Positions 1 through 64,000 of a stretch of DNA of 64,000 nucleotides are shown here, piece after piece. Source of the DNA: Streptomyces sp. NBC_00083 (GTDB lineage: Bacteria; Actinomycetota; Actinomycetes; Streptomycetales; Streptomycetaceae); the NCBI RefSeq assembly GCF_026343295.1, contig NZ_JAPELY010000005.1, positions 1 through 64,000 on the forward strand, read 5' to 3'. The translations under genes and the position numbers were made by a program. How positions within the stretch are numbered: position 1 is the first letter of the stretch; each line of letters opens with the position of its first letter. The notes under the pieces were generated by a model. That model was not told the origin of the DNA. It was given only the letters and a program-made list of their open reading frames with translations, and made no database searches.

Positions 1-1
1 C

Positions 2-883
2 GTTGACCCCAAGAGCATCAAAGACCAAATCGTTACAGGTTTGGACGGTCTGGAGACTCGCCAGCTTGCGGCCATCGAGTCCGTTGTGCGCAATATGCAT
101 CGAAAGATTGAATTTCGCTCTGGAGATGCCACAGACCTCGTCAGTGAAGCCTTTCGTGACGAAATGTCCCTCTTTCTTGTAGTCCATCACGCCTTGCATG
201 AGCGAGCCTTGAATAAGGAGAATTTCGAGTACGTATTCAAGCAATGTTTGATCGCATCCGGCGATCCGGAAGCTCGATTGAACCCTAACCAAAAACAAGC
301 AAAATACGATGTCGAAGGCGCCGGCCAGCGATGGTCACTCAAGACCGAGTCGGGTGAATCCATGAGCCGGAACATGGTCAAGGTTGAGAAGCTAACCGAA
401 GCTCTTTGGATCCGGGACAGCCTTACGGCAGAGGACTGCGCCCGAAACATTCGCGAGAGGGTGACACCGCGTCTGTTGGACTACGACAGAATCGTCGTAC
501 TGCGCGCCGTAAGGACAGGCAGCATGATCACCTATAGCATTGAAGAGATTCCACATAATACTCTATATTTGGCCTTGCAGAATGAAACTCATGCGGAGAT
601 TTTCTCGAAGGGAATTCGCGGGGGAAAGGAAGCAAAGAGCTTCGGAGCCGACTATCCACTCGCCGGAACTCAAAATAGACTATTCCGCATGCTGCTCGAC
701 ACAAGCGTCGAAAAGGTTCGCATTTGGCACGCCCTGAAGGAGTGCCGCCATCACGGCTACTGGACTCTGCCAGCCTCTACACCGCCGAATGTTGCGGAAC
801 TGATCAAGCCAGAAAAAGCTGAGCTTCCTCCACAACGAGGTCATCAGCACGAAGAGTCGAGCCAGGAAGAATTGCCGCTTTGA
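2..883 (+). CDS. Probable type II restriction endonuclease (5' end may lie outside window)
   Basis: Probably the nuclease partner of the convergent cytosine-5 methyltransferase, cutting DNA that lacks the cognate methylation. The frame is open to the window edge, so the true start may be upstream; the first usable start inside is TTG at 41 (280 residues). Counted from there, Y89-D90 followed by S99-L-K101 fits the D...(D/E/S)xK core of PD-(D/E)xK nucleases. That is a pattern I see, not a family match. Codon use is much less GC-rich than in genes beyond 5 kb, which suggests horizontal transfer. The last 80 bases overlap the methyltransferase gene tail to tail. The identity rests mainly on this neighbour; another RM-linked role is possible. 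Confidence 0.6.
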   Translation, partial: VDPKSIKDQIVTGLDGLETRQLAAIESVVRNMHRKIEFRSGDATDLVSEAFRDEMSLFLVVHHALHERALNKENFEYVFKQCLIASGDPEARLNPNQKQAKYDVEGAGQRWSLKTESGESMSRNMVKVEKLTEALWIRDSLTAEDCARNIRERVTPRLLDYDRIVVLRAVRTGSMITYSIEEIPHNTLYLALQNETHAEIFSKGIRGGKEAKSFGADYPLAGTQNRLFRMLLDTSVEKVRIWHALKECRHHGYWTLPASTPPNVAELIKPEKAELPPQRGHQHEESSQEELPL

Positions 884-2015
884 GTTCCGGCGCCTCTCCT
901 CCAAGAATCCAGGAAGCCGTGTGGGCCAACTGGAAAGAGATTAGCGGCGGGACCGCATCACCGATCTGACGGTACAGATTCTTGCGACTTTGACCGATGA
1001 ACCTATAACCCTCAGGAAACCCATTCAGAATCGCCAACTCGCGAACTGTGCACTGCCGGTCTTGTTCGGGATGGGCGTAACGCCCATTGCCGACGTGTGA
1101 GCACTCACGTTTGATCGTGGGAGCAGGGCGATCCCAAAACATACGGCCATAAACGTCACAATAAGCATTTAGGCGGCCCGCTTCCACAGCTTTCCTCATG
1201 GACGGAATCAAATACTTCTCCGTCTCTGGAGTGCGCAGAAGATCGGCCCAGCTCCCACCGTCATGGGGGATTGCTGCAATACGCGCCAAAGATTCGCCCG
1301 CAAGTGCACTACTGGTGTGACTCTCGTCGCGGTGATGCTGCTCTCCAGAGCGAATTGCCGGCAAGTGACCGATAGCCCGCCGGACTGTCACCGCTTGCTC
1401 ACGCACTGAGTATCCTCGCCAGATATCTTCGAGCGTGTACATAGGGAGGCCGGGAGCTGTCGCGACCACCAGAGCTCGATCACGCTGCTGAGGCAATCCG
1501 AATCTTGTCAGAACGTGCGATGACGCTCGAACTGTGTAACCCATCCCCTCAAGAGAACTCTTCAAGGCCTGGAAATGATGCCGAAAATTCCCGGTGAGTA
1601 GCTGCGGAACATTCTCCATAAGGAGAACTTTTGGTCGCATGACCGACACGTGATCCGCCACTTTTGCTACAAGTGAGTTTCTAGGGTCGTCCTGCGCCCA
1701 GTTCTTTGACACGGCGCGAGAGAACCCGGTGCATGGGGGGCACGCCAAGAGGACATCCACCCCTCTTGATGGAGAAATGCGTGCCGCAAGTTCATCCGCT
1801 TCGATAGCAGCAAGGTCCACGGCCATCGGCTTAATATCGATATTCGCTTCATAGGTGGCATTGCAGCCGATTGCACCATGTCCAGTGCTAGGCTTACCGA
1901 CCTCCACATCCGCCGCACCGTACATCTTGAAGGACGAATGGGCATGAAAGCCGTAGCTCATACCTCCGCCTCCGGAAAAAAGATCCACAACGGAGTAAGC
2001 GTCAGCCGACGACAA
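804..2015 (-). CDS. DNA (cytosine-5-)-methyltransferase
   Basis: Modification enzyme of the RM pair; it transfers methyl from SAM to C5 of cytosine in a target site I cannot predict. The conserved motifs appear in order: motif I VVDLFSGGGG near the N terminus, motif IV ACPPCTGFS with the catalytic Cys, motif VI MENVP, motif VIII QQRDR, the region before motif X (RELAILNGFPEGY), and motif X GDAVPP. An ATG at 2060 has no ribosome site. A TTG at 2013-2015 has AAGGGGAG five bases upstream and starts just before motif I, so I prefer it (403 residues). The C terminus overlaps the nuclease gene by 80 bases. The AT-rich upstream region probably carries its promoter. Low GC again points to acquired DNA. 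Confidence 0.92.
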   Translation of the reverse strand: MSSADAYSVVDLFSGGGGMSYGFHAHSSFKMYGAADVEVGKPSTGHGAIGCNATYEANIDIKPMAVDLAAIEADELAARISPSRGVDVLLACPPCTGFSRAVSKNWAQDDPRNSLVAKVADHVSVMRPKVLLMENVPQLLTGNFRHHFQALKSSLEGMGYTVRASSHVLTRFGLPQQRDRALVVATAPGLPMYTLEDIWRGYSVREQAVTVRRAIGHLPAIRSGEQHHRDESHTSSALAGESLARIAAIPHDGGSWADLLRTPETEKYLIPSMRKAVEAGRLNAYCDVYGRMFWDRPAPTIKRECSHVGNGRYAHPEQDRQCTVRELAILNGFPEGYRFIGQSRKNLYRQIGDAVPPLISFQLAHTASWILGGEAPELKAAILPGSTLRADDLVVEEAQLFLA

Positions 2016-2423
2016 TTGATCTCCCCTTATTAAGAATAAATAATATCCTTGATCCGTCATCTAAGTCAAGTCGTTCAGGGGCTAGTAGGAACGTAATGCA
2101 CACCCCAGAGTTCGACCCCAGTTCGCTACAACAGGCCCAACCAGAAAATAAAACACGCACGTAGCCTAGTAAATTCCCTCAGGTTCGGTCACGTTCGCGA
2201 GCTGTGTCGAGACACATGGCTACGGGCCAGGATGAACATGCCACTATCCCGTTCATTGACGCGGATGACTAGAGAGCGTGATGAGGCTCCATAACGCGGT
2301 CACGCGCACGCTGCGCGTCTCCCGCGAGGTCCAGCAAACTAGTAGTTGCGACAGAATCGCAGCGTCGCCGGCGCTCCTTAGACAAATGCCACAGCCGAAC
2401 ACAAGACGCCACAGGTGATCTAG

Positions 2424-2672
2424 CTGCGTGACCCAGTCGGACGGTGGCGGGATCCACACGGACGCCGAAGAACCATCGCAGGAACTCAAAGCCAGGTAGG
2501 CCCGCCGTCGATTACCTCCGAGGTTGCCTCGGCACAAGGCTGGCGCGCGTACTGGAAGGAGGAGGGACCGAACAACGGCCCGCTGACCGAGCAGGTACTT
2601 GCTTGGCTCGTCACTTCCAGGGGACGGGCCACTCCGATCACTGTGGACGCGCACGGAGATGTGGAGCGCTGA
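2424..2672 (+). pseudogene. C-terminal remnant of an unrecognised gene
   Basis: An open frame follows a TAG at 2421 and ends at TGA 2670-2672. It has coding-like G/C third positions and a protein-like tail (VLAWLVTSRGRATPITVDAH near the end), but no ATG, GTG or early TTG start. I read it as the 3' end of a gene whose front was lost. I do not recognise the family. The rest of the 2061-2834 gap shows no convincing gene; it holds the direct repeats listed next and the tRNA fragment at its right edge. Confidence 0.3.
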
Positions 2673-2734
2673 CCGACTCATTCCGCCTGGCGGGAGTGAA
2701 GGAAGCCTCTGCCACCTGAGTGTCTAACTGCGTG

Positions 2735-2767
2735 ACAACCGCGGCGCACAACCGCGGACAACCGTGG
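2735..2767 (+). repeat. Three direct copies of ACAACCGYGG beside the att site
   Basis: ACAACCGCGG occurs at 2735 and 2748, and ACAACCGTGG at 2758. They lie 68-100 bases left of the tRNA-Pro fragment. Short direct repeats flanking a tRNA-overlapping core are what arm-type integrase binding sites look like in actinomycete integrative elements. The assignment is inference from position and pattern. Confidence 0.45.
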
Positions 2768-2834
2768 ACGTCAGCGGACCAACAGCACAGGTGACAGGCA
2801 CCGCAGTCCAAGCACAACGGCCGCCCCGAGTTGC

Positions 2835-2876
2835 TTCGGGACGAAGAGGTCGTGGGTTCAAATCCCGCCACCCCGA
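2835..2876 (+). other. 3' half of a tRNA-Pro(CGG) gene, likely att site
   Basis: The segment holds the anticodon loop TTCGGGA (anticodon CGG), the 3' anticodon stem CGAAG, an intact T arm (GTGGG, loop TTCAAAT, CCCGC) and the 3' acceptor strand CACCCCG with discriminator A. The D arm and 5' acceptor strand are absent, so this is not a working tRNA gene. Such 3' tRNA duplicates are left when an integrative element recombines into a tRNA gene, and tRNA-Pro is a known actinomycete target (pSAM2 type). The intact gene should lie elsewhere, perhaps left of the window. Confidence 0.7.
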
Positions 2877-2892
2877 CAGCCGAAACACCAGG

Positions 2893-2929
2893 TCAGGCCC
2901 GGTCTTCCTTCACGGAAGACCGGGCCTGA
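2893..2929 (+). terminator. Perfect 16-bp hairpin after the tRNA fragment
   Basis: TCAGGCCCGGTCTTCC and its exact complement enclose a 5-base loop. The position 16 bases after the tRNA 3' end suggests it is the original terminator of the tRNA gene, i.e. native chromosome flank to the right of the att core. Confidence 0.65.
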
Positions 2930-2959
2930 TGTGCGTTGTGGACCTTCTGGGGAGTGAAC

Positions 2960-2988
2960 GGGGAGTGGATCAAGGAATCTCACTCCCC
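2960..2988 (-). terminator. Hairpin downstream of the integrase remnant
   Basis: GGGGAGTG and CACTCCCC pair over a 13-base loop. It lies between the att fragment and the stop of the leftward integrase remnant and could end its transcript. Confidence 0.4.
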
Positions 2989-2993
2989 CGGCG

Positions 2994-3889
2994 TCACCCC
3001 TGACGGGCCTTCAGCATGGCGTCGAGGGCACGCGCCGGGGACCGCGGATGCATGGCCAGTCGGGCGCTGAGCGCTTCCTCCCATTGTTCTGTCAGCCCGT
3101 CCATGAGCCGCTTCCTCATCCCCGGCGTGATGTGCGAGTAGCGCGCCTGCACGGAGCCGTCCTCGTGGCCCAAGCGCTCATCCATGAGCTTGGGCGGGGT
3201 CCCGAGATCTTCCATGACGGTCTTGTGTGTGTGCCTGAGTCCGTGCGGGGTGAGGCCCCCTGCGACCGGAAGCCAGCACGCGTTCGCTCGGCCGGCGGCA
3301 TTACGCCCGCGCGCGGGGACCCCTGGCCACGGAGCGGCCAGCACCGGCACGGGCCGCGCTTCCTGCGGAGCCTTCTTCGGGTACCACCCTGTAGCGGACG
3401 GTTGGAACAACCACGTGCCGAACCCGCTCCGGCGCCAGTGTTCTGCCGTCTCGCTGGGCTGGCCGGCGCGGACGTATACGAGGTTCACGCTGGCCGCCTC
3501 TACCCTGACCCTCGCCCCTGCGGCGCCTGGCGATGTGGCCCGCCACAAGGTCAGACAGCCACGCCGGGGCGTCGATGGTGCGATAGGTCGTCCTTGGGTG
3601 GGCAGCGCTCGAACTCTCCTGAGTCCAGCTCGTAGAGCTGCCATTCCACGCGCAGCGACGTGGACCGCACGAACTCGCGCTCCAGGCCCACGATTTCACC
3701 CCACCGCATCCCCGTGTAGCCCTTGAGAACCACCGCCACGAACTCGTCATCCCCCCAGACAGCAGCGACGCTTGCTCCACGGTGTGTGGGGTGACGGCGG
3801 ACGGGATGGGAGCTGGGGAGAGTGGTTGGGGCCAGGGCAGCGGGACTCTCGCCATGGAGCCACCGGAGCGCTAGATTGAACGCGTTCAA
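2994..3889 (-). pseudogene. Tyrosine-recombinase integrase, frame-shifted remnant
   Basis: Pieces of one site-specific integrase lie in three successive frames. The frame nearest the 5' end carries GYTGMRWGEIVGLE with the first catalytic Arg. The middle frame carries APAWLSDLVAGHIARR. The last frame carries GLTPHGLRHTHKT, DERLGHEDG and ARYSHITPGMR with the box II His/Arg and the nucleophile Tyr. At least two frameshifts, near 3560-3590 and 3500-3540, break it, and the N-terminal arm domain is missing. Its 3' end points at the tRNA-Pro att fragment 120 bases away, the usual int-att arrangement. It is probably inactive unless the sequence has errors. Confidence 0.8.
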
Positions 3890-3898
3890 ATATCAAGA

Positions 3899-4345
3899 GT
3901 GCGGGGGTACCGAGTGTCCATCGATGCGGTTGCCGATCGCAGGGTGGGGCGCGTATTGGGGCGGATGGGGCGGTGCGTCTTGACGTATCTCCTCCTTCAC
4001 GGCGCCGCGTGGCTCGCTGTCTCACAGACGGTCTGGTGGGACGACACGTTCCTGGAGATCATGGCGCTGGGGATGGGCATGATGCTGTTCATTGGCATAC
4101 CAACCGTGCTCATCGCGGTGTGCGCGGCATCGGTGCATCGCCATATGGATGTCGCCCGATTTCGCATGCTGCTAGGCATGTCGCTGGTCCTGTGCGCGTG
4201 GCCGCTCCTCGCCACCAGCGCGTCTGAGCCGCTGTTCTTCCAGGTTGTGGCACAGATCGCCTTCGCCGCGTTGATACCTGCGCCGCTCTTTCCCGAGAAC
4301 TGGGTGGGGAGACCTGGTCGGCAAGGGCCTGTCCCAGGACACTGA
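3899..4345 (+). CDS. Small multi-pass membrane protein, unknown function
   Basis: A 148-residue frame with about four hydrophobic segments: YLLLHGAAWLAV, MALGMGMMLFIGIPTVLIAV, MLLGMSLVLCAWPLLA and VVAQIAFAALIPAPLF. GTG at 3899 is the first start; GTG 3914 and ATG 3965 are alternatives and 3965 would begin just before the first membrane segment. No family recognised. It sits between integrase debris and a decayed membrane gene, so it may be element cargo or a leftover. No clear ribosome site helps choose the start. Confidence 0.5.
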   Translation: MRGYRVSIDAVADRRVGRVLGRMGRCVLTYLLLHGAAWLAVSQTVWWDDTFLEIMALGMGMMLFIGIPTVLIAVCAASVHRHMDVARFRMLLGMSLVLCAWPLLATSASEPLFFQVVAQIAFAALIPAPLFPENWVGRPGRQGPVPGH

Positions 4346-4816
4346 CCGGCGCCAGATCGCTCACGCTGGGGGCGACCGGCCGGATGGAGCCTCTGGTGCC
4401 CTGCCCCGTACTGGAGGCCCCGAGGCACCCCGAACGGCTGCGACATGCAACAGCTCTGAGTGGCACCGGCGCACGAGGCAGGCGCCACCCTGGACGAGTG
4501 AGATCATCCGTAGATGGCCGACGCGCGACGCGCGACTACCCCGGGGATGGACTCTTCAGCGGATCCGCGATGTATCCGGGGGGGCCGAGAGGCTGTCGCC
4601 CTGGATCCCGATCAGTCGGTGAAGCGGGTCGGCTTCGGCGAGGGCCACTAGATGCCATGCCCAGAGATCGCTCTCGGGTTCCGCGGCCTGTGTCTCGTGA
4701 AGCCTGTGGATGACGACGACTGGAACATGGGCAGCCCGTACGACAACGGCAGCACCGACTGTTGGACCGCCTGCGGCGACCTGGTATCACTGCCGGCCCC
4801 ACACAAGGGCCACCTC

Positions 4817-5333
4817 ATGCGCACCCTCGCACCGTCCTCGGTCCTCCCCCGGCCCGCGACCGCCGTACCCGTCCCGTTGTGGGCTCAACGTGTGGCGGCC
4901 GCGGCCTTATGGGCCTCGGTGCCGTCCGGGCTCTGGCGTTTCGCCGTGGTGGTCGGTGTGCCGCTCGGCCTGGCGAAGTCCCCGGCGAAGTCCGCGTACA
5001 GCTCGATGCTCCTGCCGGGCTGGGGGACCTCATCCTGCCCGCGTTGTGCGTGGTGCAGGAGGCCCGGCGGCAGGAAGGCCGGCGCTGGTGCGGACGCGGC
5101 GGGTCCCGGTCCTGGGCGGACGCCGCGTCTCCGTACCGGCCGCCGTGGTCCCCGCCGCGCTGGGCTCGCTCGCCTGCTCACGGTCTACGGCGTGCTCTTC
5201 GTCGGACCACGCTGCACGCCGAATCGGGCATCGCGCCCTGGGAGGGGAGTGGGTGACGAACCTCTGCTGCCTGATCGTGCGTCGCATGGGGGCCGCTGCT
5301 CGGCGTCGCCGCCGCACCCGCGACCCGGTGTGA
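4817..5333 (+). pseudogene. Decayed membrane-protein gene (several frameshifts)
   Basis: Protein-like pieces follow one another in different frames. From ATG 4817 comes PLWAQRVAAAALWASVPSGL and a hydrophobic VVVGVPLGLA. Then a second frame gives GLGDLILPALCVVQEARR, a third gives LGGRRVSVPAAVVPAALG, and LLTVYGVLFVG follows. The order and the WAxR...TVPSGLWR-type opening resemble a common Streptomyces integral membrane family of unknown role. At least three frame changes mean no full product. Bases 4346-4816 before it show no gene I can support. Confidence 0.45.
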
Positions 5334-5344
5334 CTGCCCCGGGG

Positions 5345-5983
5345 TCAGGCCGGGCGGCCGGGGCTCTTCGTCAGGATGCTGGGCAGGACCAGGTCGAGGA
5401 CGCGCTGGAGTTCCACTCCCAGGTCCACGCGCTTCAGGTCGTTCCGGCACAGGCGGAACAGCGCTCCCAGGTAGGCGTCGCGCAGCAGGTGGCCCACCTG
5501 GGTGGGCTCGGTGCCGGCGCGGATCTGGCCGCTCGCGATGCCGGTGCGGATCACGTCCGCGAACACCTCGGCGGTGTAGGGGTGTTCGGTGATCGGCAGG
5601 CCCGCCCGGACCCAGCACATCAGCATGATCTGGTTGAGCTCCGCCGCTTCCTCGCCGTTGATGCCGACGAGCGCCGCCATGCATCGGCCCAGCGCCTTGC
5701 TCACGTCCGCCTCCGCGAGCACCTCCTGGCGCAGCTTGTCCTCCAGCAGCTCCCTGCGCTGGTTGCTCCAGGTGCTGATCAGCTCTTCCTTGTGCTGGAA
5801 GTGGTTGAAGAACGTGCCCCGGGCGACATCGGCGCGCTCGGTGATGTCGTCGATCGTGGTCTGCTCGAACCCCTTCTCGGCGAAGAGGCTCAGGGCGGCG
5901 GAGAAGATCCGCTCTCTCATCCGCTGCTTGTTGCGTTCCCGGCGGCTCGTCGCGACAAGGGCGACGGACGTTTCGTCGGACAT
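5345..5983 (-). CDS. TetR-family regulator (copy 1)
   Basis: Repressor-type transcription factor, 212 residues. A classic TetR helix-turn-helix covers about residues 20-68 (ALSLFAEKGFEQTTIDDI, then ADVARGTFFNHFQHKEEL), followed by a helical ligand domain. ATG 5981-5983 has AGGAGA upstream and is preferred over an in-frame start at 6028. The protein is strongly similar to the second TetR gene at 7090-7782, nearly identical in the DNA-binding part, so the two are paralogues that may see the same operator. It marks the left edge of the biosynthetic cluster. Confidence 0.9.
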   Translation of the reverse strand: MSDETSVALVATSRRERNKQRMRERIFSAALSLFAEKGFEQTTIDDITERADVARGTFFNHFQHKEELISTWSNQRRELLEDKLRQEVLAEADVSKALGRCMAALVGINGEEAAELNQIMLMCWVRAGLPITEHPYTAEVFADVIRTGIASGQIRAGTEPTQVGHLLRDAYLGALFRLCRNDLKRVDLGVELQRVLDLVLPSILTKSPGRPA

Positions 5984-6080
5984 GCGTTCTCCTGTGGCGA
6001 GGGTGTCGGTGCCTAAGCCCTGCTCCACGGGTGGGGAGCTCTTCGGCCACCGACATGGCGCCCGTACAAGCCCGCGGGTG

Positions 6081-6120
6081 TACTAGGATTTAAGTTTAGA
6101 GTAATATACCAGCTTTGTGT
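6081..6120 (-). promoter_or_regulatory. AT-rich promoter/operator of TetR copy 1
   Basis: A sharply AT-rich stretch in otherwise GC-rich DNA. It contains TATACCAG (6105-6112), which also occurs in the promoter of the second TetR gene (7870-7877). A shared operator half-site for two near-identical repressors is a reasonable inference. Confidence 0.4.
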
Positions 6121-6457
6121 CAGGCGAGGCGGGTCCGGGCCACCGGCGCCGCGCCCCCGGCCGGCTTCGAGGCCGCCGCCCGGCACGGGAGGATCTCACG
6201 CTCCCGGCTCCACGCCCAGCACCCCGGCGAACTCCGCCGCGAACGCCCGCTCCCTGCAGCCGTGTTGCCCAACGGACCTGGCTCATCCGTCGATTGACCG
6301 CCGAACCGTGGGCGGCGACGCCACGCCTGTTGTCCGGATCGGCCCAACTCGCCTTGCCGCAACGGCAGATGACCCGTCCGGGCAAGACCGCTCCACTCCG
6401 GCCGCCGCCCTTTTTGCCGAGAGACATCGATCACAGTGACGCCCCAGACGGATGGTG
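6121..6457. other. Intergenic stretch without a supported gene
   Basis: Between the TetR promoter and the thioesterase promoter. Open frames exist on both strands, but none has a ribosome site, a recognisable domain or a sensible neighbour relation. A possible -10 (TACAAT, 6464-6469) just to its right would serve the thioesterase gene. Confidence 0.4.
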
Positions 6458-6517
6458 AAAAAGTACAATTCCTACGAGCGATCCTTTCTCGACCCCACGC
6501 CGATCGGAGCCGCACTC

Positions 6518-7006
6518 ATGGGTGAGCAGACCCGGACGAAGACCACGCCTGGCACAGGGGCCAAGATCCCGCCCGAGGTGCTCAGCCGCTTCGCCGACGC
6601 GGGCGTCGACCTCGAAGCGATGTTCGCCGGCGGACACCTCGGCAACCGGATGGGCGTGGAACTCCTCGAAGCCACCTCCGACCGTGTCGTCGGCACCCTC
6701 CCTGTGGAGGGCAACACCCAGCCGTACGGCCTCCTGCACGGCGGCGCATCGGCGGTCCTCGCGGAACACCTGGGCTCCATCGGCGCGACGCTGTTCGCCG
6801 GCCCCGAGAAGGTGGCGGTCGGCGTGGAGCTCAGCTGCACCCACCACCGGGGGATGCGCTCGGGAACGGTCACCGGCACGGCGACTCCGGTCCACCGCGG
6901 GCGCACCATGGCGACGTACGAGGTCGTCATCACCGACGAACAGGGGCGGCGCGTCTGCACGTCCCGCCTGACCTGCCTCATCCGCGACGCGGTCCCGCAG
7001 GAGTAG
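6518..7006 (+). CDS. PaaI-type hotdog-fold thioesterase
   Basis: Predicted acyl-CoA or acyl-carrier thioesterase, 162 residues, full length for the PaaI/YbgC-like hotdog family. The signature YGLLHGGASAVLAE (around 70-84) is the central helix with its HGG; a beta-rich remainder (VAVGVELSCTHH, GTVTGTATPVHRGR) follows. An upstream in-frame ATG at 6452 precedes the likely -10 box, so ATG 6518 with CGGAG upstream is preferred. It lies between two paralogous TetR genes and beside the PKS, so it may clear mis-primed acyl groups or release an aryl/acyl intermediate; this role is inference. Confidence 0.85.
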   Translation: MGEQTRTKTTPGTGAKIPPEVLSRFADAGVDLEAMFAGGHLGNRMGVELLEATSDRVVGTLPVEGNTQPYGLLHGGASAVLAEHLGSIGATLFAGPEKVAVGVELSCTHHRGMRSGTVTGTATPVHRGRTMATYEVVITDEQGRRVCTSRLTCLIRDAVPQE

Positions 7007-7089
7007 GCGAGGGGGAGACACAGGAGCAGGCGCGCGGGAGGCGGCCGGGCCGCGGGGGCGGGGGCGCGCGGCGCTCCCCCGGCGGCCGG

Positions 7090-7782
7090 CTACTTCGTGC
7101 CGCCGGCCGTGCCGCCGGCCGTGTCGTCGGCGACGGAGCTGTCGCTGACGATGCTGGGCAGCAGGAAGTCCACGATGCCCTGCAACTCCGCGGCCAGGCC
7201 CGCCCCGTCGCCCTTCAGGTCGCCGCGGCACCAGCGGAACAGCGCCCCCAAGTAGGCGTCCCGCAGCAGGTACCCGACCTGGACGGGGTCGACGCCGGAC
7301 TTGATGCGGCCCTCCGCCACCCCGGTCCGGATCACGTTGGCGAACACCTCGGCCGTACGCGGCGGTTCGGTGATGGGCAGGCCCGCCCGCACCCACGAGG
7401 TGAGCATGACCCGGTTGAGCCCTGGCTGCTCCTCCTCGTTGACCTCGACGAGCGCTGACATGCACCGCCCGAGGGCAACACCCGGGTCGTCGTTCACGGG
7501 GGCCCCCTGCCGCAGCTTCTCCTCGAATCGCGTAAGGCGCTGACTGCTCCAGGTCGTGACGAGCTCTTCCTTGTGCTGGAAGTGGTTGAAGAACGTGCCG
7601 CGCGCGACATCGGCGCGCTCCGTGATGTCGTCGACCTTCGTCTGCTCGAAGCCCTTCTCGGCGAACAGGCTCAGGGCAGCGGAGAAGATACGTGCCCTCA
7701 TCCGCTGCTTGTTGCGTTCGCGGCGGCCCGTGGCGACGGGTGCGACGGATGCGGTCGGCGCAACAGGCGATTCAGCAAACAT
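7090..7782 (-). CDS. TetR-family regulator (copy 2)
   Basis: A 230-residue TetR repressor. Its HTH (FSAALSLFAEKGFEQT, ADVARGTFFNHFQHKEEL) is almost the same as in the 5345-5983 protein. The ligand domain has drifted more, and a GTA-rich tail is added. ATG 7780-7782 with GGAGAG upstream is chosen over an in-frame start at 7851. Lying directly downstream of the PKS gene on the same strand, with its own promoter at 7868-7895, it is a good candidate for cluster-specific control. Confidence 0.9.
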   Translation of the reverse strand: MFAESPVAPTASVAPVATGRRERNKQRMRARIFSAALSLFAEKGFEQTKVDDITERADVARGTFFNHFQHKEELVTTWSSQRLTRFEEKLRQGAPVNDDPGVALGRCMSALVEVNEEEQPGLNRVMLTSWVRAGLPITEPPRTAEVFANVIRTGVAEGRIKSGVDPVQVGYLLRDAYLGALFRWCRGDLKGDGAGLAAELQGIVDFLLPSIVSDSSVADDTAGGTAGGTK

Positions 7783-7867
7783 TCGCTCTCCAGCGACAAG
7801 GGAGTGGGCCTCATGACGATGTGGCGCGTGAAGGCCCGTAGGGCTGGGCACAGTTCTCCTCTACAGA

Positions 7868-7895
7868 TTTATACCAGAATTTAACTTTGATGCAA
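7868..7895 (-). promoter_or_regulatory. Promoter of TetR copy 2
   Basis: Read on the minus strand, TTGCAT (7890-7895) and TATAAA (7868-7873) are spaced by 16 bases in an AT-rich patch, a good vegetative-type promoter. TATACCAG on the plus strand overlaps the -10 and is shared with the other TetR promoter, which suits autorepression. Confidence 0.55.
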
Positions 7896-7904
7896 GGTAT
7901 TCAT

Positions 7905-10900
7905 TTACATCTCAGTCGATGCCACCAGCTGGCCGATGCTCTCCCGCCCGAGCAGACGCCCCACGGGCAGGTCGATGCCCAGGGCGGTCCGTATGCGCTG
8001 GCGCAGCTTGACGGCCGCGATGGAATCGAGGCCCAGCTCGCGCAACGGGCGTCTGCGGTCGATGCGTTCGGGCTTCATTCCGAGCAGGGCCGCGGCGTGC
8101 GTCAGCACCACCGTCTCGCCGTCGGCGGCCGGCTCCGCGCCGTCGGCCGGCCCGGGTGCGGGCCGGCTCGCGGGCTCGGGCGCCGGCGGTGCGGGCTCGG
8201 GCGCCGCGGAATCCCGCTCGGGCGCCGCGGGCCGGGCCTCCTCCGCGCCCGCCTGGCCGGTCAGCCGCAGCAGCTGGACGCCGTGCAGCTCCGCCAGGAC
8301 GTGTCCCCCGTCGTCGGAGTGGATCACCACGTCCGCCCGGACGACGGAGTCCCAGGGCGCCGAGCCGTCGTGCGGGACCGGGTGCAGCACGGCCGAACTC
8401 CACACCGGCTTCGTCAGATCGGTGTAATCGCCGTGCGCCGTCAGGGAGTCGACGCCGACCGGCAGATAGGTGTAGCTCGCGCCGTCCGGCCCGGTGCGGG
8501 GCAGCACCGCGAGCAGCGGCTGCAGCAGGATCTCCCACGCCGCGGGGTGCCCGGGGGCCGACAGACGCATCCGGGCCACCGCCCGGCCGTCCCGCCGCCA
8601 GAGCCGGCAGACGCCCGCGAGGTCGCCGGGCACCTCGTATCCGTACCCCCGGATCTCGTCGTAGAAGTCCGGGCCCGCCAGGTACGCGGTGCAGTGCGCG
8701 AGCAGCGCGTCCAGGCTCTCGCCCGTGCCGCCGCCGGTGCGCGGGGACGACGTGACGCGGGCCGTCAGGCAGGTCCTGGCGGGCGCGCCCGCCGGTCCCG
8801 GGGCGACGAGCTGGACCGTCGCGAGGTGGTCGGCGCCCTCGGGGCGCAGCGTGATCCGCAGGGAGGCCCCGTGCGCCTGGGCGCGGTCGACCAGCCCTCC
8901 GCTCAGCCTGATGTCCTCGATCCGGTGGTGACCGCCGAGTTCGGACCGCGCGGCGCTCAGCACGGCGTCGACGTACAGCATCGGCGGCACCACGGCCGTG
9001 CCGCGGAACGAGATCCCCAACGCCTCGGCGCCCAGCGGCCGTTCGTAGGTGTAGCCGGTGGGCTGCGGCTGGGGCGGCGCCTCCCGCAGGTGCTCGTTGT
9101 CCCAGGGGTAGCGGGGCAGGGGCACGGGGCGCGCGCCGCGCCGGAACCACCGGGCGAAGTCGACGACCGCGCCCGACGCGTGGAGGCGGCCGGCCGCGCG
9201 GGCGAGTTCGGCGGCCTCGTCCTCCTTGCGGTGCAGGGAGGCGACGGTGAGGTAGGGGGCGCCGATCGCGTCCAGGGTCTCCTCGACGGCCGACGTCAGC
9301 AGCGGGTGCGGGCTGATCTCCAGGAAGACGCTCTCCTCCTCCTTCGCCAACTGCTCCACGGCACCGGCGAACCGCACGGGGCGCCGCAGGTTGTCCATCC
9401 AGTACGCGGCGGTGAGCGCCGTGCCGGGCACGGGCTCGGCGCGCACGGTCGAATGGAGCGGCAGCGATGTGGCGCGCGGTGCGAGGCCGGTCAGGGCGGC
9501 GAGCAGCCCGGGGCGCAGCGGGTCCATGTCGGGGGAGTGCGAGGCGACGCTGACGTTGACGAACCGGGCCAGCCGGCCGCGTTCCGTCAGGTCCTCGGCG
9601 AGCGCGGCGAGGTGTCCGGGGTCTCCGGCCAGGACGGTGGAGCGCGGTGAGTTCTCCACGGCGACGCACAGCGCGCCCGACGACCGCTCCGCGATCCGTT
9701 CGGCCTCGTCCGGGGACAGGTCGGTGGCCAGCATCCGCCCCCGGCCGCCGAGCCGGCGCATCAGCCGGCTGCGCCGGCAGATGACCGCGGCCGCGTCCGG
9801 CACCGAGAGGGCGCCGGCGACCACGGCCGCGGCGGTCTCGCCCATGCTGTGCCCGACGCACGCGGACGGATCGACGCCGAGATCGGCCCAGAGGGCGGCC
9901 AGCGACACCTCCATCGCCCACAGGGCCGGCTGGACCACGTCGATCTCGCCGGGGAACTCCTCGTGCGCGCTCTCCAGCAACTCGACCACGGACCAGCCGA
10001 GTTCGCGCCGGATCGCGGCGTCGCACTCGGCCATGCGCTCGCGGAAGGCGGGGAACGCCCGGAGCAGGCCGCGTCCCATGCCGGGCCACTGCGCGCCCTG
10101 TCCGGGGAAGACGAACACCGTCTGCCGGCGCGGGCCGAAGCCGGCCTCGCCGCGTCCGCCGTCGGTGATCTCCTCGCCGGCCGCGAGCGCGTCGAGCCGG
10201 CCGGCGATCTCCTCGCGGCTGTGGCCGATCACCCACATCCGGTACGGGTGGTGGTCGCGGCGCAGTGCGGCGGCGGCGCAGATCTCGCTCAGCGGCTCGT
10301 GGTGGCCCGCGCCGCCGGGTCGCAGATGGCGGGCGTAGGCCGTCGCGAGGCGGTCGAGGGACTGCTCCGAACGGGCGCTGATCACCAGCAGGTGGGGGCG
10401 TCCGTCGGCGGTGTCGGGCGTGGTCGCGGTGGTGCTGTCGCGGGGGTGACGGGCCACGACGACATGGGCGTTGGTGCCGGACAGGCCGAAGGAGCTGACC
10501 CCGAGGTACGTCTCGTCGCGCTCCTCCAGGGGTTCGTTCTCGGTGACGACGTGCAGGGGCGACCGCGGGTCTTCGAGCAGCGGGTTGGGCCGGTTCACGT
10601 GGAGCGATGCGGGGATCACGCCGGTGCGGGCGATCAGGACGGTCTTGATCAGTCCTGCGATGCCGGCTGCTGCCTCCGCATGGCCGATGTTGCTCTTCAC
10701 CGAACCGATCCTGAGCGGCCGGTCCGGCGCGCGGTCGGAGCCCAACGCCCGTGCCAGTGCGGCTAGTTCGACCGCGTCGCCGACCGAGGTGCCGGTGCCG
10801 TGCGCCTCCACGTAGCTGAGGTCGGCCGGGGATATCCCGGAGCTGCGGCAGGCATCGCGGAGCATGTCGGCCTGGCCCGGGACGGAGGGCTTGACCAGCA

Positions 10901-11747
10901 GCCCGCTGCTGCGGCCGTCGTTGTTGACCGCGCTGCCGGCCAGCACCGCGAGGACCTGGTCGCCGTCGCGCCGGGCGTCCGCGAGGCGCTTGAGCAGCAC
11001 GACGCCGACGCCGTCACTGCGGACGAACCCGCGGGCATCGGCGTCGCCGAACGCGCAGCGGCCCTCCGGCGAGAGCATGTCCGCCTGCGAGTAGGCGATG
11101 GAGTCCCGGGGCGCGAGGACCACGTTGGCGCCGCCGACGACGGCGAAGTCGCTCTCCCCGGTGAGCAGGCTCTGCCGGGCCATGTGCACCGCGACCAGCG
11201 ACGAGGAGCAGGCGGTGTCGAGCACGACGCTCGGGCCGCGCAGGTCCAGCGCGTACGAGATGCGGCCCGCGGCCATCGACCGTAACTGGCTGCCGATGGT
11301 GCGGCGGATGTCCTGCTCGGTCAGCGGCCGGTGCTCGTCGCCGTATTCGGAGGTCGCCTGCCCGACGAAGACACCGGTGCGGCTGCCGGCCAGGGCGGAC
11401 GGGCGGACGCCCGCGTCCTCCAGCGCCTCCCACACGACTTGGAGCAGCACGCGGTGCTGGGGGTCGATGGTGCGGGCCTCCGCGGGCGAGATGCCGAAGA
11501 ACGCGGGGTCGAAGGCGAAGGGGTCGTCGATGAACCCGCCTCTGGCCGAAACCGACTTGCCCGGGGTGGCCCCGTCGGGAGCGTGGTAGGCGGCGGCGTC
11601 GTACCGGTCGCCCGGAATCGCCGTCACGCTGTCGGCCTTGCCGATCAGACGCTCCCAGAACTCGTCGGCGTTGGCGGCCCCGGGAAATCTGCACCCCAGG
11701 CCGATGACGGCGATCGAGCGGTCGGACGCTACTTCGGGCTGATCCAT
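7905..11747 (-). CDS. Type I polyketide synthase, KS-AT-DH-like-ACP, no KR
   Basis: Single-module PKS of 1,280 residues. The KS has DTACSSS (Cys180), EAHGTGT (His316) and KSNIGH (His356). The AT has GHSMGE (Ser634) and VASHS (His737). A DH-like fold follows (about 880-1165), and the ACP ends the protein with LGLDSIAA (Ser1242). There is no KR, ER or TE. Layout and size match bacterial orsellinate synthases (AviM, CalO5 type), so an iterative, unreduced aromatic tetraketide is the first guess. The DH-like domain lacks its His (Ile912 in the HxxxGxxxxP position) and has Glu1072 where the Asp is expected, so it is probably inactive. ATG 11745-11747 is preferred over a TTG at 11807. Divergent from the 12036 operon. 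Confidence 0.93.
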   Translation of the reverse strand: MDQPEVASDRSIAVIGLGCRFPGAANADEFWERLIGKADSVTAIPGDRYDAAAYHAPDGATPGKSVSARGGFIDDPFAFDPAFFGISPAEARTIDPQHRVLLQVVWEALEDAGVRPSALAGSRTGVFVGQATSEYGDEHRPLTEQDIRRTIGSQLRSMAAGRISYALDLRGPSVVLDTACSSSLVAVHMARQSLLTGESDFAVVGGANVVLAPRDSIAYSQADMLSPEGRCAFGDADARGFVRSDGVGVVLLKRLADARRDGDQVLAVLAGSAVNNDGRSSGLLVKPSVPGQADMLRDACRSSGISPADLSYVEAHGTGTSVGDAVELAALARALGSDRAPDRPLRIGSVKSNIGHAEAAAGIAGLIKTVLIARTGVIPASLHVNRPNPLLEDPRSPLHVVTENEPLEERDETYLGVSSFGLSGTNAHVVVARHPRDSTTATTPDTADGRPHLLVISARSEQSLDRLATAYARHLRPGGAGHHEPLSEICAAAALRRDHHPYRMWVIGHSREEIAGRLDALAAGEEITDGGRGEAGFGPRRQTVFVFPGQGAQWPGMGRGLLRAFPAFRERMAECDAAIRRELGWSVVELLESAHEEFPGEIDVVQPALWAMEVSLAALWADLGVDPSACVGHSMGETAAAVVAGALSVPDAAAVICRRSRLMRRLGGRGRMLATDLSPDEAERIAERSSGALCVAVENSPRSTVLAGDPGHLAALAEDLTERGRLARFVNVSVASHSPDMDPLRPGLLAALTGLAPRATSLPLHSTVRAEPVPGTALTAAYWMDNLRRPVRFAGAVEQLAKEEESVFLEISPHPLLTSAVEETLDAIGAPYLTVASLHRKEDEAAELARAAGRLHASGAVVDFARWFRRGARPVPLPRYPWDNEHLREAPPQPQPTGYTYERPLGAEALGISFRGTAVVPPMLYVDAVLSAARSELGGHHRIEDIRLSGGLVDRAQAHGASLRITLRPEGADHLATVQLVAPGPAGAPARTCLTARVTSSPRTGGGTGESLDALLAHCTAYLAGPDFYDEIRGYGYEVPGDLAGVCRLWRRDGRAVARMRLSAPGHPAAWEILLQPLLAVLPRTGPDGASYTYLPVGVDSLTAHGDYTDLTKPVWSSAVLHPVPHDGSAPWDSVVRADVVIHSDDGGHVLAELHGVQLLRLTGQAGAEEARPAAPERDSAAPEPAPPAPEPASRPAPGPADGAEPAADGETVVLTHAAALLGMKPERIDRRRPLRELGLDSIAAVKLRQRIRTALGIDLPVGRLLGRESIGQLVASTEM

Positions 11748-12035
11748 GAGGCGTACCTGCCTTCGTGCGAGCGAAGCATCGGTGCTGCAGGAGAGATAGT
11801 CGTCCAATCATTGATGCGAGGTCAAGATTGAACCCACACCGCCTAGTTGACCCGCTGGACACCGACTACGCCCCCCACCTGCGCCGCTCTCTCAGGACCC
11901 TCGCGAACCCTCCCGGCGGGTGTGACTCAGGTCGCTCGCCTCCTTGGCTTCCAGTAAAAAGTGATACTTGCATCTAACCTCGACTCGTGGTGCCATCTTG
12001 TCCGGCAGTTGACGAATCTCAAGGAGGCACCAGAC
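11748..12035. promoter_or_regulatory. Divergent promoter region, PKS versus tailoring operon
   Basis: A 288-base divergent spacer. AAGTGATACTT (11959-11969) is a perfect inverted repeat (AAGT/ACTT) in an AT-rich patch, a TetR-sized operator candidate. TTGATGC-N-AGGT occurs at 11814 and again just upstream of the TetR copy 2 promoter (7887). AAGGAGG at 12021-12027 is the ribosome site of the rightward gene. Confidence 0.4.
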
Positions 12036-12851
12036 ATGCCGAGTACGGGGTTACGGATCAACGGCGGCGAGGCCGACGTCGCGTACGGCATCCACGGCAG
12101 CGGCCCGGCTCTGGTCCTGGTGCACGGCACCGGAACCCGTGGCGAAGCCTGGGACGAGCAAGTGCAAGAACTTCAGGGGAAGTTCACCGTCGTCACCCCG
12201 GATCTGTCCGGTTCCGGCGGTACGGTCGATCACGGCGGACCGCTGACCCTGGACGACCTGGTCGCCGAAGTCCTCGCGGTGGCCGACCACGCCGGGCTCG
12301 ACACCTTCCACATCGCCGGCCACTCCCTCGGCGCGGTGGTGGCGCTGCGCCTGGCGGCCGACCACCCCGAGCGCGTCCGCTCGGTCGTCTCGCACGCAGG
12401 CTGGGCGTACACCGACGAGCGGATGACGGCCGACTTCCGCTACTGCCTCGATCTGCTGCGCACCGACGCCGAGTTGGGCACCTCACTGGTCCCGCAGATG
12501 TTCCCGCTGGCCACCCTCGGCCCCCGCTACTGGGCGGCGACCGACCGGGCCTCGCACGAGAAGCTCGTCCAGCAGATCGCGGAGAACGGCCAGCCCGGCA
12601 CCGCCCGGCAGTTCGAGGTCGGCCTCACCGTCGACCTGCGTCCGCTGCTCGGCCGGATCACCGCGCCGGTCCTGGTGTTCGCCAGCACCCACGACCGCGT
12701 CTGCGGGGCGAACCAGCAGCAGCTGCTGCGCGAGGGGATAGCCGGCGCCTCCTACGCCGAGATCGACACGGGCCACAACGCCCTGGCGGAGGACCCCCAG
12801 GGGTTCGCCGAGGTGCTCGGCTCGTTCCTCACGCAGCACGCCGGCGCCTGA
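12036..12851 (+). CDS. Alpha/beta-hydrolase
   Basis: A 271-residue alpha/beta-hydrolase. It has an oxyanion HGTG (29-32), the nucleophile elbow GHSLG (Ser97), an acid in the STHDRV region and the catalytic His in DTGHNALAE near residue 246. The start at ATG 12036 has a consensus AAGGAGG eight bases upstream. It is first in a rightward operon and divergent from a PKS that lacks a thioesterase, so it could release or hydrolyse the PKS product. It could equally act on a later ester or lactone; substrate unknown. Confidence 0.85.
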   Translation: MPSTGLRINGGEADVAYGIHGSGPALVLVHGTGTRGEAWDEQVQELQGKFTVVTPDLSGSGGTVDHGGPLTLDDLVAEVLAVADHAGLDTFHIAGHSLGAVVALRLAADHPERVRSVVSHAGWAYTDERMTADFRYCLDLLRTDAELGTSLVPQMFPLATLGPRYWAATDRASHEKLVQQIAENGQPGTARQFEVGLTVDLRPLLGRITAPVLVFASTHDRVCGANQQQLLREGIAGASYAEIDTGHNALAEDPQGFAEVLGSFLTQHAGA

Positions 12852-12936
12852 GAGCGGCGTCCGCGGACCGCGCCCCCGGGGCCTTCCCGGCCCTCGCGAC
12901 CCACCCCCGCGACACACCGATTGTTGGAGGAAGTTC

Positions 12937-13761
12937 ATGTCCGTTTGGCTGATCACCGGCAGCTCCCGTGGCCTCGGCCTGCACATCGCCCGGGAGGCGC
13001 TCGCCCAGGGCCATCAGGTCGTCGCGACGGCGCGCGACGCGGAGGCCGTGCGCGCCGCGCTCGGCGAGGCCGGCGGTGAGCTGCTGGCCCTGCCGCTCGA
13101 CGTGACCGACGAGCGGCAGGCACAGGAGGTGGCGCAGGCCGCGGTCGAGCGCTTCGGCCGGATCGACGTCCTGGTCAACAACGCCGGCCGGGGTCTGCTC
13201 GGCGCCGTGGAGGAGGCGTCGGACGCCGAGGCGCGCGCGGTCTTCGACATCAACGTCTTCGGTCTGCTCGCCGTCACCCGGGCGGTCCTGCCGCACCTGC
13301 GCCGGCAGCGCTCCGGCCGGATCCTCAACATCAGCTCGGTCGGCGGATTCACCGCCGGCTCGGGCTGGGGCGTCTACAACAGCACCAAGTTCGCCGTCGA
13401 GGGCCTCAGCGAGGCGCTGCGCGCCGACCTCGCGCCGCTCGGCATCCACGTCACCATCATCGAACCCGGGGTCTTCCGCACCGACTTCCTCGACGACTCC
13501 TCGCTGCACCGCACCACCGCGATCGACGACTACGCGGGGACCGTCGGCAAGACCCGCACCTGGGCGCTGGACACCAACCACCAGCAGCCCGGCGACCCGG
13601 CCAAGGCCGCGCGGGCGATCGTCACCGTGTCCGAGGCGGACGAGCCCCCGCTGCGCCTGCCGCTCGGCGCGGACTGCGTCGCCCGCGTCGAGAGCAAGCT
13701 CGAAAGCGTCGCCAAGGAGCTCGACGCCTGGCGGGAGATCGCGCTGGACACGGCCATCTGA
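12937..13761 (+). CDS. Short-chain dehydrogenase/reductase
   Basis: Classical NAD(P)-dependent SDR of 274 residues. It shows the dinucleotide-binding TGSSRGLG (7-14), NNAG (81-84), catalytic Ser134, and Y147xxxK151 in YNSTK. The Arg32-type basic residues after the second strand suggest NADPH. GGAGGAAG precedes ATG 12937. It should reduce a ketone or oxidise an alcohol on a cluster intermediate; because the PKS has no KR, a separate reductase may adjust the oxidation state later. Same strand and 85 bases after the hydrolase. Confidence 0.88.
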   Translation: MSVWLITGSSRGLGLHIAREALAQGHQVVATARDAEAVRAALGEAGGELLALPLDVTDERQAQEVAQAAVERFGRIDVLVNNAGRGLLGAVEEASDAEARAVFDINVFGLLAVTRAVLPHLRRQRSGRILNISSVGGFTAGSGWGVYNSTKFAVEGLSEALRADLAPLGIHVTIIEPGVFRTDFLDDSSLHRTTAIDDYAGTVGKTRTWALDTNHQQPGDPAKAARAIVTVSEADEPPLRLPLGADCVARVESKLESVAKELDAWREIALDTAI

Positions 13762-13790
13762 CCAACCGTCCCCGGAAAAGGAGGACTCCG

Positions 13791-15026
13791 ATGCGCTCGG
13801 GGAGTTCGGCCGGGCGGGTGGACCCGCGGGTGTGGCTGCTCGCGCTGGGAACATTCGCCACCGGCACCGACCTGTTCATCGTCTCCGGACTGCTCCCGGC
13901 AGTGGGCCGGGACCTGCACCTCTCGACGGCACTCGCGGGCCAGACCTCCACGGCGTTCGCCGCCGCGTACGCGGTGGGGGCGCCGATCCTGGCCGGACTC
14001 ACCGCCAGGTTCCGGCGCAAGCCGCTGCTCATCTCCGTCATGCTGGTCTTCGGCCTCGGCAACGCCCTGTCGGCCGTCTCGGCCAACTTCACCGTGCTGC
14101 TCATCAGCCGTGTGATCACCGGCGCGGGCGCCGCCCTGTACTCGGCCAACGCCTCCGCGGTCGCCGCCCGCATCAGCCCGCCCGAGGTGCGCGGCCGGGC
14201 CCTGGCCATCGTCTACGCGGGCATGACGAGCGCCATCGCCTTCGGTGTGCCGATCGGCAACTGGATCGGTGAACTCGCCTCCTGGCGCTGGGCGTTCGGC
14301 CTCGTCGCGTTCCTCGCGGCCGTGACGGTCGTCGGCATCGGGTTCTTCCTGCCTGACGTGCCCGCGGGCCCCGGCGCCACGGTGCGGGAGCGGATGTCCG
14401 CGATCCGGATCCCGCAGGCCCGTACCCACCTGCTGGTGACGGCGGCCTGGACCGCCGGAACGTTCACCGTCTACACCTACCTCGGCTCCATCCTGGAGCA
14501 GATCACCGGACTCTCCGCGGGCCAGCAGTCGTGGATCCTGCTGCTCTTCGGCGTCGGCAGCTTCGGCGGGGTCTTCGTCGGCGGCCGGCTCGCCGACCGG
14601 TTCGGCTCGGTCGTCGGACTCACCCTCACCATCAGCGCGCTGGGCGTCTGGCTGATCATCCTCACCCCGGCCATCCGCTGGCCGCTGGCCGCCGCGATAG
14701 CCGTCGGGGTGTGGGGGCTGGTGCACTGGCCCAGCTTCCCGCTCCTGCTGCACCGCGCGCTCGGCATCGGCGGGGACCGCGGCGACATGCTCCTCGCGCT
14801 CAACAACAGCGCCGTCTACGTGGGGCAGATGATCGCCGCCGCGGTCGGCGGGCTGCTGGCCAACGCCGGCCTGCTCCGCTGGAACCCGCTGGCCGGCGCC
14901 GGCTTCGAGCTGCTCGCCGGCCTCGCCCTCGTCGTCAGCGTGGGCGCACTGCGCGGCCGTACCGGCAAACGCACCCGGCCGGCGACGCCCACCGAAGCCG
15001 AGACCAGTCCCGCCCTGCGCGGGTGA
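13791..15026 (+). CDS. MFS transporter
   Basis: Twelve-segment major facilitator, 411 residues. The N-half has the loop 2-3 region ILAGLTARFRRKPLL, and the C-half repeats it as VGGRLADRFGSVVG. It resembles the CynX/AraJ drug-export families of actinomycetes. It lies 29 bases after the SDR with AAAAGGAGG upstream, so it is co-transcribed with the tailoring genes and likely exports the product or confers self-resistance. Substrate not predictable. Confidence 0.88.
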   Translation: MRSGSSAGRVDPRVWLLALGTFATGTDLFIVSGLLPAVGRDLHLSTALAGQTSTAFAAAYAVGAPILAGLTARFRRKPLLISVMLVFGLGNALSAVSANFTVLLISRVITGAGAALYSANASAVAARISPPEVRGRALAIVYAGMTSAIAFGVPIGNWIGELASWRWAFGLVAFLAAVTVVGIGFFLPDVPAGPGATVRERMSAIRIPQARTHLLVTAAWTAGTFTVYTYLGSILEQITGLSAGQQSWILLLFGVGSFGGVFVGGRLADRFGSVVGLTLTISALGVWLIILTPAIRWPLAAAIAVGVWGLVHWPSFPLLLHRALGIGGDRGDMLLALNNSAVYVGQMIAAAVGGLLANAGLLRWNPLAGAGFELLAGLALVVSVGALRGRTGKRTRPATPTEAETSPALRG

Positions 15027-15140
15027 AACGTGCCCCGGCCGCGGGCGGCGTCATCCCCCGTCGTACCGCCCCGGCCGGGGCGCCCCCACACGATCCGTCC
15101 TCGCTCACGAAGGAATCACCTCCCGAAGGAAGGACGCAGC

Positions 15141-15617
15141 ATGCCCGCTCACCAGGAGATGGAGGTCGAGGCGGGACCCCGTCTCGCCCCGGAGGTCCGC
15201 GCCCTCGCGGACGGGCCGAACTTCGCCGCCCTGACCACCCTGATGCGCGACGGAACCCCGCAGACCCAGATCGTGTGGGTCTCCACCGCGGGTGACTACC
15301 TCGCCCTCAACAGCGAGGTGGCGCGGCAGAAGGTGCGCAACCTGCGCCGCGATCCGCGGGCCACCGTCACCATCTGGCAGCACGGCGACCCCCTGAACTT
15401 CGCCGAGATACGCGGCCGGGTGGTCAAGGAGGTCCTCGGCGCCGAGGCCCGCGAGCACATCGACGAGCTGTCCCGCAAATACCTGGGCGGCCCGTTCGCC
15501 GACGAGTTCATCACCTCGGACCGCGTGATGCTCCTCATCGAACCCGACCGCCAGCTCGTCCGCGACCACGCGCGCTGGGTGGCGGGGCTGCCGCTGCCCC
15601 AACAACAGCACCAGTGA
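15141..15617 (+). CDS. PPOX-class F420-dependent oxidoreductase
   Basis: Split-barrel protein of 158 residues, typical for F420- or flavin-binding PPOX-type enzymes (FAALTTLMRDGTPQTQIVWV, then QKVRNLRRDPRATVTIW). AAGGAAGGA precedes ATG 15141. These enzymes reduce or oxidise double bonds, quinones or biliverdin-like compounds; here it probably adjusts a ring or enone in the cluster product. It ends in PQQQHQ, encoded by one copy of a 19-base direct repeat. Confidence 0.85.
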   Translation: MPAHQEMEVEAGPRLAPEVRALADGPNFAALTTLMRDGTPQTQIVWVSTAGDYLALNSEVARQKVRNLRRDPRATVTIWQHGDPLNFAEIRGRVVKEVLGAEAREHIDELSRKYLGGPFADEFITSDRVMLLIEPDRQLVRDHARWVAGLPLPQQQHQ

Positions 15618-15648
15618 CCAACAGCAGCGAACAACAGCACCAGTGACC
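15601..15648 (+). repeat. 19-base direct repeat across a stop codon
   Basis: AACAACAGCACCAGTGACC occurs exactly at 15601-15619 and 15630-15648. The first copy contains the TGA of the PPOX gene, the second lies in the spacer. It looks like a recent local duplication of the gene end. Confidence 0.8.
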
Positions 15649-15680
15649 CGGAATCGTCCACTCATGCGTGAGGAGTCACA

Positions 15681-16826
15681 GTGAAACGCCGCATTCTGAT
15701 CATCGGCGGGGGCATCGGCGGGCTTGCCGCCGGCGCCGCGCTCGGACAGCAGGGCATAGAGACCACGATCGTCGAGATCCAGTCGGAGAACCTCGTCGCC
15801 GGCGTCGGCATCAACATCCCCGGCAACGCGCTGCGGGCCCTGGACCGGATCGGCCTGCTCGACGACGTCCTCGCCCACGGCTTCACCTTCGACCGGGTCG
15901 ACTTCCACGACTCGGCATCCCGGCTGCTGCTCGCCCTGCGCTCGAAGCTGGGCGTCGGGGGCGTCCCCCCCAACTGCGCCATCCAGCGCAGGGACCTGGC
16001 CCGGATCCTGGAGAAGGCCTGCGTCGACGTGGGCACCCAGATCCGCTACGGCACGTCCGTGCAGGACATGCGCACCACCGCCGACGGCGGGGTCGCGGCC
16101 ACCCTCACCGACGGCAGCACCGAACAGTACGACCTGGTGGTCGCGTTCGACGGCATCCGGTCCTCCTTCCGCAAGGCGGCCCTCGGCATCGAGCCCCGCT
16201 TCACCGGCTACTCGGTGTGGCGGGTCGCCCTGGAGCGGCACCCCGACGTCACCCGGAACATGTACTTCCAGGGCATGGGCACCAAGGCGGGCCTCTTCCC
16301 GCTCAACGAGGCCGTCATGTACCTGCTGCACGTGACGCCGGAGCCGGGCAATCCGCGCCACGCCAAGGAGCAGTTCTACAGCCACCTCACCGAACGGCTC
16401 GACGGCTACACCGGTCTGATCGGCGAACTGCGCGACCGCATCAAGCCCGACGACGACATCGTGTACGCGCCGATCGAGGAGGTGCTCCTCCCGCTTCCCT
16501 GGTACCACGAAGGGCTGCTGCTGCTCGGGGACGCCGCCCACGCCATGGCGCCGCACCGTACCCAGGGCGCGGCCATGGCCATCGAGGACGCCGCCGTACT
16601 CGGCGAGACGCTCGGCCGCGACGGCGACCTGCGGGAGCTGATCGCCGAGTTCCAGGAGCGCCGCTTCGTCCGCGCCAAGATCGCCCAGGACGCCTCCCGC
16701 GACATCCTCCTGGCCGAGATGAACACCGCCGACCAGGCGGCCCTCGACCGGCAGACCGCCTTCATCAGGAACGGCCTCGAAGGGGTGTCCCACCAAGTGG
16801 ACGACGCGCTCAACCAGCCGTTCTGA
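15681..16826 (+). CDS. FAD-dependent aromatic monooxygenase
   Basis: Class A flavoprotein hydroxylase, 381 residues (GTG start at 15681, GAGG upstream). The N-terminal GGGIGGLAAG binds the FAD ADP part, VVAFDGIRSSFRK is the conserved DG motif, and LLLGDAAHAMAPH is the GD motif contacting the FAD ribityl. The family (salicylate, 3-hydroxybenzoate and UbiH-like hydroxylases) inserts one oxygen into a phenolic ring or does oxidative decarboxylation. A hydroxybenzoate from the chorismate lyase at 20678 or the PKS aromatic acid is the likely substrate type. Confidence 0.9.
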   Translation: MKRRILIIGGGIGGLAAGAALGQQGIETTIVEIQSENLVAGVGINIPGNALRALDRIGLLDDVLAHGFTFDRVDFHDSASRLLLALRSKLGVGGVPPNCAIQRRDLARILEKACVDVGTQIRYGTSVQDMRTTADGGVAATLTDGSTEQYDLVVAFDGIRSSFRKAALGIEPRFTGYSVWRVALERHPDVTRNMYFQGMGTKAGLFPLNEAVMYLLHVTPEPGNPRHAKEQFYSHLTERLDGYTGLIGELRDRIKPDDDIVYAPIEEVLLPLPWYHEGLLLLGDAAHAMAPHRTQGAAMAIEDAAVLGETLGRDGDLRELIAEFQERRFVRAKIAQDASRDILLAEMNTADQAALDRQTAFIRNGLEGVSHQVDDALNQPF

Positions 16827-16854
16827 TGCCGCTCCGCTCCGAAGGGACGAACGC

Positions 16855-17952
16855 GTGACCATCACCCCCGACCAGCTGCCCGATCCGCACCGGCCACCTT
16901 CGGCGGAGGCCGGCTTCGACGCCCACGTCCGCGCCATGATGGCCTGGCACTTCGACGACCGCACGGGCTCACCGTTCTGGCTGGCCCGCCGCGCGCAGCT
17001 GGGCTTCGACCCGCGCACCGACGTCACCGGCGCGCACGATCTGCTCCGCTTCCCCGATGTCAGCCGCGACCTGCGCACCACCCCCGCGGCCGACCTCATA
17101 CCCGCGGGAGCCGCACCCGGGCAGGCCTTCCGCGTCTTCGAGTCGGGCGGCACCACCGGCGCACCCAAGCGGATCGTCGACGGCGCCTACCGCTCCCGGA
17201 TGGGGGTCTGGACCCGGCGGCTGCTGACCCGGCACGGCGTACCCGAGACCGGCGATTGGCTGCACCTGGGCCCCACCGGCCCGCATGTGGTCGCCTTCGA
17301 CACCTCCCGCTACGCCGAGCCCTCCGGCGGCCTGTGCCACACCGTCGACCTCGACCCGCGCTGGGTCAAACGCCTGCTGGGCGCCGGGCGGCAGCAGGAG
17401 GCCGACGACTACATCGACCACCTCCTCGACCAGGCCCGCGAGGTCCTGCTGAGCCAGCCGGTGCGCGTCCTGAGCACCACACCCCCGCTGATCGAGGCCA
17501 TCTGCGCCCGGCCCGACCTGTACGAACTCGTCGCGTCGCGCGTCCAGGCCATCATCTGGGCCGGCACCTCCTTCAGCCCCGAAAGCCTGCGGCTGGTCCA
17601 GGAGGACTTCTTCCCCGACGCCCGCGTGGTCGGCATCTACGGCAACAGCCTCATGGGCGTGGCCCCCCAGCGCGTACGGACACCCCAGGACAGCTACCCG
17701 TGCGTCTTCGAGCCGTTCGCCGAGACCACCCGCCTGGACCTGGTCGACGAGGCCGGCGAGCAGGTCGGGTACGGCGAGCGCGGCCGGGTCCGGCTGCACC
17801 TGGTCAGCGAGGAGATGTTCCTGCCCAACGTGCTGGAACGCGACAGCGCCGTCAGGGTCCCGCCGTCCGTGGACGGCGGCGTCGACGGCCTCGCCGAGGT
17901 GACCAGCGTGGCGACCTTCGAGGACGCCGACGTCGTGGAGGGGGTGTACTGA
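16855..17952 (+). CDS. LuxE-like acyl-adenylating enzyme (aryl acid activation)
   Basis: AMP-forming enzyme of 365 residues, shorter than full ANL ligases and like LuxE/PaaK-type and phenazine-cluster activators. FESGGTTGAPKRI (95-107) is the P-loop and GIYGNSLMGV is the aromatic A5-like motif. GTG start at 16855. Its stop directly abuts the LuxC-like gene with no gap, so the pair is translated together, as LuxE and LuxC work together. I infer that it activates a carboxylic acid, probably an aryl acid from this cluster, and passes it to the reductase. Confidence 0.75.
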   Translation: MTITPDQLPDPHRPPSAEAGFDAHVRAMMAWHFDDRTGSPFWLARRAQLGFDPRTDVTGAHDLLRFPDVSRDLRTTPAADLIPAGAAPGQAFRVFESGGTTGAPKRIVDGAYRSRMGVWTRRLLTRHGVPETGDWLHLGPTGPHVVAFDTSRYAEPSGGLCHTVDLDPRWVKRLLGAGRQQEADDYIDHLLDQAREVLLSQPVRVLSTTPPLIEAICARPDLYELVASRVQAIIWAGTSFSPESLRLVQEDFFPDARVVGIYGNSLMGVAPQRVRTPQDSYPCVFEPFAETTRLDLVDEAGEQVGYGERGRVRLHLVSEEMFLPNVLERDSAVRVPPSVDGGVDGLAEVTSVATFEDADVVEGVY

Positions 17953-19305
17953 GTGCTCGCCATCGACCCCTTCGTCGCCGGTGAGAGCCGGCCGAGCGCC
18001 GACCGCGCCGTCCTGCGGGACGTGCACGGCGAACCGCTCGCCGATGTCGGCCTCGCCCCGCGGCTCGCCGCGCAGGCCGCCGTCGACCGGCTGCGCCGGC
18101 TCGCCGACGGTCTGCCGCCCGAGCCCGAGGTCTTCCGCACCGCCGCGCGGCTGTTCGCCACGGCCGAGCTGGACGGCGAGAGCCCCGACGCCTACGTGCA
18201 CCGCACCGTGCGCGGTACGGGACTCGCGTCCACCACGGTCCGGCGCGCCCTGACGGACATGGCCACCGAGATCGAGGCGCTGCCCGCGGCCGCCGCCGCG
18301 GAGCTGCCCGCCGCGCGACTGCGTCCGACCCACCGCGTCCACCGGGCGCCCTCCGGCCGGATCTTCACGGCCGTGATGGCGAGCAACCACCCGCTGCCGC
18401 ACGCCACTTGGGTGCAGCCGCTCTACCACGGCTACAGCGTCGTCGTACGGCCCGGCAGCCGCGACCCGTTCACGCCGCGCCGGCTGGCCGCCGCCCTGCT
18501 CACCGCCGGACTGCCGCCGGAGAAGCTGGCGTTGCTGCCGAGTCCGCACGCCGTCGGATCGTTCCTCCTGAACGCCGCCGACCGGGGCATCGTCTACGGC
18601 AACGACCAGGCGGTGAGCGCCTGGGCCGATCACGCCCGGGTGGCCACCCGCGGCCCCGGTCGCTCCCGGGCGCTGCTCGACGCGCCCCTGACCGATGCCC
18701 TCCTGGATCACCTGGCCCTGAGCGCCGCCTTCGACGGCGGCACCCGGTGCACCAACCTCTCCGCCGTCTTGACCAGCAACGACGTCCACGCCACCGCGTC
18801 CGCTCTCGCCGAACGGCTGGCACGCATCCCGGTGCTGCCGGCCCTGGACCCGCGCAGCGAGCTGCTCGTCGTGGGCCACGAGCGCGCCGACGCGCTGCGC
18901 CGGCAGATGGCGAAGCTGGCCACCGAACTCGGCGACCACAGCACCCCGCTGTACGGCGACGACTTCCTCGTCGACCTCGGCGACGGCTCCTTCCTGCCGC
19001 GCCCGATGGTCCTGGCCGCCGACCGCGCCGACCATCCGGCCGTCGGTACGGAGCTGGCGTTCCCGTTCGTCGTGGTCGCCCCCTGGAGCCCGGCCGACGG
19101 CATCGCGCCGCTGCGGCCCTCGCTCGTGCTCAACCTGCTGACCGACAACGCCGAGATCACCGGCCGGGCGCTGCTCGACCCGTCCGTACGGAAGATCACC
19201 GACGGCGCCGTCCTGCCCTGGGAGCCGGTGCCGGGCATGCCGCACGACGGCAACTACACCGCGTTCCTCCTGGACGCCAAGGGCGTCGTCACCCCGGCCG
19301 GCTGA
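17953..19305 (+). CDS. LuxC-like acyl-CoA/acyl-protein reductase (aldehyde-forming)
   Basis: Aldehyde-dehydrogenase-fold reductase, 450 residues, related to LuxC acyl-CoA reductases. The family would form an acyl thioester on the Cys in GGTRCTNLSAV (Cys266) and reduce it with NADPH to an aldehyde; ASNHP (Asn145 region) sits where the oxyanion Asn is expected. GTG 17953 follows the previous stop at once. With the LuxE-like partner it should convert an acid to an aldehyde, a two-protein replacement for a carboxylic acid reductase. Direction (reduction) is inferred from the partner. Confidence 0.78.
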   Translation: MLAIDPFVAGESRPSADRAVLRDVHGEPLADVGLAPRLAAQAAVDRLRRLADGLPPEPEVFRTAARLFATAELDGESPDAYVHRTVRGTGLASTTVRRALTDMATEIEALPAAAAAELPAARLRPTHRVHRAPSGRIFTAVMASNHPLPHATWVQPLYHGYSVVVRPGSRDPFTPRRLAAALLTAGLPPEKLALLPSPHAVGSFLLNAADRGIVYGNDQAVSAWADHARVATRGPGRSRALLDAPLTDALLDHLALSAAFDGGTRCTNLSAVLTSNDVHATASALAERLARIPVLPALDPRSELLVVGHERADALRRQMAKLATELGDHSTPLYGDDFLVDLGDGSFLPRPMVLAADRADHPAVGTELAFPFVVVAPWSPADGIAPLRPSLVLNLLTDNAEITGRALLDPSVRKITDGAVLPWEPVPGMPHDGNYTAFLLDAKGVVTPAG

Positions 19306-19352
19306 GCCGGCCCCTTCCCCCCACCGTTCACCACACGATCGGGAGTGTTCAC

Positions 19353-20552
19353 ATGTCCAGATCAACCAGGACGGCCGTGCCCGCGTCCGCGCGCTTCGCA
19401 CGGCTGCCCTCGCTGACCGGCATGCGGTTCTTCGCCGCGTTCCTGGTTTTCTCCTTCCACTCCACGCTGCCGCCCTACACGCCGTTCAGCGGCGGCAGCG
19501 CCGAAGCGGTCACGCACGCCGTCAGCAAGGCGGGCTGGCTGGGCGTCGGGTTCTTCTTCGTGCTCAGCGGGTTCGTACTGACCTGGTCGGCACGGCCGGG
19601 CGACCGGCCCCGGCAGTTCTGGCGGCGCCGCCTGGTCAAGATCTACCCCAACCACGTGGTGACCTTCGTCGCCGCGCTGGTGCTGTTCGCCTGGGCCAAG
19701 AACACCTGGAAGCAGGAGCTGCCCAACCTGTTCCTGCTGCACACGTGGATACCGGACGCGAAGACGTTCCAGAGCGTCAACCCGCCCAGCTGGTCGCTCT
19801 CCGTGGAGATCATCTTCTACCTCTGCTTCCCCTGGCTGCACCGGATGATCCAGCGCATCAGGCCGGAGCGGCTGTGGCTGTGGGTGGGCATCCTCACCGC
19901 CGCCGTGTTCGCCGTCCCGGCCATCGCGTACGCCGTCCTGCCCGGCTCCCCCACCATGCCGCTCGGGTTCAAGGCGTCGGTGTGGCAGTACTGGTTCGTC
20001 TGGCAGCTGCCGCCGTTCCGGATGCTGGAGTTCGCGGTGGGCATCCTGATGGCCCGCATCGTCATGACCGGCCGCTGGATCAACTTCCCGGTCGTCCCGG
20101 CGCTGCTCCTGGTCGCCGTCGCCTACGTGGTCGAGCTGCGGGTGCCGTGGCTGTACGGGATGAGCGCCGTGACGCTGGTCCCGGTCGCGCTGCTGATCGC
20201 CGCGATGGCCACGACCGACATCGCGGGCCGGCGCTCGATCCTGCGCAACCGGGTCTGTGTGTGGCTCGGCGAAGTCTCGTTCGCCTTCTACCTTGTCCAC
20301 GACATCACCGTGCACGTCTTCGTCGACCGCTTCGGCCTCAGCCCGGTGCACAGCGCCCCGGCAGCGGCCGGGCTGCTCGCCGCGGAGGCGGCCATCAGCG
20401 TCTTCTTCTCCTGGCTCCTGCACATCGGTGTGGAGCTGCCGCTGATGAACCGCTTCGGGCGCACCCGCCCGCCGCTGCCGCGCAACACCGCGACCGGCAC
20501 CGGCGGCACCGAGCCCGACAACAAGCCGGTCGAAGCCGCGCGGGCGCACTGA
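19353..20552 (+). CDS. Membrane acyltransferase (acyltransferase-3 family)
   Basis: Integral membrane O-acyltransferase, 399 residues with about ten membrane segments. Arg25-x10-His36 (MRFFAAFLVFSFHS) is the family signature, and SWSLSVEIIFY is the second conserved block. Relatives in macrolide, saccharide and glycopeptide pathways acylate hydroxyl groups. ATG 19353 chosen. The C-terminal tail is hydrophilic. It probably decorates the product with an acyl group at the membrane. A hairpin right after the stop may end this operon. Confidence 0.88.
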   Translation: MSRSTRTAVPASARFARLPSLTGMRFFAAFLVFSFHSTLPPYTPFSGGSAEAVTHAVSKAGWLGVGFFFVLSGFVLTWSARPGDRPRQFWRRRLVKIYPNHVVTFVAALVLFAWAKNTWKQELPNLFLLHTWIPDAKTFQSVNPPSWSLSVEIIFYLCFPWLHRMIQRIRPERLWLWVGILTAAVFAVPAIAYAVLPGSPTMPLGFKASVWQYWFVWQLPPFRMLEFAVGILMARIVMTGRWINFPVVPALLLVAVAYVVELRVPWLYGMSAVTLVPVALLIAAMATTDIAGRRSILRNRVCVWLGEVSFAFYLVHDITVHVFVDRFGLSPVHSAPAAAGLLAAEAAISVFFSWLLHIGVELPLMNRFGRTRPPLPRNTATGTGGTEPDNKPVEAARAH

Positions 20553-20555
20553 TCC

Positions 20556-20584
20556 GCGCGGCACCCCGGCCGGGGTGGCCGCGC
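20556..20584 (+). terminator. GC hairpin after the acyltransferase gene
   Basis: GCGCGGCACCCCGG pairs with CCGGGGTGGCCGCGC with one bulged G, starting three bases after the stop. A strong stem; a loop would have to open at its tip. Probably terminates or attenuates the 12036-20552 operon. Confidence 0.5.
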
Positions 20585-20677
20585 CGTCTCCCCCGCGCGC
20601 GGCCACCCCTCACCGCACTCGTGCGCACGCCGGACGATCCCCCTCCAGCACACCAAGGGCAGCCCAGGAGACCCATC

Positions 20678-21193
20678 ATGACCACGCTCCAGTCGACGGC
20701 CGAACTGAGTGCCAGCACCCGGATGCTGCTGGCCTGCGACGGCTCCACCACCCTGCTTCTGCAGGCCCTCACCGGCCACGACCTGTCGATCCGGGTCGAC
20801 GCGCAGGGAGACACCCCGGCGGGCCGGCTCCCGCACGGCATCCGTTCCGTGCTCTCCCTCGTGGACACCGCCGTCGTCCTGGAGCGCCGCTCCTGCCTGG
20901 TGACCGCCGAGCAGGAGGTGGTCAGCATCAACCGGGTGGTGTTCGACGCGACCGCCCGCAGCCGGATGGGGGTGCCCGACTCGCTCACCCCCATCGGCCT
21001 GCAACTGCGCGACCAGCACGTGCACCAGCACCGTGAGCAGCTGTCCACCGGACTCATGCGCTGGCGCGACAGCCTCACCGAGCAGTGGGTGGACTCCGCG
21101 TTCAAGGAGTACGTCATCCACTACGCCGTCGGCGGACGGGCCTACGTGCACGAGCAGTTCAACCCGCACGTCGTCCAGCTCGCCGACGACTAG
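20678..21193 (+). CDS. Chorismate pyruvate-lyase-like protein (DUF98 type)
   Basis: A 171-residue protein similar in layout to the DUF98/Rv2949c family, which cleaves chorismate to pyruvate and 4-hydroxybenzoate. Family-like blocks are RMLLACDGSTTLLLQALTG (19-37), the ERRSCLVTA strand, INRVVFD, and PIGLQLRDQ followed by a helical end. AGGAG precedes ATG 20678. The next gene is a DAHP synthase, the entry enzyme of the shikimate route, which strongly supports a chorismate-consuming step here. 4-hydroxybenzoate is the expected product; 3-hydroxybenzoate would need a different fold. Confidence 0.75.
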   Translation: MTTLQSTAELSASTRMLLACDGSTTLLLQALTGHDLSIRVDAQGDTPAGRLPHGIRSVLSLVDTAVVLERRSCLVTAEQEVVSINRVVFDATARSRMGVPDSLTPIGLQLRDQHVHQHREQLSTGLMRWRDSLTEQWVDSAFKEYVIHYAVGGRAYVHEQFNPHVVQLADD

Positions 21194-21245
21194 GCCCGCG
21201 TCGTCGCCCGCCTGATCGCCGTTTCGACACAGCGAAGGAACTGTC

Positions 21246-22478
21246 ATGCCCCAGGCTCTTACGGCCGCCGAAGAAGCGGCCCGCACTCCGCATTCCCACG
21301 CCGGAGACCAGACCGGCTGGCGCTTCTACCGCGCGGGCCAGCAGCCCTCCTGGGCGGATCCGGCCCGGCGCGACGAGGTCTGCGCCGACCTCTCGGGCCG
21401 TCCCGTCCTCACCCGGCTGCCCGACCTGCTCCACCTGCGCGACCACCTCGCCGCCGTCGCGGCCGGCGAGGGCCATGTGCTCCAGGCCGGCGACTGCGCG
21501 GAGGACTTCGCGCAGTGCACGCCCGAGCACACCGCCCACCGGGAACGGGCCCTCGCGCGCCTCGCCGGCGCCATCGCCGCCCCGACCGGGCTGCCGGTCG
21601 TCCGGATCGGCCGGCTGGCCGGCCAGTTCGCCAAGCCCCGGTCCGCTCCCACGGAGGACGTGGACGGCCGCCCGCTGCCGGCCTTCCGCGGCCACATCGT
21701 CAACTCCGAGTCCCCCGACCCGGCGGCCCGCAGGCACGACCCCGACCGCATGCTGCGCGCCTACCGGGCCGCCAAGACGGTGGCCGACGCCCTCGACGGG
21801 CGCCGGGGCCACGGCCCGGTGGACGCGGAACGCACCTGGATCAGCCATGAAGCCCTGGTGATGGACTACGAGACGGCCCTGGTGCGGTTCGACGAGTCCG
21901 CGGGCGGCTGGTACCTCGGCTCCACCCACCTGCCGTGGATAGGCGAGCGCACCCGGCACAGCGAGGGCGCGCACGTCCGGCTGCTCGCGGACGTCATGAA
22001 CCCCGTCGCCTGCAAGGTGAGCGGCACGGCGAAGGTCGGGGACCTGCTCGACGTGGTGGAGCGGCTCGACCCCCGGCGCGAGCCCGGCCGCCTGACGCTG
22101 ATCGCGCGGTTCGGCAAGGACGACGTACGCACCCTGCTGCCGCCCCTCGCGCGGGCCGTGCAGAACGCGGGCCACCCCGTCGTCTGGCTCTGCGACCCGA
22201 TGCACGGCAACACCTACAAGGCGGCGAACGGGCTCAAGACCCGGCGCCTGGACGACATCCAGGCCGAGATCCGGGGCTTCATCTCCGCGCTGCGCGGGGT
22301 GGGGGTGCGCCCCGGCGGCCTGCATCTGGAGACCGCGGCCGAGGACGTCACCGAGTGCGTGGGCGCCGACGTGCCGGACGAGGCGGCCCTCGTGGCGCGC
22401 TACACCAGCCTCTGCGACCCCCGGCTCAATCCGGTGCAGGCGGGCCTGGCCGTCGACACCTTCGTGTCGGCCCTGTAG
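21246..22478 (+). CDS. Class II DAHP synthase (3-deoxy-7-phosphoheptulonate synthase)
   Basis: Condenses phosphoenolpyruvate and erythrose 4-phosphate, the first shikimate step. It is 410 residues; the primary actinobacterial enzyme is about 450-460, so this is a short secondary-metabolism copy. Motifs: QAGDCAED with metal-binding Cys84, RIGRLAGQFAKPRS for phosphate binding, STHLPWIGERTR, and WLCDPMHGNTY with metal His/Asp. GAAGGAA precedes ATG 21246. As in other aromatic-starter clusters, a dedicated copy lifts chorismate supply for the lyase gene just upstream and may escape feedback inhibition. Confidence 0.95.
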   Translation: MPQALTAAEEAARTPHSHAGDQTGWRFYRAGQQPSWADPARRDEVCADLSGRPVLTRLPDLLHLRDHLAAVAAGEGHVLQAGDCAEDFAQCTPEHTAHRERALARLAGAIAAPTGLPVVRIGRLAGQFAKPRSAPTEDVDGRPLPAFRGHIVNSESPDPAARRHDPDRMLRAYRAAKTVADALDGRRGHGPVDAERTWISHEALVMDYETALVRFDESAGGWYLGSTHLPWIGERTRHSEGAHVRLLADVMNPVACKVSGTAKVGDLLDVVERLDPRREPGRLTLIARFGKDDVRTLLPPLARAVQNAGHPVVWLCDPMHGNTYKAANGLKTRRLDDIQAEIRGFISALRGVGVRPGGLHLETAAEDVTECVGADVPDEAALVARYTSLCDPRLNPVQAGLAVDTFVSAL

Positions 22479-22493
22479 AGGAGACCTCCCATC
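22479..22493 (+). promoter_or_regulatory. Ribosome site placed for an AUC start codon
   Basis: AGGAG at 22479-22483 lies seven bases before ATC at 22491. No ATG, GTG, TTG or CTG occurs in this frame between the TAG at 22476 and TTG 22593, and the kinase P-loop lies in that interval. The site therefore implies initiation at ATC, or a single-base error in ATG. Confidence 0.6.
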
Positions 22494-23138
22494 GACCTCG
22501 CCACCGGGCACCCGCCCTTCTGCGTACTCCTTGGCCCCGATTACTCGGGCAAGTCCTCGGCCCTCGACCAACTCGCCCGCACCACACCCCAGTTGTGCTT
22601 CCTCTCCGTGGACGACACCCGTCTCGCCCCGGAGCACGCCCTCATCGGCCGACTGCGCAGGAACGTCGTCAAGGACGTGGCGCCGCACCGCGGCGCCTGG
22701 TCCCCGGAGTTCCTCGCCACCCTGCTCCAGACCGCCGTCGTCCACCTGCGCGACCAGTTGCTGCGCACCGACGCCGGCACCCCCGTCGTCGTCGACTCCT
22801 ACTACTACAAGCTGCTGGCGAAGTGCCGGCTCGCCGGGGCCGGCGGGAGCCCCCTGCTCGCCTGGTGGCGCACCTTCCCCCGGCCGGACCGGGTGATCTA
22901 CCTCGACGTACCGCCCGAGACGACCTGGCAGCGCAGCCGGCAGGGCGCCGACCTCAACCTCCTGGAGCACTACGGGCCGCGGCCGGACCGGGACGGATTC
23001 CGGCGCTACCAGACCGACCTGGCTCGGGCCATGCGCGACGAGATCCAGGACCTGCCCGTCACCGTCATCGACGAGACGGGCCCGCTGGAGCCCACCGCGG
23101 CGGCGATACGAGAGGTGCTCACCCATGAGTTTGGCTGA
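22491..23138 (+). CDS. Thymidylate-kinase-like P-loop kinase with non-standard start
   Basis: P-loop NTPase, 215 residues from the inferred ATC start. Walker A is LLGPDYSGKSS (G15, G20-K21-S22). VVDSYYYKLLAKC is the DR(Y)-like block and VIYLDVPPETTWQR the strand plus lid region of dTMP kinase relatives. Starting at the first standard codon (TTG 22593) would delete Walker A, so the longer form is favoured. Between DAHP synthase and GH3 ligase, it may phosphorylate a small molecule rather than dTMP. It overlaps the GH3 gene by 14 bases. Confidence 0.75.
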   Translation: MDLATGHPPFCVLLGPDYSGKSSALDQLARTTPQLCFLSVDDTRLAPEHALIGRLRRNVVKDVAPHRGAWSPEFLATLLQTAVVHLRDQLLRTDAGTPVVVDSYYYKLLAKCRLAGAGGSPLLAWWRTFPRPDRVIYLDVPPETTWQRSRQGADLNLLEHYGPRPDRDGFRRYQTDLARAMRDEIQDLPVTVIDETGPLEPTAAAIREVLTHEFG

Positions 23139-24837
23139 AGCCTGGGCCGACCCCGCCCGCCTGCGGCGCTACCGCGAGCGCGTGTTCGCCGAACGGCACG
23201 CCCTGCGCGCCGCGTTCGCCGATCCGGCCGGCCACCAGCGGCGGGTGCTGCGCGACCTGCTGGAGTTCAACGCCGGTACGCAGTACGGGAAGCGGCACGG
23301 CTTCGGCCGCGTCCGCACCCTCGACGAGTACCGCCGCGCGGTGCCCGTCCAGACGTACGCCGATCTCGAACCGTGGATCGAGCGGGCGGCGGGCGGCGAG
23401 CGGAACGTCCTGAGCGCCGACCACCCCGCGGTGTTCTTCACCAGCAGCGGCAGCACCGGCGCCCACAAGAAGATCCCGGTCACCCCCCGCTTCATGCGCA
23501 CGACCTTCTTCCCCTTCTACTACGCCGCGTGGGCGCCGCTCATCGAGCACTTCCCGGACGTCCTCGACTCCCCCGACGCGGTCCTCAACCTCAAGCACGA
23601 CCCCGTCGCGGCCCCGCCCACCACCGCCTCCGGAAAGCCCCATGTCGGCGCCAGCCAGGTCGACTTCGGGGCGGCCTTCGGCGAGCCGCTGTCCGCGGAG
23701 CCCGGCACCGGCGCCCCCTGGGCGACGCTCGGCGTGCCCGTCGCGGCGGACCGGCACGCGGAGAAGATGTACCTGCGGCTGCGCCTCGCGGTGGAGAGCG
23801 ACGTGCGCTGCGTCATCGGCATCAACCCGGCGATGGTGGCCGCCGTGCCGTACCAGCTGAACCTGTGGTGGCCCCGCATCGTCAAGGAGGTCCGCGACGG
23901 CACCCTCGGCGGGGTGCCGTACCGCGCCCCCAACCCCGCCCGCGCCACCGAACTCGAACGCCTCGCCCACCGCCACGGCACCGTCCGGCCGTCCCACATC
24001 TGGCCCCGCATGCGCGCGCTGTTCTGCTGGACCACCGGGATGGCCTCGCTGTACCTCCCGCGGCTGCGCGCCGACTTCGGGCCCGACGTCGCCGCGCTGC
24101 CCGCCCCGGTGGCCGCGTCCGAAGGCCCGGTGGGCGTCGCCCTCGACCGGCACCCCGGCGCCGGCAGCCTCGTGGTGAACGCCGCGGTGTACGAGTTCGC
24201 CGACGCCGACCAGGACCTCGGCCCCGACACCGCCACCCTGCACCCCCACGAGCTGGAGGCGGACCGCGACTACCACGTGGTGTTCAGCCACGTCGGCGGG
24301 CTCTACCGGTACGCGGGCGGCGACGTCGTGCGCGTCGTCGACCACCGGGGCGGCGTCCCCCGGCTCGCCTACACCGGCCGCGCGGCCCGCTCCGACCACG
24401 CGGGCGAGCGGCTGCGCGACGGCCACGTCATCAGGGCCCTGCACAGCGCCTCGGACACCACCGGTCTCGAACTGCGCAACGCGGCCTGCCGGGTCACCGC
24501 ATCCCCGCACCGCCCGGCGGGCTACGTCTTCGCGGTCGCCCCGCGCACCCCCTGGAGCCAGGACGAGTCCGACCGCTTCACCGCCCTCCTCGACGAGGCC
24601 CTGGGGCGGGAGTCGGCCGGCTACCGCACGGCACGCGCCCAGGGCCGGCTCACCGCACCGGCGCTCCTCCCCCTGGACCCCGAGGCCTTCCTGCGCGACT
24701 GGCAGGCCCAGGTCGAGAGCGGCATCCGGCCCACCCAGGTCAAGGACCGGCTGTTCCGGCAGGACCCGGAGCAGTGGGCCCGGCTGACCGGGCGGGCCCC
24801 GGACGCCACGGCCGAGCGGCCCCCGGCCCGGCCGTGA
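23125..24837 (+). CDS. GH3-family acyl-adenylate ligase (amide/ester forming)
   Basis: A 570-residue homologue of plant GH3 enzymes, which adenylate a carboxylic acid and couple it to an amine, often an amino acid. FFTSSGSTGAHKKIP (105-119) is the ATP-binding loop, AASEGPVGVAL the central adenylate motif, and HVGGLYRYAGGDVVRV the signature GLYRYxxGD block; a C-terminal cap domain follows. Full length. Translationally coupled to the kinase (14-base overlap). In this cluster it is a candidate for joining an aryl or polyketide acid to an amine such as an amino acid or the C5N unit. No acceptor can be read from sequence. Confidence 0.85.
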   Translation: MSLAEAWADPARLRRYRERVFAERHALRAAFADPAGHQRRVLRDLLEFNAGTQYGKRHGFGRVRTLDEYRRAVPVQTYADLEPWIERAAGGERNVLSADHPAVFFTSSGSTGAHKKIPVTPRFMRTTFFPFYYAAWAPLIEHFPDVLDSPDAVLNLKHDPVAAPPTTASGKPHVGASQVDFGAAFGEPLSAEPGTGAPWATLGVPVAADRHAEKMYLRLRLAVESDVRCVIGINPAMVAAVPYQLNLWWPRIVKEVRDGTLGGVPYRAPNPARATELERLAHRHGTVRPSHIWPRMRALFCWTTGMASLYLPRLRADFGPDVAALPAPVAASEGPVGVALDRHPGAGSLVVNAAVYEFADADQDLGPDTATLHPHELEADRDYHVVFSHVGGLYRYAGGDVVRVVDHRGGVPRLAYTGRAARSDHAGERLRDGHVIRALHSASDTTGLELRNAACRVTASPHRPAGYVFAVAPRTPWSQDESDRFTALLDEALGRESAGYRTARAQGRLTAPALLPLDPEAFLRDWQAQVESGIRPTQVKDRLFRQDPEQWARLTGRAPDATAERPPARP

Positions 24838-24880
24838 CGCACCGCCACGCGCCGGCGCACCCCCCAACCGAAGGAGCGAC

Positions 24881-25738
24881 ATGAGCACATCACTGGACGC
24901 CGTCGAGCGCACCGCGCTCCTCACCGCCGCCCTGCGCGCCGCCGAGACCCGGCGCGCGGACCGGCTGTACGAGGACCCGTACGCCGCCGGCCTCGCCGGG
25001 GACATCGGGCCGGCGCTCCTCGCCGAGGTGCGCCGCGCCACCTTCCCGCCCGGCCGCGAGCGCACCCTGCCGAGCACCCCCGACTACAACGCGATCCGCA
25101 CCCGGTTCTTCGACGACTTCCTCCAGGAGGCGGCCGGGGACCCGGCCGCCCCGCAGATCGTGCTGGCCCCGGCCGGCATGGACTCCCGCGCCTACCGCCT
25201 CGACTGGCCCGAGCGGGTGCGGTGGTTCGAGGTCGACCGGCCGGCCGTCCTCACCCACAAGCACGAGCGGTTCGGGGGCGCCGAGCCGCGCGTGGACCAC
25301 CGATCGGTCGCCGTCGACCTCACCGCGCCCGACTGGGAGGCCCGCCTGGAGGCCTCGGGGTACGACCCGGCCGTCCCCTCCACCTGGCTGCTCGAAGGGC
25401 TGCTCTACTACATCCCCGAACCCGACGCCCACCGCATCCTGGAGCGGGTGGCCGCGATCTCGGCCCCCGGCAGCCGGATCGCCGCCGACATCGTCAACTC
25501 CGCCGCCCTGACCCTGCCCCACATGCGGGGCCTGCTCGACGTCTTCGCGGGCTGGGGGTGCCCCTGGCTGTTCGGCACGGACGAGCCGGAGGACCTCTTC
25601 GACCGGTACGGATTCGACGTGCGGGCGACCCAGCCCGGCGAGGCGGGCGCCGACTTCGGGCGCTGGCCCGACCCGGTGCCCCCGCGCGACGAGCGCGATG
25701 TGCGCCGGGTCTTCTTCGTCCACGGGCGGCGGCGCTGA
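24881..25738 (+). CDS. SAM-dependent O-methyltransferase, LCMT/PPM1 type
   Basis: A 285-residue methyltransferase of the leucine-carboxyl-methyltransferase-like family common in actinomycete secondary metabolism. Family blocks: TALLTAALRAAETRRADRL at the N terminus, YNAIRTRFFDD, VLAPAGMDSRAYRLDW as the SAM loop, FEVDRP, and LLEGLLYYIPEP. AAGGAGCGAC precedes ATG 24881. These enzymes usually methylate carboxyl or hydroxyl groups of small molecules. It is followed one base later by the flavoprotein gene, so the two are co-translated. Confidence 0.9.
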   Translation: MSTSLDAVERTALLTAALRAAETRRADRLYEDPYAAGLAGDIGPALLAEVRRATFPPGRERTLPSTPDYNAIRTRFFDDFLQEAAGDPAAPQIVLAPAGMDSRAYRLDWPERVRWFEVDRPAVLTHKHERFGGAEPRVDHRSVAVDLTAPDWEARLEASGYDPAVPSTWLLEGLLYYIPEPDAHRILERVAAISAPGSRIAADIVNSAALTLPHMRGLLDVFAGWGCPWLFGTDEPEDLFDRYGFDVRATQPGEAGADFGRWPDPVPPRDERDVRRVFFVHGRRR

Positions 25739-25739
25739 C

Positions 25740-27185
25740 ATGCCGACCGCAGTGATCGCCGGCGGAAGCGTCGCCGGGCTGGCGAGCGCGCTCGCCCTGG
25801 CCGGCGCCGGATACCGCGTCCTGGTGCTGGAGCGCGCCCCCGCGCCGCCCACGTGCTCCACCGCGGAAGCCGGCTCCGCGTGGGAGCGCCCGACCGTGCC
25901 CCAGGCACTGCAGTCGCACACGCTCACCTCGCTCGGCGTACGCGTGCTGCGGGAGCGGGCGCCCGAGGTGCTGGCCGGCGCACGGGCCGCGGGCGCCCCC
26001 GTCCTCGACCTCACCCGGGCGCTGCCCGCCGAGGCCATCGACAGCGCCCCGGAACCCGGCGACGGCGACCTGGTCGCGCTGGGCTGCCGCCGCTCCACCC
26101 TGGAGCTGCTGCTGCACCGCACGGCCGCCGGCCTGGCCGGCGTCACCCTCCGGCACGACACCACCGTCGCCGGCCTCGAACTCCACCCCGGGCAGCGGAG
26201 CGTGCGGGCCGTCGTCACCAGCACGGGCGAGCGGATCCCCGCCGACATCGTGGTCGACGCGACCGGACGCCGGTCGCTGTCCCGCCGCTGGCTGCACGAC
26301 GCCGGGGTCCCCCTGGCCGCCGACCGCACCAGCCCCACCGGGCTCGTCGGCCACACGCGGTTCTACCGGCTGACGGGCCGCACCCTGCCGGGACCGCTCA
26401 ACCGCGGCCACGGTGTCGGCGATGTCTTCGGCCACTACGCGGCCGTGCTGCACCCCGGCGACGACGGCACCTTCGCCGTCGCCCTGGGCTCGCTGCCCGG
26501 CGACCGGGCGCTGTGGGGCCTGCGCACCCCCGCCGGGTTCACCGCGGCCGCCCGCGCCACCCCGGGCCTCGCCCCCTGGCTCGAGGACGGCGTCAGCACC
26601 CCCCTCTCCCCGGTGCACCTGATCTCCCATCCGCCCAACACCCTGCGCGGGACGGCCGGTCCGGAGCAGTGCCCGGTCCCGGGCCTCTTCCAGGTCGGCG
26701 ACGCCGCCTGCGTCACCGACCCGCTCTTCGGCCGCGGCATGTCGCTCGCCCTCGACCACGCCTTCAGGCTCGCCGACCTGCTGGCCGGGCGGCCCCGCAT
26801 CGACGGCGCGCAGCGCCGGGCCGTCGCCCGGATGACCCACGACCTGTTCCGGCCCTGGTACGAGCAGGCCGTGGCCTCCGACCGGCTGCGCATCGCCCGC
26901 TGGCGGGCCGCCGTCGACGGCGGCCCCGCCGTGCCCGCGCCGCGCGGCGCGGGACCCACCACCGAGGAGATCGTGCGCGCGGCCCGCGGCGACGGCACGG
27001 TGTGGCGGGGGCTCACCCGCATGCTCATGACGCTGTCCACGCCCGCGGAGCTGTTCGCCGACGACAAGTTCCTCGCCCGGGTCGGGCAGGCGGCCTCCGC
27101 CGCTCCCCTCGCGTCGTCGCCCCCGCCGCCCGGCCGGGACGAGCTCGTACGCCGTGTCGCCGCGGCAGAAGGGACCAGCGCATGA
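25740..27185 (+). CDS. FAD-dependent oxidoreductase
   Basis: Flavoprotein of 481 residues with GGSVAGLASALALAGAG (8-24) for FAD, IVVDATGRRS, and FQVGDAACVTDPLFGRGMS (the GD motif). It resembles flavin monooxygenases and geranylgeranyl-reductase-like oxidoreductases. There is no WxWxIP halogenase motif, so hydroxylation or another oxidation fits better than chlorination. The long N-terminal insertion after residue 35 is unusual. It overlaps the next gene at ATGA, so synthesis of the two is coupled. Substrate unknown. Confidence 0.85.
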   Translation: MPTAVIAGGSVAGLASALALAGAGYRVLVLERAPAPPTCSTAEAGSAWERPTVPQALQSHTLTSLGVRVLRERAPEVLAGARAAGAPVLDLTRALPAEAIDSAPEPGDGDLVALGCRRSTLELLLHRTAAGLAGVTLRHDTTVAGLELHPGQRSVRAVVTSTGERIPADIVVDATGRRSLSRRWLHDAGVPLAADRTSPTGLVGHTRFYRLTGRTLPGPLNRGHGVGDVFGHYAAVLHPGDDGTFAVALGSLPGDRALWGLRTPAGFTAAARATPGLAPWLEDGVSTPLSPVHLISHPPNTLRGTAGPEQCPVPGLFQVGDAACVTDPLFGRGMSLALDHAFRLADLLAGRPRIDGAQRRAVARMTHDLFRPWYEQAVASDRLRIARWRAAVDGGPAVPAPRGAGPTTEEIVRAARGDGTVWRGLTRMLMTLSTPAELFADDKFLARVGQAASAAPLASSPPPPGRDELVRRVAAAEGTSA

Positions 27186-28336
27186 CGACCCTTTCCGTGG
27201 CGGGCCCCCGCCCCCGGCCGGACGCGGCCGGCCGGCCCCGGGTGCTCCTGGCGCCCGTCACCATCACGCCGTCCAAGCCGCTCACCCCGAGCCATCTCAA
27301 GGGGCTGCTGTGGACGGACGTGATGTACCGCGCGACGCGCCCCCTCGCGGACGTCGTGTACCGCTACAGCCACACCACCTACCACCCCACCGAACAGACC
27401 CTGGGCTTCTGGGAGTTCCTCGACCGCAGCCGCGGCGCCGCCGACTACGACGGCCTCAGCGAGGAACGGATCGGCGAGCTGTACGTCGCGTTCCGCGCCG
27501 CCGGGCGGGCACCCGCGCGGGCGCTGCTCCCGTACGCGGAGGCGGTCGAGCACGGCTGGGTGCACCCGGTGAGCACCCGCGTCCTGCGGCTGTGGTCCGA
27601 GCACTACGCGGCGCTCGGCCTGCACGACCCGGGGCTCCTGCGGCACCAGCCGCCCGGCCTCGGCCTGGACGCCGCCCTCGAACGGCTCGCCCGTCTCGGC
27701 ATGTGCCTGGACCAGCGCCAGGTGGGCGGACCCGTCTACCTGGACCTCACCCGCTTCGGACTGCCCCTGCGCCGCCTGGTCACCGCCGACGGCCGGCCCA
27801 ACTACCTGGCCTGCGCGCTGCGCGAACTCATCCCGCTCGCCCCGGACTTCGACGAGGTCGTCCTGCTCTACGACGACGAACTCGACGCGGACTACCGGCA
27901 GTTGGAGCGCGTACTGACGGCGCTCGGACCGCAGGTGCGGCGGGTCTCGCTGGGCCGGGTGCCCATCGAGGGCCGGGTCCGCTCCGCGCGGCACGGCGGC
28001 TGGCGTGACCTGCACGCCGGGCCGCTCGTCGACGCCGCACGGGCGGACCACCACGAGGACGCCGTACGCCTCGGCATGCGGCTGTACTTCATCGCCGTAC
28101 TGGGCCAGGGGCGGCAGCAGTCGTTCCGCTCCGACCTGCTGACGCAGTGCGTCAGGCGCGCCGCACGCCTCCTGGACGCGGCCGGCCCGGCGACCGACCC
28201 GGCGGCGCTCCGGGACGGGCTGGCGCGGCACCGCAAGGACCATCTGCACGTCAACCCCTACCGGCTCACCTCCCACCTCCTCGGCAAGCGCCACGCCGCT
28301 CCCGCCGCCGACCTGCTGAGGACGGTGTTCCTGTGA
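27182..28336 (+). CDS. Class I aminoacyl-tRNA-synthetase-like protein (ArgRS-like), unknown role
   Basis: A 384-residue protein that I cannot place in a standard biosynthetic family, but whose order of features recalls the arginyl-tRNA synthetase core. PSKPLTPSHLKG (30-41) sits like PTGPLHIGHGR, keeping the PL and last His. VTADGRPNYLACALREL (200-216) resembles the ArgRS DGxxxYxxxD strand-helix. FDEVVLLYDDELDADYRQL (223-241) resembles its next strand. RSARHGG (267-273) occupies the KMSK position, and DAVRLGMRLYF (293-303) matches DAxRxxxL. The anticodon domain is missing. The HIGH and KMSK signatures are degenerate, so activity is uncertain. The ATGA overlap with the flavoprotein and GTGA overlap with the next gene show a tight operon. 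Confidence 0.45.
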   Translation: MTTLSVAGPRPRPDAAGRPRVLLAPVTITPSKPLTPSHLKGLLWTDVMYRATRPLADVVYRYSHTTYHPTEQTLGFWEFLDRSRGAADYDGLSEERIGELYVAFRAAGRAPARALLPYAEAVEHGWVHPVSTRVLRLWSEHYAALGLHDPGLLRHQPPGLGLDAALERLARLGMCLDQRQVGGPVYLDLTRFGLPLRRLVTADGRPNYLACALRELIPLAPDFDEVVLLYDDELDADYRQLERVLTALGPQVRRVSLGRVPIEGRVRSARHGGWRDLHAGPLVDAARADHHEDAVRLGMRLYFIAVLGQGRQQSFRSDLLTQCVRRAARLLDAAGPATDPAALRDGLARHRKDHLHVNPYRLTSHLLGKRHAAPAADLLRTVFL

Positions 28337-29088
28337 CGACGGCGGCGGACCCCCTGAGCCAGGAGGACCTGCGCGAGCGGGAGGCGGCGCGCATCCGCGC
28401 GGCCCGGCCCGACCTCGCCGCCCGGCACGACCTCACCTCGTACGACGGCCTGGCCGCCGCCCGGAACGACATCACCGCCGGGAGCGACGCGGGAAGCCTG
28501 GTCGCGGTGGTGCTCCGAAACGTCGAACTGGCCCCGTGGGTGCGCGACACCTGCGTCTTCGCCCTCGGTGTCGGACCGCGCCGGGCGGCGCCGTGGCGCA
28601 CGTCCTTCACCCGCACCGTCTTCCTCGCGGGCGACCCGGCACGGCTGCGGGACCGCTTCCCCTTCGCGCACATCGCCGACGACGGATCCGCGGCGTGGAC
28701 CGCGCCGGGGCCCGCCGCCCCGGCCTCCCCGCTGCGCAGGCTCCTGAAGCTCCTCGACGCACCCGCACCGCTGCCGGCCCGGCCGGACACCCTGGTCGGG
28801 ATACCGCAGGGGGCGCGCCCGCCCGGCCGCCCCCGGGCCCGCCGCGACCTGTACATCGCGACCGCCGACTGCACCATCTCCGAGGCCCTGGTGCACCTCA
28901 ACCACCTGCTGGTGGAGGCGGTCCTCGACGGCCTCGTCGCCCCCGGCGACCACCTGGTCGTGCGCCAGGTGCCCCGGATCGTCGGGCTGACCGCGCGCCT
29001 GGCCGCCGTACGCGTGACCACCGACCCCCACCTCCCCGGACGGCTGCGCGCAGCCGCCGGGCTGACCGAGGAGGCCCTCGTTGGCTGA
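28333..29088 (+). CDS. Unrecognised cluster protein, 251 residues
   Basis: GTG start at 28333 overlapping the previous TGA. Soluble, no membrane segment or signal. The N-terminal half has LTSYDGLAAARNDITAG and VAVVLRNVELAPWVRDTCVF; a Pro/Ala-rich linker (about 125-170) separates a C-terminal part with RRDLYIATADCTISEALVHL and a helical end. Codon bias is fully coding-like. I recognise no family. Coupled translation with the synthetase-like gene before it and the LysR-type domain gene after it suggests a partner or subunit role. Function left open. Confidence 0.6.
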   Translation: MTTAADPLSQEDLREREAARIRAARPDLAARHDLTSYDGLAAARNDITAGSDAGSLVAVVLRNVELAPWVRDTCVFALGVGPRRAAPWRTSFTRTVFLAGDPARLRDRFPFAHIADDGSAAWTAPGPAAPASPLRRLLKLLDAPAPLPARPDTLVGIPQGARPPGRPRARRDLYIATADCTISEALVHLNHLLVEAVLDGLVAPGDHLVVRQVPRIVGLTARLAAVRVTTDPHLPGRLRAAAGLTEEALVG

Positions 29089-29725
29089 GCAGACCCCGGC
29101 CGCCGCCGGCACACGGACCGTCCGGTTCGGCTACCACGGATCGACCGAGGTGGTCGACCGCATCGTCCGCCTCGCCGGCCGCGGGGAGGGCGGGGACGAG
29201 GTGCGGCTGATCGAGTACGACATCGCCGACCCGTTCCGCGGCGTCCGCGCCGGCGAACTCGACGTGATGATCGCGAAGTTCCCCATCCGCGAGCCCGACC
29301 TCGTCACCAGCCGGGTCCTCACCGAGGACGCCCGCGCCGTGGTCGTCGCCTCGGGCCATCCGCTGGCCGCCCGCACCTCGGTCTCCATCGAGGAGCTCGC
29401 CGACTTCGACGCGTTCGCGCCGCCCGGCAGCTTCCCCGGGTACGTCTGGGACGACGTCGTGCCGCCGTACACGCCCGCCGGGCGGCCCGTCCGCCGGGTG
29501 CGCCGGGTCGCCACCGTGCCGGAGATGATGCGGACGGTCGCCGCGGGCGACGCCGTCCACATCTCCCTGACCTCCCTCGCCGACATCGCGCCGCCCGGCA
29601 TCACGGTCGTCCCGATCCACGACCTGCCGCCCGCGCCGGTCACCCTCGCGTGGCTGCGCGGCGCCGAACTCCACGATCACGTAAGGGAGTTCATCACCAC
29701 GGCCGAGGCGGAGGCATCCCGGTGA
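29081..29725 (+). CDS. Stand-alone LysR-type effector-binding domain
   Basis: A 214-residue protein that is only the substrate-binding half of a LysR regulator. It begins RTVRFGYHGS where LysR effector domains begin. LDVMIAKFPIREPDLVTSRV is the conserved 'GxLDxaI' block, and VVVASGHPLAARTSVSIEEL and VAAGDAVHISLTS follow. No winged helix-turn-helix exists upstream in any frame; the region is taken by the preceding gene, which it overlaps by 8 bases (TTG start). It could bind an aromatic ligand as a sensor or carrier, or modulate another regulator. Confidence 0.75.
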   Translation: MAEQTPAAAGTRTVRFGYHGSTEVVDRIVRLAGRGEGGDEVRLIEYDIADPFRGVRAGELDVMIAKFPIREPDLVTSRVLTEDARAVVVASGHPLAARTSVSIEELADFDAFAPPGSFPGYVWDDVVPPYTPAGRPVRRVRRVATVPEMMRTVAAGDAVHISLTSLADIAPPGITVVPIHDLPPAPVTLAWLRGAELHDHVREFITTAEAEASR

Positions 29726-30540
29726 GCGCGCTCCCGCACCCGCCCGCCACCCGGCACCGCACCCCGGTCGTCCTGCTGCACGCGCTGTCCCTGCACGCCT
29801 CGATGTGGGAGGCCCAGGAGAGCGCCCTGCGCGCCCGGGGGCACCAGGTCCTCGCCGTCGACCAGCGGGGCTTCGGCCGGGCGCCGCTCGGCACGGTCCC
29901 GCCCTCCTTGGACGCGGTCGCCGACGACCTGGCCCGCACGCTCGACGAGCACGGCATGGACCGGGCGGTCCTCGCCGGATCCTCCATGGGCGGCTACGCG
30001 GCCATGGCCTTCCTGCGCCGCTTCCCCGGCCGGGTCGCGGGCCTCGCCCTCCTCGCCGCCCGCGCCACCGCCGACGACCCCGAAGCGGCCGCCGGGCGGC
30101 TCCGGTTCGCGGAACTCGTCCAGGACCCCGAGCGGCGCGCGGCGCTGGTGGACCGCGTCACGCCGCTGCTGCTCTCCGACACCACCCGCGCCCGCCGCCC
30201 CGACCTGGTGGCGCGGGTCCTGGCCGACGCCCACGCCGCCGACCCCGCCGCCCTGGCCTGGGCCCAGCGGGCGGTCGCGGCCCGCCCCGACTCCACCGCC
30301 GTCCTGCGGGCCGCCCGCATCCCCGCCCTGGTCGTCGCCGGCGGCCAGGACGCGCTGGTCACCCCGCTCGAATCCCGTCACGTCGCGGACCTCCTGCCGC
30401 AGGGACGCCTGATCACCCTCGCGCACGCGGGACACCTGCAGCCGCTCGAAGCCCCCGACGAGGTCACGCGCGCCCTGTGCGGACTCCTCGACGAGGTCGA
30501 CGTCACGGCGGCCCTCCAGAGCGGAGCCCGAGCATGCTGA
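29722..30540 (+). CDS. Alpha/beta-hydrolase
   Basis: A 272-residue alpha/beta-hydrolase. LLHALSLHASMW carries the oxyanion region, VDQRGFGRAP follows, the nucleophile elbow is AGSSMGGYAAM, the acid is in VVAGGQDALVTP, and LAHAGHLQPLE carries the catalytic His. The GTGA overlap at 29722 makes it part of the coupled run. Relatives include 3-oxoadipate enol-lactonase and other MhpC/PcaD-like enzymes, so a ring-derived or lactone substrate is plausible. Second hydrolase of the cluster; unlike the 12036 gene its elbow is SSMGG rather than HSLG. Confidence 0.87.
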   Translation: MSALPHPPATRHRTPVVLLHALSLHASMWEAQESALRARGHQVLAVDQRGFGRAPLGTVPPSLDAVADDLARTLDEHGMDRAVLAGSSMGGYAAMAFLRRFPGRVAGLALLAARATADDPEAAAGRLRFAELVQDPERRAALVDRVTPLLLSDTTRARRPDLVARVLADAHAADPAALAWAQRAVAARPDSTAVLRAARIPALVVAGGQDALVTPLESRHVADLLPQGRLITLAHAGHLQPLEAPDEVTRALCGLLDEVDVTAALQSGARAC

Positions 30541-31388
30541 CCCGGGACCACCAGGGCTGGGGCCACACCTCGTCGACGGGCCTCGGCTTCACCCACCACG
30601 CCATCGTCGACGCGCACTTCCGCGCCTGCGAGGCGCCCTACCTGGCCCTCCTCGACCAGGCGGGCTTCCGGCCGGGGCAGCACGTCCTCGACGCGGGCTG
30701 CGGCACCGGCGACTTCCTGCCGCACCTCGCCGCGCTCGTCGGCGCCGAAGGCCGGGTCACCGCCGTCGACCTGGCCGAGGAGAACGCCGCGCTCGCCGCG
30801 GACCGCGCGGCGTCCTGGCAGCTGCCCTGCCCCACCGACGTCCGCACGGCGAACCTCCTGAACCTGCCCCACCCGGACGACACCTTCGACGCCGCCTGGT
30901 GCGCCAACACCGTGCAGTACCTCGACGACGACGAACTGGCCCGCGCGCTCGCGGAGTTGGCGCGGGTGGTCCGACCCGGCGGCACCATCGCCGTCAAGGA
31001 CCTCGACGCCCATCTGATCACCGCGCGGCCCGGGGACCCCTACCTCTTCGCCGACTTCTTCCGCGCCGCGGCCGCCGAACCCGGCTACGCCCGGCAGCTC
31101 CTGCGCACCCGCGAGCTCTACCGGCACCTCCGGCGCGCCGGGCTCACCGGCGTACACCAGCGGACCGTCCTGATCGAGCACCACGCCCCGCTGGCCCCCG
31201 CCGCCCAGGAGTTCTACAAGGCCGCGTGCGCGCGGCTCGCCGCGCAGGCCCTGGCGCTCGGACTCGGCGGCGCGTGGCGGCGGTTCGCCGGCCCCGCCGA
31301 TCCCGCCCACCCGCTGGACGACCCCGACGGATACATCAGCGAGGGCAACGTGCTCGCCGTCGGCACGGTGCCCGGCGCCCGCCCCTGA
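30534..31388 (+). CDS. Class I SAM-dependent methyltransferase
   Basis: A UbiE/MenG-like methyltransferase of 284 residues. VLDAGCGTGDFLPHL is the SAM motif I, VTAVDLAEEN the acidic loop, and FDAAWCANTVQYLDDD plus RVVRPGGTIAVKDLD are the post-motifs. ATG at 30534 overlaps the hydrolase stop by seven bases. It probably methylates O or C on a cluster intermediate; substrate class cannot be chosen from sequence. The N terminus (HQGWGHTSSTGLGFTHHAIV) is longer than in minimal enzymes and may shape the substrate pocket. Confidence 0.88.
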   Translation: MLTRDHQGWGHTSSTGLGFTHHAIVDAHFRACEAPYLALLDQAGFRPGQHVLDAGCGTGDFLPHLAALVGAEGRVTAVDLAEENAALAADRAASWQLPCPTDVRTANLLNLPHPDDTFDAAWCANTVQYLDDDELARALAELARVVRPGGTIAVKDLDAHLITARPGDPYLFADFFRAAAAEPGYARQLLRTRELYRHLRRAGLTGVHQRTVLIEHHAPLAPAAQEFYKAACARLAAQALALGLGGAWRRFAGPADPAHPLDDPDGYISEGNVLAVGTVPGARP

Positions 31389-31431
31389 CCACGGAACCCG
31401 CCGCTCGGACCACGACGAGGAGCCCGCCCCC

Positions 31432-32784
31432 ATGACAGCGACCACCGCCCCCGCCACCCCCACCGTCCCCTGCCCGCAGGCACCCGGGCGGGTCCCCGTC
31501 CTGGGCCACGTGCCGGCGCTGCTGCGCAGGCCGCTGACGTTCTTCGAGTCCATCAGGACCCACGACCCGCTGGTACGCGTCGAGTTCGGGAGGTTCGGCC
31601 TGTACCTGGCGAGCGACCCGGCGCTGGTCCACCGCATCCAGGTCGACTCCGACGCCTTCGAACGCGGCCGTTTCTTCGACGTCCTGGCCGGGCACTTCGG
31701 CAATCCGCCGATCGCCACCGACGGAGCGGACCACCGCCACCAGCGGCGGACCATCCAGCCGGCCTTCAGCCGGACCAGCGTGCGCGACTACACCCGCACC
31801 ATCGTCGACGAGGCCGAACGGCGCTTCGGCGCCTGGCGGCCCGGGGTGCCCGTGGCGGCCGACGAGGAGGTGTCGGACTTCGTCGCCGCGGTGGTGCTGC
31901 GCTGCCTGTTCAGCGTGGATCTGGACCGGGCCCTCGTACGCGACATCCGGCACACCCTCAGCCTCATCTCGGGCAAGCTGTTCGCGGGAACCGTCTTCCC
32001 CGAGGCCCTGACGTCGCTGCCCACCCCCGCCAACCGGCGCTTCGAGGCCGCCATGGGGCGCTTTCACGCCGTCATCGACGCCCTGATCCAGGACCGTCGC
32101 ACCACGCCCGGCGTCACGCCGGACGTCCTCGACATCCTGCTGAAGGCGACCCACCCCGACACCGGCCGTCCCTTCACCGACCACGAGATCCGCGGCGAGT
32201 TCCTCATCCTGGTCTTCGCCGCCCTAGAAACCACCAGCACCTCGCTGACCTGGGCGGTCTTCGAGACCGCCATCCGGCCCGCGGTGCAGCGGCGGCTGTA
32301 CGAGGAGTCCCGGCGGGTCCTGGGCGGACAGCCGCTCGGCTACGACAGCGTCAAGGAGTTCACCTACACCCGCAAGGTCGTGGACGAGACGCTGCGGCTG
32401 CACGCGCCGATGCTGTCCACGCGGCGCGCCCGGCACGACGTCGTCCTCGCCGGCACCCTCGTCCCGGCCGGCTCGGAGGTCGGCTACAGCCCCCGCGCCA
32501 TGCACCGCGACCCGGCCACCTACTCGGACCCGCACCGCTTCGACCCGGACCGCCCCGAAGCCACCCCCGGCCAGGCCCCGCCGCCCGGCGCCTACGCCCC
32601 CTGGGGCCTCGGAGTGCACCGCTGCATCGGGGAGCACCTCGCCGCGACCACGATGACCGCCGCCCTCGCCACCCTCGCCACCCGCTGGGAGCTGCGCATC
32701 GCGCCGGGCGCCCGCATCCGCATGGCGAACAGCTCCCTGCCGCACCTGCGCGGCCTGCCCCTGGTGGTGACGCCGCGCGGCTGA
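31432..32784 (+). CDS. Cytochrome P450
   Basis: A 450-residue P450, longer than most Streptomyces soluble forms and of the CYP4/CYP102-like 'PGRVPVLGHVP' opening type. The K-helix ExxR is ETLR and the heme loop is PWGLGVHRCIGEHL (Cys398). The usual Phe of FxxGxxxCxG is Trp, and the I-helix reads FAALETTSTS with Ala where Gly is usual. Such deviations can change redox behaviour but not necessarily abolish it. AGGAG-like bases precede ATG 31432. It should hydroxylate, epoxidise or couple a cluster intermediate with external ferredoxin. Confidence 0.92.
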   Translation: MTATTAPATPTVPCPQAPGRVPVLGHVPALLRRPLTFFESIRTHDPLVRVEFGRFGLYLASDPALVHRIQVDSDAFERGRFFDVLAGHFGNPPIATDGADHRHQRRTIQPAFSRTSVRDYTRTIVDEAERRFGAWRPGVPVAADEEVSDFVAAVVLRCLFSVDLDRALVRDIRHTLSLISGKLFAGTVFPEALTSLPTPANRRFEAAMGRFHAVIDALIQDRRTTPGVTPDVLDILLKATHPDTGRPFTDHEIRGEFLILVFAALETTSTSLTWAVFETAIRPAVQRRLYEESRRVLGGQPLGYDSVKEFTYTRKVVDETLRLHAPMLSTRRARHDVVLAGTLVPAGSEVGYSPRAMHRDPATYSDPHRFDPDRPEATPGQAPPPGAYAPWGLGVHRCIGEHLAATTMTAALATLATRWELRIAPGARIRMANSSLPHLRGLPLVVTPRG

Positions 32785-32834
32785 CGCCGCGCCCCGCACC
32801 ACCGCAACGACCCTCGCGACGAAGGGAGCCCGCC

Positions 32835-34661
32835 GTGGCTTCAGCACCACCGCACCACCCGTCCTCCGCCACCGACGACATGACGGTCACCGGGCTGCTG
32901 CGCCGCAACGCCCGTGACTTCGCCGACCGCCCCGCGCTCACCAGCGGCACCGGGCCGTCCGCCACCACCTGGACCTGGTCGCGGCTGCGCGCCGAGACCG
33001 CCGCGCTCGCCCACGGCCTGGCCGGTCTCGGCCTGGCCCGCGGCGAGCGCGTGCTGATCGCGATGTCCAAGCGGCCCGAGCACTGGGCCGCCGACCTGGC
33101 CGCCGTTCACCTCGGCGCGCTGGCCTGCACGCCGTACGACACGCTGAGCACCGAGCAGCTGAGGTTCGTGGCCCGGCACAGCGCGGCCACGGTCGTCGTC
33201 CTGGAGGACGCGGACCACCTGCGGCGCTGGGAGCCGGTGCTGGCGGAGATGGACGGGCTGCGCGCGGTGGTGGTCGTGGACGCGGACGCCGTACCGGCGG
33301 ACGACCACCGCTGCGTCGCCTACGCCGAGCTGGTCCGCGAACAGCCCGACGAGGCCGCCTTCGACGAACTGACCGACGCGCCGACACCCGAGACGCCCCT
33401 CACCATCGTCTACACCTCGGGCACCACCGGCGACCCCAAGGGTGTGGTGCTCTCGCACCGCAACGTCATCCACGAGTCGACGATGCAGGAGCGTCTCGTC
33501 GCCGTGCCCGCGCACCCGCGCACCGTCGCCTATCTGCCGCTGGCGCACATCGCCGAGCGGGTGCTCGGCATCTACATGCCGATCTGCAACGCCGGCCACG
33601 TCACCATCTGCGACGACCCGGCACAGCTGCTGCCGGCGCTGCGGGCGGTGCGCCCGCACGCGTTCTTCGGCGTACCGCGCGTGTGGGAGAAGCTGGTGGC
33701 GGCGGTGCGCGCACAGCTCGTGGAGCTGCCGCCCGAGCGGGCCGAAGCCGTCGAGCAGGCCCGCGGAGTCGCCGTCGAGGTGTTCCGGCTGCGCTCGGCC
33801 GGGAAGGCCGTACCCACCGAACTGGCCGCCCAGTACGTCGCGTTGGACGGAGCGGTGCTCCATCCGCTGCGGGCCGCGATCGGACTCGACGACTGCCACC
33901 GGCCGCTCAGCGGCGCCGCGCCGATCCCCACCGCCGTCCTGGAGTTCCTGGCCGGCCTCGGGCTGTGCGTGTACGAGGTGTGGGGGCTCAGCGAGACCAC
34001 GGGCGCCGCGACCGTCAGCACACCCGAGCACTTCGCGCTCGGCGCGGTCGGCCGGCCGGGGCCCGGCATCGAGGTCAGGACCGGCGCCGACGGCGAGCTG
34101 TTCGTCCGCGGCCCCGTGGTGTGCGCCGGCTATCTGCGCGCCGACGGCGGCCTCGACTGCGCCACCGACGCCGACGGCTGGCTGCCCACGGGCGATGTCG
34201 GCGTCGTGGACGCGCGCGGCCTGGTCACCGTCACCGACCGGAAGAAGGAGCTGATCATCACGGCCGGCGGCAAGAACATCGCCCCGACCAGGCTCGAATC
34301 CCTGCTGCGCGCCCACCCGTTGATCGGCCAGGCCGTCGCGATCGGCGACCGCCGCCGCTACGTCACCGCGCTGCTCGTCCTGGACGAGGACGCGGTGCCC
34401 ACATGGGCGCGGGCCAACGGCGTCGACACGGCGGGCACCGAGGAGGCGGCCCGCCATCCGGCCGTCCTGGCCGCCGTGGCGCAGGCCGTCGCCGACGCCA
34501 ACACCGATCTCGCCCGGGTCGAGCAGATCAAGAAGTACCGCCTGCTGCCCGGCCCGTGGACGCCCGAGTCCGGCGAGCTGACCCCGAAGCTCAGCCTGCG
34601 CCGCACGGCGATCGCCGAACTGCACGCCGCCGCCATCGAGTCGATGTACGCGGACGACTGA
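32835..34661 (+). CDS. Long-chain-type acyl-CoA synthetase (AMP-forming)
   Basis: ANL-superfamily ligase of 608 residues, FadD15-like in length and motifs: IVYTSGTTGDPKGVVLSH (P-loop), YEVWGLSETTG (A5), and GWLPTGDVGVVD with KKELIITAGGKNIAP (A8 and hinge). It activates a carboxylic acid as acyl-AMP and then acyl-CoA, most likely a fatty acid that supplies the membrane acyltransferase or the C5N amide. GTG start at 32835 with AAGGGAG upstream. Its gene ends the tailoring run before the second transporter. Confidence 0.9.
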   Translation: MASAPPHHPSSATDDMTVTGLLRRNARDFADRPALTSGTGPSATTWTWSRLRAETAALAHGLAGLGLARGERVLIAMSKRPEHWAADLAAVHLGALACTPYDTLSTEQLRFVARHSAATVVVLEDADHLRRWEPVLAEMDGLRAVVVVDADAVPADDHRCVAYAELVREQPDEAAFDELTDAPTPETPLTIVYTSGTTGDPKGVVLSHRNVIHESTMQERLVAVPAHPRTVAYLPLAHIAERVLGIYMPICNAGHVTICDDPAQLLPALRAVRPHAFFGVPRVWEKLVAAVRAQLVELPPERAEAVEQARGVAVEVFRLRSAGKAVPTELAAQYVALDGAVLHPLRAAIGLDDCHRPLSGAAPIPTAVLEFLAGLGLCVYEVWGLSETTGAATVSTPEHFALGAVGRPGPGIEVRTGADGELFVRGPVVCAGYLRADGGLDCATDADGWLPTGDVGVVDARGLVTVTDRKKELIITAGGKNIAPTRLESLLRAHPLIGQAVAIGDRRRYVTALLVLDEDAVPTWARANGVDTAGTEEAARHPAVLAAVAQAVADANTDLARVEQIKKYRLLPGPWTPESGELTPKLSLRRTAIAELHAAAIESMYADD

Positions 34662-34728
34662 CCGCGCCCTCCCCGACCACAACCAGCAACCACCCTCCGC
34701 CAGTACCCGACCAACCAGTACCTGACCA

Positions 34729-36186
34729 ATGAAAAGAGCTACTCCTGTGTCCGACGGCGTCCGTCCTCACAACAGGGCCGCCTTGCTCACCTTGACCTGC
34801 ATAGGCCAGTTCATGGTGCTCCTCAACAACACCATCACCAGCGCCGCGCTGCCCGACATGCAACAGCGTCTCGACACGACGCTGACCGGGCTGCAGTGGA
34901 TCGTGGACGCCTATGTGCTCGCCGTGGCGATGCTCCTGCTCGCGGGCGGTGTCTTCGCGGACCGCTTCGGCGGCAAGCGCATCTTCCTGGGCGGCATGGC
35001 CCTGTTCACGCTCGCCTCGCTCCTGTGCAGCCTGTCCGCCGGCGTCGGCTGGCTCCTGGCCGCACGCGTCCTCCAGGGCATCGGCGCGGCGGCGCTCAGC
35101 CCGGCCAGCCTCGCGCTGCTCGCCTCCGCCTACCCGGTGCCCCGGGACCGGGTCAAGGCGATCGGCCAGTGGGCCACGTTCAGCGGCATCGGCCTCGCGG
35201 TCGGTCCCGCGGCCGGCGGCCTCCTGGTCGAGGCCTTCGACTGGCGTGCCATCTTCCTCGTCAACATCCCCATCGGCGTGGTGACGCTGATCGTGGGCGC
35301 GCGCGTCCTGCGGGACCACCGCAACCCCGACGCGCCCCCGCTCGACCTGCCCGGCCAGGTCCTCGCGCTCCTCGTGGTCGGCACGCTGACCTTCGGGCTC
35401 ACCGAGGGGGGCGAACTCGGCTGGACGGCGCCGCTGATCCTGTCCTGCTTCGCCGCGACGATCGTCCTGCTCGCGCTGTTCATCGCGGTGGAGGCCCGTT
35501 CGGCCACGCCGATGCTGCCGCTGCGTCTGTTCAAGCACCGTCTGTTCACCGTCTCCAACGCGGCCATGACCGTCGTCGGCTTCGGCCTGATGGGGTCGGG
35601 CTTCTTCTTCACCCAGTTCTTCGCCACCGTCCAGGGCCATTCGGTGCTGCGCTCCGCGCTGGAGACGCTGCCCTGCACGCTCGCGATGGTGGTGTGCAGT
35701 CCGTACGCCGCGCGGATCGCCGCCCGGTTCGGCTTCCGCAGCGTGGTCACCGCGGGCCTGGTCCTCGCCGGAGCCGGCCTGGTGACGATGGCGTCCGTGC
35801 ACGCCACCACGGCGTACGCGGACGTGTGGTGGCGGCTCGCGGTCACCGGCGCGGGCTTCGGCCTCACCATGTCCCCGCTGACCGGCGCGGCCATCTCCTC
35901 GGTCGGTCCCCGCGAGGGCGGCCTCGCCTCGGGGATCAGCAGCACCACCCGGCAGATCGGGGCGGTGTTCGGGGTGGCGGTGCTCGGGGCCATCGTGCGC
36001 ACCCGCCAGGAGCACGGCGCTTCCTTCGACAGCGGCCTCAACTCCGCGTTCCTCACCGCCGGCGTCATCACACTGATCAGCGCCGTCTTCACCGCACTGT
36101 GGCTGGTACGGCGCAAGACCCTGGTGGTCGACCTGCCGCCGGCCACCCGGACCGCCGCCCCCGAGCCCACGGCGTCCCGGTCCTGA
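34729..36186 (+). CDS. MFS drug exporter, DHA2 (14-TMS) type
   Basis: A 485-residue exporter with about 14 membrane segments. The N-half shows NNTITSAALPDMQ and LQWIVDAYVLAVAMLLLAGG with GVFADRFGGKRIF after it, typical of actinorhodin- and EmrB-like pumps; RIGAAALSP-like and GPAAGGLLVE motif C marks an antiporter. ATG 34729 has no ribosome site; GTG 34747 (AAGAG upstream) may be the real start. Likely second efflux pump and resistance gene of the cluster. A strong hairpin follows the stop. Confidence 0.9.
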   Translation: MKRATPVSDGVRPHNRAALLTLTCIGQFMVLLNNTITSAALPDMQQRLDTTLTGLQWIVDAYVLAVAMLLLAGGVFADRFGGKRIFLGGMALFTLASLLCSLSAGVGWLLAARVLQGIGAAALSPASLALLASAYPVPRDRVKAIGQWATFSGIGLAVGPAAGGLLVEAFDWRAIFLVNIPIGVVTLIVGARVLRDHRNPDAPPLDLPGQVLALLVVGTLTFGLTEGGELGWTAPLILSCFAATIVLLALFIAVEARSATPMLPLRLFKHRLFTVSNAAMTVVGFGLMGSGFFFTQFFATVQGHSVLRSALETLPCTLAMVVCSPYAARIAARFGFRSVVTAGLVLAGAGLVTMASVHATTAYADVWWRLAVTGAGFGLTMSPLTGAAISSVGPREGGLASGISSTTRQIGAVFGVAVLGAIVRTRQEHGASFDSGLNSAFLTAGVITLISAVFTALWLVRRKTLVVDLPPATRTAAPEPTASRS

Positions 36187-36213
36187 CCGACGACCCCGGA
36201 CACGCGCAGGAAA

Positions 36214-36242
36214 GCGGCCGGCCCCGCACGGGGGCCGGCCGC
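36214..36242 (+). terminator. 12-bp perfect hairpin after the DHA2 exporter
   Basis: GCGGCCGGCCCC pairs exactly with GGGGCCGGCCGC around GCACG. It lies 27 bases after the exporter stop and ahead of the LuxR-type gene; probable terminator. Confidence 0.65.
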
Positions 36243-36278
36243 CCCGGGGCCCCACCCTCGTAGAGCGAGAAGGTAGCC

Positions 36279-36953
36279 ATGTCCCTCCCGACAGCTCGGC
36301 CCGCGCGGGGCCTCACCGTCGCCCTGGCCGTCCGCCAGGACATCCACCGTTACGGACTCGAAGGGATGCTGCACTCCCTGGAGGAGATCGCGAGCATCTT
36401 CAGCCACCCGGCCATCGCCGACGCCGTGGAGGCCGCCCCGGGGACATTGCCGGACCTGCTGCTCACCTCCACCGCCGAACTGGACGAGACCACCGACCCG
36501 TCGGTGGCCCGCTACCTGCGCGACCACGGGGTGCGCCTGGTGGTCCTCATCGGGCCCGACGAGCGGATGACATCGGCCTGGGCCTCGCAGGTGCACGGCT
36601 TCGTGGACCGGTCGGCGCTCCACCTCAGCCTGCTGCGGGACGCGGTCGTCGACGTGTCCGCCGGCCGCTTCCATGTGTCGGCGAGCCTGGCCCGGCGCCT
36701 GCTCGTGCCCGCCGACCCGGGGCCCGCGGTCGCCCTGACGGCGCGTGAGGTGCAGGTCCTGGAACTGGTGGCGGGCGGCCTCAGCAACAAGCAGGCCGCC
36801 CGCTCCCTGGGCATTTCCGAGAACGGCGTCAAGCGCCTGATGGGCAACATCCTCGCCAAGCTCAACAGCCCCAACCGCACCCTCGCCGTGGTCAGAGCGC
36901 TGGAGATCGGACTCCTGGCGAAGCCGGCAGCAGTCGGGCCAGCTCACGTTTGA
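36279..36953 (+). CDS. LuxR-type response regulator with degenerate receiver
   Basis: A 224-residue NarL/LuxR-like regulator. The C-terminal HTH is clear (LTAREVQVLELVAGGLSNKQ, then ISENGVKRLMGNILAKL). The N-terminal 130 residues keep a receiver-like alternation, but the acidic pocket and phospho-Asp are not visible where expected (PDLLLTSTAELDE instead of a D near the third strand end), so control by phosphorylation is doubtful; a ligand-sensing atypical receiver is likely. The gene end overlaps the convergent ligase gene by 62 bases. Probable cluster activator. Confidence 0.85.
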   Translation: MSLPTARPARGLTVALAVRQDIHRYGLEGMLHSLEEIASIFSHPAIADAVEAAPGTLPDLLLTSTAELDETTDPSVARYLRDHGVRLVVLIGPDERMTSAWASQVHGFVDRSALHLSLLRDAVVDVSAGRFHVSASLARRLLVPADPGPAVALTAREVQVLELVAGGLSNKQAARSLGISENGVKRLMGNILAKLNSPNRTLAVVRALEIGLLAKPAAVGPAHV

Positions 36954-38448
36954 GGACCTTGCCGCTGGGGCCCAGCGGCAGCCGCTCGACGAACTCCACC
37001 CGGCGCGGGCGCTTGTAGCCGGTCAGCTCGCGCCGCGCCAACTCGGCCATCTCGTCGACGAGTTCGGTGTCGGTGACGGCGCCCGCCCTGCGCACCACGA
37101 CCGCGCAGACCTCCTCGCCGCGGGCCGCGTCCGGAACACCCACCACGGCGATCTGCTCGACGGCCGGATGGCGCAGCAGCACGTCCTCCACCTCACGCGG
37201 ATAGACGTTGTAGCCGCCCTGGATGATCACGTCCTTCTTGCGGTCCACGAGCGTGAGGCAGCCGTCGGGCGCCAGGTGTCCGAGGTCTCCGGAGCGGAAC
37301 CAGCCGTCCACGAGCACCTCGGCGGTGGCCTCGGGAAGACCGAGGTATCCCGCCATCACGTTGTGGCCCCGGACGACGACCTCGCCCACCTCGCCCACGG
37401 GCAGCAGCTCCACGCTGCCCTCCACGTCGGCGCGGGCGATGGCCACCTCCACCCCTTCGACCGGCACTCCCACGGTGCCGGGCCGCGGCGCCGTCCCCGG
37501 CTGGTTGTACGCGACGCACGGGGAGGTCTCCGTCAGGCCGTACCCCTCGTACACCTCGCAGCCGAAGGCGCGGCGCACCTGCGCGAGGACCGGGACCGCG
37601 AGCGCCGATCCCCCGCTGTAGGCGCGCCGCAGCCGGTGCGCGGGCGCGCCCGCGGCCACCGCTTCGAGCAGTGCGTGGTACATGGTCGGCACGCCCATGA
37701 AGACGGTGCAGCCGTGCCGGTCCATCGCCCGCAGCGCCTGCTCGGCGGCGAACCGGGGCGCGAGGACCAGCGTCGCGCCGGCCAGGAAGCAGGTGCCCAT
37801 GACGCAGACCTGTCCGAAGGTGTGCGACAGCGGCAGGCACCCGTAGAGCACGTCGTCGTCCTGGATCGCGAACGGGGAGACGGCGGTCACCTCGATGTTG
37901 GTGACGATGTTGCCGTGGGTCAGCATGGCGCCCTTGGGGCGGCCCGTGGTGCCCGAGGTGTAGAGGATCGCTGCCAGGTCGTCCGGGGCGACCGGGACGT
38001 ACCGCGCGACGGGCTCGCCGGCGTGCGGGGCGTCGAGACCGGTCCCGCCGGGGTGATCACCCGCGACGGTGAACAGCTCGACTCCGGCCGCGGCGGCCGC
38101 GGCGGCGCCCTGCTCCAGGGCCGAGCCCTCGCAGATCAGGGCGCGCGCGCCGCTGTCCCCGAGCACGAACTCCACTTCGGCGGCGCGGGAGTGCGCGTTC
38201 ATCGGCACCACGACCGCGCCCAGGGCGAGCACCCCGTAGTAGACGGCGGGGAAGCAGGGCGAGTTGGGCACGAGGAGGGCCACCCGGTCGCCGGGCCCGA
38301 CGCCGTGGCGGCGCAGCACTCCGGCGTAGTGGCGCGCCCGCTCCCACAGCCGCCCGTACGTGATGACGGAGTCGTCCCACACCAGGGCCGCACGGTCCGG
38401 CCGCCGTGCCGCCGTATCGGCGAGCACGGCGGCCAGAGGGCGGGTCAC
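36892..38448 (-). CDS. Acyl-CoA ligase of a C5N cassette (ligase A)
   Basis: AMP-forming ligase, 518 residues. [18 protein letters not shown] is the P-loop, [11 protein letters not shown] is A5, and [11 protein letters not shown] with [15 protein letters not shown] is A8; the catalytic Lys region [12 protein letters not shown] is at the end. GTG 38448 overlaps the aminolevulinate-synthase stop (GTGA) with AAGGAG upstream. In known C5N loci (asukamycin, moenomycin, ECO-02301) an acyl-CoA ligase activates 5-aminolevulinate for cyclisation and an amide synthetase attaches the ring. This gene fits the CoA-ligase role, but which of the two ligases does which step is inferred. Confidence 0.85.
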
Positions 38449-39695
38449 ACAAGCTCCTTCACCGCGCCGGCCCGCCCGGCCGCACGGTCGGACGCCGTGA
38501 CGATGTCCAGCTCCCGCCAGATGCCCGCGAGGGCTTCGGCGAACTTCTGCACGTCGGCCTCCGTGTGCGTCGCCGACGGGGCGATGCGCAGGAGCTCCTC
38601 GCCCGCGCGGACGCTCGGCGCGTTGATGGCCTGGACGTAGATCTTGTGCCGGTCCAGGAGGAGCGCCGATGCCTGCTTGCACAGGGCGTCGTCGCCGACG
38701 AGCGCCGAGACGATGTGCGAGTCCGACGACAGGTACGGCACGTCGGCCTCGTCGAGCAGCCGGTGCAGCAGCTGGGCGTTCCTGGCCAGGCTCTGCCGCT
38801 CGGTGTCGGAGGCCCGCAGGTGGCGCACGGCGGCCAGGGCGCCGGCCGCGGTGGCGGGCGGCAGCGAGGTGGTGAAGACGAACGCCCGCGAGAGGGTGCG
38901 CACGGCGTCGATCAGGTCCTGCGGTCCGGCGATGTAGCCGCCGGCGGTGCCGAGGCCCTTGGCGAGGGTGCCCATGATGACGTCGAACCGGTCGGCGATC
39001 CCCTCGCGGGGCGCGATGCCCGCGCCCTCGGGGCCGTACATGCCGATGGCGTGCACCTCGTCGAGGAAGGTGGTCGCGCCGTACTGGTGGGCGAGTTCGG
39101 CGATCTCGGCGAGCGGCGCCACGTCTCCGGACATGGAGTACACCGACTCCAGGACGATCAGCTTGGGCACCTCCGGGTCGGCCTGGGCGAGGAGTTCGGC
39201 CAGGTGCGCGACGTCGTTGTGGCGGAAGATGCGCTTCTGGGCGCCGCTGCGCCGCAGACCGTCGATGATCGAGGCGTGGTTCAGCTCGTCGGAGAAGACC
39301 ACCGTGCCCGGGGGGTTGCCCGCGATCACCGCGAGCGCGCCGTCGTTGGCGGTGTAGCCGGACGTGAAGAGCAGCGCGGCGTCCTTGCCGTGCCAGTCCG
39401 CGAGTTCGCGCTCCAGCTCCACGTGGCGGTGGTTGGTGCCGCCGATGTTGCGGGAGCCGCCGGACCCGGCGCCGAACCGGGCGACGGCGTCATGGACGGC
39501 GGCCAGGACGGCGGGGTGCTGCCCCATGCCGAGGTAGTCGTTGCTGCACCAGACGCTGACCTCGGTGTCCTCGTCGGGGGTGCGGGCGATCGCGCTGGGG
39601 AAGTTGCCGGCCCGGCGGCCGATCTCCAGGAACGTGCGGGTGCGGCGCTGCTCGTCGGTGAGCTGGTCGGTGAAGTAGTCGAGGTGCCTGGGCAT
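38445..39695 (-). CDS. 5-aminolevulinate synthase, C5N-type
   Basis: PLP-dependent alpha-oxoamine synthase of 416 residues condensing glycine and succinyl-CoA to 5-aminolevulinate. [18 protein letters not shown] and [16 protein letters not shown] carry the cofactor Asp/His and Lys246; [19 protein letters not shown] is the substrate-binding block of ALA synthases as opposed to AONS or KBL. Streptomyces make heme ALA by the C5 glutamyl-tRNA route, so an ALA synthase here is a secondary-metabolism enzyme. Between two AMP ligases it is the diagnostic gene for the 2-amino-3-hydroxycyclopentenone (C5N) unit. Confidence 0.95.
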
Positions 39696-39775
39696 GGTGG
39701 TTCCTCTCGTTCGGCTTCATCAGGGGAAGTGGCGCACGTACAAGGGGTGTTGGGGGCGGGGGGCGGCCGGGTGTC

Positions 39776-41356
39776 TCAGGCGGTGGCGGCGCTGTGCTCG
39801 CGCAGCCGCGCCTTGTCGGGCTTGCCCCCGAGGTTCATGGGGAGTTCGTCGAGCACCAGGACCCGCTCGGGGGCCTGGGCCGGGGAGAGCGAGGCGCTGA
39901 TGTGCTTGCGTACCGCGTCGGGTTCGACGAGGGTGCCGGGGCGGCAGGTCAGGGCGGCGTGGAGGTGCTCGACGCCGTCGGTGTCGCGTACGCCGTAGAC
40001 CGCCGCGAGCGCGACGCCGGGCAGGGTCAGCAGCTCGCGCTCGACCACGGCGGGGTAGACCTTGACCCCGTCGACCTTGACGACGTCGGAGACCCGGTCG
40101 AGCAGGTGGAGGCAGCCGCGTGCGTCGCGGTAGCCGATGTCGCCGGTGCGGTACCAGCCGTCGCGCAGCGCGTCGGCGTCGAGGGACGCGTCGAGGTAGC
40201 CGTCCATGAGCTGCGGGGAGCGCATCCGGATCTCCCCGACCTGCCCGTCGGACAGCGGCGCCCCGGAGTCCGGGTCGCGCACCTCCACCTCGACTTCGGG
40301 GAAGACCCGGCCGACCGTCGCGGCCAGACCCGGGTCGGCGTGCCCCGCCGGGTCGAGGAAGGTGATGCGGCCGCTCTCCGTGGTGCCGTACAGCTGGAGC
40401 AGGACCGGGCCGAACACCTTCAGCGCGGCGCTGATCCGGCTGGGCGCCGCCGAGGTGCCGCTGTAGCTGAGGACCCGCAGCCCGCCGAGCCCCGCCGCCG
40501 CGGCGTCCCGGTGTCCCAGGTCGTCGAGGTGGTCGAGCAGCCGGTACAGCTGGGTGGTGGCCATGAAGGTGCGGGTGACGCCGTGCTCGACGACGGCGCG
40601 CACCACCTGGTCCGCGTCGAACTCCGGCAGCAGCACGACGCTGCCGCCCACCGCCAGCGCGCCGTCGACCAGGAGCCCCGCGCTGTGGCTCAGCGGGGTG
40701 CTGAACAGGGCGGTGATCTCGGCGGCCTCCGGGGGCGTCTCGACCGCGATCCGTACGGTGCCTTCCCAGGCCCGTACGGACTTGCGGATCCCCTTGGGGC
40801 GGCCGGTGCTGCCGCTGGTGAACATGATGACGGCGAGGTCGTCGGGCGCGCCGTGCTCCGGGGCGACGTGCCCGGGGTCGTCGGTGGGCTCGGTCCTGGC
40901 GGCCCCGTCCTGCCCGGGGCCGATGAGGAACGCCCCGCAGCCTTCGGCCAGTTCGGCGGCGCGCGCCGCGCTGGTCCGGTCGGCGTAGAGGACGCTCGCG
41001 CCGGTGGCCCGCAGGATGCCGAGCTGGTCGGTGAGCGGCAGCATGGCCGTGCTGGTGCCGGGGTTGGTGGAGCGCAGGAAACAGACGGCGGCGCCGGCGA
41101 GATGGGCGGCGTGCCGGACGGTGATCATGTCCGGGCTGTTGGGCGCGGTGAGTACGGCGACGACGGTGCCGCGCCCGGCTCCGGCGGCGCGCAGCGTCCG
41201 GTAGGTGCCGGTGACGGCGCGCAGGTAGGCGCCCGCCGTCAGCTCCGTACCCGGGTAGCGGAGGACCACCTTGCCGGGGTGCTCCGCCAGCGCCTCCAGC
41301 ACGCCGGGCACATAGCCGCCCGCGTCCGACCACCAGGCCCCGCCCGCAGTCACCAT
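39776..41356 (-). CDS. AMP-dependent ligase / amide synthetase of C5N cassette (ligase B)
   Basis: ANL ligase of 526 residues with IMFTSGSTGRPKGIRKSV (P-loop), LQLYGTTESG (A5), GWYRTGDIGYRD and LDRVSDVVKVDGVKVYP (A8), and a final GKPDKARLREH with the catalytic Lys. It is first gene of the leftward three-gene set, 80 bases before the ALA synthase. By analogy with C5N loci it may be the amide synthetase that couples the cyclised ring to an acyl chain. ATG 41354-41356 preferred; GAGGAG is 10 bases upstream. Divergent from the MocR gene. Confidence 0.85.
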   Translation of the reverse strand: MVTAGGAWWSDAGGYVPGVLEALAEHPGKVVLRYPGTELTAGAYLRAVTGTYRTLRAAGAGRGTVVAVLTAPNSPDMITVRHAAHLAGAAVCFLRSTNPGTSTAMLPLTDQLGILRATGASVLYADRTSAARAAELAEGCGAFLIGPGQDGAARTEPTDDPGHVAPEHGAPDDLAVIMFTSGSTGRPKGIRKSVRAWEGTVRIAVETPPEAAEITALFSTPLSHSAGLLVDGALAVGGSVVLLPEFDADQVVRAVVEHGVTRTFMATTQLYRLLDHLDDLGHRDAAAAGLGGLRVLSYSGTSAAPSRISAALKVFGPVLLQLYGTTESGRITFLDPAGHADPGLAATVGRVFPEVEVEVRDPDSGAPLSDGQVGEIRMRSPQLMDGYLDASLDADALRDGWYRTGDIGYRDARGCLHLLDRVSDVVKVDGVKVYPAVVERELLTLPGVALAAVYGVRDTDGVEHLHAALTCRPGTLVEPDAVRKHISASLSPAQAPERVLVLDELPMNLGGKPDKARLREHSAATA

Positions 41357-41517
41357 GCCGCCCGCTCCTCCCTGCCGCGCCGAACGCGGCAGTCAGCTGT
41401 GCTCCGACACCTGAAGTCTTCTGGTCGCGGAAGTCCTGGCACAGGCGTGTTCGGCCACCCCGACGGCCCGGCCTCGCGACCGCCCCACCGGGGGTACCCG
41501 AACGGGTAGGCCCCGCC

Positions 41518-43080
41518 GTGGCAGACTCGGCGGGGGTGGACGGGGTGCCGGGCCGAGGGGGGAGCGCCGTGGGGTCGCCGGAGTTGCTCATCGTGCTCGA
41601 CCGGGGCGGCGGTACGCCGTTGCAGCAGCAGCTCGGTGACCGGATCGCCGCGCTGGTGCGGGCGGGCCGGCTGCGCCCCGGGGACGCGCTGCCCGCCTCG
41701 CGCGAGCTCGCCCGCCAGCTCGACGTGTCACGGACCGTCGTCACCCGCGCCTACGAACTCCTGCGCGCGGGCGGCGTCATCACCGCCCGGCAGGGTTCGG
41801 GGACCCGCGTCGCACCCGATGCCGGCCAGCCCGCCCGGCCCCAACACGCTCTGCCCGCAGCCTCGTTGGCGCCGCAGCCGCCGCGGCCCACCGACGGCGG
41901 CGACGCCCTGTGGCGGCCCTGGGAGCCGCCGCCCGCGCAACGGGCCGCGGACGTCATCGACTTCCGGCACGGCACACCCGCGCTCGCCGAGTTCCCGCTG
42001 GCGCGCTGGCGGCAGTCGCTGCACACGGCGTACGGCCGCGCGGGCGCCGCCTCGCTCGGCTACGGGCCGGCCGAGGGCTCACCCGCGCTGCGGACGGAGA
42101 TCGCGACGCTGGTCCGGCGCAGCCGCGCCCTCGACGCCCCGGCCGACCGCATCATGGTCACCAGCGGCGCCACCCAGGCGATGGACATCCTGGTCCGGAT
42201 GCTGGTCGGCCCCGGCGACGTCGTGGTCATCGAGGACCCCAGCCACACCGTGCTCCGGCAGGTCTTCGGCTGTTCGGGCGCGCACGTCGTGCCCGTGCCG
42301 GTGGACGAACAGGGGTTGCGCGTCGACGACATCGACGCCCGGGTACGCGCCCACGGCCACGACCCGGCCCGCGTGCGGCTCGTGTACGTGACGCCGTCGC
42401 ACCAGTTCCCCACCGGGTTCATCCTGTCCGGGCCGCGCCGGCGCGGGCTGCTCCGGTGGGCGTACGACCGCGGGGCGACCGTCCTGGAGGACGACTACCA
42501 CCACGAGTTCACCTTCACCGGGGAGCGTCTTCCCGCCCTCGCCGCCGAGCGGCACCGCTCCACCGTGGCCTACGTCGGCAGCTTCAGCAAGACGCTCTTC
42601 CCCGCCCTGCGCATCGGCTACGCCGTCCTGCCGCCGCACCTCGTGCAGCCGTTCCTCGGCATCAAGTGGATCACCGACCGGCTCACCCCCACCGTCACCC
42701 AGGACGCCCTCGCCGACTTCATCTCCACCGGCGCGTACGCCCGCCACATCAGCCGCATGACCCGGCTCTACCGCGGGCGCCGCAGCCGCCTCCTGGCAGC
42801 GCTGCACGACCACTTCGGCGCCGGGGTCCGCGTGTCGGGTGCGGCGGCCGGCCTGCACGTCCTCGTCACCCTGACCGGAGCGCGGGGCGTCCCCGAGGAC
42901 CGGATCGCCGCGGCGGCGGCCACGCACGGCGTGCGGATCCACCCCGCGTCCGGCTACTTCGTCCAGGACCCGCCGGCCGATCCCGCCTTCCTCATGGGGT
43001 ACGCGGCCCTGCCCGCCCCCCGCATCACCCGCGGCGTCGCCCTGCTCGCCGGCGCGGTGCGCGAGGCCGCGTCGGGCTAG
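41518..43080 (+). CDS. MocR/PdxR-type GntR regulator with aminotransferase domain
   Basis: A 520-residue fusion. A GntR winged helix covers about 34-95 (LRPGDALPASRELARQLDVS, RTVVTRAYELLRAGG), a Pro-rich linker follows, and then a fold-type I aminotransferase domain has VLEDDYHHEFTF and GSFSKTLFPALRIGY with PLP Lys358. Such proteins sense PLP or an amino compound and often control the divergent gene; here that is the C5N cassette whose ALA synthase also uses PLP. GTG start at 41518. The 160-base spacer holds GGTACCCGAACGGGTA-like inverted bases near 41492. Stops overlap with the next convergent gene by four bases. Confidence 0.9.
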   Translation: MADSAGVDGVPGRGGSAVGSPELLIVLDRGGGTPLQQQLGDRIAALVRAGRLRPGDALPASRELARQLDVSRTVVTRAYELLRAGGVITARQGSGTRVAPDAGQPARPQHALPAASLAPQPPRPTDGGDALWRPWEPPPAQRAADVIDFRHGTPALAEFPLARWRQSLHTAYGRAGAASLGYGPAEGSPALRTEIATLVRRSRALDAPADRIMVTSGATQAMDILVRMLVGPGDVVVIEDPSHTVLRQVFGCSGAHVVPVPVDEQGLRVDDIDARVRAHGHDPARVRLVYVTPSHQFPTGFILSGPRRRGLLRWAYDRGATVLEDDYHHEFTFTGERLPALAAERHRSTVAYVGSFSKTLFPALRIGYAVLPPHLVQPFLGIKWITDRLTPTVTQDALADFISTGAYARHISRMTRLYRGRRSRLLAALHDHFGAGVRVSGAAAGLHVLVTLTGARGVPEDRIAAAAATHGVRIHPASGYFVQDPPADPAFLMGYAALPAPRITRGVALLAGAVREAASG

Positions 43081-44288
43081 CCGTTCGCCGCGAGTGCCGC
43101 CTCGGCCGCGGCGGCCGTCGGCCTCGTCCGCAGCAGCGCGAACCCCGCCATCCCGACGAGCGGGGCGCCCAGCAGCGCCACGAAGACCGGCCGGTGCCCC
43201 TGCGCCGCCCACAGCGCTCCGAGCCCCACCGGCACCACGAGCCGCGCGAGGCCCAGCACGAAGCCGTTGAGCGCCATGTAGGTGCCGACGCGGCGCTCGT
43301 CGACGTGGTCGGCGACGTACGTCGGCACGACCACGGACACGATGATCTCGCCGAGGGTCCACACCCCTGTGGACAGCAGCAGCGCCGGCAGCGAGAACCC
43401 GAGCACGATCACGGCGAGGCCGAGGGTCCACAGCAGCCCCGCGGCCAGCAGCAGCGTCTTCGTGCCGTGGCCGCGCAGCCGCCTCTCCAGGGGCAGCCCG
43501 AGGCCCACCACGACCACGCTGTTGATCGTGTAGACCACCCCGACGAGCCCCGCCGAACCGTGCAGGACCGTCGTGACGGCGAGCGGCAGCGCGTATTCGA
43601 GGCCGATGAGCGGAACCACGTAGAAGAAGGAGACGAGGATCAGGAGGAGCACGTGGGGATGACCGGTCACCGGCCAACGACCGTATCGCGCAACGGACTT
43701 GGGACCCTTTGTCCTGCGGTCGCGCGGCACCCGCCACACGATCAGCGCCGCGCACAGCAGGCCCGCGAGGATGTCGCCCGCGAACATGACGCGGTACGAG
43801 TACCCGGCGGCGACCCCGCCGAGGAGCGGGCCCACGCCCATGCCGAGGTTGTTGCCGACGTAGCCGACCGTGTACGCGAACGGGCGCTGCTCGGGGGTGG
43901 CCAGGTCGGCGACCAGGGTGTTGGAGGCGGGGCCGAACATGCCCGTGCCGACCAGGGCGAGGAAGAGGAGCGCCGCGTACGCCCAGGGTGCGCCGTCGAG
44001 CAGGGCGAGGCCGAGGTAGCCAGCGGCGTTGAGGAGCAGCGCGGCCAGCAGGGCGGCGCGGCGGCCCCGGCGGTCGCACACGGGGCCGCTCAGGAGGCTT
44101 CCGACGAGCAGCCCCGTGCTGCCGACAGAGATGAGCAGGCCGGCCTCCGCGGGGCCGAGCCCCTTGCCGCGCACCAGGTACACGGCGAGCAGCGGGAAGA
44201 CGAACATCCCGGCCCGGTTGACGAAGGAGGCGGCGAACAACACCCGCAACGCGAGCGGGAGTTCACCGAGGCGTCTCGTCCAGGTCAT
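43077..44288 (-). CDS. MFS transporter
   Basis: A 403-residue, 12-segment MFS protein. LPLALRVLFAASFVNRAG opens segment 1, SGPVCDRRGRRAALL is the loop 2-3 motif, and a central linker (DRRTKGPKSVARYG) splits the halves. ATG 44286-44288 overlaps the ATP-grasp stop at ATGA. It closes a leftward three-gene operon with the ATP-grasp and B3/4 genes and probably exports the compound they make. Convergent with the MocR gene. Confidence 0.88.
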   Translation of the reverse strand: MTWTRRLGELPLALRVLFAASFVNRAGMFVFPLLAVYLVRGKGLGPAEAGLLISVGSTGLLVGSLLSGPVCDRRGRRAALLAALLLNAAGYLGLALLDGAPWAYAALLFLALVGTGMFGPASNTLVADLATPEQRPFAYTVGYVGNNLGMGVGPLLGGVAAGYSYRVMFAGDILAGLLCAALIVWRVPRDRRTKGPKSVARYGRWPVTGHPHVLLLILVSFFYVVPLIGLEYALPLAVTTVLHGSAGLVGVVYTINSVVVVGLGLPLERRLRGHGTKTLLLAAGLLWTLGLAVIVLGFSLPALLLSTGVWTLGEIIVSVVVPTYVADHVDERRVGTYMALNGFVLGLARLVVPVGLGALWAAQGHRPVFVALLGAPLVGMAGFALLRTRPTAAAAEAALAANG

Positions 44289-45571
44289 GGCCGGCCGCCG
44301 GTCCGTACGCGGAAGGCGTCCCGCACCGTGGCGAAGCGGGCCCCCACCTCCTCGACGTCCCGGCCCTCGCACACGTACCAGCCGAGCACGTCGTTGGATG
44401 CGGTCGGCGGCGCGAGGACATCACCCACGCGCTTCCACACCTCGGCGTCCACCACGCCCTCCAAGGTGGCCAGTTCGGCGGCGGAGGTGAGAGAGGTGAT
44501 CGTTCCGTACGCGTCGGACGACAGGTACTCGGTGCCGATCTCCGGGCCGAGCCGGGCGGCGGGGCGGTGGCCGGGGTCGAGTTCCAGGCGGCACCACTCG
44601 CCGGCCAGGTTGATGCCGCGGCCCGCCAGGACGGCCGGCACGATCGAGCCACCGCCGGCTCTCGCGCCCGCCTCGCCGAACACGATCTCGCCGTCGTCCC
44701 GGAGGAAGAACTCGGCGTGCGCGACCCCGGTGCCCAGGCCGAAGCCCCGCAGGATCACGCCGTTCAGCTCCAGGATGCGCCACTCCGCCGGCGTCAGGTC
44801 GTACTTGCGGGAGATGGTGCCACCGGGCTCGTCACGGTAGTCGAGGACGGAGTACGTGTACCGCGAGAGCTGCTCGAAGACGATGTCGTCGCGCTGGACG
44901 AGGGAGTCGACGTGGAACTCGGTGCCGTGGACGAACTCCTCCACCCGGTACTCGTGGCGGTCGTCCCCCATCGCCGCCCAGGCGACGTCGAGTTCGGCCC
45001 GGTCGTCCACCCGGTAGGTGTTGCCGCAGGCCCAGCCCGCGTACGGCTTGATGACGACCGGGTAGCCGACCTCGTCCGCGAAGTCGGCGACCATCGTGAG
45101 GGTGTCGGGCCGGCAGGAGCGGGCCACCGTCACGCCGAGCTCCTCGGCCCTGCGGTGCATCACGTTCTTGTCGCGGAAGTGGAGTGCCTGGGCGGGCAGC
45201 AGACCGGGGATGCCGTGGTCCTTGCGGGCCCGGCTGGCGGGCAGGACATCGCCCTCGAAGAGCGCGAAGATCCGCTCGATGCGGTGCTCGGCGACGATAC
45301 GGCCGACCGCGGCGCGGACCTCGGCGGTGTCGTCGAGGTCGCAGTGGTAGTGCGGCAGCCCGGCGGCCTCGGGCGCCTCCTGACCGGCCGGGAGCAGCAC
45401 CACGGTGCCCACGCCGAGGTCGGCGGCGGCGTCGACGACTGCGCGGAACTGCGCGGTGTAGCGCCCGGCGGCGGGGCGGTGGATCACCAGGATCGCGGGG
45501 GTCGTGCGGTGCTCCTCGTACACCGCCGGTACCAGTGGGACGGCCGGTGTCGACGGCGGGACGGCGGGCAT
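44285..45571 (-). CDS. ATP-grasp carboxylate-amine ligase
   Basis: A 428-residue ATP-grasp enzyme. LHFRDKNVMHRRAEELGV begins the ATP-grasp fold, YPVVIKPYAGWACGNTY is the glycine-rich/Lys region, and FLRDDGEIVFGEAGARAGGG the metal-binding Glu/Asn end. The family joins a carboxylate to an amine via acyl phosphate, as in L-amino-acid ligases. Operon with the B3/4 gene (TGATG junction) upstream and an MFS gene (ATGA) downstream suggests synthesis and export of a small peptide-like compound. Its link to the C5N cluster is open. Confidence 0.88.
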   Translation of the reverse strand: MPAVPPSTPAVPLVPAVYEEHRTTPAILVIHRPAAGRYTAQFRAVVDAAADLGVGTVVLLPAGQEAPEAAGLPHYHCDLDDTAEVRAAVGRIVAEHRIERIFALFEGDVLPASRARKDHGIPGLLPAQALHFRDKNVMHRRAEELGVTVARSCRPDTLTMVADFADEVGYPVVIKPYAGWACGNTYRVDDRAELDVAWAAMGDDRHEYRVEEFVHGTEFHVDSLVQRDDIVFEQLSRYTYSVLDYRDEPGGTISRKYDLTPAEWRILELNGVILRGFGLGTGVAHAEFFLRDDGEIVFGEAGARAGGGSIVPAVLAGRGINLAGEWCRLELDPGHRPAARLGPEIGTEYLSSDAYGTITSLTSAAELATLEGVVDAEVWKRVGDVLAPPTASNDVLGWYVCEGRDVEEVGARFATVRDAFRVRTGGRP

Positions 45572-46407
45572 CAGCGCGCGGCTGCGGAGGCCGTCGCGAA
45601 CGGGTCGCCCGGCAGCACGGCCCGGTGCGGCGCGAACGGGTCGCCCGCCGGTACGGCCCGGTCGAGCAGGAGCGGGTGCCCCGGCGCCGCGCCGAGGCCT
45701 TCGAGCGCGGTCAGCGCGGCGGCGAGCCGGGCGAGGGCCTCCTCGACCTCGGCCCGGCCGCCTTCGTGCGCCGCCTCCACGGTGAGCAGCAGCCGGCGCC
45801 GTCCGGCATCGGTCCTGACCACGTCGCCCTGGCGCCAGTTCCAGCGGCGCGAGTGCGCGCGGCCCCGTTCATCGGCGTAGATGACCTCGCCCGGTTCGGG
45901 GTGCTCCGTGGTGCCGGGCGATCCGAGCGGGGTGAACACCTCGGCGCCGTGCGCGGGGCGCACCTCCAACGCGCCCTGGAGGGAGCCCACATCGCAGGAC
46001 GCGACGGGAAGCCGGGATGCGAGGGAGACCGCGTTGCAGAGGTCGACGAGGGAGTTGATCCGGGGCAGCCGGGCCCCCTTGGCCACCCTGCGCAGGACCG
46101 ACTCGGCGGCGCAGGGGTACTTGTTCGGGTTGACGCCGACCACGCGGTACGCCTCGCGCCAGGCGGCGATCGCGGGCAGCGCGGACACCTCCGCGGTGCC
46201 GGGACCGGCCGCGTGCAGGGCGTCCTCGGCGGCGGTGAGCCGCGCGCCGGTGTCGACGGCGTCCGGGCCGGCGCCGGTGCCGACGACGTCGATGGCCGGT
46301 ACCGCGATGAGGCCGAGCACATAGCCGGGCACGCGCTCCGTCAGACGCGGGTCGATCGAGACGGTCAGGGGGCGGGCGTCGCCCGGGGTGTGGGGTGCGT
46401 TCTGCAT
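45571..46407 (-). CDS. B3/B4 tRNA-binding-domain protein (PheT editing-like)
   Basis: A 278-residue free-standing B3/B4 domain like the editing module of phenylalanyl-tRNA synthetase beta subunit. GVNPNKYPCAAESVLRRVAK and LPRINSLVDLCNAVSL are the family core; SRRWNWRQGDVVRTDAGRR follows. Free forms may clear mis-charged tRNA or bind amino acids. It heads the operon with the ATP-grasp ligase and MFS gene, so it may recognise an amino-acid substrate or product. ATG 46405-46407. The 127-base spacer to the kinase gene is a divergent promoter region. Confidence 0.85.
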   Translation of the reverse strand: MQNAPHTPGDARPLTVSIDPRLTERVPGYVLGLIAVPAIDVVGTGAGPDAVDTGARLTAAEDALHAAGPGTAEVSALPAIAAWREAYRVVGVNPNKYPCAAESVLRRVAKGARLPRINSLVDLCNAVSLASRLPVASCDVGSLQGALEVRPAHGAEVFTPLGSPGTTEHPEPGEVIYADERGRAHSRRWNWRQGDVVRTDAGRRRLLLTVEAAHEGGRAEVEEALARLAAALTALEGLGAAPGHPLLLDRAVPAGDPFAPHRAVLPGDPFATASAAAR

Positions 46408-46534
46408 GGCGTGACGGTACGAAGCGGACGGGGGCCCGGCTGTGGCCAATTCCCGGCCATTTCGAAGGTCCACTTCGCACGGCACCCCGTGCCAGAATGC
46501 GATCTCGCAAACGCCTTACTCCGGGGGGAAGTTG

Positions 46535-48190
46535 ATGGAGGCGCTCGACGAGCGGGACCCGCGCACCGTGAGTGGATACCGGGTCCTCGGGCGGCTCGGC
46601 GAGGGCGGCATGGGCCGGGTCTACCTGGCCCGCACCCGTGGCGGCCGGTCGGTGGCGCTGAAGCTGATCCACTCCGACATGGCGGCCCTGCCGGGCTTCC
46701 GCGACCGCTTCCGGCGGGAGGTCGACGTGGTGCGGCGGGTCTCCGGCGCGGGCACGGTGCCGGTGGTCGACGCGGGCGTCGACGAGCAGCACCCCTGGTA
46801 CGCCTCGGACTACCTGCCGGGCCCCTCCCTCCAGGACGCGGTCGACGCGTACGGCCCGCTGCCCGCGCAGGCGCTGTGGCGGTTCGCCGCCGACCTGGCC
46901 CGCACGCTGGAGCACGTCCACGGCATGGACCTCGTCCACCGCGACCTCAAGCCGTCCAACGTGCTCCTGTCCACGTCGGGGCCCCGGCTCATCGACTTCG
47001 GCATCGTGCACGCCGTCCTGGAGACCGGGCTGACCCTGTCCGGCGCCCGGATCGGCACGCCCGCGTACATGTCGCCGGAGCAGGCGTACGGGGAGCGCGT
47101 CGCGGCAGCGAGCGACATCTACAGCTACGGCCTGACGCTGGCCTTCGCGGCGACCGGCATCACCCCGCGACGCGGCACGACACCGGAGCAACTTCCGGGC
47201 GTGGAAGGCCCGTTGGCACTGCTGATCGCGCACTGCCTGGACCAGGACCCACAGCGGCGCCCGTCGGCGGCCGAACTCCACGCACGGGCGCGCGCGTTCG
47301 ACACGACGACCGACACCTGGCTGCCGGCGTCGGTGGCGTCCGCGATCGCCCGCACCTCGGAGCAGCTGCTCAACCTGGAGACGGAGGACGACCGCGAGCG
47401 CCCCGGCCCCGGCCCCGGCCCCGGCCCCGGCCCCAAGGCGGACGGCACGGCGGGCGGCGCCCGGTTCCGGACGGACAGCGGCGGCGCGGGCGCCGGATTC
47501 AGGACGAGCGGCGACGCGGGCGCCGGGTTCCACGGCGCCCCGACCCAGGGGCCCGCCCCGGGCCGGTCCGGACCGTCGGCGCCACCTCCGCCGCCTGCCG
47601 ACTCGGCGAGTTTCTTCGGGAGTTACGGATCCGGCAGCGGCCACACCGCTCACGTCCCGCCGCGACAGCCGGGCTACGGGTACCCGTCGGGTACGCCCGG
47701 CACCTCGCCGCACTCCCCCGCCGGCCACCCGCCCGGCGACCGCTCCTGGGTGTACGGCGGGCTTCTCGGCAACCCGTTGTTCGGGCTGATCTGGCTGCTG
47801 CCGCTCGGGATCGGCTCCTACCTCGTGGTGTTCGCGGAGCCCACCTTCATGGGATGGCTCCGCGTGATCGCCGTACCGGCACTGCTCGGCCTGGGTGGCC
47901 GGCTCGCCGCGGCGCGCCGGCGGATGCCGGTCGCGAAGTGGTGCGGCCTGCTCCAGACGTTCTGGCTCACCCTCGCCTTCTTCGAGGTGCAGGGCTGGTG
48001 GGGCATCGGCACGTACAGCGCGATGGGCGTCGCGGCGAAGCACGGCGGCGTGGTGAGCGGATACCAGAACCTGGTGGACTCCCTGACCGGGATCTTCTCC
48101 TTCTTCCTCGCCCTCGGCTCGCTCGCCATGGTCTACGTCGTGCCGGCCGTCTTCGCCCGCCGCCTTCGCCGCCGCAAGGAGGGGTTCTAA
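46535..48190 (+). CDS. Membrane-anchored Ser/Thr protein kinase (Pkn type)
   Basis: A 551-residue Hanks-type kinase. LGEGGMGRVYLA is the Gly loop, Lys43 in VALKL, HRDLKPSN with Asp137, and IDFGIVHA replaces DFG plus the usual 'IAR/IAK'. A Gly/Pro-rich linker follows from about 288, including a (Pro-Gly)n run encoded by CCCCGG repeats at 47400-47434. The C terminus has about four membrane segments (LFGLIWLLPLGIGSYLVVF and others) instead of an extracellular PASTA sensor. ATG 46535 after CCGGGGGGAA. Regulatory target unknown. Confidence 0.93.
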   Translation: MEALDERDPRTVSGYRVLGRLGEGGMGRVYLARTRGGRSVALKLIHSDMAALPGFRDRFRREVDVVRRVSGAGTVPVVDAGVDEQHPWYASDYLPGPSLQDAVDAYGPLPAQALWRFAADLARTLEHVHGMDLVHRDLKPSNVLLSTSGPRLIDFGIVHAVLETGLTLSGARIGTPAYMSPEQAYGERVAAASDIYSYGLTLAFAATGITPRRGTTPEQLPGVEGPLALLIAHCLDQDPQRRPSAAELHARARAFDTTTDTWLPASVASAIARTSEQLLNLETEDDRERPGPGPGPGPGPKADGTAGGARFRTDSGGAGAGFRTSGDAGAGFHGAPTQGPAPGRSGPSAPPPPPADSASFFGSYGSGSGHTAHVPPRQPGYGYPSGTPGTSPHSPAGHPPGDRSWVYGGLLGNPLFGLIWLLPLGIGSYLVVFAEPTFMGWLRVIAVPALLGLGGRLAAARRRMPVAKWCGLLQTFWLTLAFFEVQGWWGIGTYSAMGVAAKHGGVVSGYQNLVDSLTGIFSFFLALGSLAMVYVVPAVFARRLRRRKEGF

Positions 48191-48251
48191 CCCAGCACCC
48201 GGCACCCGGCACCCGGCACGGGGCCCCCGGCACCGGGCGGCGCGGCGTGGC

Positions 48252-48794
48252 TCAGCCTCCTGGGCGGCGGGTCCAGGCGTCGCGGGCGGGGCCGGTGGCG
48301 GACGGGGCGGCGCGGAGCGATCTGGTCCAGCCCCAGGACGCGTACGCCGCCGCGGCCGCCGTGTTGTCGGGGGCGATCAGGGCGGTGAGCAGGTCGGCCT
48401 CCTGGCGTTCGAGGAGGCGTTCCTGGAGCCGGGTGGCCACGCCCGCGCGGCGGCGCGTGGGCAGCACCATCAGCTCCGCGAGCGCGAACACCCGGTCGGA
48501 GGCGGCGAGTTCCTCGTCGCCGTCGGTCGCCGCGCCCCGGAAGCCGTGCCACCACTCGCCCTCACGGCCCGGCGGATAGCCGTACGCGCAGCCGAGCAGG
48601 AACGGATCCCCCGCGATGATCATGTCGAAGCCGGGTCGCTGCACGTCCTGCGCGAAGCGGCGCAGGAACGCGTCCCGCTCCGGGGGCTGCGCGCCCGGCG
48701 TGCCGTCGTACGCCGCCACGTACAGGTCCGCGACGGACTCCCGCTGTTGCTCGGCCTGCCAGCGGGAGAGCCGCCGCAAGAACACCTCTGTCAT
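48252..48794 (-). CDS. GNAT acetyltransferase
   Basis: A 180-residue GNAT-fold N-acetyltransferase. LAELMVLPTRRRAGVATRL is motif A with the acetyl-CoA pyrophosphate loop (RRRAGVA), and NTAAAAAYASWGW is the motif B helix. Substrate unknown. ATG 48792-48794. Convergent with the kinase gene; the 61-base spacer is made of repeated GGCACCC units that can fold and may terminate both. Confidence 0.85.
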   Translation of the reverse strand: MTEVFLRRLSRWQAEQQRESVADLYVAAYDGTPGAQPPERDAFLRRFAQDVQRPGFDMIIAGDPFLLGCAYGYPPGREGEWWHGFRGAATDGDEELAASDRVFALAELMVLPTRRRAGVATRLQERLLERQEADLLTALIAPDNTAAAAAYASWGWTRSLRAAPSATGPARDAWTRRPGG

Positions 48795-48927
48795 CGCAAC
48801 AGCGTGGCAGGTCACGGCGGTTCGCGGAACAGGCGGGAGGGGGGCGCGGCGGGTGCGCCCGGCGCCGCGGGGCCGCCGCCGGCAGCGCGTTGACCGGAGA
48901 CGGCGGGCGTCGCACACTGACCGGACC

Positions 48928-49626
48928 ATGAACGACGAACCGATCGTGACGCTCCACGGCGAACGCGAGCTGATCGACCGCGCCGGGCATCTGTTCGCCG
49001 GGGCGCGGCACGAGTTCCTGGTCGCCGCCGCCGACCCGGGGACCTGGTCGGCCGGGGTCAACACCGCCTTCCGGGCCGGGCTGCGCCCCGGCAGGGCGCC
49101 CGACGGGCCCGTCCTGCACAAGCTCTACACCCCGCAGGCGCTCCCCGACGCGCACGCCGAGCGGCGGCTGGCCAGGATGGCCGCCACGGGGGCCGACATC
49201 CGGATCTGCGCGGCGCCGCTCGCCCAGGAGACCATCATCCTGGACCGGCGCACGGCGATCCTCGCGGGTACGCCCGCCGTCGGCACGCGGACGTACACGG
49301 TGATCCGCTCGCCCGATGTCGTCGCGGGCCTCAGGTCGCTGGTGCGGGCCGCGTGGGCCACCTCGCCCGACCTCGACGAGCACCTGCGGCGGCGCCCCGC
49401 GGAGCTGGGCGAGGAAGCGCGGCGGATCCTGCGGATGCTGGGCGCGGGCCACACCGACGAGTCGGCGGCGCGGCTGCTCGGCATGTCGCTGCGTACCTAC
49501 CGGCGACGGGTCGCCGATCTGATGGACGCGCTCGGTGCGACCTCCCGGTTCCAGGCCGGGGCGCGTGCGCGGGAGCTGGAGGGTGGCGTCGGGGGAGGCC
49601 CGCTCCCGGCCCGGACCCCGCTTTGA
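48928..49626 (+). CDS. PLD-like/LuxR-HTH transcriptional regulator
   Basis: A 232-residue regulator of a type frequent in Streptomyces. The N-terminal two thirds resemble a TrmB/phospholipase-D-like sensor (FLVAAADPGTWS, RMAATGADIRICAAPLAQE, IILDRRTAILAGTP). The C-terminal LuxR-like HTH is RRILRMLGAGHTDESAARLL with MSLRTYRRRVADLMDALGA. ATG 48928. Signal and targets unknown; the small molybdopterin-type gene follows 55 bases later. Confidence 0.78.
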   Translation: MNDEPIVTLHGERELIDRAGHLFAGARHEFLVAAADPGTWSAGVNTAFRAGLRPGRAPDGPVLHKLYTPQALPDAHAERRLARMAATGADIRICAAPLAQETIILDRRTAILAGTPAVGTRTYTVIRSPDVVAGLRSLVRAAWATSPDLDEHLRRRPAELGEEARRILRMLGAGHTDESAARLLGMSLRTYRRRVADLMDALGATSRFQAGARARELEGGVGGGPLPARTPL

Positions 49627-49681
49627 AGGTCGCCCCGCACACCATGACTCAAAACAGCAAATGCGAGCCATACTCTCGTAC

Positions 49682-50245
49682 ATGACTCATAAACGCGTGG
49701 CCGAGCGGCACATGGCGGTAGTGGGTGCGGTGGACCGGCCGGTCCTGTTGAGCGTGGCCGAACTGCGCGAGCGGTGGCCCCAGCGGACGGCGGCCGTCAC
49801 CTTCGACTGTGCGACGAGCGGCCGGCGGGCCCACACGTTCACGGGGCCGCTGCTGCGCGAGGTGATCACCGCCGCGGGCCCCGGCTTCGACGCCGCCCGC
49901 CGCAAGGACCGGTCCCGGTTCCTTCTGGAGATCACCGGCGAGGACGGGCACGCCACGGTGGTGTCCTGGGCCGAGATCGACGAGGACTTCGGCGACTCGC
50001 CGATGCTGCTCGCCACCGCGCTCGACGGCGCAGCCCTCGACGGCCCCGGCGCCCAGCTCGTCATCCCCACCGACCGGTGCGGGGCGCGCTACATCAGCGG
50101 GATCACCCAGATCAGGGTGCGCGCGTGCGCGGAGCCGCACGAAGCGGAACGGTACGGAGCGGAACGGTACGAAGCGGAGCCGCGCGAAGCCGAACGGCAG
50201 CGGGCCGAACGGCAGGAGAACGCGCCGGTTCGCTCAATGAACTAG
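49682..50245 (+). CDS. Molybdopterin-binding-domain-like protein
   Basis: A 187-residue protein resembling a reduced sulfite-oxidase-type molybdopterin domain: LSVAELRERWPQRTAAVTFDC, FTGPLLREVITAAG, IPTDRCGARYISGITQIRV. The conserved cofactor Cys of true sulfite oxidases would be in FDCATSG, but the protein is too short for a full enzyme, so catalysis is uncertain. The C-terminal AERYxAER-like tail is encoded by degenerate 15-base repeats. ATG 49682; ATG 49712 is an alternative. CATGACTCA occurs at 49643 and 49681, a possible regulator site. Confidence 0.65.
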   Translation: MTHKRVAERHMAVVGAVDRPVLLSVAELRERWPQRTAAVTFDCATSGRRAHTFTGPLLREVITAAGPGFDAARRKDRSRFLLEITGEDGHATVVSWAEIDEDFGDSPMLLATALDGAALDGPGAQLVIPTDRCGARYISGITQIRVRACAEPHEAERYGAERYEAEPREAERQRAERQENAPVRSMN

Positions 50246-50250
50246 AGTTC

Positions 50251-51963
50251 ATGGCCACCGGGTCAGCCCCGCAACTCCCCGCCCCCGGAGGCCGGATGAG
50301 CACCGCCCCCGCCGAAGCCGTCGGCCCGCTCATGCGCGGAGTCGCCGTCCTGCGCGCACTCGGCGAGGCCGACGGCCGGCTCACCCTCGGCGAGCTGGTC
50401 CGCGCGACCGGGCTCGCCCGCTCCACCGTCGACCGGGTCGCCGCGACCCTGGCCCGCATGGGCTACCTGCGCCTCGACGGGCCCACCGCCACGCTCGCAC
50501 CACGGCTGATGGAGCTCGCCAACGCCTACCTCGGCGCGCTGCGGCTGCCCGCCCTGTTCGGTCCGTGCGCGGCCCGACTGGCCGAGGAACTCGACGAGTC
50601 GGTGTCGCTCGCGGTGCCGGACGGCGACGGCATCCGCTTCGTCCACCAGAGCACCCGGCACCGCGCGATGTCGCTCACCTTCCGCATCGGCGACCTCCTG
50701 CCGGCCGAACGCACCGCGCCGGGGCCCCTGTTCGCCGCGCACTGGGCGCCCGAACAGTGGACGGCGTGGCGCGCACGACGGGCCACCGGCCCCGGGGACG
50801 CCGCCCCCGGGGACGCCGCCCTTCCCGGCGTCGAGGACCGCGTCGAGGCGCATTTCGAGGAGCGGTTCGAGGAGCGGGTCACCGAGGCGCGGGCCGAGGG
50901 ATGCGCCGTCGACGACCAGCTCATCGAGCCCGGCCTCATCGCGGTGGCCGTACCCGTCCACGCCCCGGACGGCACACCCGTCTGCGCGGTCAGCGTCGTC
51001 AGCCACACCAGCCGGCACAGCGCCGACTCGCTGCGCGCGGCCGTACTCCACCGCCTGCGTACGGCCGCCGACGCCATGGAAGCCGCACTCGCCCGCGACC
51101 ACACCACCACGGGCGCGAGCACCCCGTCGCCCCCGCCCCGCCCGCTCGCCGCCTGGACCTCCGCCTCGAAGCAGGAGCTCGGCTCGGAATTCGTCGAGTC
51201 GCTGGCGCGCGGCCTCACCGTCCTGACCGCGTTCGGCGCCGGGCGCGCCGCGCTCTCCCTCAGCGCCGTCGCCGAAGCGACCGGCCTGGCCCGCGCCACC
51301 GCGCGGCGCGCCCTGATCACCCTCGACCATCTGGGCCTGGTCGCCACCGAGGGCCGCGTCTTCCGCCTGACCCCGCGCGTCCTGGCGCTCGGCTGCCCGC
51401 CGCTCTCCCGGACGACGCTCCCCGACATCGCGGCGCCCCACCTGGCCGCGCTGGCACGCACCGTCCACGACTCCGCCTCGCTCGCGGTCCTCGACGGCGA
51501 CGCCATCCGCTACACGGCCCGGGTCGCCACCAGCCGGATCATGAGCGTCACCATCACCCTCGGCACCCGTTTCCCCGCGTACGCCACCGCCATGGGCCGG
51601 GTGCTGCTCGCGGATCTGCCCGTCGCCGAACGCGCGCGACGGCTCGGCCGTACGGAGCTGTCGGCGCTCACCCCGCACACGATCACCTCACCGGCCGTAC
51701 TCACCGCGCTCCTGGCACAGGTCGCCGAGCAGGGTTACGCGGTGGTCGACGAGGAGCTGGAGGAGGGGCTGCGCTCCCTCGCGGTGCCCGTGCGGGACGC
51801 CGGGGGCCGGGCCGTGGCGGCGGTGAACGTGGCCATGCACACCACCCGGCGCACCCGCGCGGAGTGCCTGGACCAGGTGCTGCCGCAGATGCGCGCCACC
51901 GTGGCGGCCATCGAGGCGGAGCTGCACGTGGTGGGCCGCTTCTGCCCGGCCCCGGCGGCATGA
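50251..51963 (+). CDS. Double IclR-family regulator (two fused copies)
   Basis: A 570-residue protein with two complete IclR units in tandem. The first HTH is LTLGELVRATGLARSTVDRV, followed by an effector domain. The second HTH is LSLSAVAEATGLARATARRA and its effector domain ends near RRTRAECLDQVLPQM. The first half has an extra acidic stretch in its effector domain. Usual IclR proteins are about 250 residues. ATG 50251 lacks a ribosome site; ATG 50296 with GGAGG upstream may be the true start. Such double forms (PcaR/PobR-like) can regulate aromatic-acid catabolism. Confidence 0.88.
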   Translation: MATGSAPQLPAPGGRMSTAPAEAVGPLMRGVAVLRALGEADGRLTLGELVRATGLARSTVDRVAATLARMGYLRLDGPTATLAPRLMELANAYLGALRLPALFGPCAARLAEELDESVSLAVPDGDGIRFVHQSTRHRAMSLTFRIGDLLPAERTAPGPLFAAHWAPEQWTAWRARRATGPGDAAPGDAALPGVEDRVEAHFEERFEERVTEARAEGCAVDDQLIEPGLIAVAVPVHAPDGTPVCAVSVVSHTSRHSADSLRAAVLHRLRTAADAMEAALARDHTTTGASTPSPPPRPLAAWTSASKQELGSEFVESLARGLTVLTAFGAGRAALSLSAVAEATGLARATARRALITLDHLGLVATEGRVFRLTPRVLALGCPPLSRTTLPDIAAPHLAALARTVHDSASLAVLDGDAIRYTARVATSRIMSVTITLGTRFPAYATAMGRVLLADLPVAERARRLGRTELSALTPHTITSPAVLTALLAQVAEQGYAVVDEELEEGLRSLAVPVRDAGGRAVAAVNVAMHTTRRTRAECLDQVLPQMRATVAAIEAELHVVGRFCPAPAA

Positions 51964-52006
51964 GGACCGGGCGCACCACGGGGTGAGGACCGGGCGCACC
52001 GCGGGG
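51961..52006 (+). repeat. Tandem 23-base repeat starting at the IclR stop
   Basis: Two adjacent copies beginning TGAGGACCGGGCGCACC differ by one base (A/G), with a third partial TGAGG after. The first TGA is the IclR stop. Local slippage duplication. The rest of the 195-base gap to the P450 gene holds TAATCGGTTAATTG near 52057, an AT-rich inverted-repeat-like patch that could be a promoter or operator. Confidence 0.8.
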
Positions 52007-52158
52007 TGAGGCCCGCCGTGCGGCCGACGGGTCCGCGTCTTCGCGAGATCTCCCTCTAATCGGTTAATTGGGTCGCACGCGGACATGTCGCCGCCCGGGG
52101 CAGGGGATACAGGGCTCATCCCCTGCCCCCGCCCTTCCCTGACACCGGAGTACGCCTC

Positions 52159-53364
52159 GTGGAGACCACAGACACCGTGTGGAGCTGCCCTTTCGACTAC
52201 GCCGACGCACTCGAATTCGACCCGCAGCTCCAGCGGATGCTGACCGAAGAACCGGTCGCGCGGATCCGCATGGCGTACGGGGAGGGCGAAGCCTGGCTCG
52301 TCACCCGGTACGAGGACGTGCGCACGGTGACCACCGACCGCCGCTTCAGCCGCAGCGCGGTCATCGGCCGGGACTTCCCGCGGATGACCCCCGAGCCGAT
52401 CGTGCAGGACGAGTCGATCAACCTGATGGACCCGCCGGCCAGCAGCCGGCTGCGCAGCCTCGTCGCGAAGAGCTTCGCCCCCAAGCACGTGGCGCGGATG
52501 CGCGAGCGCACCCAGCGCGTGGTCGACGGGCTGCTCGACACGATGGCCGCGCACGGCTCGCCCGCCGACTTCGTGGCGCACGTCGCCGCCCCGCTCCCCC
52601 TCGTCACGATCTGCGAGGTCCTCGCGATCCCCGAGGGCGAACGGGACTGGCTGCGCGGTCACGCGCTGACCATGATGAACATCGGCGCCGCGGGCCGGGA
52701 GGCGGCCGTCGCGGCCAAGGCCGACCTGCGGGCCTACTTCACCGACCTCACCGCGGCCCGCCGCCGCTCCCCCGGCGACGACCTGATCTCCACCCTGGCC
52801 ACCGCCCGTGACGGGGACGAGCTCCTCGACGACCAGGAGCTCGCCGTGATGGCGATGGTCCTGCTCATCACCGGCCAGGACACCACCACCTACCAGCTCG
52901 GCAACATCGCGTACACGCTTCTGACCAGGCCGGACATCCTCGATGTCCTGCGTGCGCGCCCGGACCGCTTCCCCGCGGTCCTCGACGAGCTGCTCCGCTT
53001 CATCCCGTTCCGCAAGGGCGTCGGCATCCCGCGGATCGCCCTGGAGGACGTCGAGCTGAGCGGGGTCCTCATCCGCGCCGGTGATGTCGTCCATGTCTCC
53101 TACCTCACCGCCAACCGGGACGGCGCCAAGTTCGACCGGCCCGGCGAGGTCGACCTGGACCGCGGCTCGGTGGCGCACATGACGTTCGGCTGGGGCGCGC
53201 ACCACTGCCTCGGCGCCCCGCTCGCCCAGATGGAACTGGAGGTGGCGTTCACCTCCCTGCTCACCCGCTTCCCGGGCATCCACCACGCCGGCGCACCGGC
53301 CGACGTGCCGTGGAACACCCACTCCATCTGGCGCTACCCGCTCAGCCTTCCGGTCGCCTGGTGA
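52159..53364 (+). CDS. Cytochrome P450, CYP158-like
   Basis: A 401-residue P450 with VLLITGQDTTTYQ (I-helix), ELLRF (K-helix ExxR) and FGWGAHHCLGAPL (Cys350). It stands 29 bases before the tetrahydroxynaphthalene synthase gene, the rppA/P450 pairing seen in many streptomycetes, where CYP158A enzymes couple flaviolin into dark dimeric or trimeric pigments. GTG start at 52159. The assignment to flaviolin coupling is from that neighbour and from overall similarity. Confidence 0.92.
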   Translation: METTDTVWSCPFDYADALEFDPQLQRMLTEEPVARIRMAYGEGEAWLVTRYEDVRTVTTDRRFSRSAVIGRDFPRMTPEPIVQDESINLMDPPASSRLRSLVAKSFAPKHVARMRERTQRVVDGLLDTMAAHGSPADFVAHVAAPLPLVTICEVLAIPEGERDWLRGHALTMMNIGAAGREAAVAAKADLRAYFTDLTAARRRSPGDDLISTLATARDGDELLDDQELAVMAMVLLITGQDTTTYQLGNIAYTLLTRPDILDVLRARPDRFPAVLDELLRFIPFRKGVGIPRIALEDVELSGVLIRAGDVVHVSYLTANRDGAKFDRPGEVDLDRGSVAHMTFGWGAHHCLGAPLAQMELEVAFTSLLTRFPGIHHAGAPADVPWNTHSIWRYPLSLPVAW

Positions 53365-53393
53365 CCAACCCCCCACCGACGAAAGGCAGTTAG

Positions 53394-54485
53394 ATGGCCA
53401 CCCTGTGCAGACCGGCGGTCGCCGTTCCCGACCACGTCATCACCCAGGAGCAGACCCTGGCGATCGCCCGCGAGACCCACGCGGACCATCCCCAGCTCGG
53501 TCTGGTCCTGCGGCTCATCGAGAACACCGGCGTCCGCACCCGGCACCTCGTGCAGCCCCTCGAAGAGACCCTGGCCCACCCCGGTTTCGAACTCCGCAAC
53601 CAGGTGTACGAGGCCGAGGCGAAGCGGCGGGTGCCCGAGGTGGTGCGCGAGGCGCTCGCCCACGCCGAGGTCGAGCCCGCCGACATCGACATGATCGTCT
53701 ACGTGTCCTGCACGGGCTTCATGATGCCCTCGCTGACCGCGTGGCTGATCAACACGATGGGCTTCCGCTCCGACACCCGTCAGCTGCCCATCGCCCAGCT
53801 CGGCTGCGCGGCGGGCGGCGCGGCGATCAACCGCGCCCACGACTTCATCACGGCCTACCCGGGCTCCAACGTGCTGATCGTGTCGTGCGAGTTCTGCTCG
53901 CTGCTCTACCAGCCCACCGACATCGGCGTCGGCTCGCTGCTCTCCAACGGCCTGTTCGGGGACGCCCTGTCGGCCGCGGTGGTCCGCGGCGAGGGCGGCA
54001 CCGGCATGCGCATCGAGCGCAACGGCTCGCACCTGGTGCCGGACACCGAGAACTGGATCTCGTACGCGGTGCGCGAGACGGGCTTCCACTTCCAGCTCGA
54101 CAAGCGCGTGCCCGGCACCATGGAGATGCTGGCGCCCGCGCTCAAAACCCTGGTGGCCCAGCACAGTTGGGAGGTCGGTGCGCTCGACTTCTACATCGTG
54201 CACGCCGGCGGCCCGCGCATCCTGGACGACCTGTGCCACTTCCTCGAACTCGGCCCGGAGATGTTCCGCTTCAGCCGCAGCACCCTCACCGAACGCGGCA
54301 ACATCGCGAGTTCGGTGGTCTTCGACGCGCTGGCGCGGCTCTTCGACGAGGGCGGCATGGAGGACGGGGCCCGCGGCCTGATCGCCGGATTCGGGCCCGG
54401 CATCACCGCGGAGATCGGCGTGGGCAGCTGGAACGCGGGCCCGCACCTGGACGAGGAGCTCAGCGCGATGGCCGCGAAGCTCTGA
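53394..54485 (+). CDS. rppA: Type III PKS, 1,3,6,8-tetrahydroxynaphthalene synthase
   Basis: RppA-type type III polyketide synthase, 363 residues. It condenses five malonyl-CoA to 1,3,6,8-tetrahydroxynaphthalene, which oxidises to flaviolin. The triad is at the numbering known for the S. coelicolor enzyme: Cys138 (LGCAAGG), His270 (IVHAGG) and Asn303 (RGNIASS); Cys106 in SCTGFM is also kept. GFGPGITAE is the C-terminal loop. It follows the P450 gene by 29 bases, so the two form an operon for melanin-like pigment. Confidence 0.96.
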   Translation: MATLCRPAVAVPDHVITQEQTLAIARETHADHPQLGLVLRLIENTGVRTRHLVQPLEETLAHPGFELRNQVYEAEAKRRVPEVVREALAHAEVEPADIDMIVYVSCTGFMMPSLTAWLINTMGFRSDTRQLPIAQLGCAAGGAAINRAHDFITAYPGSNVLIVSCEFCSLLYQPTDIGVGSLLSNGLFGDALSAAVVRGEGGTGMRIERNGSHLVPDTENWISYAVRETGFHFQLDKRVPGTMEMLAPALKTLVAQHSWEVGALDFYIVHAGGPRILDDLCHFLELGPEMFRFSRSTLTERGNIASSVVFDALARLFDEGGMEDGARGLIAGFGPGITAEIGVGSWNAGPHLDEELSAMAAKL

Positions 54486-54500
54486 ACCCCCCGCCCCCCG

Positions 54501-55046
54501 CTACTCGTTGACGAGGACGGGAATCGAGAGAACCACGCCGGCCGGCGTCCCGATCGGGGCGCCGGCCGGCGTGCTCGTGCCGTCCGGCGCGGCGGGCCGG
54601 ACCGTGAAGTCGATGCCCGCGCCCTCGGCGGCCGGGGTGTGGCCGCCCGGGTGCCCGTCGTGGCCCTCCTCCGCGTACCGGAAGGTGCCCGTGCCGAGCA
54701 GCCCGCCGTCCGCGCCGTAGTACGCGGCACGCACTTCGAGGGCGATCAGGTCGCTGACGTCCGAGGTGACCGTGAGGTGGCCCGTCACGGCGGACCCGGC
54801 GCCGAGCGCAGCGCCCGTGACCTTCACCCGGTCGGTGAACGGGCCCTGGTCCAGGCGTACTTCGCCCTTCCCCAGTTCGCGGTGGGCGGCGGGCGCCGCG
54901 GCCTGCCGCGGTGCGGCGAAGCTCACCGAGGGGACGGGGTCCGGCGCGGCCTCGGCCCGCTCGCCGGCACCGCCGCCACAGCCGGTCGCCAGGGCGAGGG
55001 TGACGAGGGCCAGGACGGCCGGGGCGGCGGTGCGGCTGCGTCTCAT
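54501..55046 (-). CDS. Secreted lipoprotein
   Basis: A 181-residue protein with an RRSRT-type basic start, hydrophobic AVLALVTLALATG and lipobox ATGC (Cys near 23), so it should be a lipid-anchored extracellular protein. A linker leads to an Ig/DUF-like beta domain (VTSDVSDLIALEVRAAYYGA). Convergent with rppA; downstream of the alkaline phosphatase gene on the same strand, 36 bases away, so it may share its transcript. Function unknown. Confidence 0.75.
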   Translation of the reverse strand: MRRSRTAAPAVLALVTLALATGCGGGAGERAEAAPDPVPSVSFAAPRQAAAPAAHRELGKGEVRLDQGPFTDRVKVTGAALGAGSAVTGHLTVTSDVSDLIALEVRAAYYGADGGLLGTGTFRYAEEGHDGHPGGHTPAAEGAGIDFTVRPAAPDGTSTPAGAPIGTPAGVVLSIPVLVNE

Positions 55047-55082
55047 GTGCGTACGACTCCTGTGTGTGGACGGGCCGGACGG

Positions 55083-56603
55083 TCAGCCGCGCGGGGCACG
55101 GCCGAACAGCGAGCCGTACATCTTCCCGTACAGGTCGGTGTTGAGCTGGCTGGCCGCGAACCGTCCCGCGCCCGGCCCGTAGGCGAAGATCGGCACGTCG
55201 GCGCCGGTGTGGTTGCCGGAGAGGTAGGTCAGCCACAGGCTCGCGTCGGGGCTGCCGTCCTTGACGCCCCGGGGGTCGTCGGGGGTGCGGAAGGTGGCCG
55301 GGGCGAAGTTCTTCGCGTCGCCCGCGCCCGCGCCGTTGGCGATGCCGGTCGAGCGGGCCGGGTCCTTGGCGCCCGAAGTGGCGCGCGAGGGAAGGGAGTT
55401 GTTCGCGGTGTTGCCCGCGTCGGTGTTGGCCGGGGGCGCCACCGACTCGGCGTTGGTGTAGGTGCCCTTCTCGATGATGTTGAAGCCGGCGCACTCGTGG
55501 TCGGCGGTGACGACGACCAGGGTGTGGCCGTCCCGCTTCGCGAAGTCGGTGGCCGCCTTGACCGCGTCGTCGAACGCCTTGACCTCGGCGAGCGTCTGGG
55601 CCGCGTCGTTGGCGTGCGAGCGCTTGTCGATCTGGGCGCCCTCGATCTGGAGGAAGAAGCCCTTCTTCGAGCGGCCGTCGAGCAGGTCGATCGACTTCTT
55701 CGCCATCTCGGCGAGCGTCGGCTCCTGCTTCTGCGGGGCGCCCGCGGGAAGACCGGCCTTCGCCTGCTCGACGGTCAGATTGCCGCGGTTGAAGAGCCCG
55801 ACGACCTTCTTCCCGCGCGCCTTGTCGAGGTCGGCCTTGGTGGCGACCCGCTGCGAAGCGGCGCTCTGCGCCGGCAGCGTGGGGTCGCCGAACGAGCCGA
55901 GCACCTGGTAGCCCTGCTTCTGGAGCGCCTTCTGGTCGTCCGGCTCGAAGCGGGCGAGGCCGCCGCCGAGCACCACGTCGGCGGTGCCGTTGCGGGCGAT
56001 CTGCTCGGCGATCGGGGTGATCAGGGTCTTGTCGGCGGGCGCCTTCTCGTAGCTGCCGTCGGCGTTCTTCGGCAGGCAGGCGGCGTCCGAGTAGGTGGGG
56101 CCCTGGCAGCCGCGCAGGAGCGCGTGGCTGAACTGGGCGGCGGGCGTGGCGTCGGTGATCTCGGCGGTCGAGACGTTGCCGGTGGCGAAGCCGGCCGACT
56201 TGGCCTGCTCCATCAGCGTGACCCGGCGCTTCTCGTAACTGTCCACGCCGATCGCGGCGTTGTACGTCTTGATGCCCGATGCCCAGGCGGTGGCGGCGCT
56301 CGCCGAGTCCGTGACCAGGGCGGGCCGGTCGCTGCCCTTCTCGACGGCGTACGTGGCGACCGCGCCGGTGTAGGGCAGCTTCTCCATGTTCAGCTTGCCC
56401 TGGGCGCCGTAGTAGCGCTCGCGGCCCGCGGTGACATGGGTGCGGCCCATGCCGTCGCCGAGCAGGTAGATGACGTTGTGGATCTCGCGGTCGCCGTCGC
56501 CGTGCCCGTGCCGGGGCGTGGAGTTGGCGGTGACGGCCGTGCCGGTCGCGACGGCGGACGCCGCCGCGAACACCGCGAGCACCTTCATGGTGGTGTGTCT
56601 CAT
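55083..56603 (-). CDS. Alkaline phosphatase (PhoA family), secreted
   Basis: A 506-residue alkaline phosphatase with an N-terminal signal (VLAVFAAASAVATGTAV). LLGDGMG carries metal Asp50, TDSASAATAWASG the nucleophile Ser100, IDKRSHANDA metal ligands, and VVVTADHECAG the metal Asp/His. It releases phosphate from organic esters outside the cell. A PHO-box-like repeat precedes the gene (56611-56632), which fits PhoP control. The start could be ATG 56603 or 56588. Confidence 0.92.
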   Translation of the reverse strand: MRHTTMKVLAVFAAASAVATGTAVTANSTPRHGHGDGDREIHNVIYLLGDGMGRTHVTAGRERYYGAQGKLNMEKLPYTGAVATYAVEKGSDRPALVTDSASAATAWASGIKTYNAAIGVDSYEKRRVTLMEQAKSAGFATGNVSTAEITDATPAAQFSHALLRGCQGPTYSDAACLPKNADGSYEKAPADKTLITPIAEQIARNGTADVVLGGGLARFEPDDQKALQKQGYQVLGSFGDPTLPAQSAASQRVATKADLDKARGKKVVGLFNRGNLTVEQAKAGLPAGAPQKQEPTLAEMAKKSIDLLDGRSKKGFFLQIEGAQIDKRSHANDAAQTLAEVKAFDDAVKAATDFAKRDGHTLVVVTADHECAGFNIIEKGTYTNAESVAPPANTDAGNTANNSLPSRATSGAKDPARSTGIANGAGAGDAKNFAPATFRTPDDPRGVKDGSPDASLWLTYLSGNHTGADVPIFAYGPGAGRFAASQLNTDLYGKMYGSLFGRAPRG

Positions 56604-56610
56604 GGCCGCG

Positions 56611-56632
56611 AAGCTATGAGCCCCATGTGAAC
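56611..56632 (-). promoter_or_regulatory. PHO-box-like direct repeat
   Basis: On the minus strand GTTCACATGGG is followed at once by GCTCATAGCTT, two 11-base units close to the GTTCACC-N4 consensus of Streptomyces PhoP sites. It lies right before the alkaline phosphatase start, as expected for phosphate-limited induction. Confidence 0.5.
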
Positions 56633-56706
56633 GGACCGGAAGGCGCAGGCGACGTCAGGACGAACGCCTTTGCCTTCCTTATAACCTTTCCGCCCCTGCT
56701 CTTTGC

Positions 56707-58224
56707 CTACCCGTACGAGAGGTTGGAGCAGATGTTGTCGTCGGCCGAGCGGGACGCGTCCACGACGGACGAGGGGACCGCGGCGGGGGCGCTCGGCGAG
56801 GCGTCGGGACCGCCCGGCTTGTACTGCGTGCCGAGGATGACGCTCAGGCCCGGCTGCTTGGACGTGCGCATCAGCGCGTCGGGGAAGTGCGTGGCGAGCG
56901 TCTTGGCCTTGGCCTCGTCGTTCGGCCCGTACTGGATGACGGTGTGCGTGTAGTCCTGGGTGGCGGCGGTCGCGGTGCCGGTCACCGTGAAGCCCGCGCT
57001 CTTGAGGGAGTCCGCGGCGGTGCCCGCGAGCCCCTTGGTGGTGGTGCCGTTGTAGACGGCGACGGCGATCCCCTTGCCGGAGGCGGGTGCCGGGGCGGAG
57101 GCGGAGGGCGCGGCGGAGGGCTTGCCGTCCTTGTCCTTGGCCGCGGCGTCCTGGCCGTCCACGGTGCGGTCGGCGCGCAGCGCCGCGAACAGCGCGTCGG
57201 CCTCCGGCTTCACCACGGCCACGCGGGCGCCCTCGTACCGCCAGGGCAGGGTGACGAACTTGGTGTTGTGCAGGTCGATGCCCTTCATCGACATCGCGAA
57301 CGAGATCAGCTTGCTGGGGGAGCCGAGGCCCGAGTCGACGGTCATCGACTTGGTGGCCGCGTTGGCGAGCGGGAGCAGGGTGGTCGGGTCGAGCCCGTTG
57401 CCCTTCACCTGCTTGATCAGGCTGCCGATGAAGGCCTGCTGGCGCTTGATGCGGCCGATGTCCGAGCCGTCGCCGATGCCGTGCCGGATGCGGACGTAGT
57501 CGAGGGCCTTCTGCCCGGACACCTTCTGCGGGCCCTTGGCGAAGATCAGGCTGCCCTTGTGACCGAGCTTCGGGTTGAGGTCGCCCTGGTAGACGTTGCC
57601 GGGGACGCAGACCTCGACGCCGCCGACGGCCTCGGTCATCTTCGCGAAGCCCGCGAAGTCCATCACCATCGTGTGGTCCACGCGCAGCCCGGTGAGCTTC
57701 TCCACGGTGTTCTGGGTGCAGGCCGGGTTGCCCTCGACCGTCTCACCCACCTCGAACGCCGAGTTGAACATCTGGAGGTGCTTCTCCTTGGTCCAGCTGC
57801 CGTTCGGGAGCTTGCACGAGGGTATGTCGACCAGCGAGTCGCGGGGTATGGAGACGGCGACGGCGTGCTTCTGGTCGGAGTACACGTGCAGCAGCAGCGC
57901 GGTGTCCGAGCGGCCGATGTCGCCCTTGCCGTGGCCGTACTTGACGTTGTCGCCCGAGCGCGTGTCGGAGCCGATGATCAGGACGTTCGAGCCCTTGGTG
58001 GAGGCGGCGGGGCGGTCGGCGGAGACTCCGCCGTCGTCGAACGTCTTGATGTTGCCGTTCAGCTGGAAGTAGATCCAGCCGCCGCCGGCGACCGCGAGGA
58101 CGACGACGGAGAGACTCGTGATGCCGATGAGACGCGCGCGGCTGCGCTTCTTCCCGCGGCGCGGCGCGGCCGGGCCATCGCTCTCACGCCTGCTCGTCAC
58201 TCCCGCTTTGTGGCTCCCGGCCAT
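56707..58224 (-). CDS. LCP-family cell-wall glycopolymer transferase (LytR-CpsA-Psr)
   Basis: A 505-residue LCP protein. A basic cytoplasmic start (KKRSRARL) leads to one membrane segment (GITSLSVVVLAVAGGGWIYF). The LCP domain has VLIIGSDTRSGD, GRSDTALLLHV, SIPRDSLVDIP and YVRIRHGIGDGSDIGRIKRQ with the phosphate-binding Arg/Asp set. A C-terminal LytR_C domain follows (VAVYNGTTTKGLAGTAADSL). It attaches teichoic-type polymers to peptidoglycan. ATG 58222-58224 with GAGGGG is favoured over ATG 58236. Confidence 0.93.
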   Translation of the reverse strand: MAGSHKAGVTSRRESDGPAAPRRGKKRSRARLIGITSLSVVVLAVAGGGWIYFQLNGNIKTFDDGGVSADRPAASTKGSNVLIIGSDTRSGDNVKYGHGKGDIGRSDTALLLHVYSDQKHAVAVSIPRDSLVDIPSCKLPNGSWTKEKHLQMFNSAFEVGETVEGNPACTQNTVEKLTGLRVDHTMVMDFAGFAKMTEAVGGVEVCVPGNVYQGDLNPKLGHKGSLIFAKGPQKVSGQKALDYVRIRHGIGDGSDIGRIKRQQAFIGSLIKQVKGNGLDPTTLLPLANAATKSMTVDSGLGSPSKLISFAMSMKGIDLHNTKFVTLPWRYEGARVAVVKPEADALFAALRADRTVDGQDAAAKDKDGKPSAAPSASAPAPASGKGIAVAVYNGTTTKGLAGTAADSLKSAGFTVTGTATAATQDYTHTVIQYGPNDEAKAKTLATHFPDALMRTSKQPGLSVILGTQYKPGGPDASPSAPAAVPSSVVDASRSADDNICSNLSYG

Positions 58225-58398
58225 CGGACCCCTCATCCCTCATTCGCGCCTCTTCTGTAGAGGAGACGGTGAGTCGTACGGTCTGGTTGTACAGTTGCGC
58301 AATGTAGCAAGTCTCATTAAGAGCCATCAGCCCCGGCCGTGCACAGACGCGGGCCGCACGAAACCGGCTGTAGGACGCGAACGAGGGAGGACCGCGGG

Positions 58399-58650
58399 AT
58401 GTTCCTGCGCAACGGACTCGAACCCTGGCACCTGCTGATCGTCGCCGTAGTACTGATCCTGCTCTTCGGCTCGAAGAAGCTGCCCGACACGGCGCGCGCG
58501 CTCGGCAAGTCGCTGCGCATCCTCAAGAGCGAGACCAAGGCGATGCGTGAGGACGGCTCGGCCGCGGCGCCCGCCGCCCCGGCCGCTCACGTCACCCCGG
58601 CTCCCGCCGCTCCCGCACCCTCGGAGGCCCCGGCCCAGCCCGCCCCGTAA
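58399..58650 (+). CDS. TatA/TatE-like twin-arginine translocase component
   Basis: An 83-residue protein with one N-terminal membrane segment ([19 protein letters not shown]), the FGSKKLP hinge and an amphipathic helix ([19 protein letters not shown]), then an Ala/Pro-rich tail. This is the TatA pore-subunit layout. GGGAGG precedes ATG 58399. The 174-base spacer to the divergent LCP gene holds TTGTACAGTTGCGCAA near 58285, a pseudo-palindrome that may bind a regulator. The PhoA nearby has no obvious twin-arginine motif. Confidence 0.9.
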
Positions 58651-58693
58651 ACCCGTGGGCCCGCGGCCCGGGGCCCCCGTACGCTCGGCAGCC

Positions 58694-59665
58694 ATGGAAC
58701 AGCTGCCGACGTACGACGACGTGGTCCGCGCGCACGAGCGGATCGCCCCGCACGCCCACCGCACCCCGGTCATGACCTCGCGGCTCACCGACGCCGAGCT
58801 GGGTCTGAGCCTGTACTTCAAGTGCGAGAACCTCCAGCGCATGGGGGCCTTCAAGTTCCGCGGCGCGTTCAACGCGCTCTCGCGGTTCGACGCCGGGCAG
58901 CGGCGCGCGGGCGTCGTCGCCTACTCGTCCGGCAACCACGCGCAGGCCGTCGCGCTCTCCGCCGCCCTGCTCGGCATCCCGGCGACCATCGTCATGCCGC
59001 ACGACGCGCCCGCCGCCAAGCTCGCCGCGACCCGGGGGTACGGGGCCGAGGTGGTCACCTACGACCGCTGGAGCGAGGACCGCGAGGCGATCGGCACGGC
59101 GCTCGCGAAGGAGCGCGGCCTCACCCTGATCCCGCCCTACGACCACCCCGACGTGATGGCCGGCCAGGGCACCGCCGCCAAGGAGCTCTTCGAGGAGACC
59201 GGCCCCCTGGACGCCCTGTTCGTGCCGCTCGGCGGCGGCGGGCTCCTGTCGGGCACCCTGCTCTCCGCGGGCGCCCTCGCGCCGGGGTGCGAGGTGTACG
59301 GGGTCGAGCCCGAGGCCGGCGACGACGGGCTCCGGTCGCTGCGCGCCGGCGAGATCGTGCACATCGACACCCCCGACACCCTCGCGGACGGCGCCCAGAC
59401 GCAGCACCTGGGCAGCCACACCTTCCCGGTGATCCGCGACCGCGTGACCGACATCGTCACCGCGTCCGACGCCCAACTCGTCGACTGCATGCGGCTGTTC
59501 GCGTCCCGAATGAAGACGGTCGTCGAGCCCACGGGCTGCCTGGGGTTCGCCGCCGCCCGCGCGGCGGCGGAGCGCCTCCGCGGCAAGCGGGTCGGCGTCA
59601 TCATCAGCGGCGGCAACATGGACCTCTCCCGGTACGCGCGGCTGATCTCCGGCGAGGGCCGCTAG
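58694..59665 (+). CDS. PLP-dependent threonine/serine ammonia-lyase family enzyme
   Basis: A 323-residue fold-type II PLP enzyme. GAFKFRGAFNAL carries the Schiff-base Lys, YSSGNHAQAVA the Asn loop, PLGGGGLLSGT the phosphate-binding glycines, and SGGNMDL the ring-nitrogen Ser region. It lacks the ACT domain of biosynthetic IlvA, so it is of the catabolic threonine dehydratase, serine racemase or threo-hydroxyaspartate lyase type. ATG 58694. Deaminates a hydroxy amino acid to an oxo acid. Confidence 0.92.
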   Translation: MEQLPTYDDVVRAHERIAPHAHRTPVMTSRLTDAELGLSLYFKCENLQRMGAFKFRGAFNALSRFDAGQRRAGVVAYSSGNHAQAVALSAALLGIPATIVMPHDAPAAKLAATRGYGAEVVTYDRWSEDREAIGTALAKERGLTLIPPYDHPDVMAGQGTAAKELFEETGPLDALFVPLGGGGLLSGTLLSAGALAPGCEVYGVEPEAGDDGLRSLRAGEIVHIDTPDTLADGAQTQHLGSHTFPVIRDRVTDIVTASDAQLVDCMRLFASRMKTVVEPTGCLGFAAARAAAERLRGKRVGVIISGGNMDLSRYARLISGEGR

Positions 59666-59722
59666 GACCGCGGGCGCCCGGACCGGGAACGGTTCGCCGG
59701 CGGTTCGGCGCATGATGGGGGC

Positions 59723-61498
59723 ATGAACGAGATGCCGGAGTGGGAGAAGCGGTTCAGGGCGCCGAGGGTGGGGCTCCCCGACTGGGCGGAGGACGCCCCG
59801 GACCGCTCGCTGTTCGTGTCGAACGCGACGGGGACGTACGAGCTGTACGCGTGGGACCGCGCCAGTGGCGCGCAGCGCCGGGCCACCGACCGCCCCAACG
59901 GCACCACGGAGGGGGTGCTGACGCCGGACGGCGAGTGGATCTGGTGGTTCTGCGACACCGACGGCGACGAGTTCGGGGTGTGGCAGCGCCAGCCGTTCGG
60001 CGGCGGCGCCGACGAGCCGGCCGTGGCCGGGCTCGCCCCGTCCTACCCGGCGGGCCTCGCGCTCGGCCGGGACGGCACGGCGGTGATCGGCCGCTCCACC
60101 GACGACGACGGCTCGACGATCCACGTCGTACGCCCCGGCTCCGCGCCCGTGGAGATCTACCGGCACCGCGAGTCGGCGGGCGTGGGCGACCTCTCGCACG
60201 ACGGCACGCTGATCGCGGTCGAGCACACCGAGCACGGCGACGCGATGCACTCGGCGCTGCGGGTGGTGCGCCCGGACGGCTCGGTGGTCGCCGAGCTCGA
60301 CGACACCAAGGGCGGCACGGAGGAACTCGGGCTCGAAGTGCTCGGGTTCGCGCCGCTCGCGGGCGACAGCCGGCTGCTCGTCTCGCACCAGCGGCGCGGC
60401 CGCTGGGAGCCGATGATCTGGGACGTGGCCTCGGGCGAGCAGAGCGACCTCGCGCTCGACCTGCCGGGCGACGTGTCGGCCGAGTGGTATCCGGACGGAT
60501 CGGGCCTGCTCGTGGTGCACAGCTTCGAGGCGCGCAGCGGCCTGTTCCGCTTCGACCTCGCGACGCGCTCCCTGATCGAGATCGACACCCCGGCGGGTTC
60601 GGTGTCGGCGGCGACGGCGCGGCCCGACGGCACGGTGGAGTACCTGTGGTCGTCCGCGGCGGCCCCCTCCGAGGTGCGCTCCACGGCGGGCGGGGTCGTG
60701 CTCGACCCGCCCGGCTTCAAGGCGCCCGGCTCGGTGCCGGTCGAGGACGTGTGGGTGGAGGGTCCCGGCGGCCGCGTCCACGCCCTGGTGCAGCGCCCGG
60801 CCGGCGACGGCCCCTTCCCCACCCTGTTCGAGATCCACGGCGGGCCCACGTGGCACGACAGCGACGCGTTCGCCGCGGGCCCGGCGGCCTGGGTCGACCA
60901 CGGGTTCGCGGTGGTACGGGTCAACTACCGCGGCTCCACCGGGTACGGGCGGGAGTGGACCGACGCGCTCAAGCACCGCGTCGGGCTCATCGAGCTGGAG
61001 GACATCGAGGCGGTCCGCGCCTGGGCGGTCTCCTCGGGGCTCGCCGACCCCGCGCGGCTCGTCCTCGCGGGCGGCTCCTGGGGCGGCTACCTCACGCTGC
61101 TCGGGCTCGGCACCCAGCCCGACGTGTGGGCGCTGGGGCTCGCGGCGGTGCCGGTCGCGGACTACGTCACGGCGTACCACGACGAGATGGAGGCGCTGAA
61201 GGCGATGGACCGCACGTTGCTGGGCGGCACCCCGGAGGAGGTTCCGGACCGGTTCCGCGCGTCGTCGCCGCTGACGTACGTCGACGCGGTGACGGCGCCG
61301 GTCTACATCTCGGCGGGGGTCAACGATCCGCGCTGCCCGATCCGGCAGGTCGAGAACTATGTGGACCGGCTGGTCGCGCGGGGGGCGGTGCACGAGGTGT
61401 ACCGGTATGACGCGGGGCATGGGTCGCTGGTGGTGGAGGAACGCATCAAACAGGTCCGCCTGGAACTCGACTTCGCCCTCCGCCACCTCCCCGTCTGA
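59723..61498 (+). CDS. S9-family prolyl oligopeptidase-like peptidase
   Basis: A 591-residue serine peptidase with an N-terminal beta-propeller (repeated DGTxxxxG-like strands) and a C-terminal alpha/beta-hydrolase domain. EIHGGPTWHDSD is the oxyanion region, GGSWGGY has the nucleophile Ser452, NDPRCP the Asp535, and DAGHGS the His566. No signal peptide, so cytoplasmic. It likely trims or cleaves short acyl-peptides or peptides. ATG 59723. Followed by the repeat-rich gap. Confidence 0.93.
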   Translation: MNEMPEWEKRFRAPRVGLPDWAEDAPDRSLFVSNATGTYELYAWDRASGAQRRATDRPNGTTEGVLTPDGEWIWWFCDTDGDEFGVWQRQPFGGGADEPAVAGLAPSYPAGLALGRDGTAVIGRSTDDDGSTIHVVRPGSAPVEIYRHRESAGVGDLSHDGTLIAVEHTEHGDAMHSALRVVRPDGSVVAELDDTKGGTEELGLEVLGFAPLAGDSRLLVSHQRRGRWEPMIWDVASGEQSDLALDLPGDVSAEWYPDGSGLLVVHSFEARSGLFRFDLATRSLIEIDTPAGSVSAATARPDGTVEYLWSSAAAPSEVRSTAGGVVLDPPGFKAPGSVPVEDVWVEGPGGRVHALVQRPAGDGPFPTLFEIHGGPTWHDSDAFAAGPAAWVDHGFAVVRVNYRGSTGYGREWTDALKHRVGLIELEDIEAVRAWAVSSGLADPARLVLAGGSWGGYLTLLGLGTQPDVWALGLAAVPVADYVTAYHDEMEALKAMDRTLLGGTPEEVPDRFRASSPLTYVDAVTAPVYISAGVNDPRCPIRQVENYVDRLVARGAVHEVYRYDAGHGSLVVEERIKQVRLELDFALRHLPV

Positions 61499-62196
61499 CA
61501 GCGCCGGGTGCCCTACCAGGGGCGCGGGGCTGTGCCCTTCACGCGGCTCCGCCGCGGTGGGCGCGGGTGGGAGCCTGCGGCTCCGGGTCACCTACTAGGG
61601 CGCGGGGCTGTGCCGTTTGCGCGGCTCCGCCGCGGTGGGCGCGGCCGCGTGGCTCGGCTCCGGGTGCCCTACTAGGGGCGCGGGGCTGTGCCGTTTGCGC
61701 GGCTCCGCCGCGGTGGGCGCGGCGGTGGGCTCGGTGCCGGGTGCCCTACAGGGGCGCGGGGAACTGCGCGGGTGCCCCAGCACGGCCCGCAGACGAAAGC
61801 CGGGGTTGCTGGGGCTCCGCCCCAGACCCCGGGAGGCCCCACCCCACCCCTTCCCGAAACCCTCCGGGGGTTATGAAACGGGCTGAGGTCCAAACCCCTG
61901 GGGCTCCGCCCCAGACCCCGTTCGCGCCCGAAAGGCGCTCGTCCTCAAACGCCGGACAGGCTGAGGGGGCGCTCGTCCTCAAACTCCCCCAAGGCCTTAT
62001 GGGCCAGGGGGGACCCCCATGACGGGCTGAAGATGCCCGTGCCGCCCGGCACCGAGTAGTCAGGGGCGCGGGGAACTGCGCGGGACGCGAGCACGGTCCG
62101 CAGACGAACGCGGGGGCGCAGCCCGGGGGCAACGGTCCCGGGGGGTTGGGGGCACCCCGGTGAGGGGGACCCGGTGGGATTCCGTACCGTGGGGGT
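61499..62196 (+). repeat. Gene-free block of repeated intergenic modules
   Basis: About 700 bases without a supported gene. A module beginning GGTGCCCTACYAGGGGCGCG and continuing with GGCTCCGCCGCGGTGGGCGC occurs three times from about 61505, 61588 and 61668. A shorter variant with GGGGCGCGGGGAACTGCGCG occurs near 61752 and 62065. GGGGCTCCGCCCCAGACCCC occurs at about 61811 and 61900 and contains a hairpin (GGGGC/GCCCC). Small open frames here are by-products. Such modules recur in Streptomyces intergenic DNA; their role is unknown. No promoter for the next gene is obvious. Confidence 0.8.
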
Positions 62197-63042
62197 GTGT
62201 ACCGGTTCCTGCTCACACCCCGCTGGTGGGGAATCCACGCCTTCGTCCTGCTCGCCATCCCCGTCTGCGTCTTCATGGGCTCCTGGCAGCTCGGCCGCTT
62301 CGAGGACCGCGTGCAGTCCCACGACGCCGCCGAGAAGGCCCCCGACCCCGCCTCCCGCAAGGCCGAGCCGCTCGCCTCGCTGCTCCCGGTGGACCAGCGC
62401 ACCTCCGGTCGGCCGGCGCAGGCCCGCGGCCACTACGCCGAGCAGTTCCTGGTGCCCGACCGCGAGGTCGACGGCAAGCAGGGCAGCTACGTACTGACCC
62501 TGCTGCGCACCGACGGCGGCAAGGCGCTGCCCGTCGTGCGCGGCTGGATCCCCCGCGGCGCGAAGGCCCCGGCCGTCCCCGCGGGCGACGTGGCCGTCAC
62601 CGGCGTACTGCAGGCGTCGGAGACCGCGGGCTCGGACGGTGTGAACGCGCAGGGCGGCCTGCCGCAGGGCCAGGTCGGCATGATCAGCGCGGCGTCCCTC
62701 GTCAACCTGGTGCCGTATCCGGTGTACGACGCGTGGGTGACGCTGCCCGCCGCCGGCGCCGGCCTGACCCCGGTCCCGGCGAGCGCGCCGCAGAACAGCG
62801 GGCTCGACCTGAAGGCGTTCCAGAACCTCGGGTACACCGGCGAGTGGTTCGTCTTCGCCGGGTTCGTGGTCTTCATGTGGTTCCGCCTGGTGCGGCGCGA
62901 GGCCGAGGCCCTGGAGGACGCCGAACTCGGCCTCGCCCCCGAAGGAGCGGAACAGCCGGCGGACGGGTCCGACCAGGCCGACGGGCCCGGCGCCGAAGCC
63001 GGGGCGGCCGCGAAGCCCGAGGGCGCGGCCGCCGGGGCCTAG
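62197..63042 (+). CDS. SURF1-family cytochrome oxidase assembly protein
   Basis: A 281-residue SURF1 protein. It has two membrane segments, FVLLAIPVCVFMGSWQLGRF near the N terminus and WFVFAGFVVFMWFRLV near 235, with a beta-rich external domain between (VVRGWIPRG, VAVTGVLQASE) and an acidic Ala-rich tail. SURF1 assists heme insertion or assembly of the aa3 oxidase. GTG at 62197 (62195 is an overlapping alternative) directly begins VYRFLLTPRWW as in Streptomyces homologues. Stops overlap with the convergent gene by four bases. Confidence 0.92.
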   Translation: MYRFLLTPRWWGIHAFVLLAIPVCVFMGSWQLGRFEDRVQSHDAAEKAPDPASRKAEPLASLLPVDQRTSGRPAQARGHYAEQFLVPDREVDGKQGSYVLTLLRTDGGKALPVVRGWIPRGAKAPAVPAGDVAVTGVLQASETAGSDGVNAQGGLPQGQVGMISAASLVNLVPYPVYDAWVTLPAAGAGLTPVPASAPQNSGLDLKAFQNLGYTGEWFVFAGFVVFMWFRLVRREAEALEDAELGLAPEGAEQPADGSDQADGPGAEAGAAAKPEGAAAGA

Positions 63043-64000
63043 GGGGCCGGCGCCGAGCCGGACCCCGCGTCGAGCACGCCCGTCTTGTAGATCGTGCCGG
63101 CGCACGCGTTCGGGATCTTCGCCTCGGCCGCCGGCGCGCCCGGCTCGGCCACGTGCGTGACCGCCACGGTGCCGTCCTCGGTCGTGGCCGGGGGGCCGCC
63201 GTTCGGCGCGAGCTGGGGACTCTGGGCGCCACCCCCGGTGGTCGTGGGCGCGGTGATGCCGCTGTTGCTCCCCGGGTTGGCGGAGGGGCTGGGGTCGGGC
63301 GACGCCGTCGCCTTGGGACAGGTGTCGGACGGCACCCAGGCGAACCGCACCTCGTAGGCCGCGGCCGGCTTGAGCACCAAGTGGTCGGCGTCCTGGGAGG
63401 GATCGGGCAGGCCGGGCGCGGGGTCGCCCGCCGCGTGCTCGACCACGGTGATCTTCGCGGGGTCGGCCGCGCCCTGCGCGTGGACGCCGAACGTGCCGAC
63501 GCCGCCGATCGCGCACTGCTTGTCCGACGCGTTGACGACGCGGAACGCCCCGTACACCTTGCCGGTCGCGTCGGGCTTGCCGACCTTCGCCGACTTCACG
63601 CTCAGCTCGCCCGCCTCGCACACCGGCGAGTTCGCCTGCACGGTGCCGCTGCGCGGCCCGTCGACGGCGCCCGCGGTGTCTCCGGTCGTGCCGACGCTGG
63701 GCGTCTTCGACGCGCCCTTGCCGTCGGGTGTGCCGCCGGGCCGGGTGCCGGAGCCGGTGGACGGGCCGCCCCGCGGCACCCCGTCGGGCGTGCCGGTGAC
63801 GCCTCCCGACCCGCCGTACGTCTGCTCGCCGTGTCCGGCGGCGGCCGGCTGCTCGTCGGTGCTGCTCGCGGTGTTGGCGACGTGCAGGAAGGCCGGCACG
63901 GCGGTGGCCACCAGGAGGGCGGCCGCGACCGAGCCGACGACGGCCTGTCGCTTGCGGGCGCGCCGCGCGGGCACCGCCTCCCGCAGGTGTTCGAGCGCCC
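63039..64000 (-). CDS. Membrane-anchored secreted protein of unknown function (start beyond window)
   Basis: The frame runs off the right edge (LEHLREAVPARRARKRQ precedes the first in-window GTG), so the gene starts outside. A basic stretch and one membrane segment (AVVGSVAAALLVATAVPAF) are followed by a Gly/Thr/Pro-rich linker and an extracellular beta-sandwich-like part (SVKSAKVGKPDATGKVYGAF, YEVRFAWVPSDTC). Homologues of this layout are common in Streptomyces, with unknown function. Partial. Confidence 0.65.
   Translation of the reverse strand, partial: ALEHLREAVPARRARKRQAVVGSVAAALLVATAVPAFLHVANTASSTDEQPAAAGHGEQTYGGSGGVTGTPDGVPRGGPSTGSGTRPGGTPDGKGASKTPSVGTTGDTAGAVDGPRSGTVQANSPVCEAGELSVKSAKVGKPDATGKVYGAFRVVNASDKQCAIGGVGTFGVHAQGAADPAKITVVEHAAGDPAPGLPDPSQDADHLVLKPAAAYEVRFAWVPSDTCPKATASPDPSPSANPGSNSGITAPTTTGGGAQSPQLAPNGGPPATTEDGTVAVTHVAEPGAPAAEAKIPNACAGTIYKTGVLDAGSGSAPAP

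Follow-up and report, generated by a model that had tools for sequence, protein, structure and literature searches.

Genomic context of the PKS

The window, a stretch of 64,000 nucleotides from Streptomyces sp. NBC_00083, carries a type I PKS gene on its minus strand. The ORF spans 7905..11807 (minus strand), and the 1280 aa given here are counted from the ATG at 11747.

7905..11747, minus strand: type I PKS, KS-AT-pseudoDH-ACP, 1280 aa (ORF translation and Pfam)
10458..11720, minus strand: KS domain, aa 10-430, Cys-His-His intact (Pfam and alignment)
9168..10118, minus strand: AT domain, aa 544-860, with GHSMGE and VASH motifs (Pfam and alignment)
9012..9014, minus strand: Ile912 codon (ATC), catalytic His column (alignment)
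8532..8534, minus strand: Glu1072 codon (GAG), catalytic Asp column (alignment)
8238..9080, minus strand: pseudo-DH, aa 890-1170, double-hotdog by homology (Pfam and alignment)
7920..8108, minus strand: ACP domain, aa 1214-1276, with Ser1242 (Pfam and alignment)

A sequence-only reading of this locus had described intact KS, AT and ACP residues, and all of these were located in the alignment (KS Cys180/His316/His356, AT Ser634/His737, ACP Ser1242). The ATC and GAG codons likewise bear out its claim that Ile912 replaces the catalytic His and Glu1072 the Asp of the DH-like domain. As it had also stated, the PKS has neither KR nor TE: a Pfam scan at E up to 0.01 returned KS, AT, PS-DH (42 bits, covering only residues 1010-1167) and PP-binding, but nothing that matched a KR, a TE or any further release family. 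The KR that 6-MSA synthases carry between DH/TH and ACP is thus absent by Pfam, and the KS-AT-PT/DH-ACP order without KR or TE that marks orsellinic acid synthases is present.

Near the PKS lie two TetR genes, a run of enzyme and transport genes and, farther away, a C5N-type gene set:

5345..6028, minus strand: second TetR, a 69% identical paralogue (homology)
6452..7006, plus strand: 4HBT/EntH-like hotdog thioesterase, between both TetR genes (homology)
7090..7851, minus strand: PKS-linked-subfamily TetR, separated from the upstream PKS by 53 bp (Pfam and homology)
11961..12851, plus strand: alpha/beta hydrolase, opening the gene run that diverges from the PKS (Pfam)
12937..19305, plus strand: SDR, MFS efflux, F420-type PPOX, FAD monooxygenase, AMP-binding and aldehyde-dehydrogenase-fold proteins (Pfam)
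19353..20552, plus strand: membrane acyltransferase, Acyl_transf_3 (homology)
20672..21193, plus strand: chorismate-lyase-like protein (Rv2949c-like), a weak match with E 1e-3 that stays below the cut-off (homology)
21246..22478, plus strand: class II DAHP synthase-like protein (homology)
36892..41356, minus strand: C5N-type head-to-tail triplet of AMP-binding, 5-aminolevulinate synthase (38445-39695) and AMP-binding genes
7120..41520, unstranded: block kept at 87-89% nucleotide identity in S. xanthochromogenes JCM 4612 and S. barringtoniae JA03

Here the PKS/TetR cassette lies inside a ~34-kb block with C5N-unit genes. Both the C5N genes and their head-to-tail order match reductiomycin-type clusters as outlined in PMC4525017. 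Reductiomycin, of which S. xanthochromogenes is a producer, was considered as the cluster product but not adopted; a literature search over titles and abstract openings found no paper tying the cluster to that compound.

A fixed pseudo-dehydratase

The PKS belongs to a family whose profile scores its members at 231-368 bits and everything else at no more than 94 (394 genomes of the class). Of the 392 genomes sampled across the genus, 27 have a member, and one of the 30 aligned members (L124) comes from another taxonomic family. Two short PKSs of a single genome (G300), considered as TetR-less members, were left out because neither has the Glu, a TetR or the palindrome described below: L136 keeps the His and has HAFH, and L137 has Ala at both catalytic columns and AASH.

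In the 30-member alignment, RGxxxVP(P/G) just downstream anchored the His column, and HPAxx(E/D) served to place the Asp column. All 30 PKSs have a hydrophobic or small residue in place of His and a Glu in place of Asp; Pro at 922, replacing the Gly of PG, is equally invariant, and a conserved Trp stands beside the Glu in 26. The pattern had initially been found in 24 of 29 relatives. With a mean pairwise identity of 35% for the domain, the alignment indicates that this uniformity exceeds chance. What the sequence-only reading took for an apparently dead domain in one protein is thus a fixed rule of the family. Furthermore, no other conserved His lies within the pseudo-DH domain of the 30 members, so that the catalytic residue has not simply shifted elsewhere, and in this respect the earlier claim stands.

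The pseudo-DH is under purifying selection, weaker than that on the KS (dN/dS 0.32-0.50 vs 0.21-0.24; below 1 in every domain). An AlphaFold2 model from three sequences had a mean pLDDT of 42 and gave no usable structure. Alternatively, the PKS could be decaying in one lineage with the DH degenerating first, since both His and Asp are replaced and the DH-like domain of the non-family relative L137 has Ala at both columns. Such decay is highly improbable: the pattern recurs in 30 members including L124, the KS, AT and ACP are intact, dN/dS stays below 1 throughout, and the surrounding block is conserved at 87-89% in two species.

Extender choice and comparison with aromatic synthases

Of the 30 family members, 29 carry VASH as their AT motif and one carries VPSH; HAFH never occurs. 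The family AT scores higher with the DEBS (245 bits) and MAS (217 bits) domains, which we take to be methylmalonyl-specific, than with those of PpsA (184) and PpsC (180), presumably malonyl-specific. A PKS outside the family (L126) likewise carries VASH. Three papers associate VASH with branched extenders, a rule derived from modular PKSs (sources for this rule, for CalA3 and for pyrone release: PMC10006239, PMC8058987, PMC6490886, PMC10204065, PMC10646177). The family motif thus points to a branched extender, as far as a rule from modular PKSs carries over, and this makes the "orsellinate-type" label of the sequence-only reading doubtful.

The PKS resembles AviM and CalO5 in its domain order, its stand-alone module, the lack of KR and TE and the DH-like fold between AT and ACP. 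Unlike AviM and CalO5 as described, the family has the His replaced in 30/30 members, Glu for Asp, a VASH AT, its own TetR and a palindrome. According to PMC9135731, the AviM cyclase (PT) requires His949, and H949A/F variants lose orsellinate and make tetraacetic acid lactone, whereas D1104 is not essential and most activity is kept without the Asp. The counterpart of His949 is Ile912 here, with His in 0/30 family members, and that of D1104 is Glu1072, with Glu in 30/30. The orsellinate label therefore fits poorly with both the lost His and the AT motif (VASH, not the malonyl HAFH). No AviM PT chain was named among the solved-structure matches listed for the pseudo-DH, L022 and profile A1 queries; L022, tried as an AviM-like anchor, was set aside, as besides itself it matches chiefly long modular PKSs.

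The enzyme could nevertheless make orsellinic acid (or a methylated orsellinate) if cyclization were spontaneous or performed by a separate cyclase, or if Glu1072 acted as the base. The AviM/CalO5 domain order agrees with this, as does the tolerance of AviM to loss of its Asp (PMC9135731). Aromatic-ring hydroxylases (FAD_binding_3/Rng_hyd_C), which would also suit an aromatic product and count against our main reading, are the commonest neighboring enzyme class (9 of 130 proteins, 22 family loci). However, the H949A/F result and the AT motif both speak against orsellinate, and the family loci share no cyclase: among the 25 families listed, PF04199 matched just 2 of the 130 neighbors. We consider this product unlikely.

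The 6-methylsalicylic acid synthases (ChlB1, fungal 6-MSAS) are iterative-type single modules with an inner DH-like domain. The PKS shares both traits, but differs in having no KR and no His in the DH-like domain. A parallel for the domain itself is the DH of CalA3, a calcimycin chain-release PKS (7wvz, 8i4y), across the whole of which the family profile aligns (E 6e-12). The CalA3 literature judges that DH non-enzymatic, with His changed to Gln962 and Asp to Glu1129. In CalA3 the AT is inactive, a KR is present and the ACP is missing, whereas KS, AT and ACP are intact here.

Candidate release partners

The accessory genes named by the sequence-only reading all exist: the 4HBT thioesterase (6452-7006), the alpha/beta hydrolase (11961-12851) and, weakly, the AMP-binding protein (16855-17952; 25 bits, under the Pfam cut-off of 30). 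We take the last to be LuxE/PaaK-like and the aldehyde-dehydrogenase-fold protein to be LuxC-like. As release partners of the family, the two hydrolases do not hold up: across the 24 other family loci, the 4HBT gene has no homologue and the alpha/beta hydrolase one weak match. A dedicated LuxE-like release partner was rejected as a general rule, with homologues in 112 of 392 genomes and in just 8 of the 27 PKS genomes. In four of those eight (this genome, G377, G313 and G247), where ~15 kb or less separates the gene from the PKS, it may play a part. Nor is the missing release domain special; AviM has none, yet alone makes and releases orsellinate, inefficiently, and its authors leave room for helper enzymes (PMC9135731).

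The pseudo-DH might itself release the chain. Hotdog thioesterases of the EntH/4HBT type use a catalytic Glu, and Glu1072 presumably sits on the hotdog helix; by analogy, it may hydrolyze the ACP thioester. The invariant Glu beside a conserved Trp could thus be catalytic, which would count against our main reading, and the Glu has persisted although the domain diverges to 35% identity. It would also fit that the family loci have no hydrolase in common (24 other loci; 130 neighbors, among the 25 families listed). However, no further conserved catalytic residue was identified, selection is weaker on this domain than on the KS, the AlphaFold2 model is unusable, and the CalA3 work judges a DH with the identical Asp-to-Glu change non-enzymatic. 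Hydrolysis by Glu1072 therefore seems quite improbable.

A linked TetR and its putative operator

TetR genes of one subfamily occur in 27/27 PKS genomes, within 5 kb of the PKS in 26, and without the PKS in only two other genomes among the 392 of the genus. By eye, the PKS and TetR trees are largely congruent. A palindrome, GTnCAAATTTGnAC, marks the promoters of the family PKS and TetR genes. Its log-likelihood is 104-124 vs a shuffle maximum of 40 (19 promoters), and 46/46 strong matches in 767 kb scanned lie within 301 bp of a PKS or TetR gene, 18 of these being training sites. At a threshold of at least 12 bits it precedes 26/37 TetR genes vs 11/414 other genes; the 11 TetR upstreams without it, including that of the orphan TetR locus L132, count against our main reading. 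Matches in the window are:

11818..11835, unstranded: palindrome GAGGTCAAGATTGAACCC, operator-like, within the divergent promoter of PKS and abhydrolase, 17.5 bits, training-set site (motif scan)
7859..7894, unstranded: a pair of weaker operator-like sites, 13.6 and 14.7 bits, preceding the first TetR gene (motif scan)
6086..6103, unstranded: operator-like palindrome preceding the second TetR gene, 18.3 bits, outside the training set (motif scan)

In gamma-butyrolactone systems (AfsA/ScbA, ArpA/ScbR), a synthase gene, a TetR receptor gene and a shared operator form a unit, a grouping that recurs in the PKS cassette. The cassette differs in having a type I PKS rather than AfsA, and its TetR is only distantly ScbR-like (53 bits, cut-off 150). 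By analogy with AfsA/ArpA logic, the PKS, the TetR and the GTnCAAATTTGnAC operator may form a self-contained signaling cassette in which a short, branched, unreduced polyketide, such as an alkyl-alpha-pyrone, is the TetR ligand. Co-occurrence in 27/27 genomes with adjacency, the tree congruence, the restriction of strong palindromes to PKS and TetR promoters and the varied gene contexts of the cassette are all consistent with this, as is the finding that both PKS-less TetRs neighbor MFS-like genes, with an AfsA-like gene next to one of the two. However, ordinary biosynthetic clusters commonly contain a local TetR repressor, a butyrolactone ligand may instead come from the AfsA-like genes that lie close to some family PKSs, and in the PDB the TetR matches 3ang best (64.5 bits), which we take to be an acyl-CoA-type regulator, with AvaR1 at just 27 bits. 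We offer the signaling role tentatively, with the odds against it.

Proposed pathway and implications

Our main reading, to which we assign a probability of about 0.55, is a conserved pseudo-DH PKS with its own TetR that makes an unreduced, probably branched short chain leaving without a TE. The PKS would be one of a family of non-reducing, stand-alone type I modules conserved among actinobacteria, in which a DH fold that has lost its His/Asp chemistry is retained as a fixed pseudo-DH, probably structural or tunnel-shaping. The AT would load methyl- or ethylmalonyl units, and the PKS would build a short unreduced beta-keto chain that exits by lactonization to an alpha-pyrone or by handover to a cluster enzyme. 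Pyrone release requires no TE according to the sources above, and the formation of pyrones when the AviM PT loses its His (PMC9135731) supports our main reading. The PKS and its dedicated TetR would travel as a portable cassette, with the TetR probably binding the GTnCAAATTTGnAC palindrome at the PKS promoter and its own promoter as a repressor.

A PKS family with its own genetic switch hints at an unrecognized small-molecule pathway; among open-licence papers, no description of the family's product was found. Since the family lacks the His chemistry of AviM, annotating its members as orsellinate or 6-MSA synthases would probably mispredict the product. The dedicated TetR and precise palindrome offer a direct handle on the cassette's product and on the ligand sensed. 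If the signaling role proves true, the cassette would represent an actinobacterial polyketide autoregulator insertable into different antibiotic clusters, and strains with the TetR and an efflux pump alone may overhear the polyketide signal.

Results

The polyketide synthase (PKS) occupies an open reading frame at 7905..11807 (reverse strand) and comprises 1280 residues from an ATG at 11747, in the order KS-AT-DH-like-ACP. As the sequence-only reading had stated, its KS, AT and ACP residues are intact, and Ile912 and Glu1072 stand in place of the dehydratase His and Asp. KR and TE, which that reading also gave as missing, were not found by a Pfam domain search. Both columns are anchored by flanking motifs (RGTAVVPP aligns with RGVAVVPG of the relative L022, and HPAAWE with HPALLD of CurF).

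The DH-like region, used as query, gave at least one match in 75 of 392 genomes from the genus, and many of these matches were in long modular PKSs. In 24 of 29 fetched relatives the His column holds Val, Ile, Leu, Thr or Ser and the Asp column Glu; three (L027, L029, L030) have His and Asp, and one (L022) has His and Glu; L028 has Glu, with its His column out of frame. Thirty family members, the window PKS and those of S. xanthochromogenes and S. barringtoniae among them, were aligned over their full length: the His column contains no His (V18, I5, L5, T1, S1), the Asp column has Glu in 30/30, and the Gly of the PG motif is replaced by Pro in 30/30, preceded by Pro in 28/30. A shifted catalytic His was sought in the domain, but no conserved His column exists among the 30. 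All but two members keep the KS Cys, AT Ser and ACP Ser; the exceptions are L047, whose KS stretch is out of frame, and L130, whose ACP is cut off by a contig edge. A partial 31st member (L134, genome G152) has Val and Glu at the catalytic columns. Mean pairwise identity among the 30 is 0.65 for KS, 0.57 for AT, 0.35 for the pseudo-DH and 0.46 for ACP. The family profile, run on 394 genomes of the class, gave 231-368 bits in four (the window's own included) and no more than 94 for anything else; of these four, G607 falls outside the window's taxonomic family. Judged from these alignments, the altered DH-like domain is a trait of a PKS family rather than the defect of a single, "apparently dead" protein for which it had been taken.

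In three pairwise comparisons involving the window PKS and its S. xanthochromogenes and S. barringtoniae orthologues, dN/dS was 0.32-0.50 in the pseudo-DH and 0.25-0.76 in the linkers, compared with 0.21-0.24 in KS, 0.16-0.31 in AT and 0.13-0.26 in ACP. By this measure, judged without a true DH as control, the pseudo-DH is retained under looser constraint than the catalytic domains; this is consistent with a structural role.

A TetR gene is located 53 bp downstream of the window PKS, and homologues adjoin nearly every family PKS. In the 392 genomes this TetR subfamily gave 32 matches of at least 150 bits in 29 genomes (next match, 115). It was present in 27/27 PKS-bearing genomes, in 26 of them no more than 5 kb from the searched PKS domain and in G310 at 17 kb. 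Two further genomes, G260 and G286, carry it with no PKS in the surrounding 20 kb; their orphan TetRs (L131; L132 on G286:C123) adjoin MFS-like genes, and L132 also an AfsA/ScbA-like gene. G224 was counted as a member by KS-AT similarity, adjacency and Glu because its PKS is frameshifted. This genome has PKS-TetR matches near both contig ends (G224:C1:26891-28758 and 7693488-7695446), and in the copy examined (L135) the PKS is frameshifted. The PKS and TetR trees are largely congruent, judged by eye.

A search for palindromic motifs upstream of 19 PKS genes, with two further loci left out for want of a start, recovered GTnCAAATTTGnAC. Its log-likelihoods were 104-124 over four widths, whereas dinucleotide shuffles (eight for each width, with 15 restarts and 25 iterations; 40 and 30 for the real set) reached no more than 40. 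A scoring matrix built from 18 PKS sites was tested on TetR upstream regions absent from training: 26/37 (close orthologues among them) reach 12 bits or more and 11/37 score below. The same threshold was reached by 0.8% of 3,000 random 290-base windows, mostly coding, and by 11/414 upstream regions of other genes, 7 of the 11 being promoters that those genes have in common with the PKS. Raising the cut-off to 16 bits leaves 46 matches in 767,170 bases (37 sources), including the 18 training sites and several more from close orthologues, all at most 301 bases from a PKS or TetR alignment end; reversed sequences gave four and 218,635 bases of background PKS fragments none. At the orphan locus L131 a strong palindrome lies in the interval from the pump to TetR; no site was found at L132, and no match above 16 bits at L128. 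These positions suggest that TetR binds the palindrome sites, which in the window are:

11818: palindrome site in the gap separating the PKS from the divergent hydrolase operon
6086: palindrome site upstream of the second TetR
7859 and 7877: weaker palindrome sites upstream of the first TetR

Not all DH-less relatives are family members. A short KS-AT-X-ACP PKS (L137, at G300:C1:1147000-1166900) has Ala at both catalytic columns, AASH in its AT and neither TetR nor palindrome; from its sequence, it is a second kind of dead-DH PKS, outside the family. L136, in the same genome, retains His, has HAFH in its AT and likewise has no TetR match or palindrome at its locus. The outgroup L126 (the locus of L022, on G286:C100) is KS-AT-DH-ACP with His kept, Glu present and Leu for Trp1071; it has no match to the TetR subfamily and no palindrome (best scores: L126 9.6, L136 9.0, L137 8.5). 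This single sequence hints that Glu was acquired before His was lost, with L126 as a possible intermediate state.

Discussion

The AT motif is VASH in 29/30 family members and VPSH in L127 and the partial member from G152; the Met of GHSMGE is present in 30/30. The window AT scores 245 bits with DEBS and 217 with MAS, whose ATs we take to be methylmalonyl-loading, above PpsA (184) and PpsC (180), presumably malonyl-loading. Orsellinate is built from malonyl alone. The motif and the DEBS/MAS preference therefore make orsellinate a less than obvious product and leave the "orsellinate-type" label doubtful. In published work, VASH is found in EPOAT7, in epothilone engineering towards methylmalonyl, and in AT4 of divergolide (isobutyrylmalonyl), and is described as an ethylmalonyl motif, HAFH being the malonyl one. 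The family AT probably loads a branched extender, on a motif rule that comes from modular PKSs; the non-family L126 likewise has VASH.

The proposal that cyclisation and hydrolysis may need separate proteins, the hydrolase and the thioesterase among them, does not extend to the family. The window thioesterase (6452-7006) has no homologue at 24 other loci and the alpha/beta hydrolase one weak match; both are retained in the compared stretches of S. xanthochromogenes and S. barringtoniae, to the limits of those stretches. A survey took in 130 of 178 called proteins lying no further than 5.5 kb from 22 family PKSs. Pfam families seen most often were MFS (14), aromatic-ring hydroxylase FAD_binding_3/Rng_hyd_C (9) and SDR (7), and neither thioesterase nor alpha/beta hydrolase is among the 25 neighbour families listed, a list that goes down to families of two members; L047 is one family locus with a thioesterase. 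Thus a dedicated release partner does not characterise the family. AviM likewise lacks a TE, yet it is reported to produce and release orsellinate on its own, in trace amount in vitro; its H949A/F variants yield tetraacetic acid lactone together with an increased amount of triacetic acid lactone (PMC9135731). Triketide pyrones are also described as leaving modules unaided by a TE. Given the neighbouring ring hydroxylases, a ring-shaped product, aromatic or pyrone, remains likely. One subgroup (L038, L041, L044/L051, L050, L052) has a protein divergent from the PKS that we take to be PaaK/LuxE-like, and most of these loci have aromatic hydroxylase, AfsA-like, HAD phosphatase and KAS III genes near the PKS.

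All mechanistic steps beyond the sequence facts are our proposal. TetR would most likely restrain the PKS and the divergent operon via the palindrome; once it is relieved, the AT would load a branched extender, the KS would extend the starter without reduction, and the pseudo-DH would supply shape with no His chemistry. The chain could then exit as a pyrone or pass to a cluster enzyme.

Window 7120-41520 is kept at 87-89% nucleotide identity in S. xanthochromogenes JCM 4612 and S. barringtoniae JA03, the conserved block ending at 41.52 kb in both. It holds class II DAHP synthase-like and weak chorismate-lyase-like proteins, a DUF6182 protein (28147-29088, 6e-98) and one head-to-tail triplet:

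36892-41356: AMP-binding / 5-aminolevulinate synthase (543 bits, above cut-off) / AMP-binding

Such a triplet is typical of C5N-unit clusters, and PMC4525017 describes this order for C5N clusters in the group that comprises linear polyketides and reductiomycin; the product of the window cluster is possibly reductiomycin-like. Elsewhere in the window, a cytochrome P450 precedes a type III (chalcone synthase-like) PKS at 52159-54485. At the left edge (41-2060), genes for a SmaI-type restriction enzyme (PF17411) and a C5 cytosine methyltransferase adjoin each other in DNA of lower GC (54%), with a phage-integrase match just under cut-off at 2994-3644; this edge is perhaps a mobile restriction-modification island.

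Other genomes set the PKS-TetR pair among different genes. Given such differing neighbourhoods the pair is portable, and it may serve either as a building-block supplier or as a signal source.
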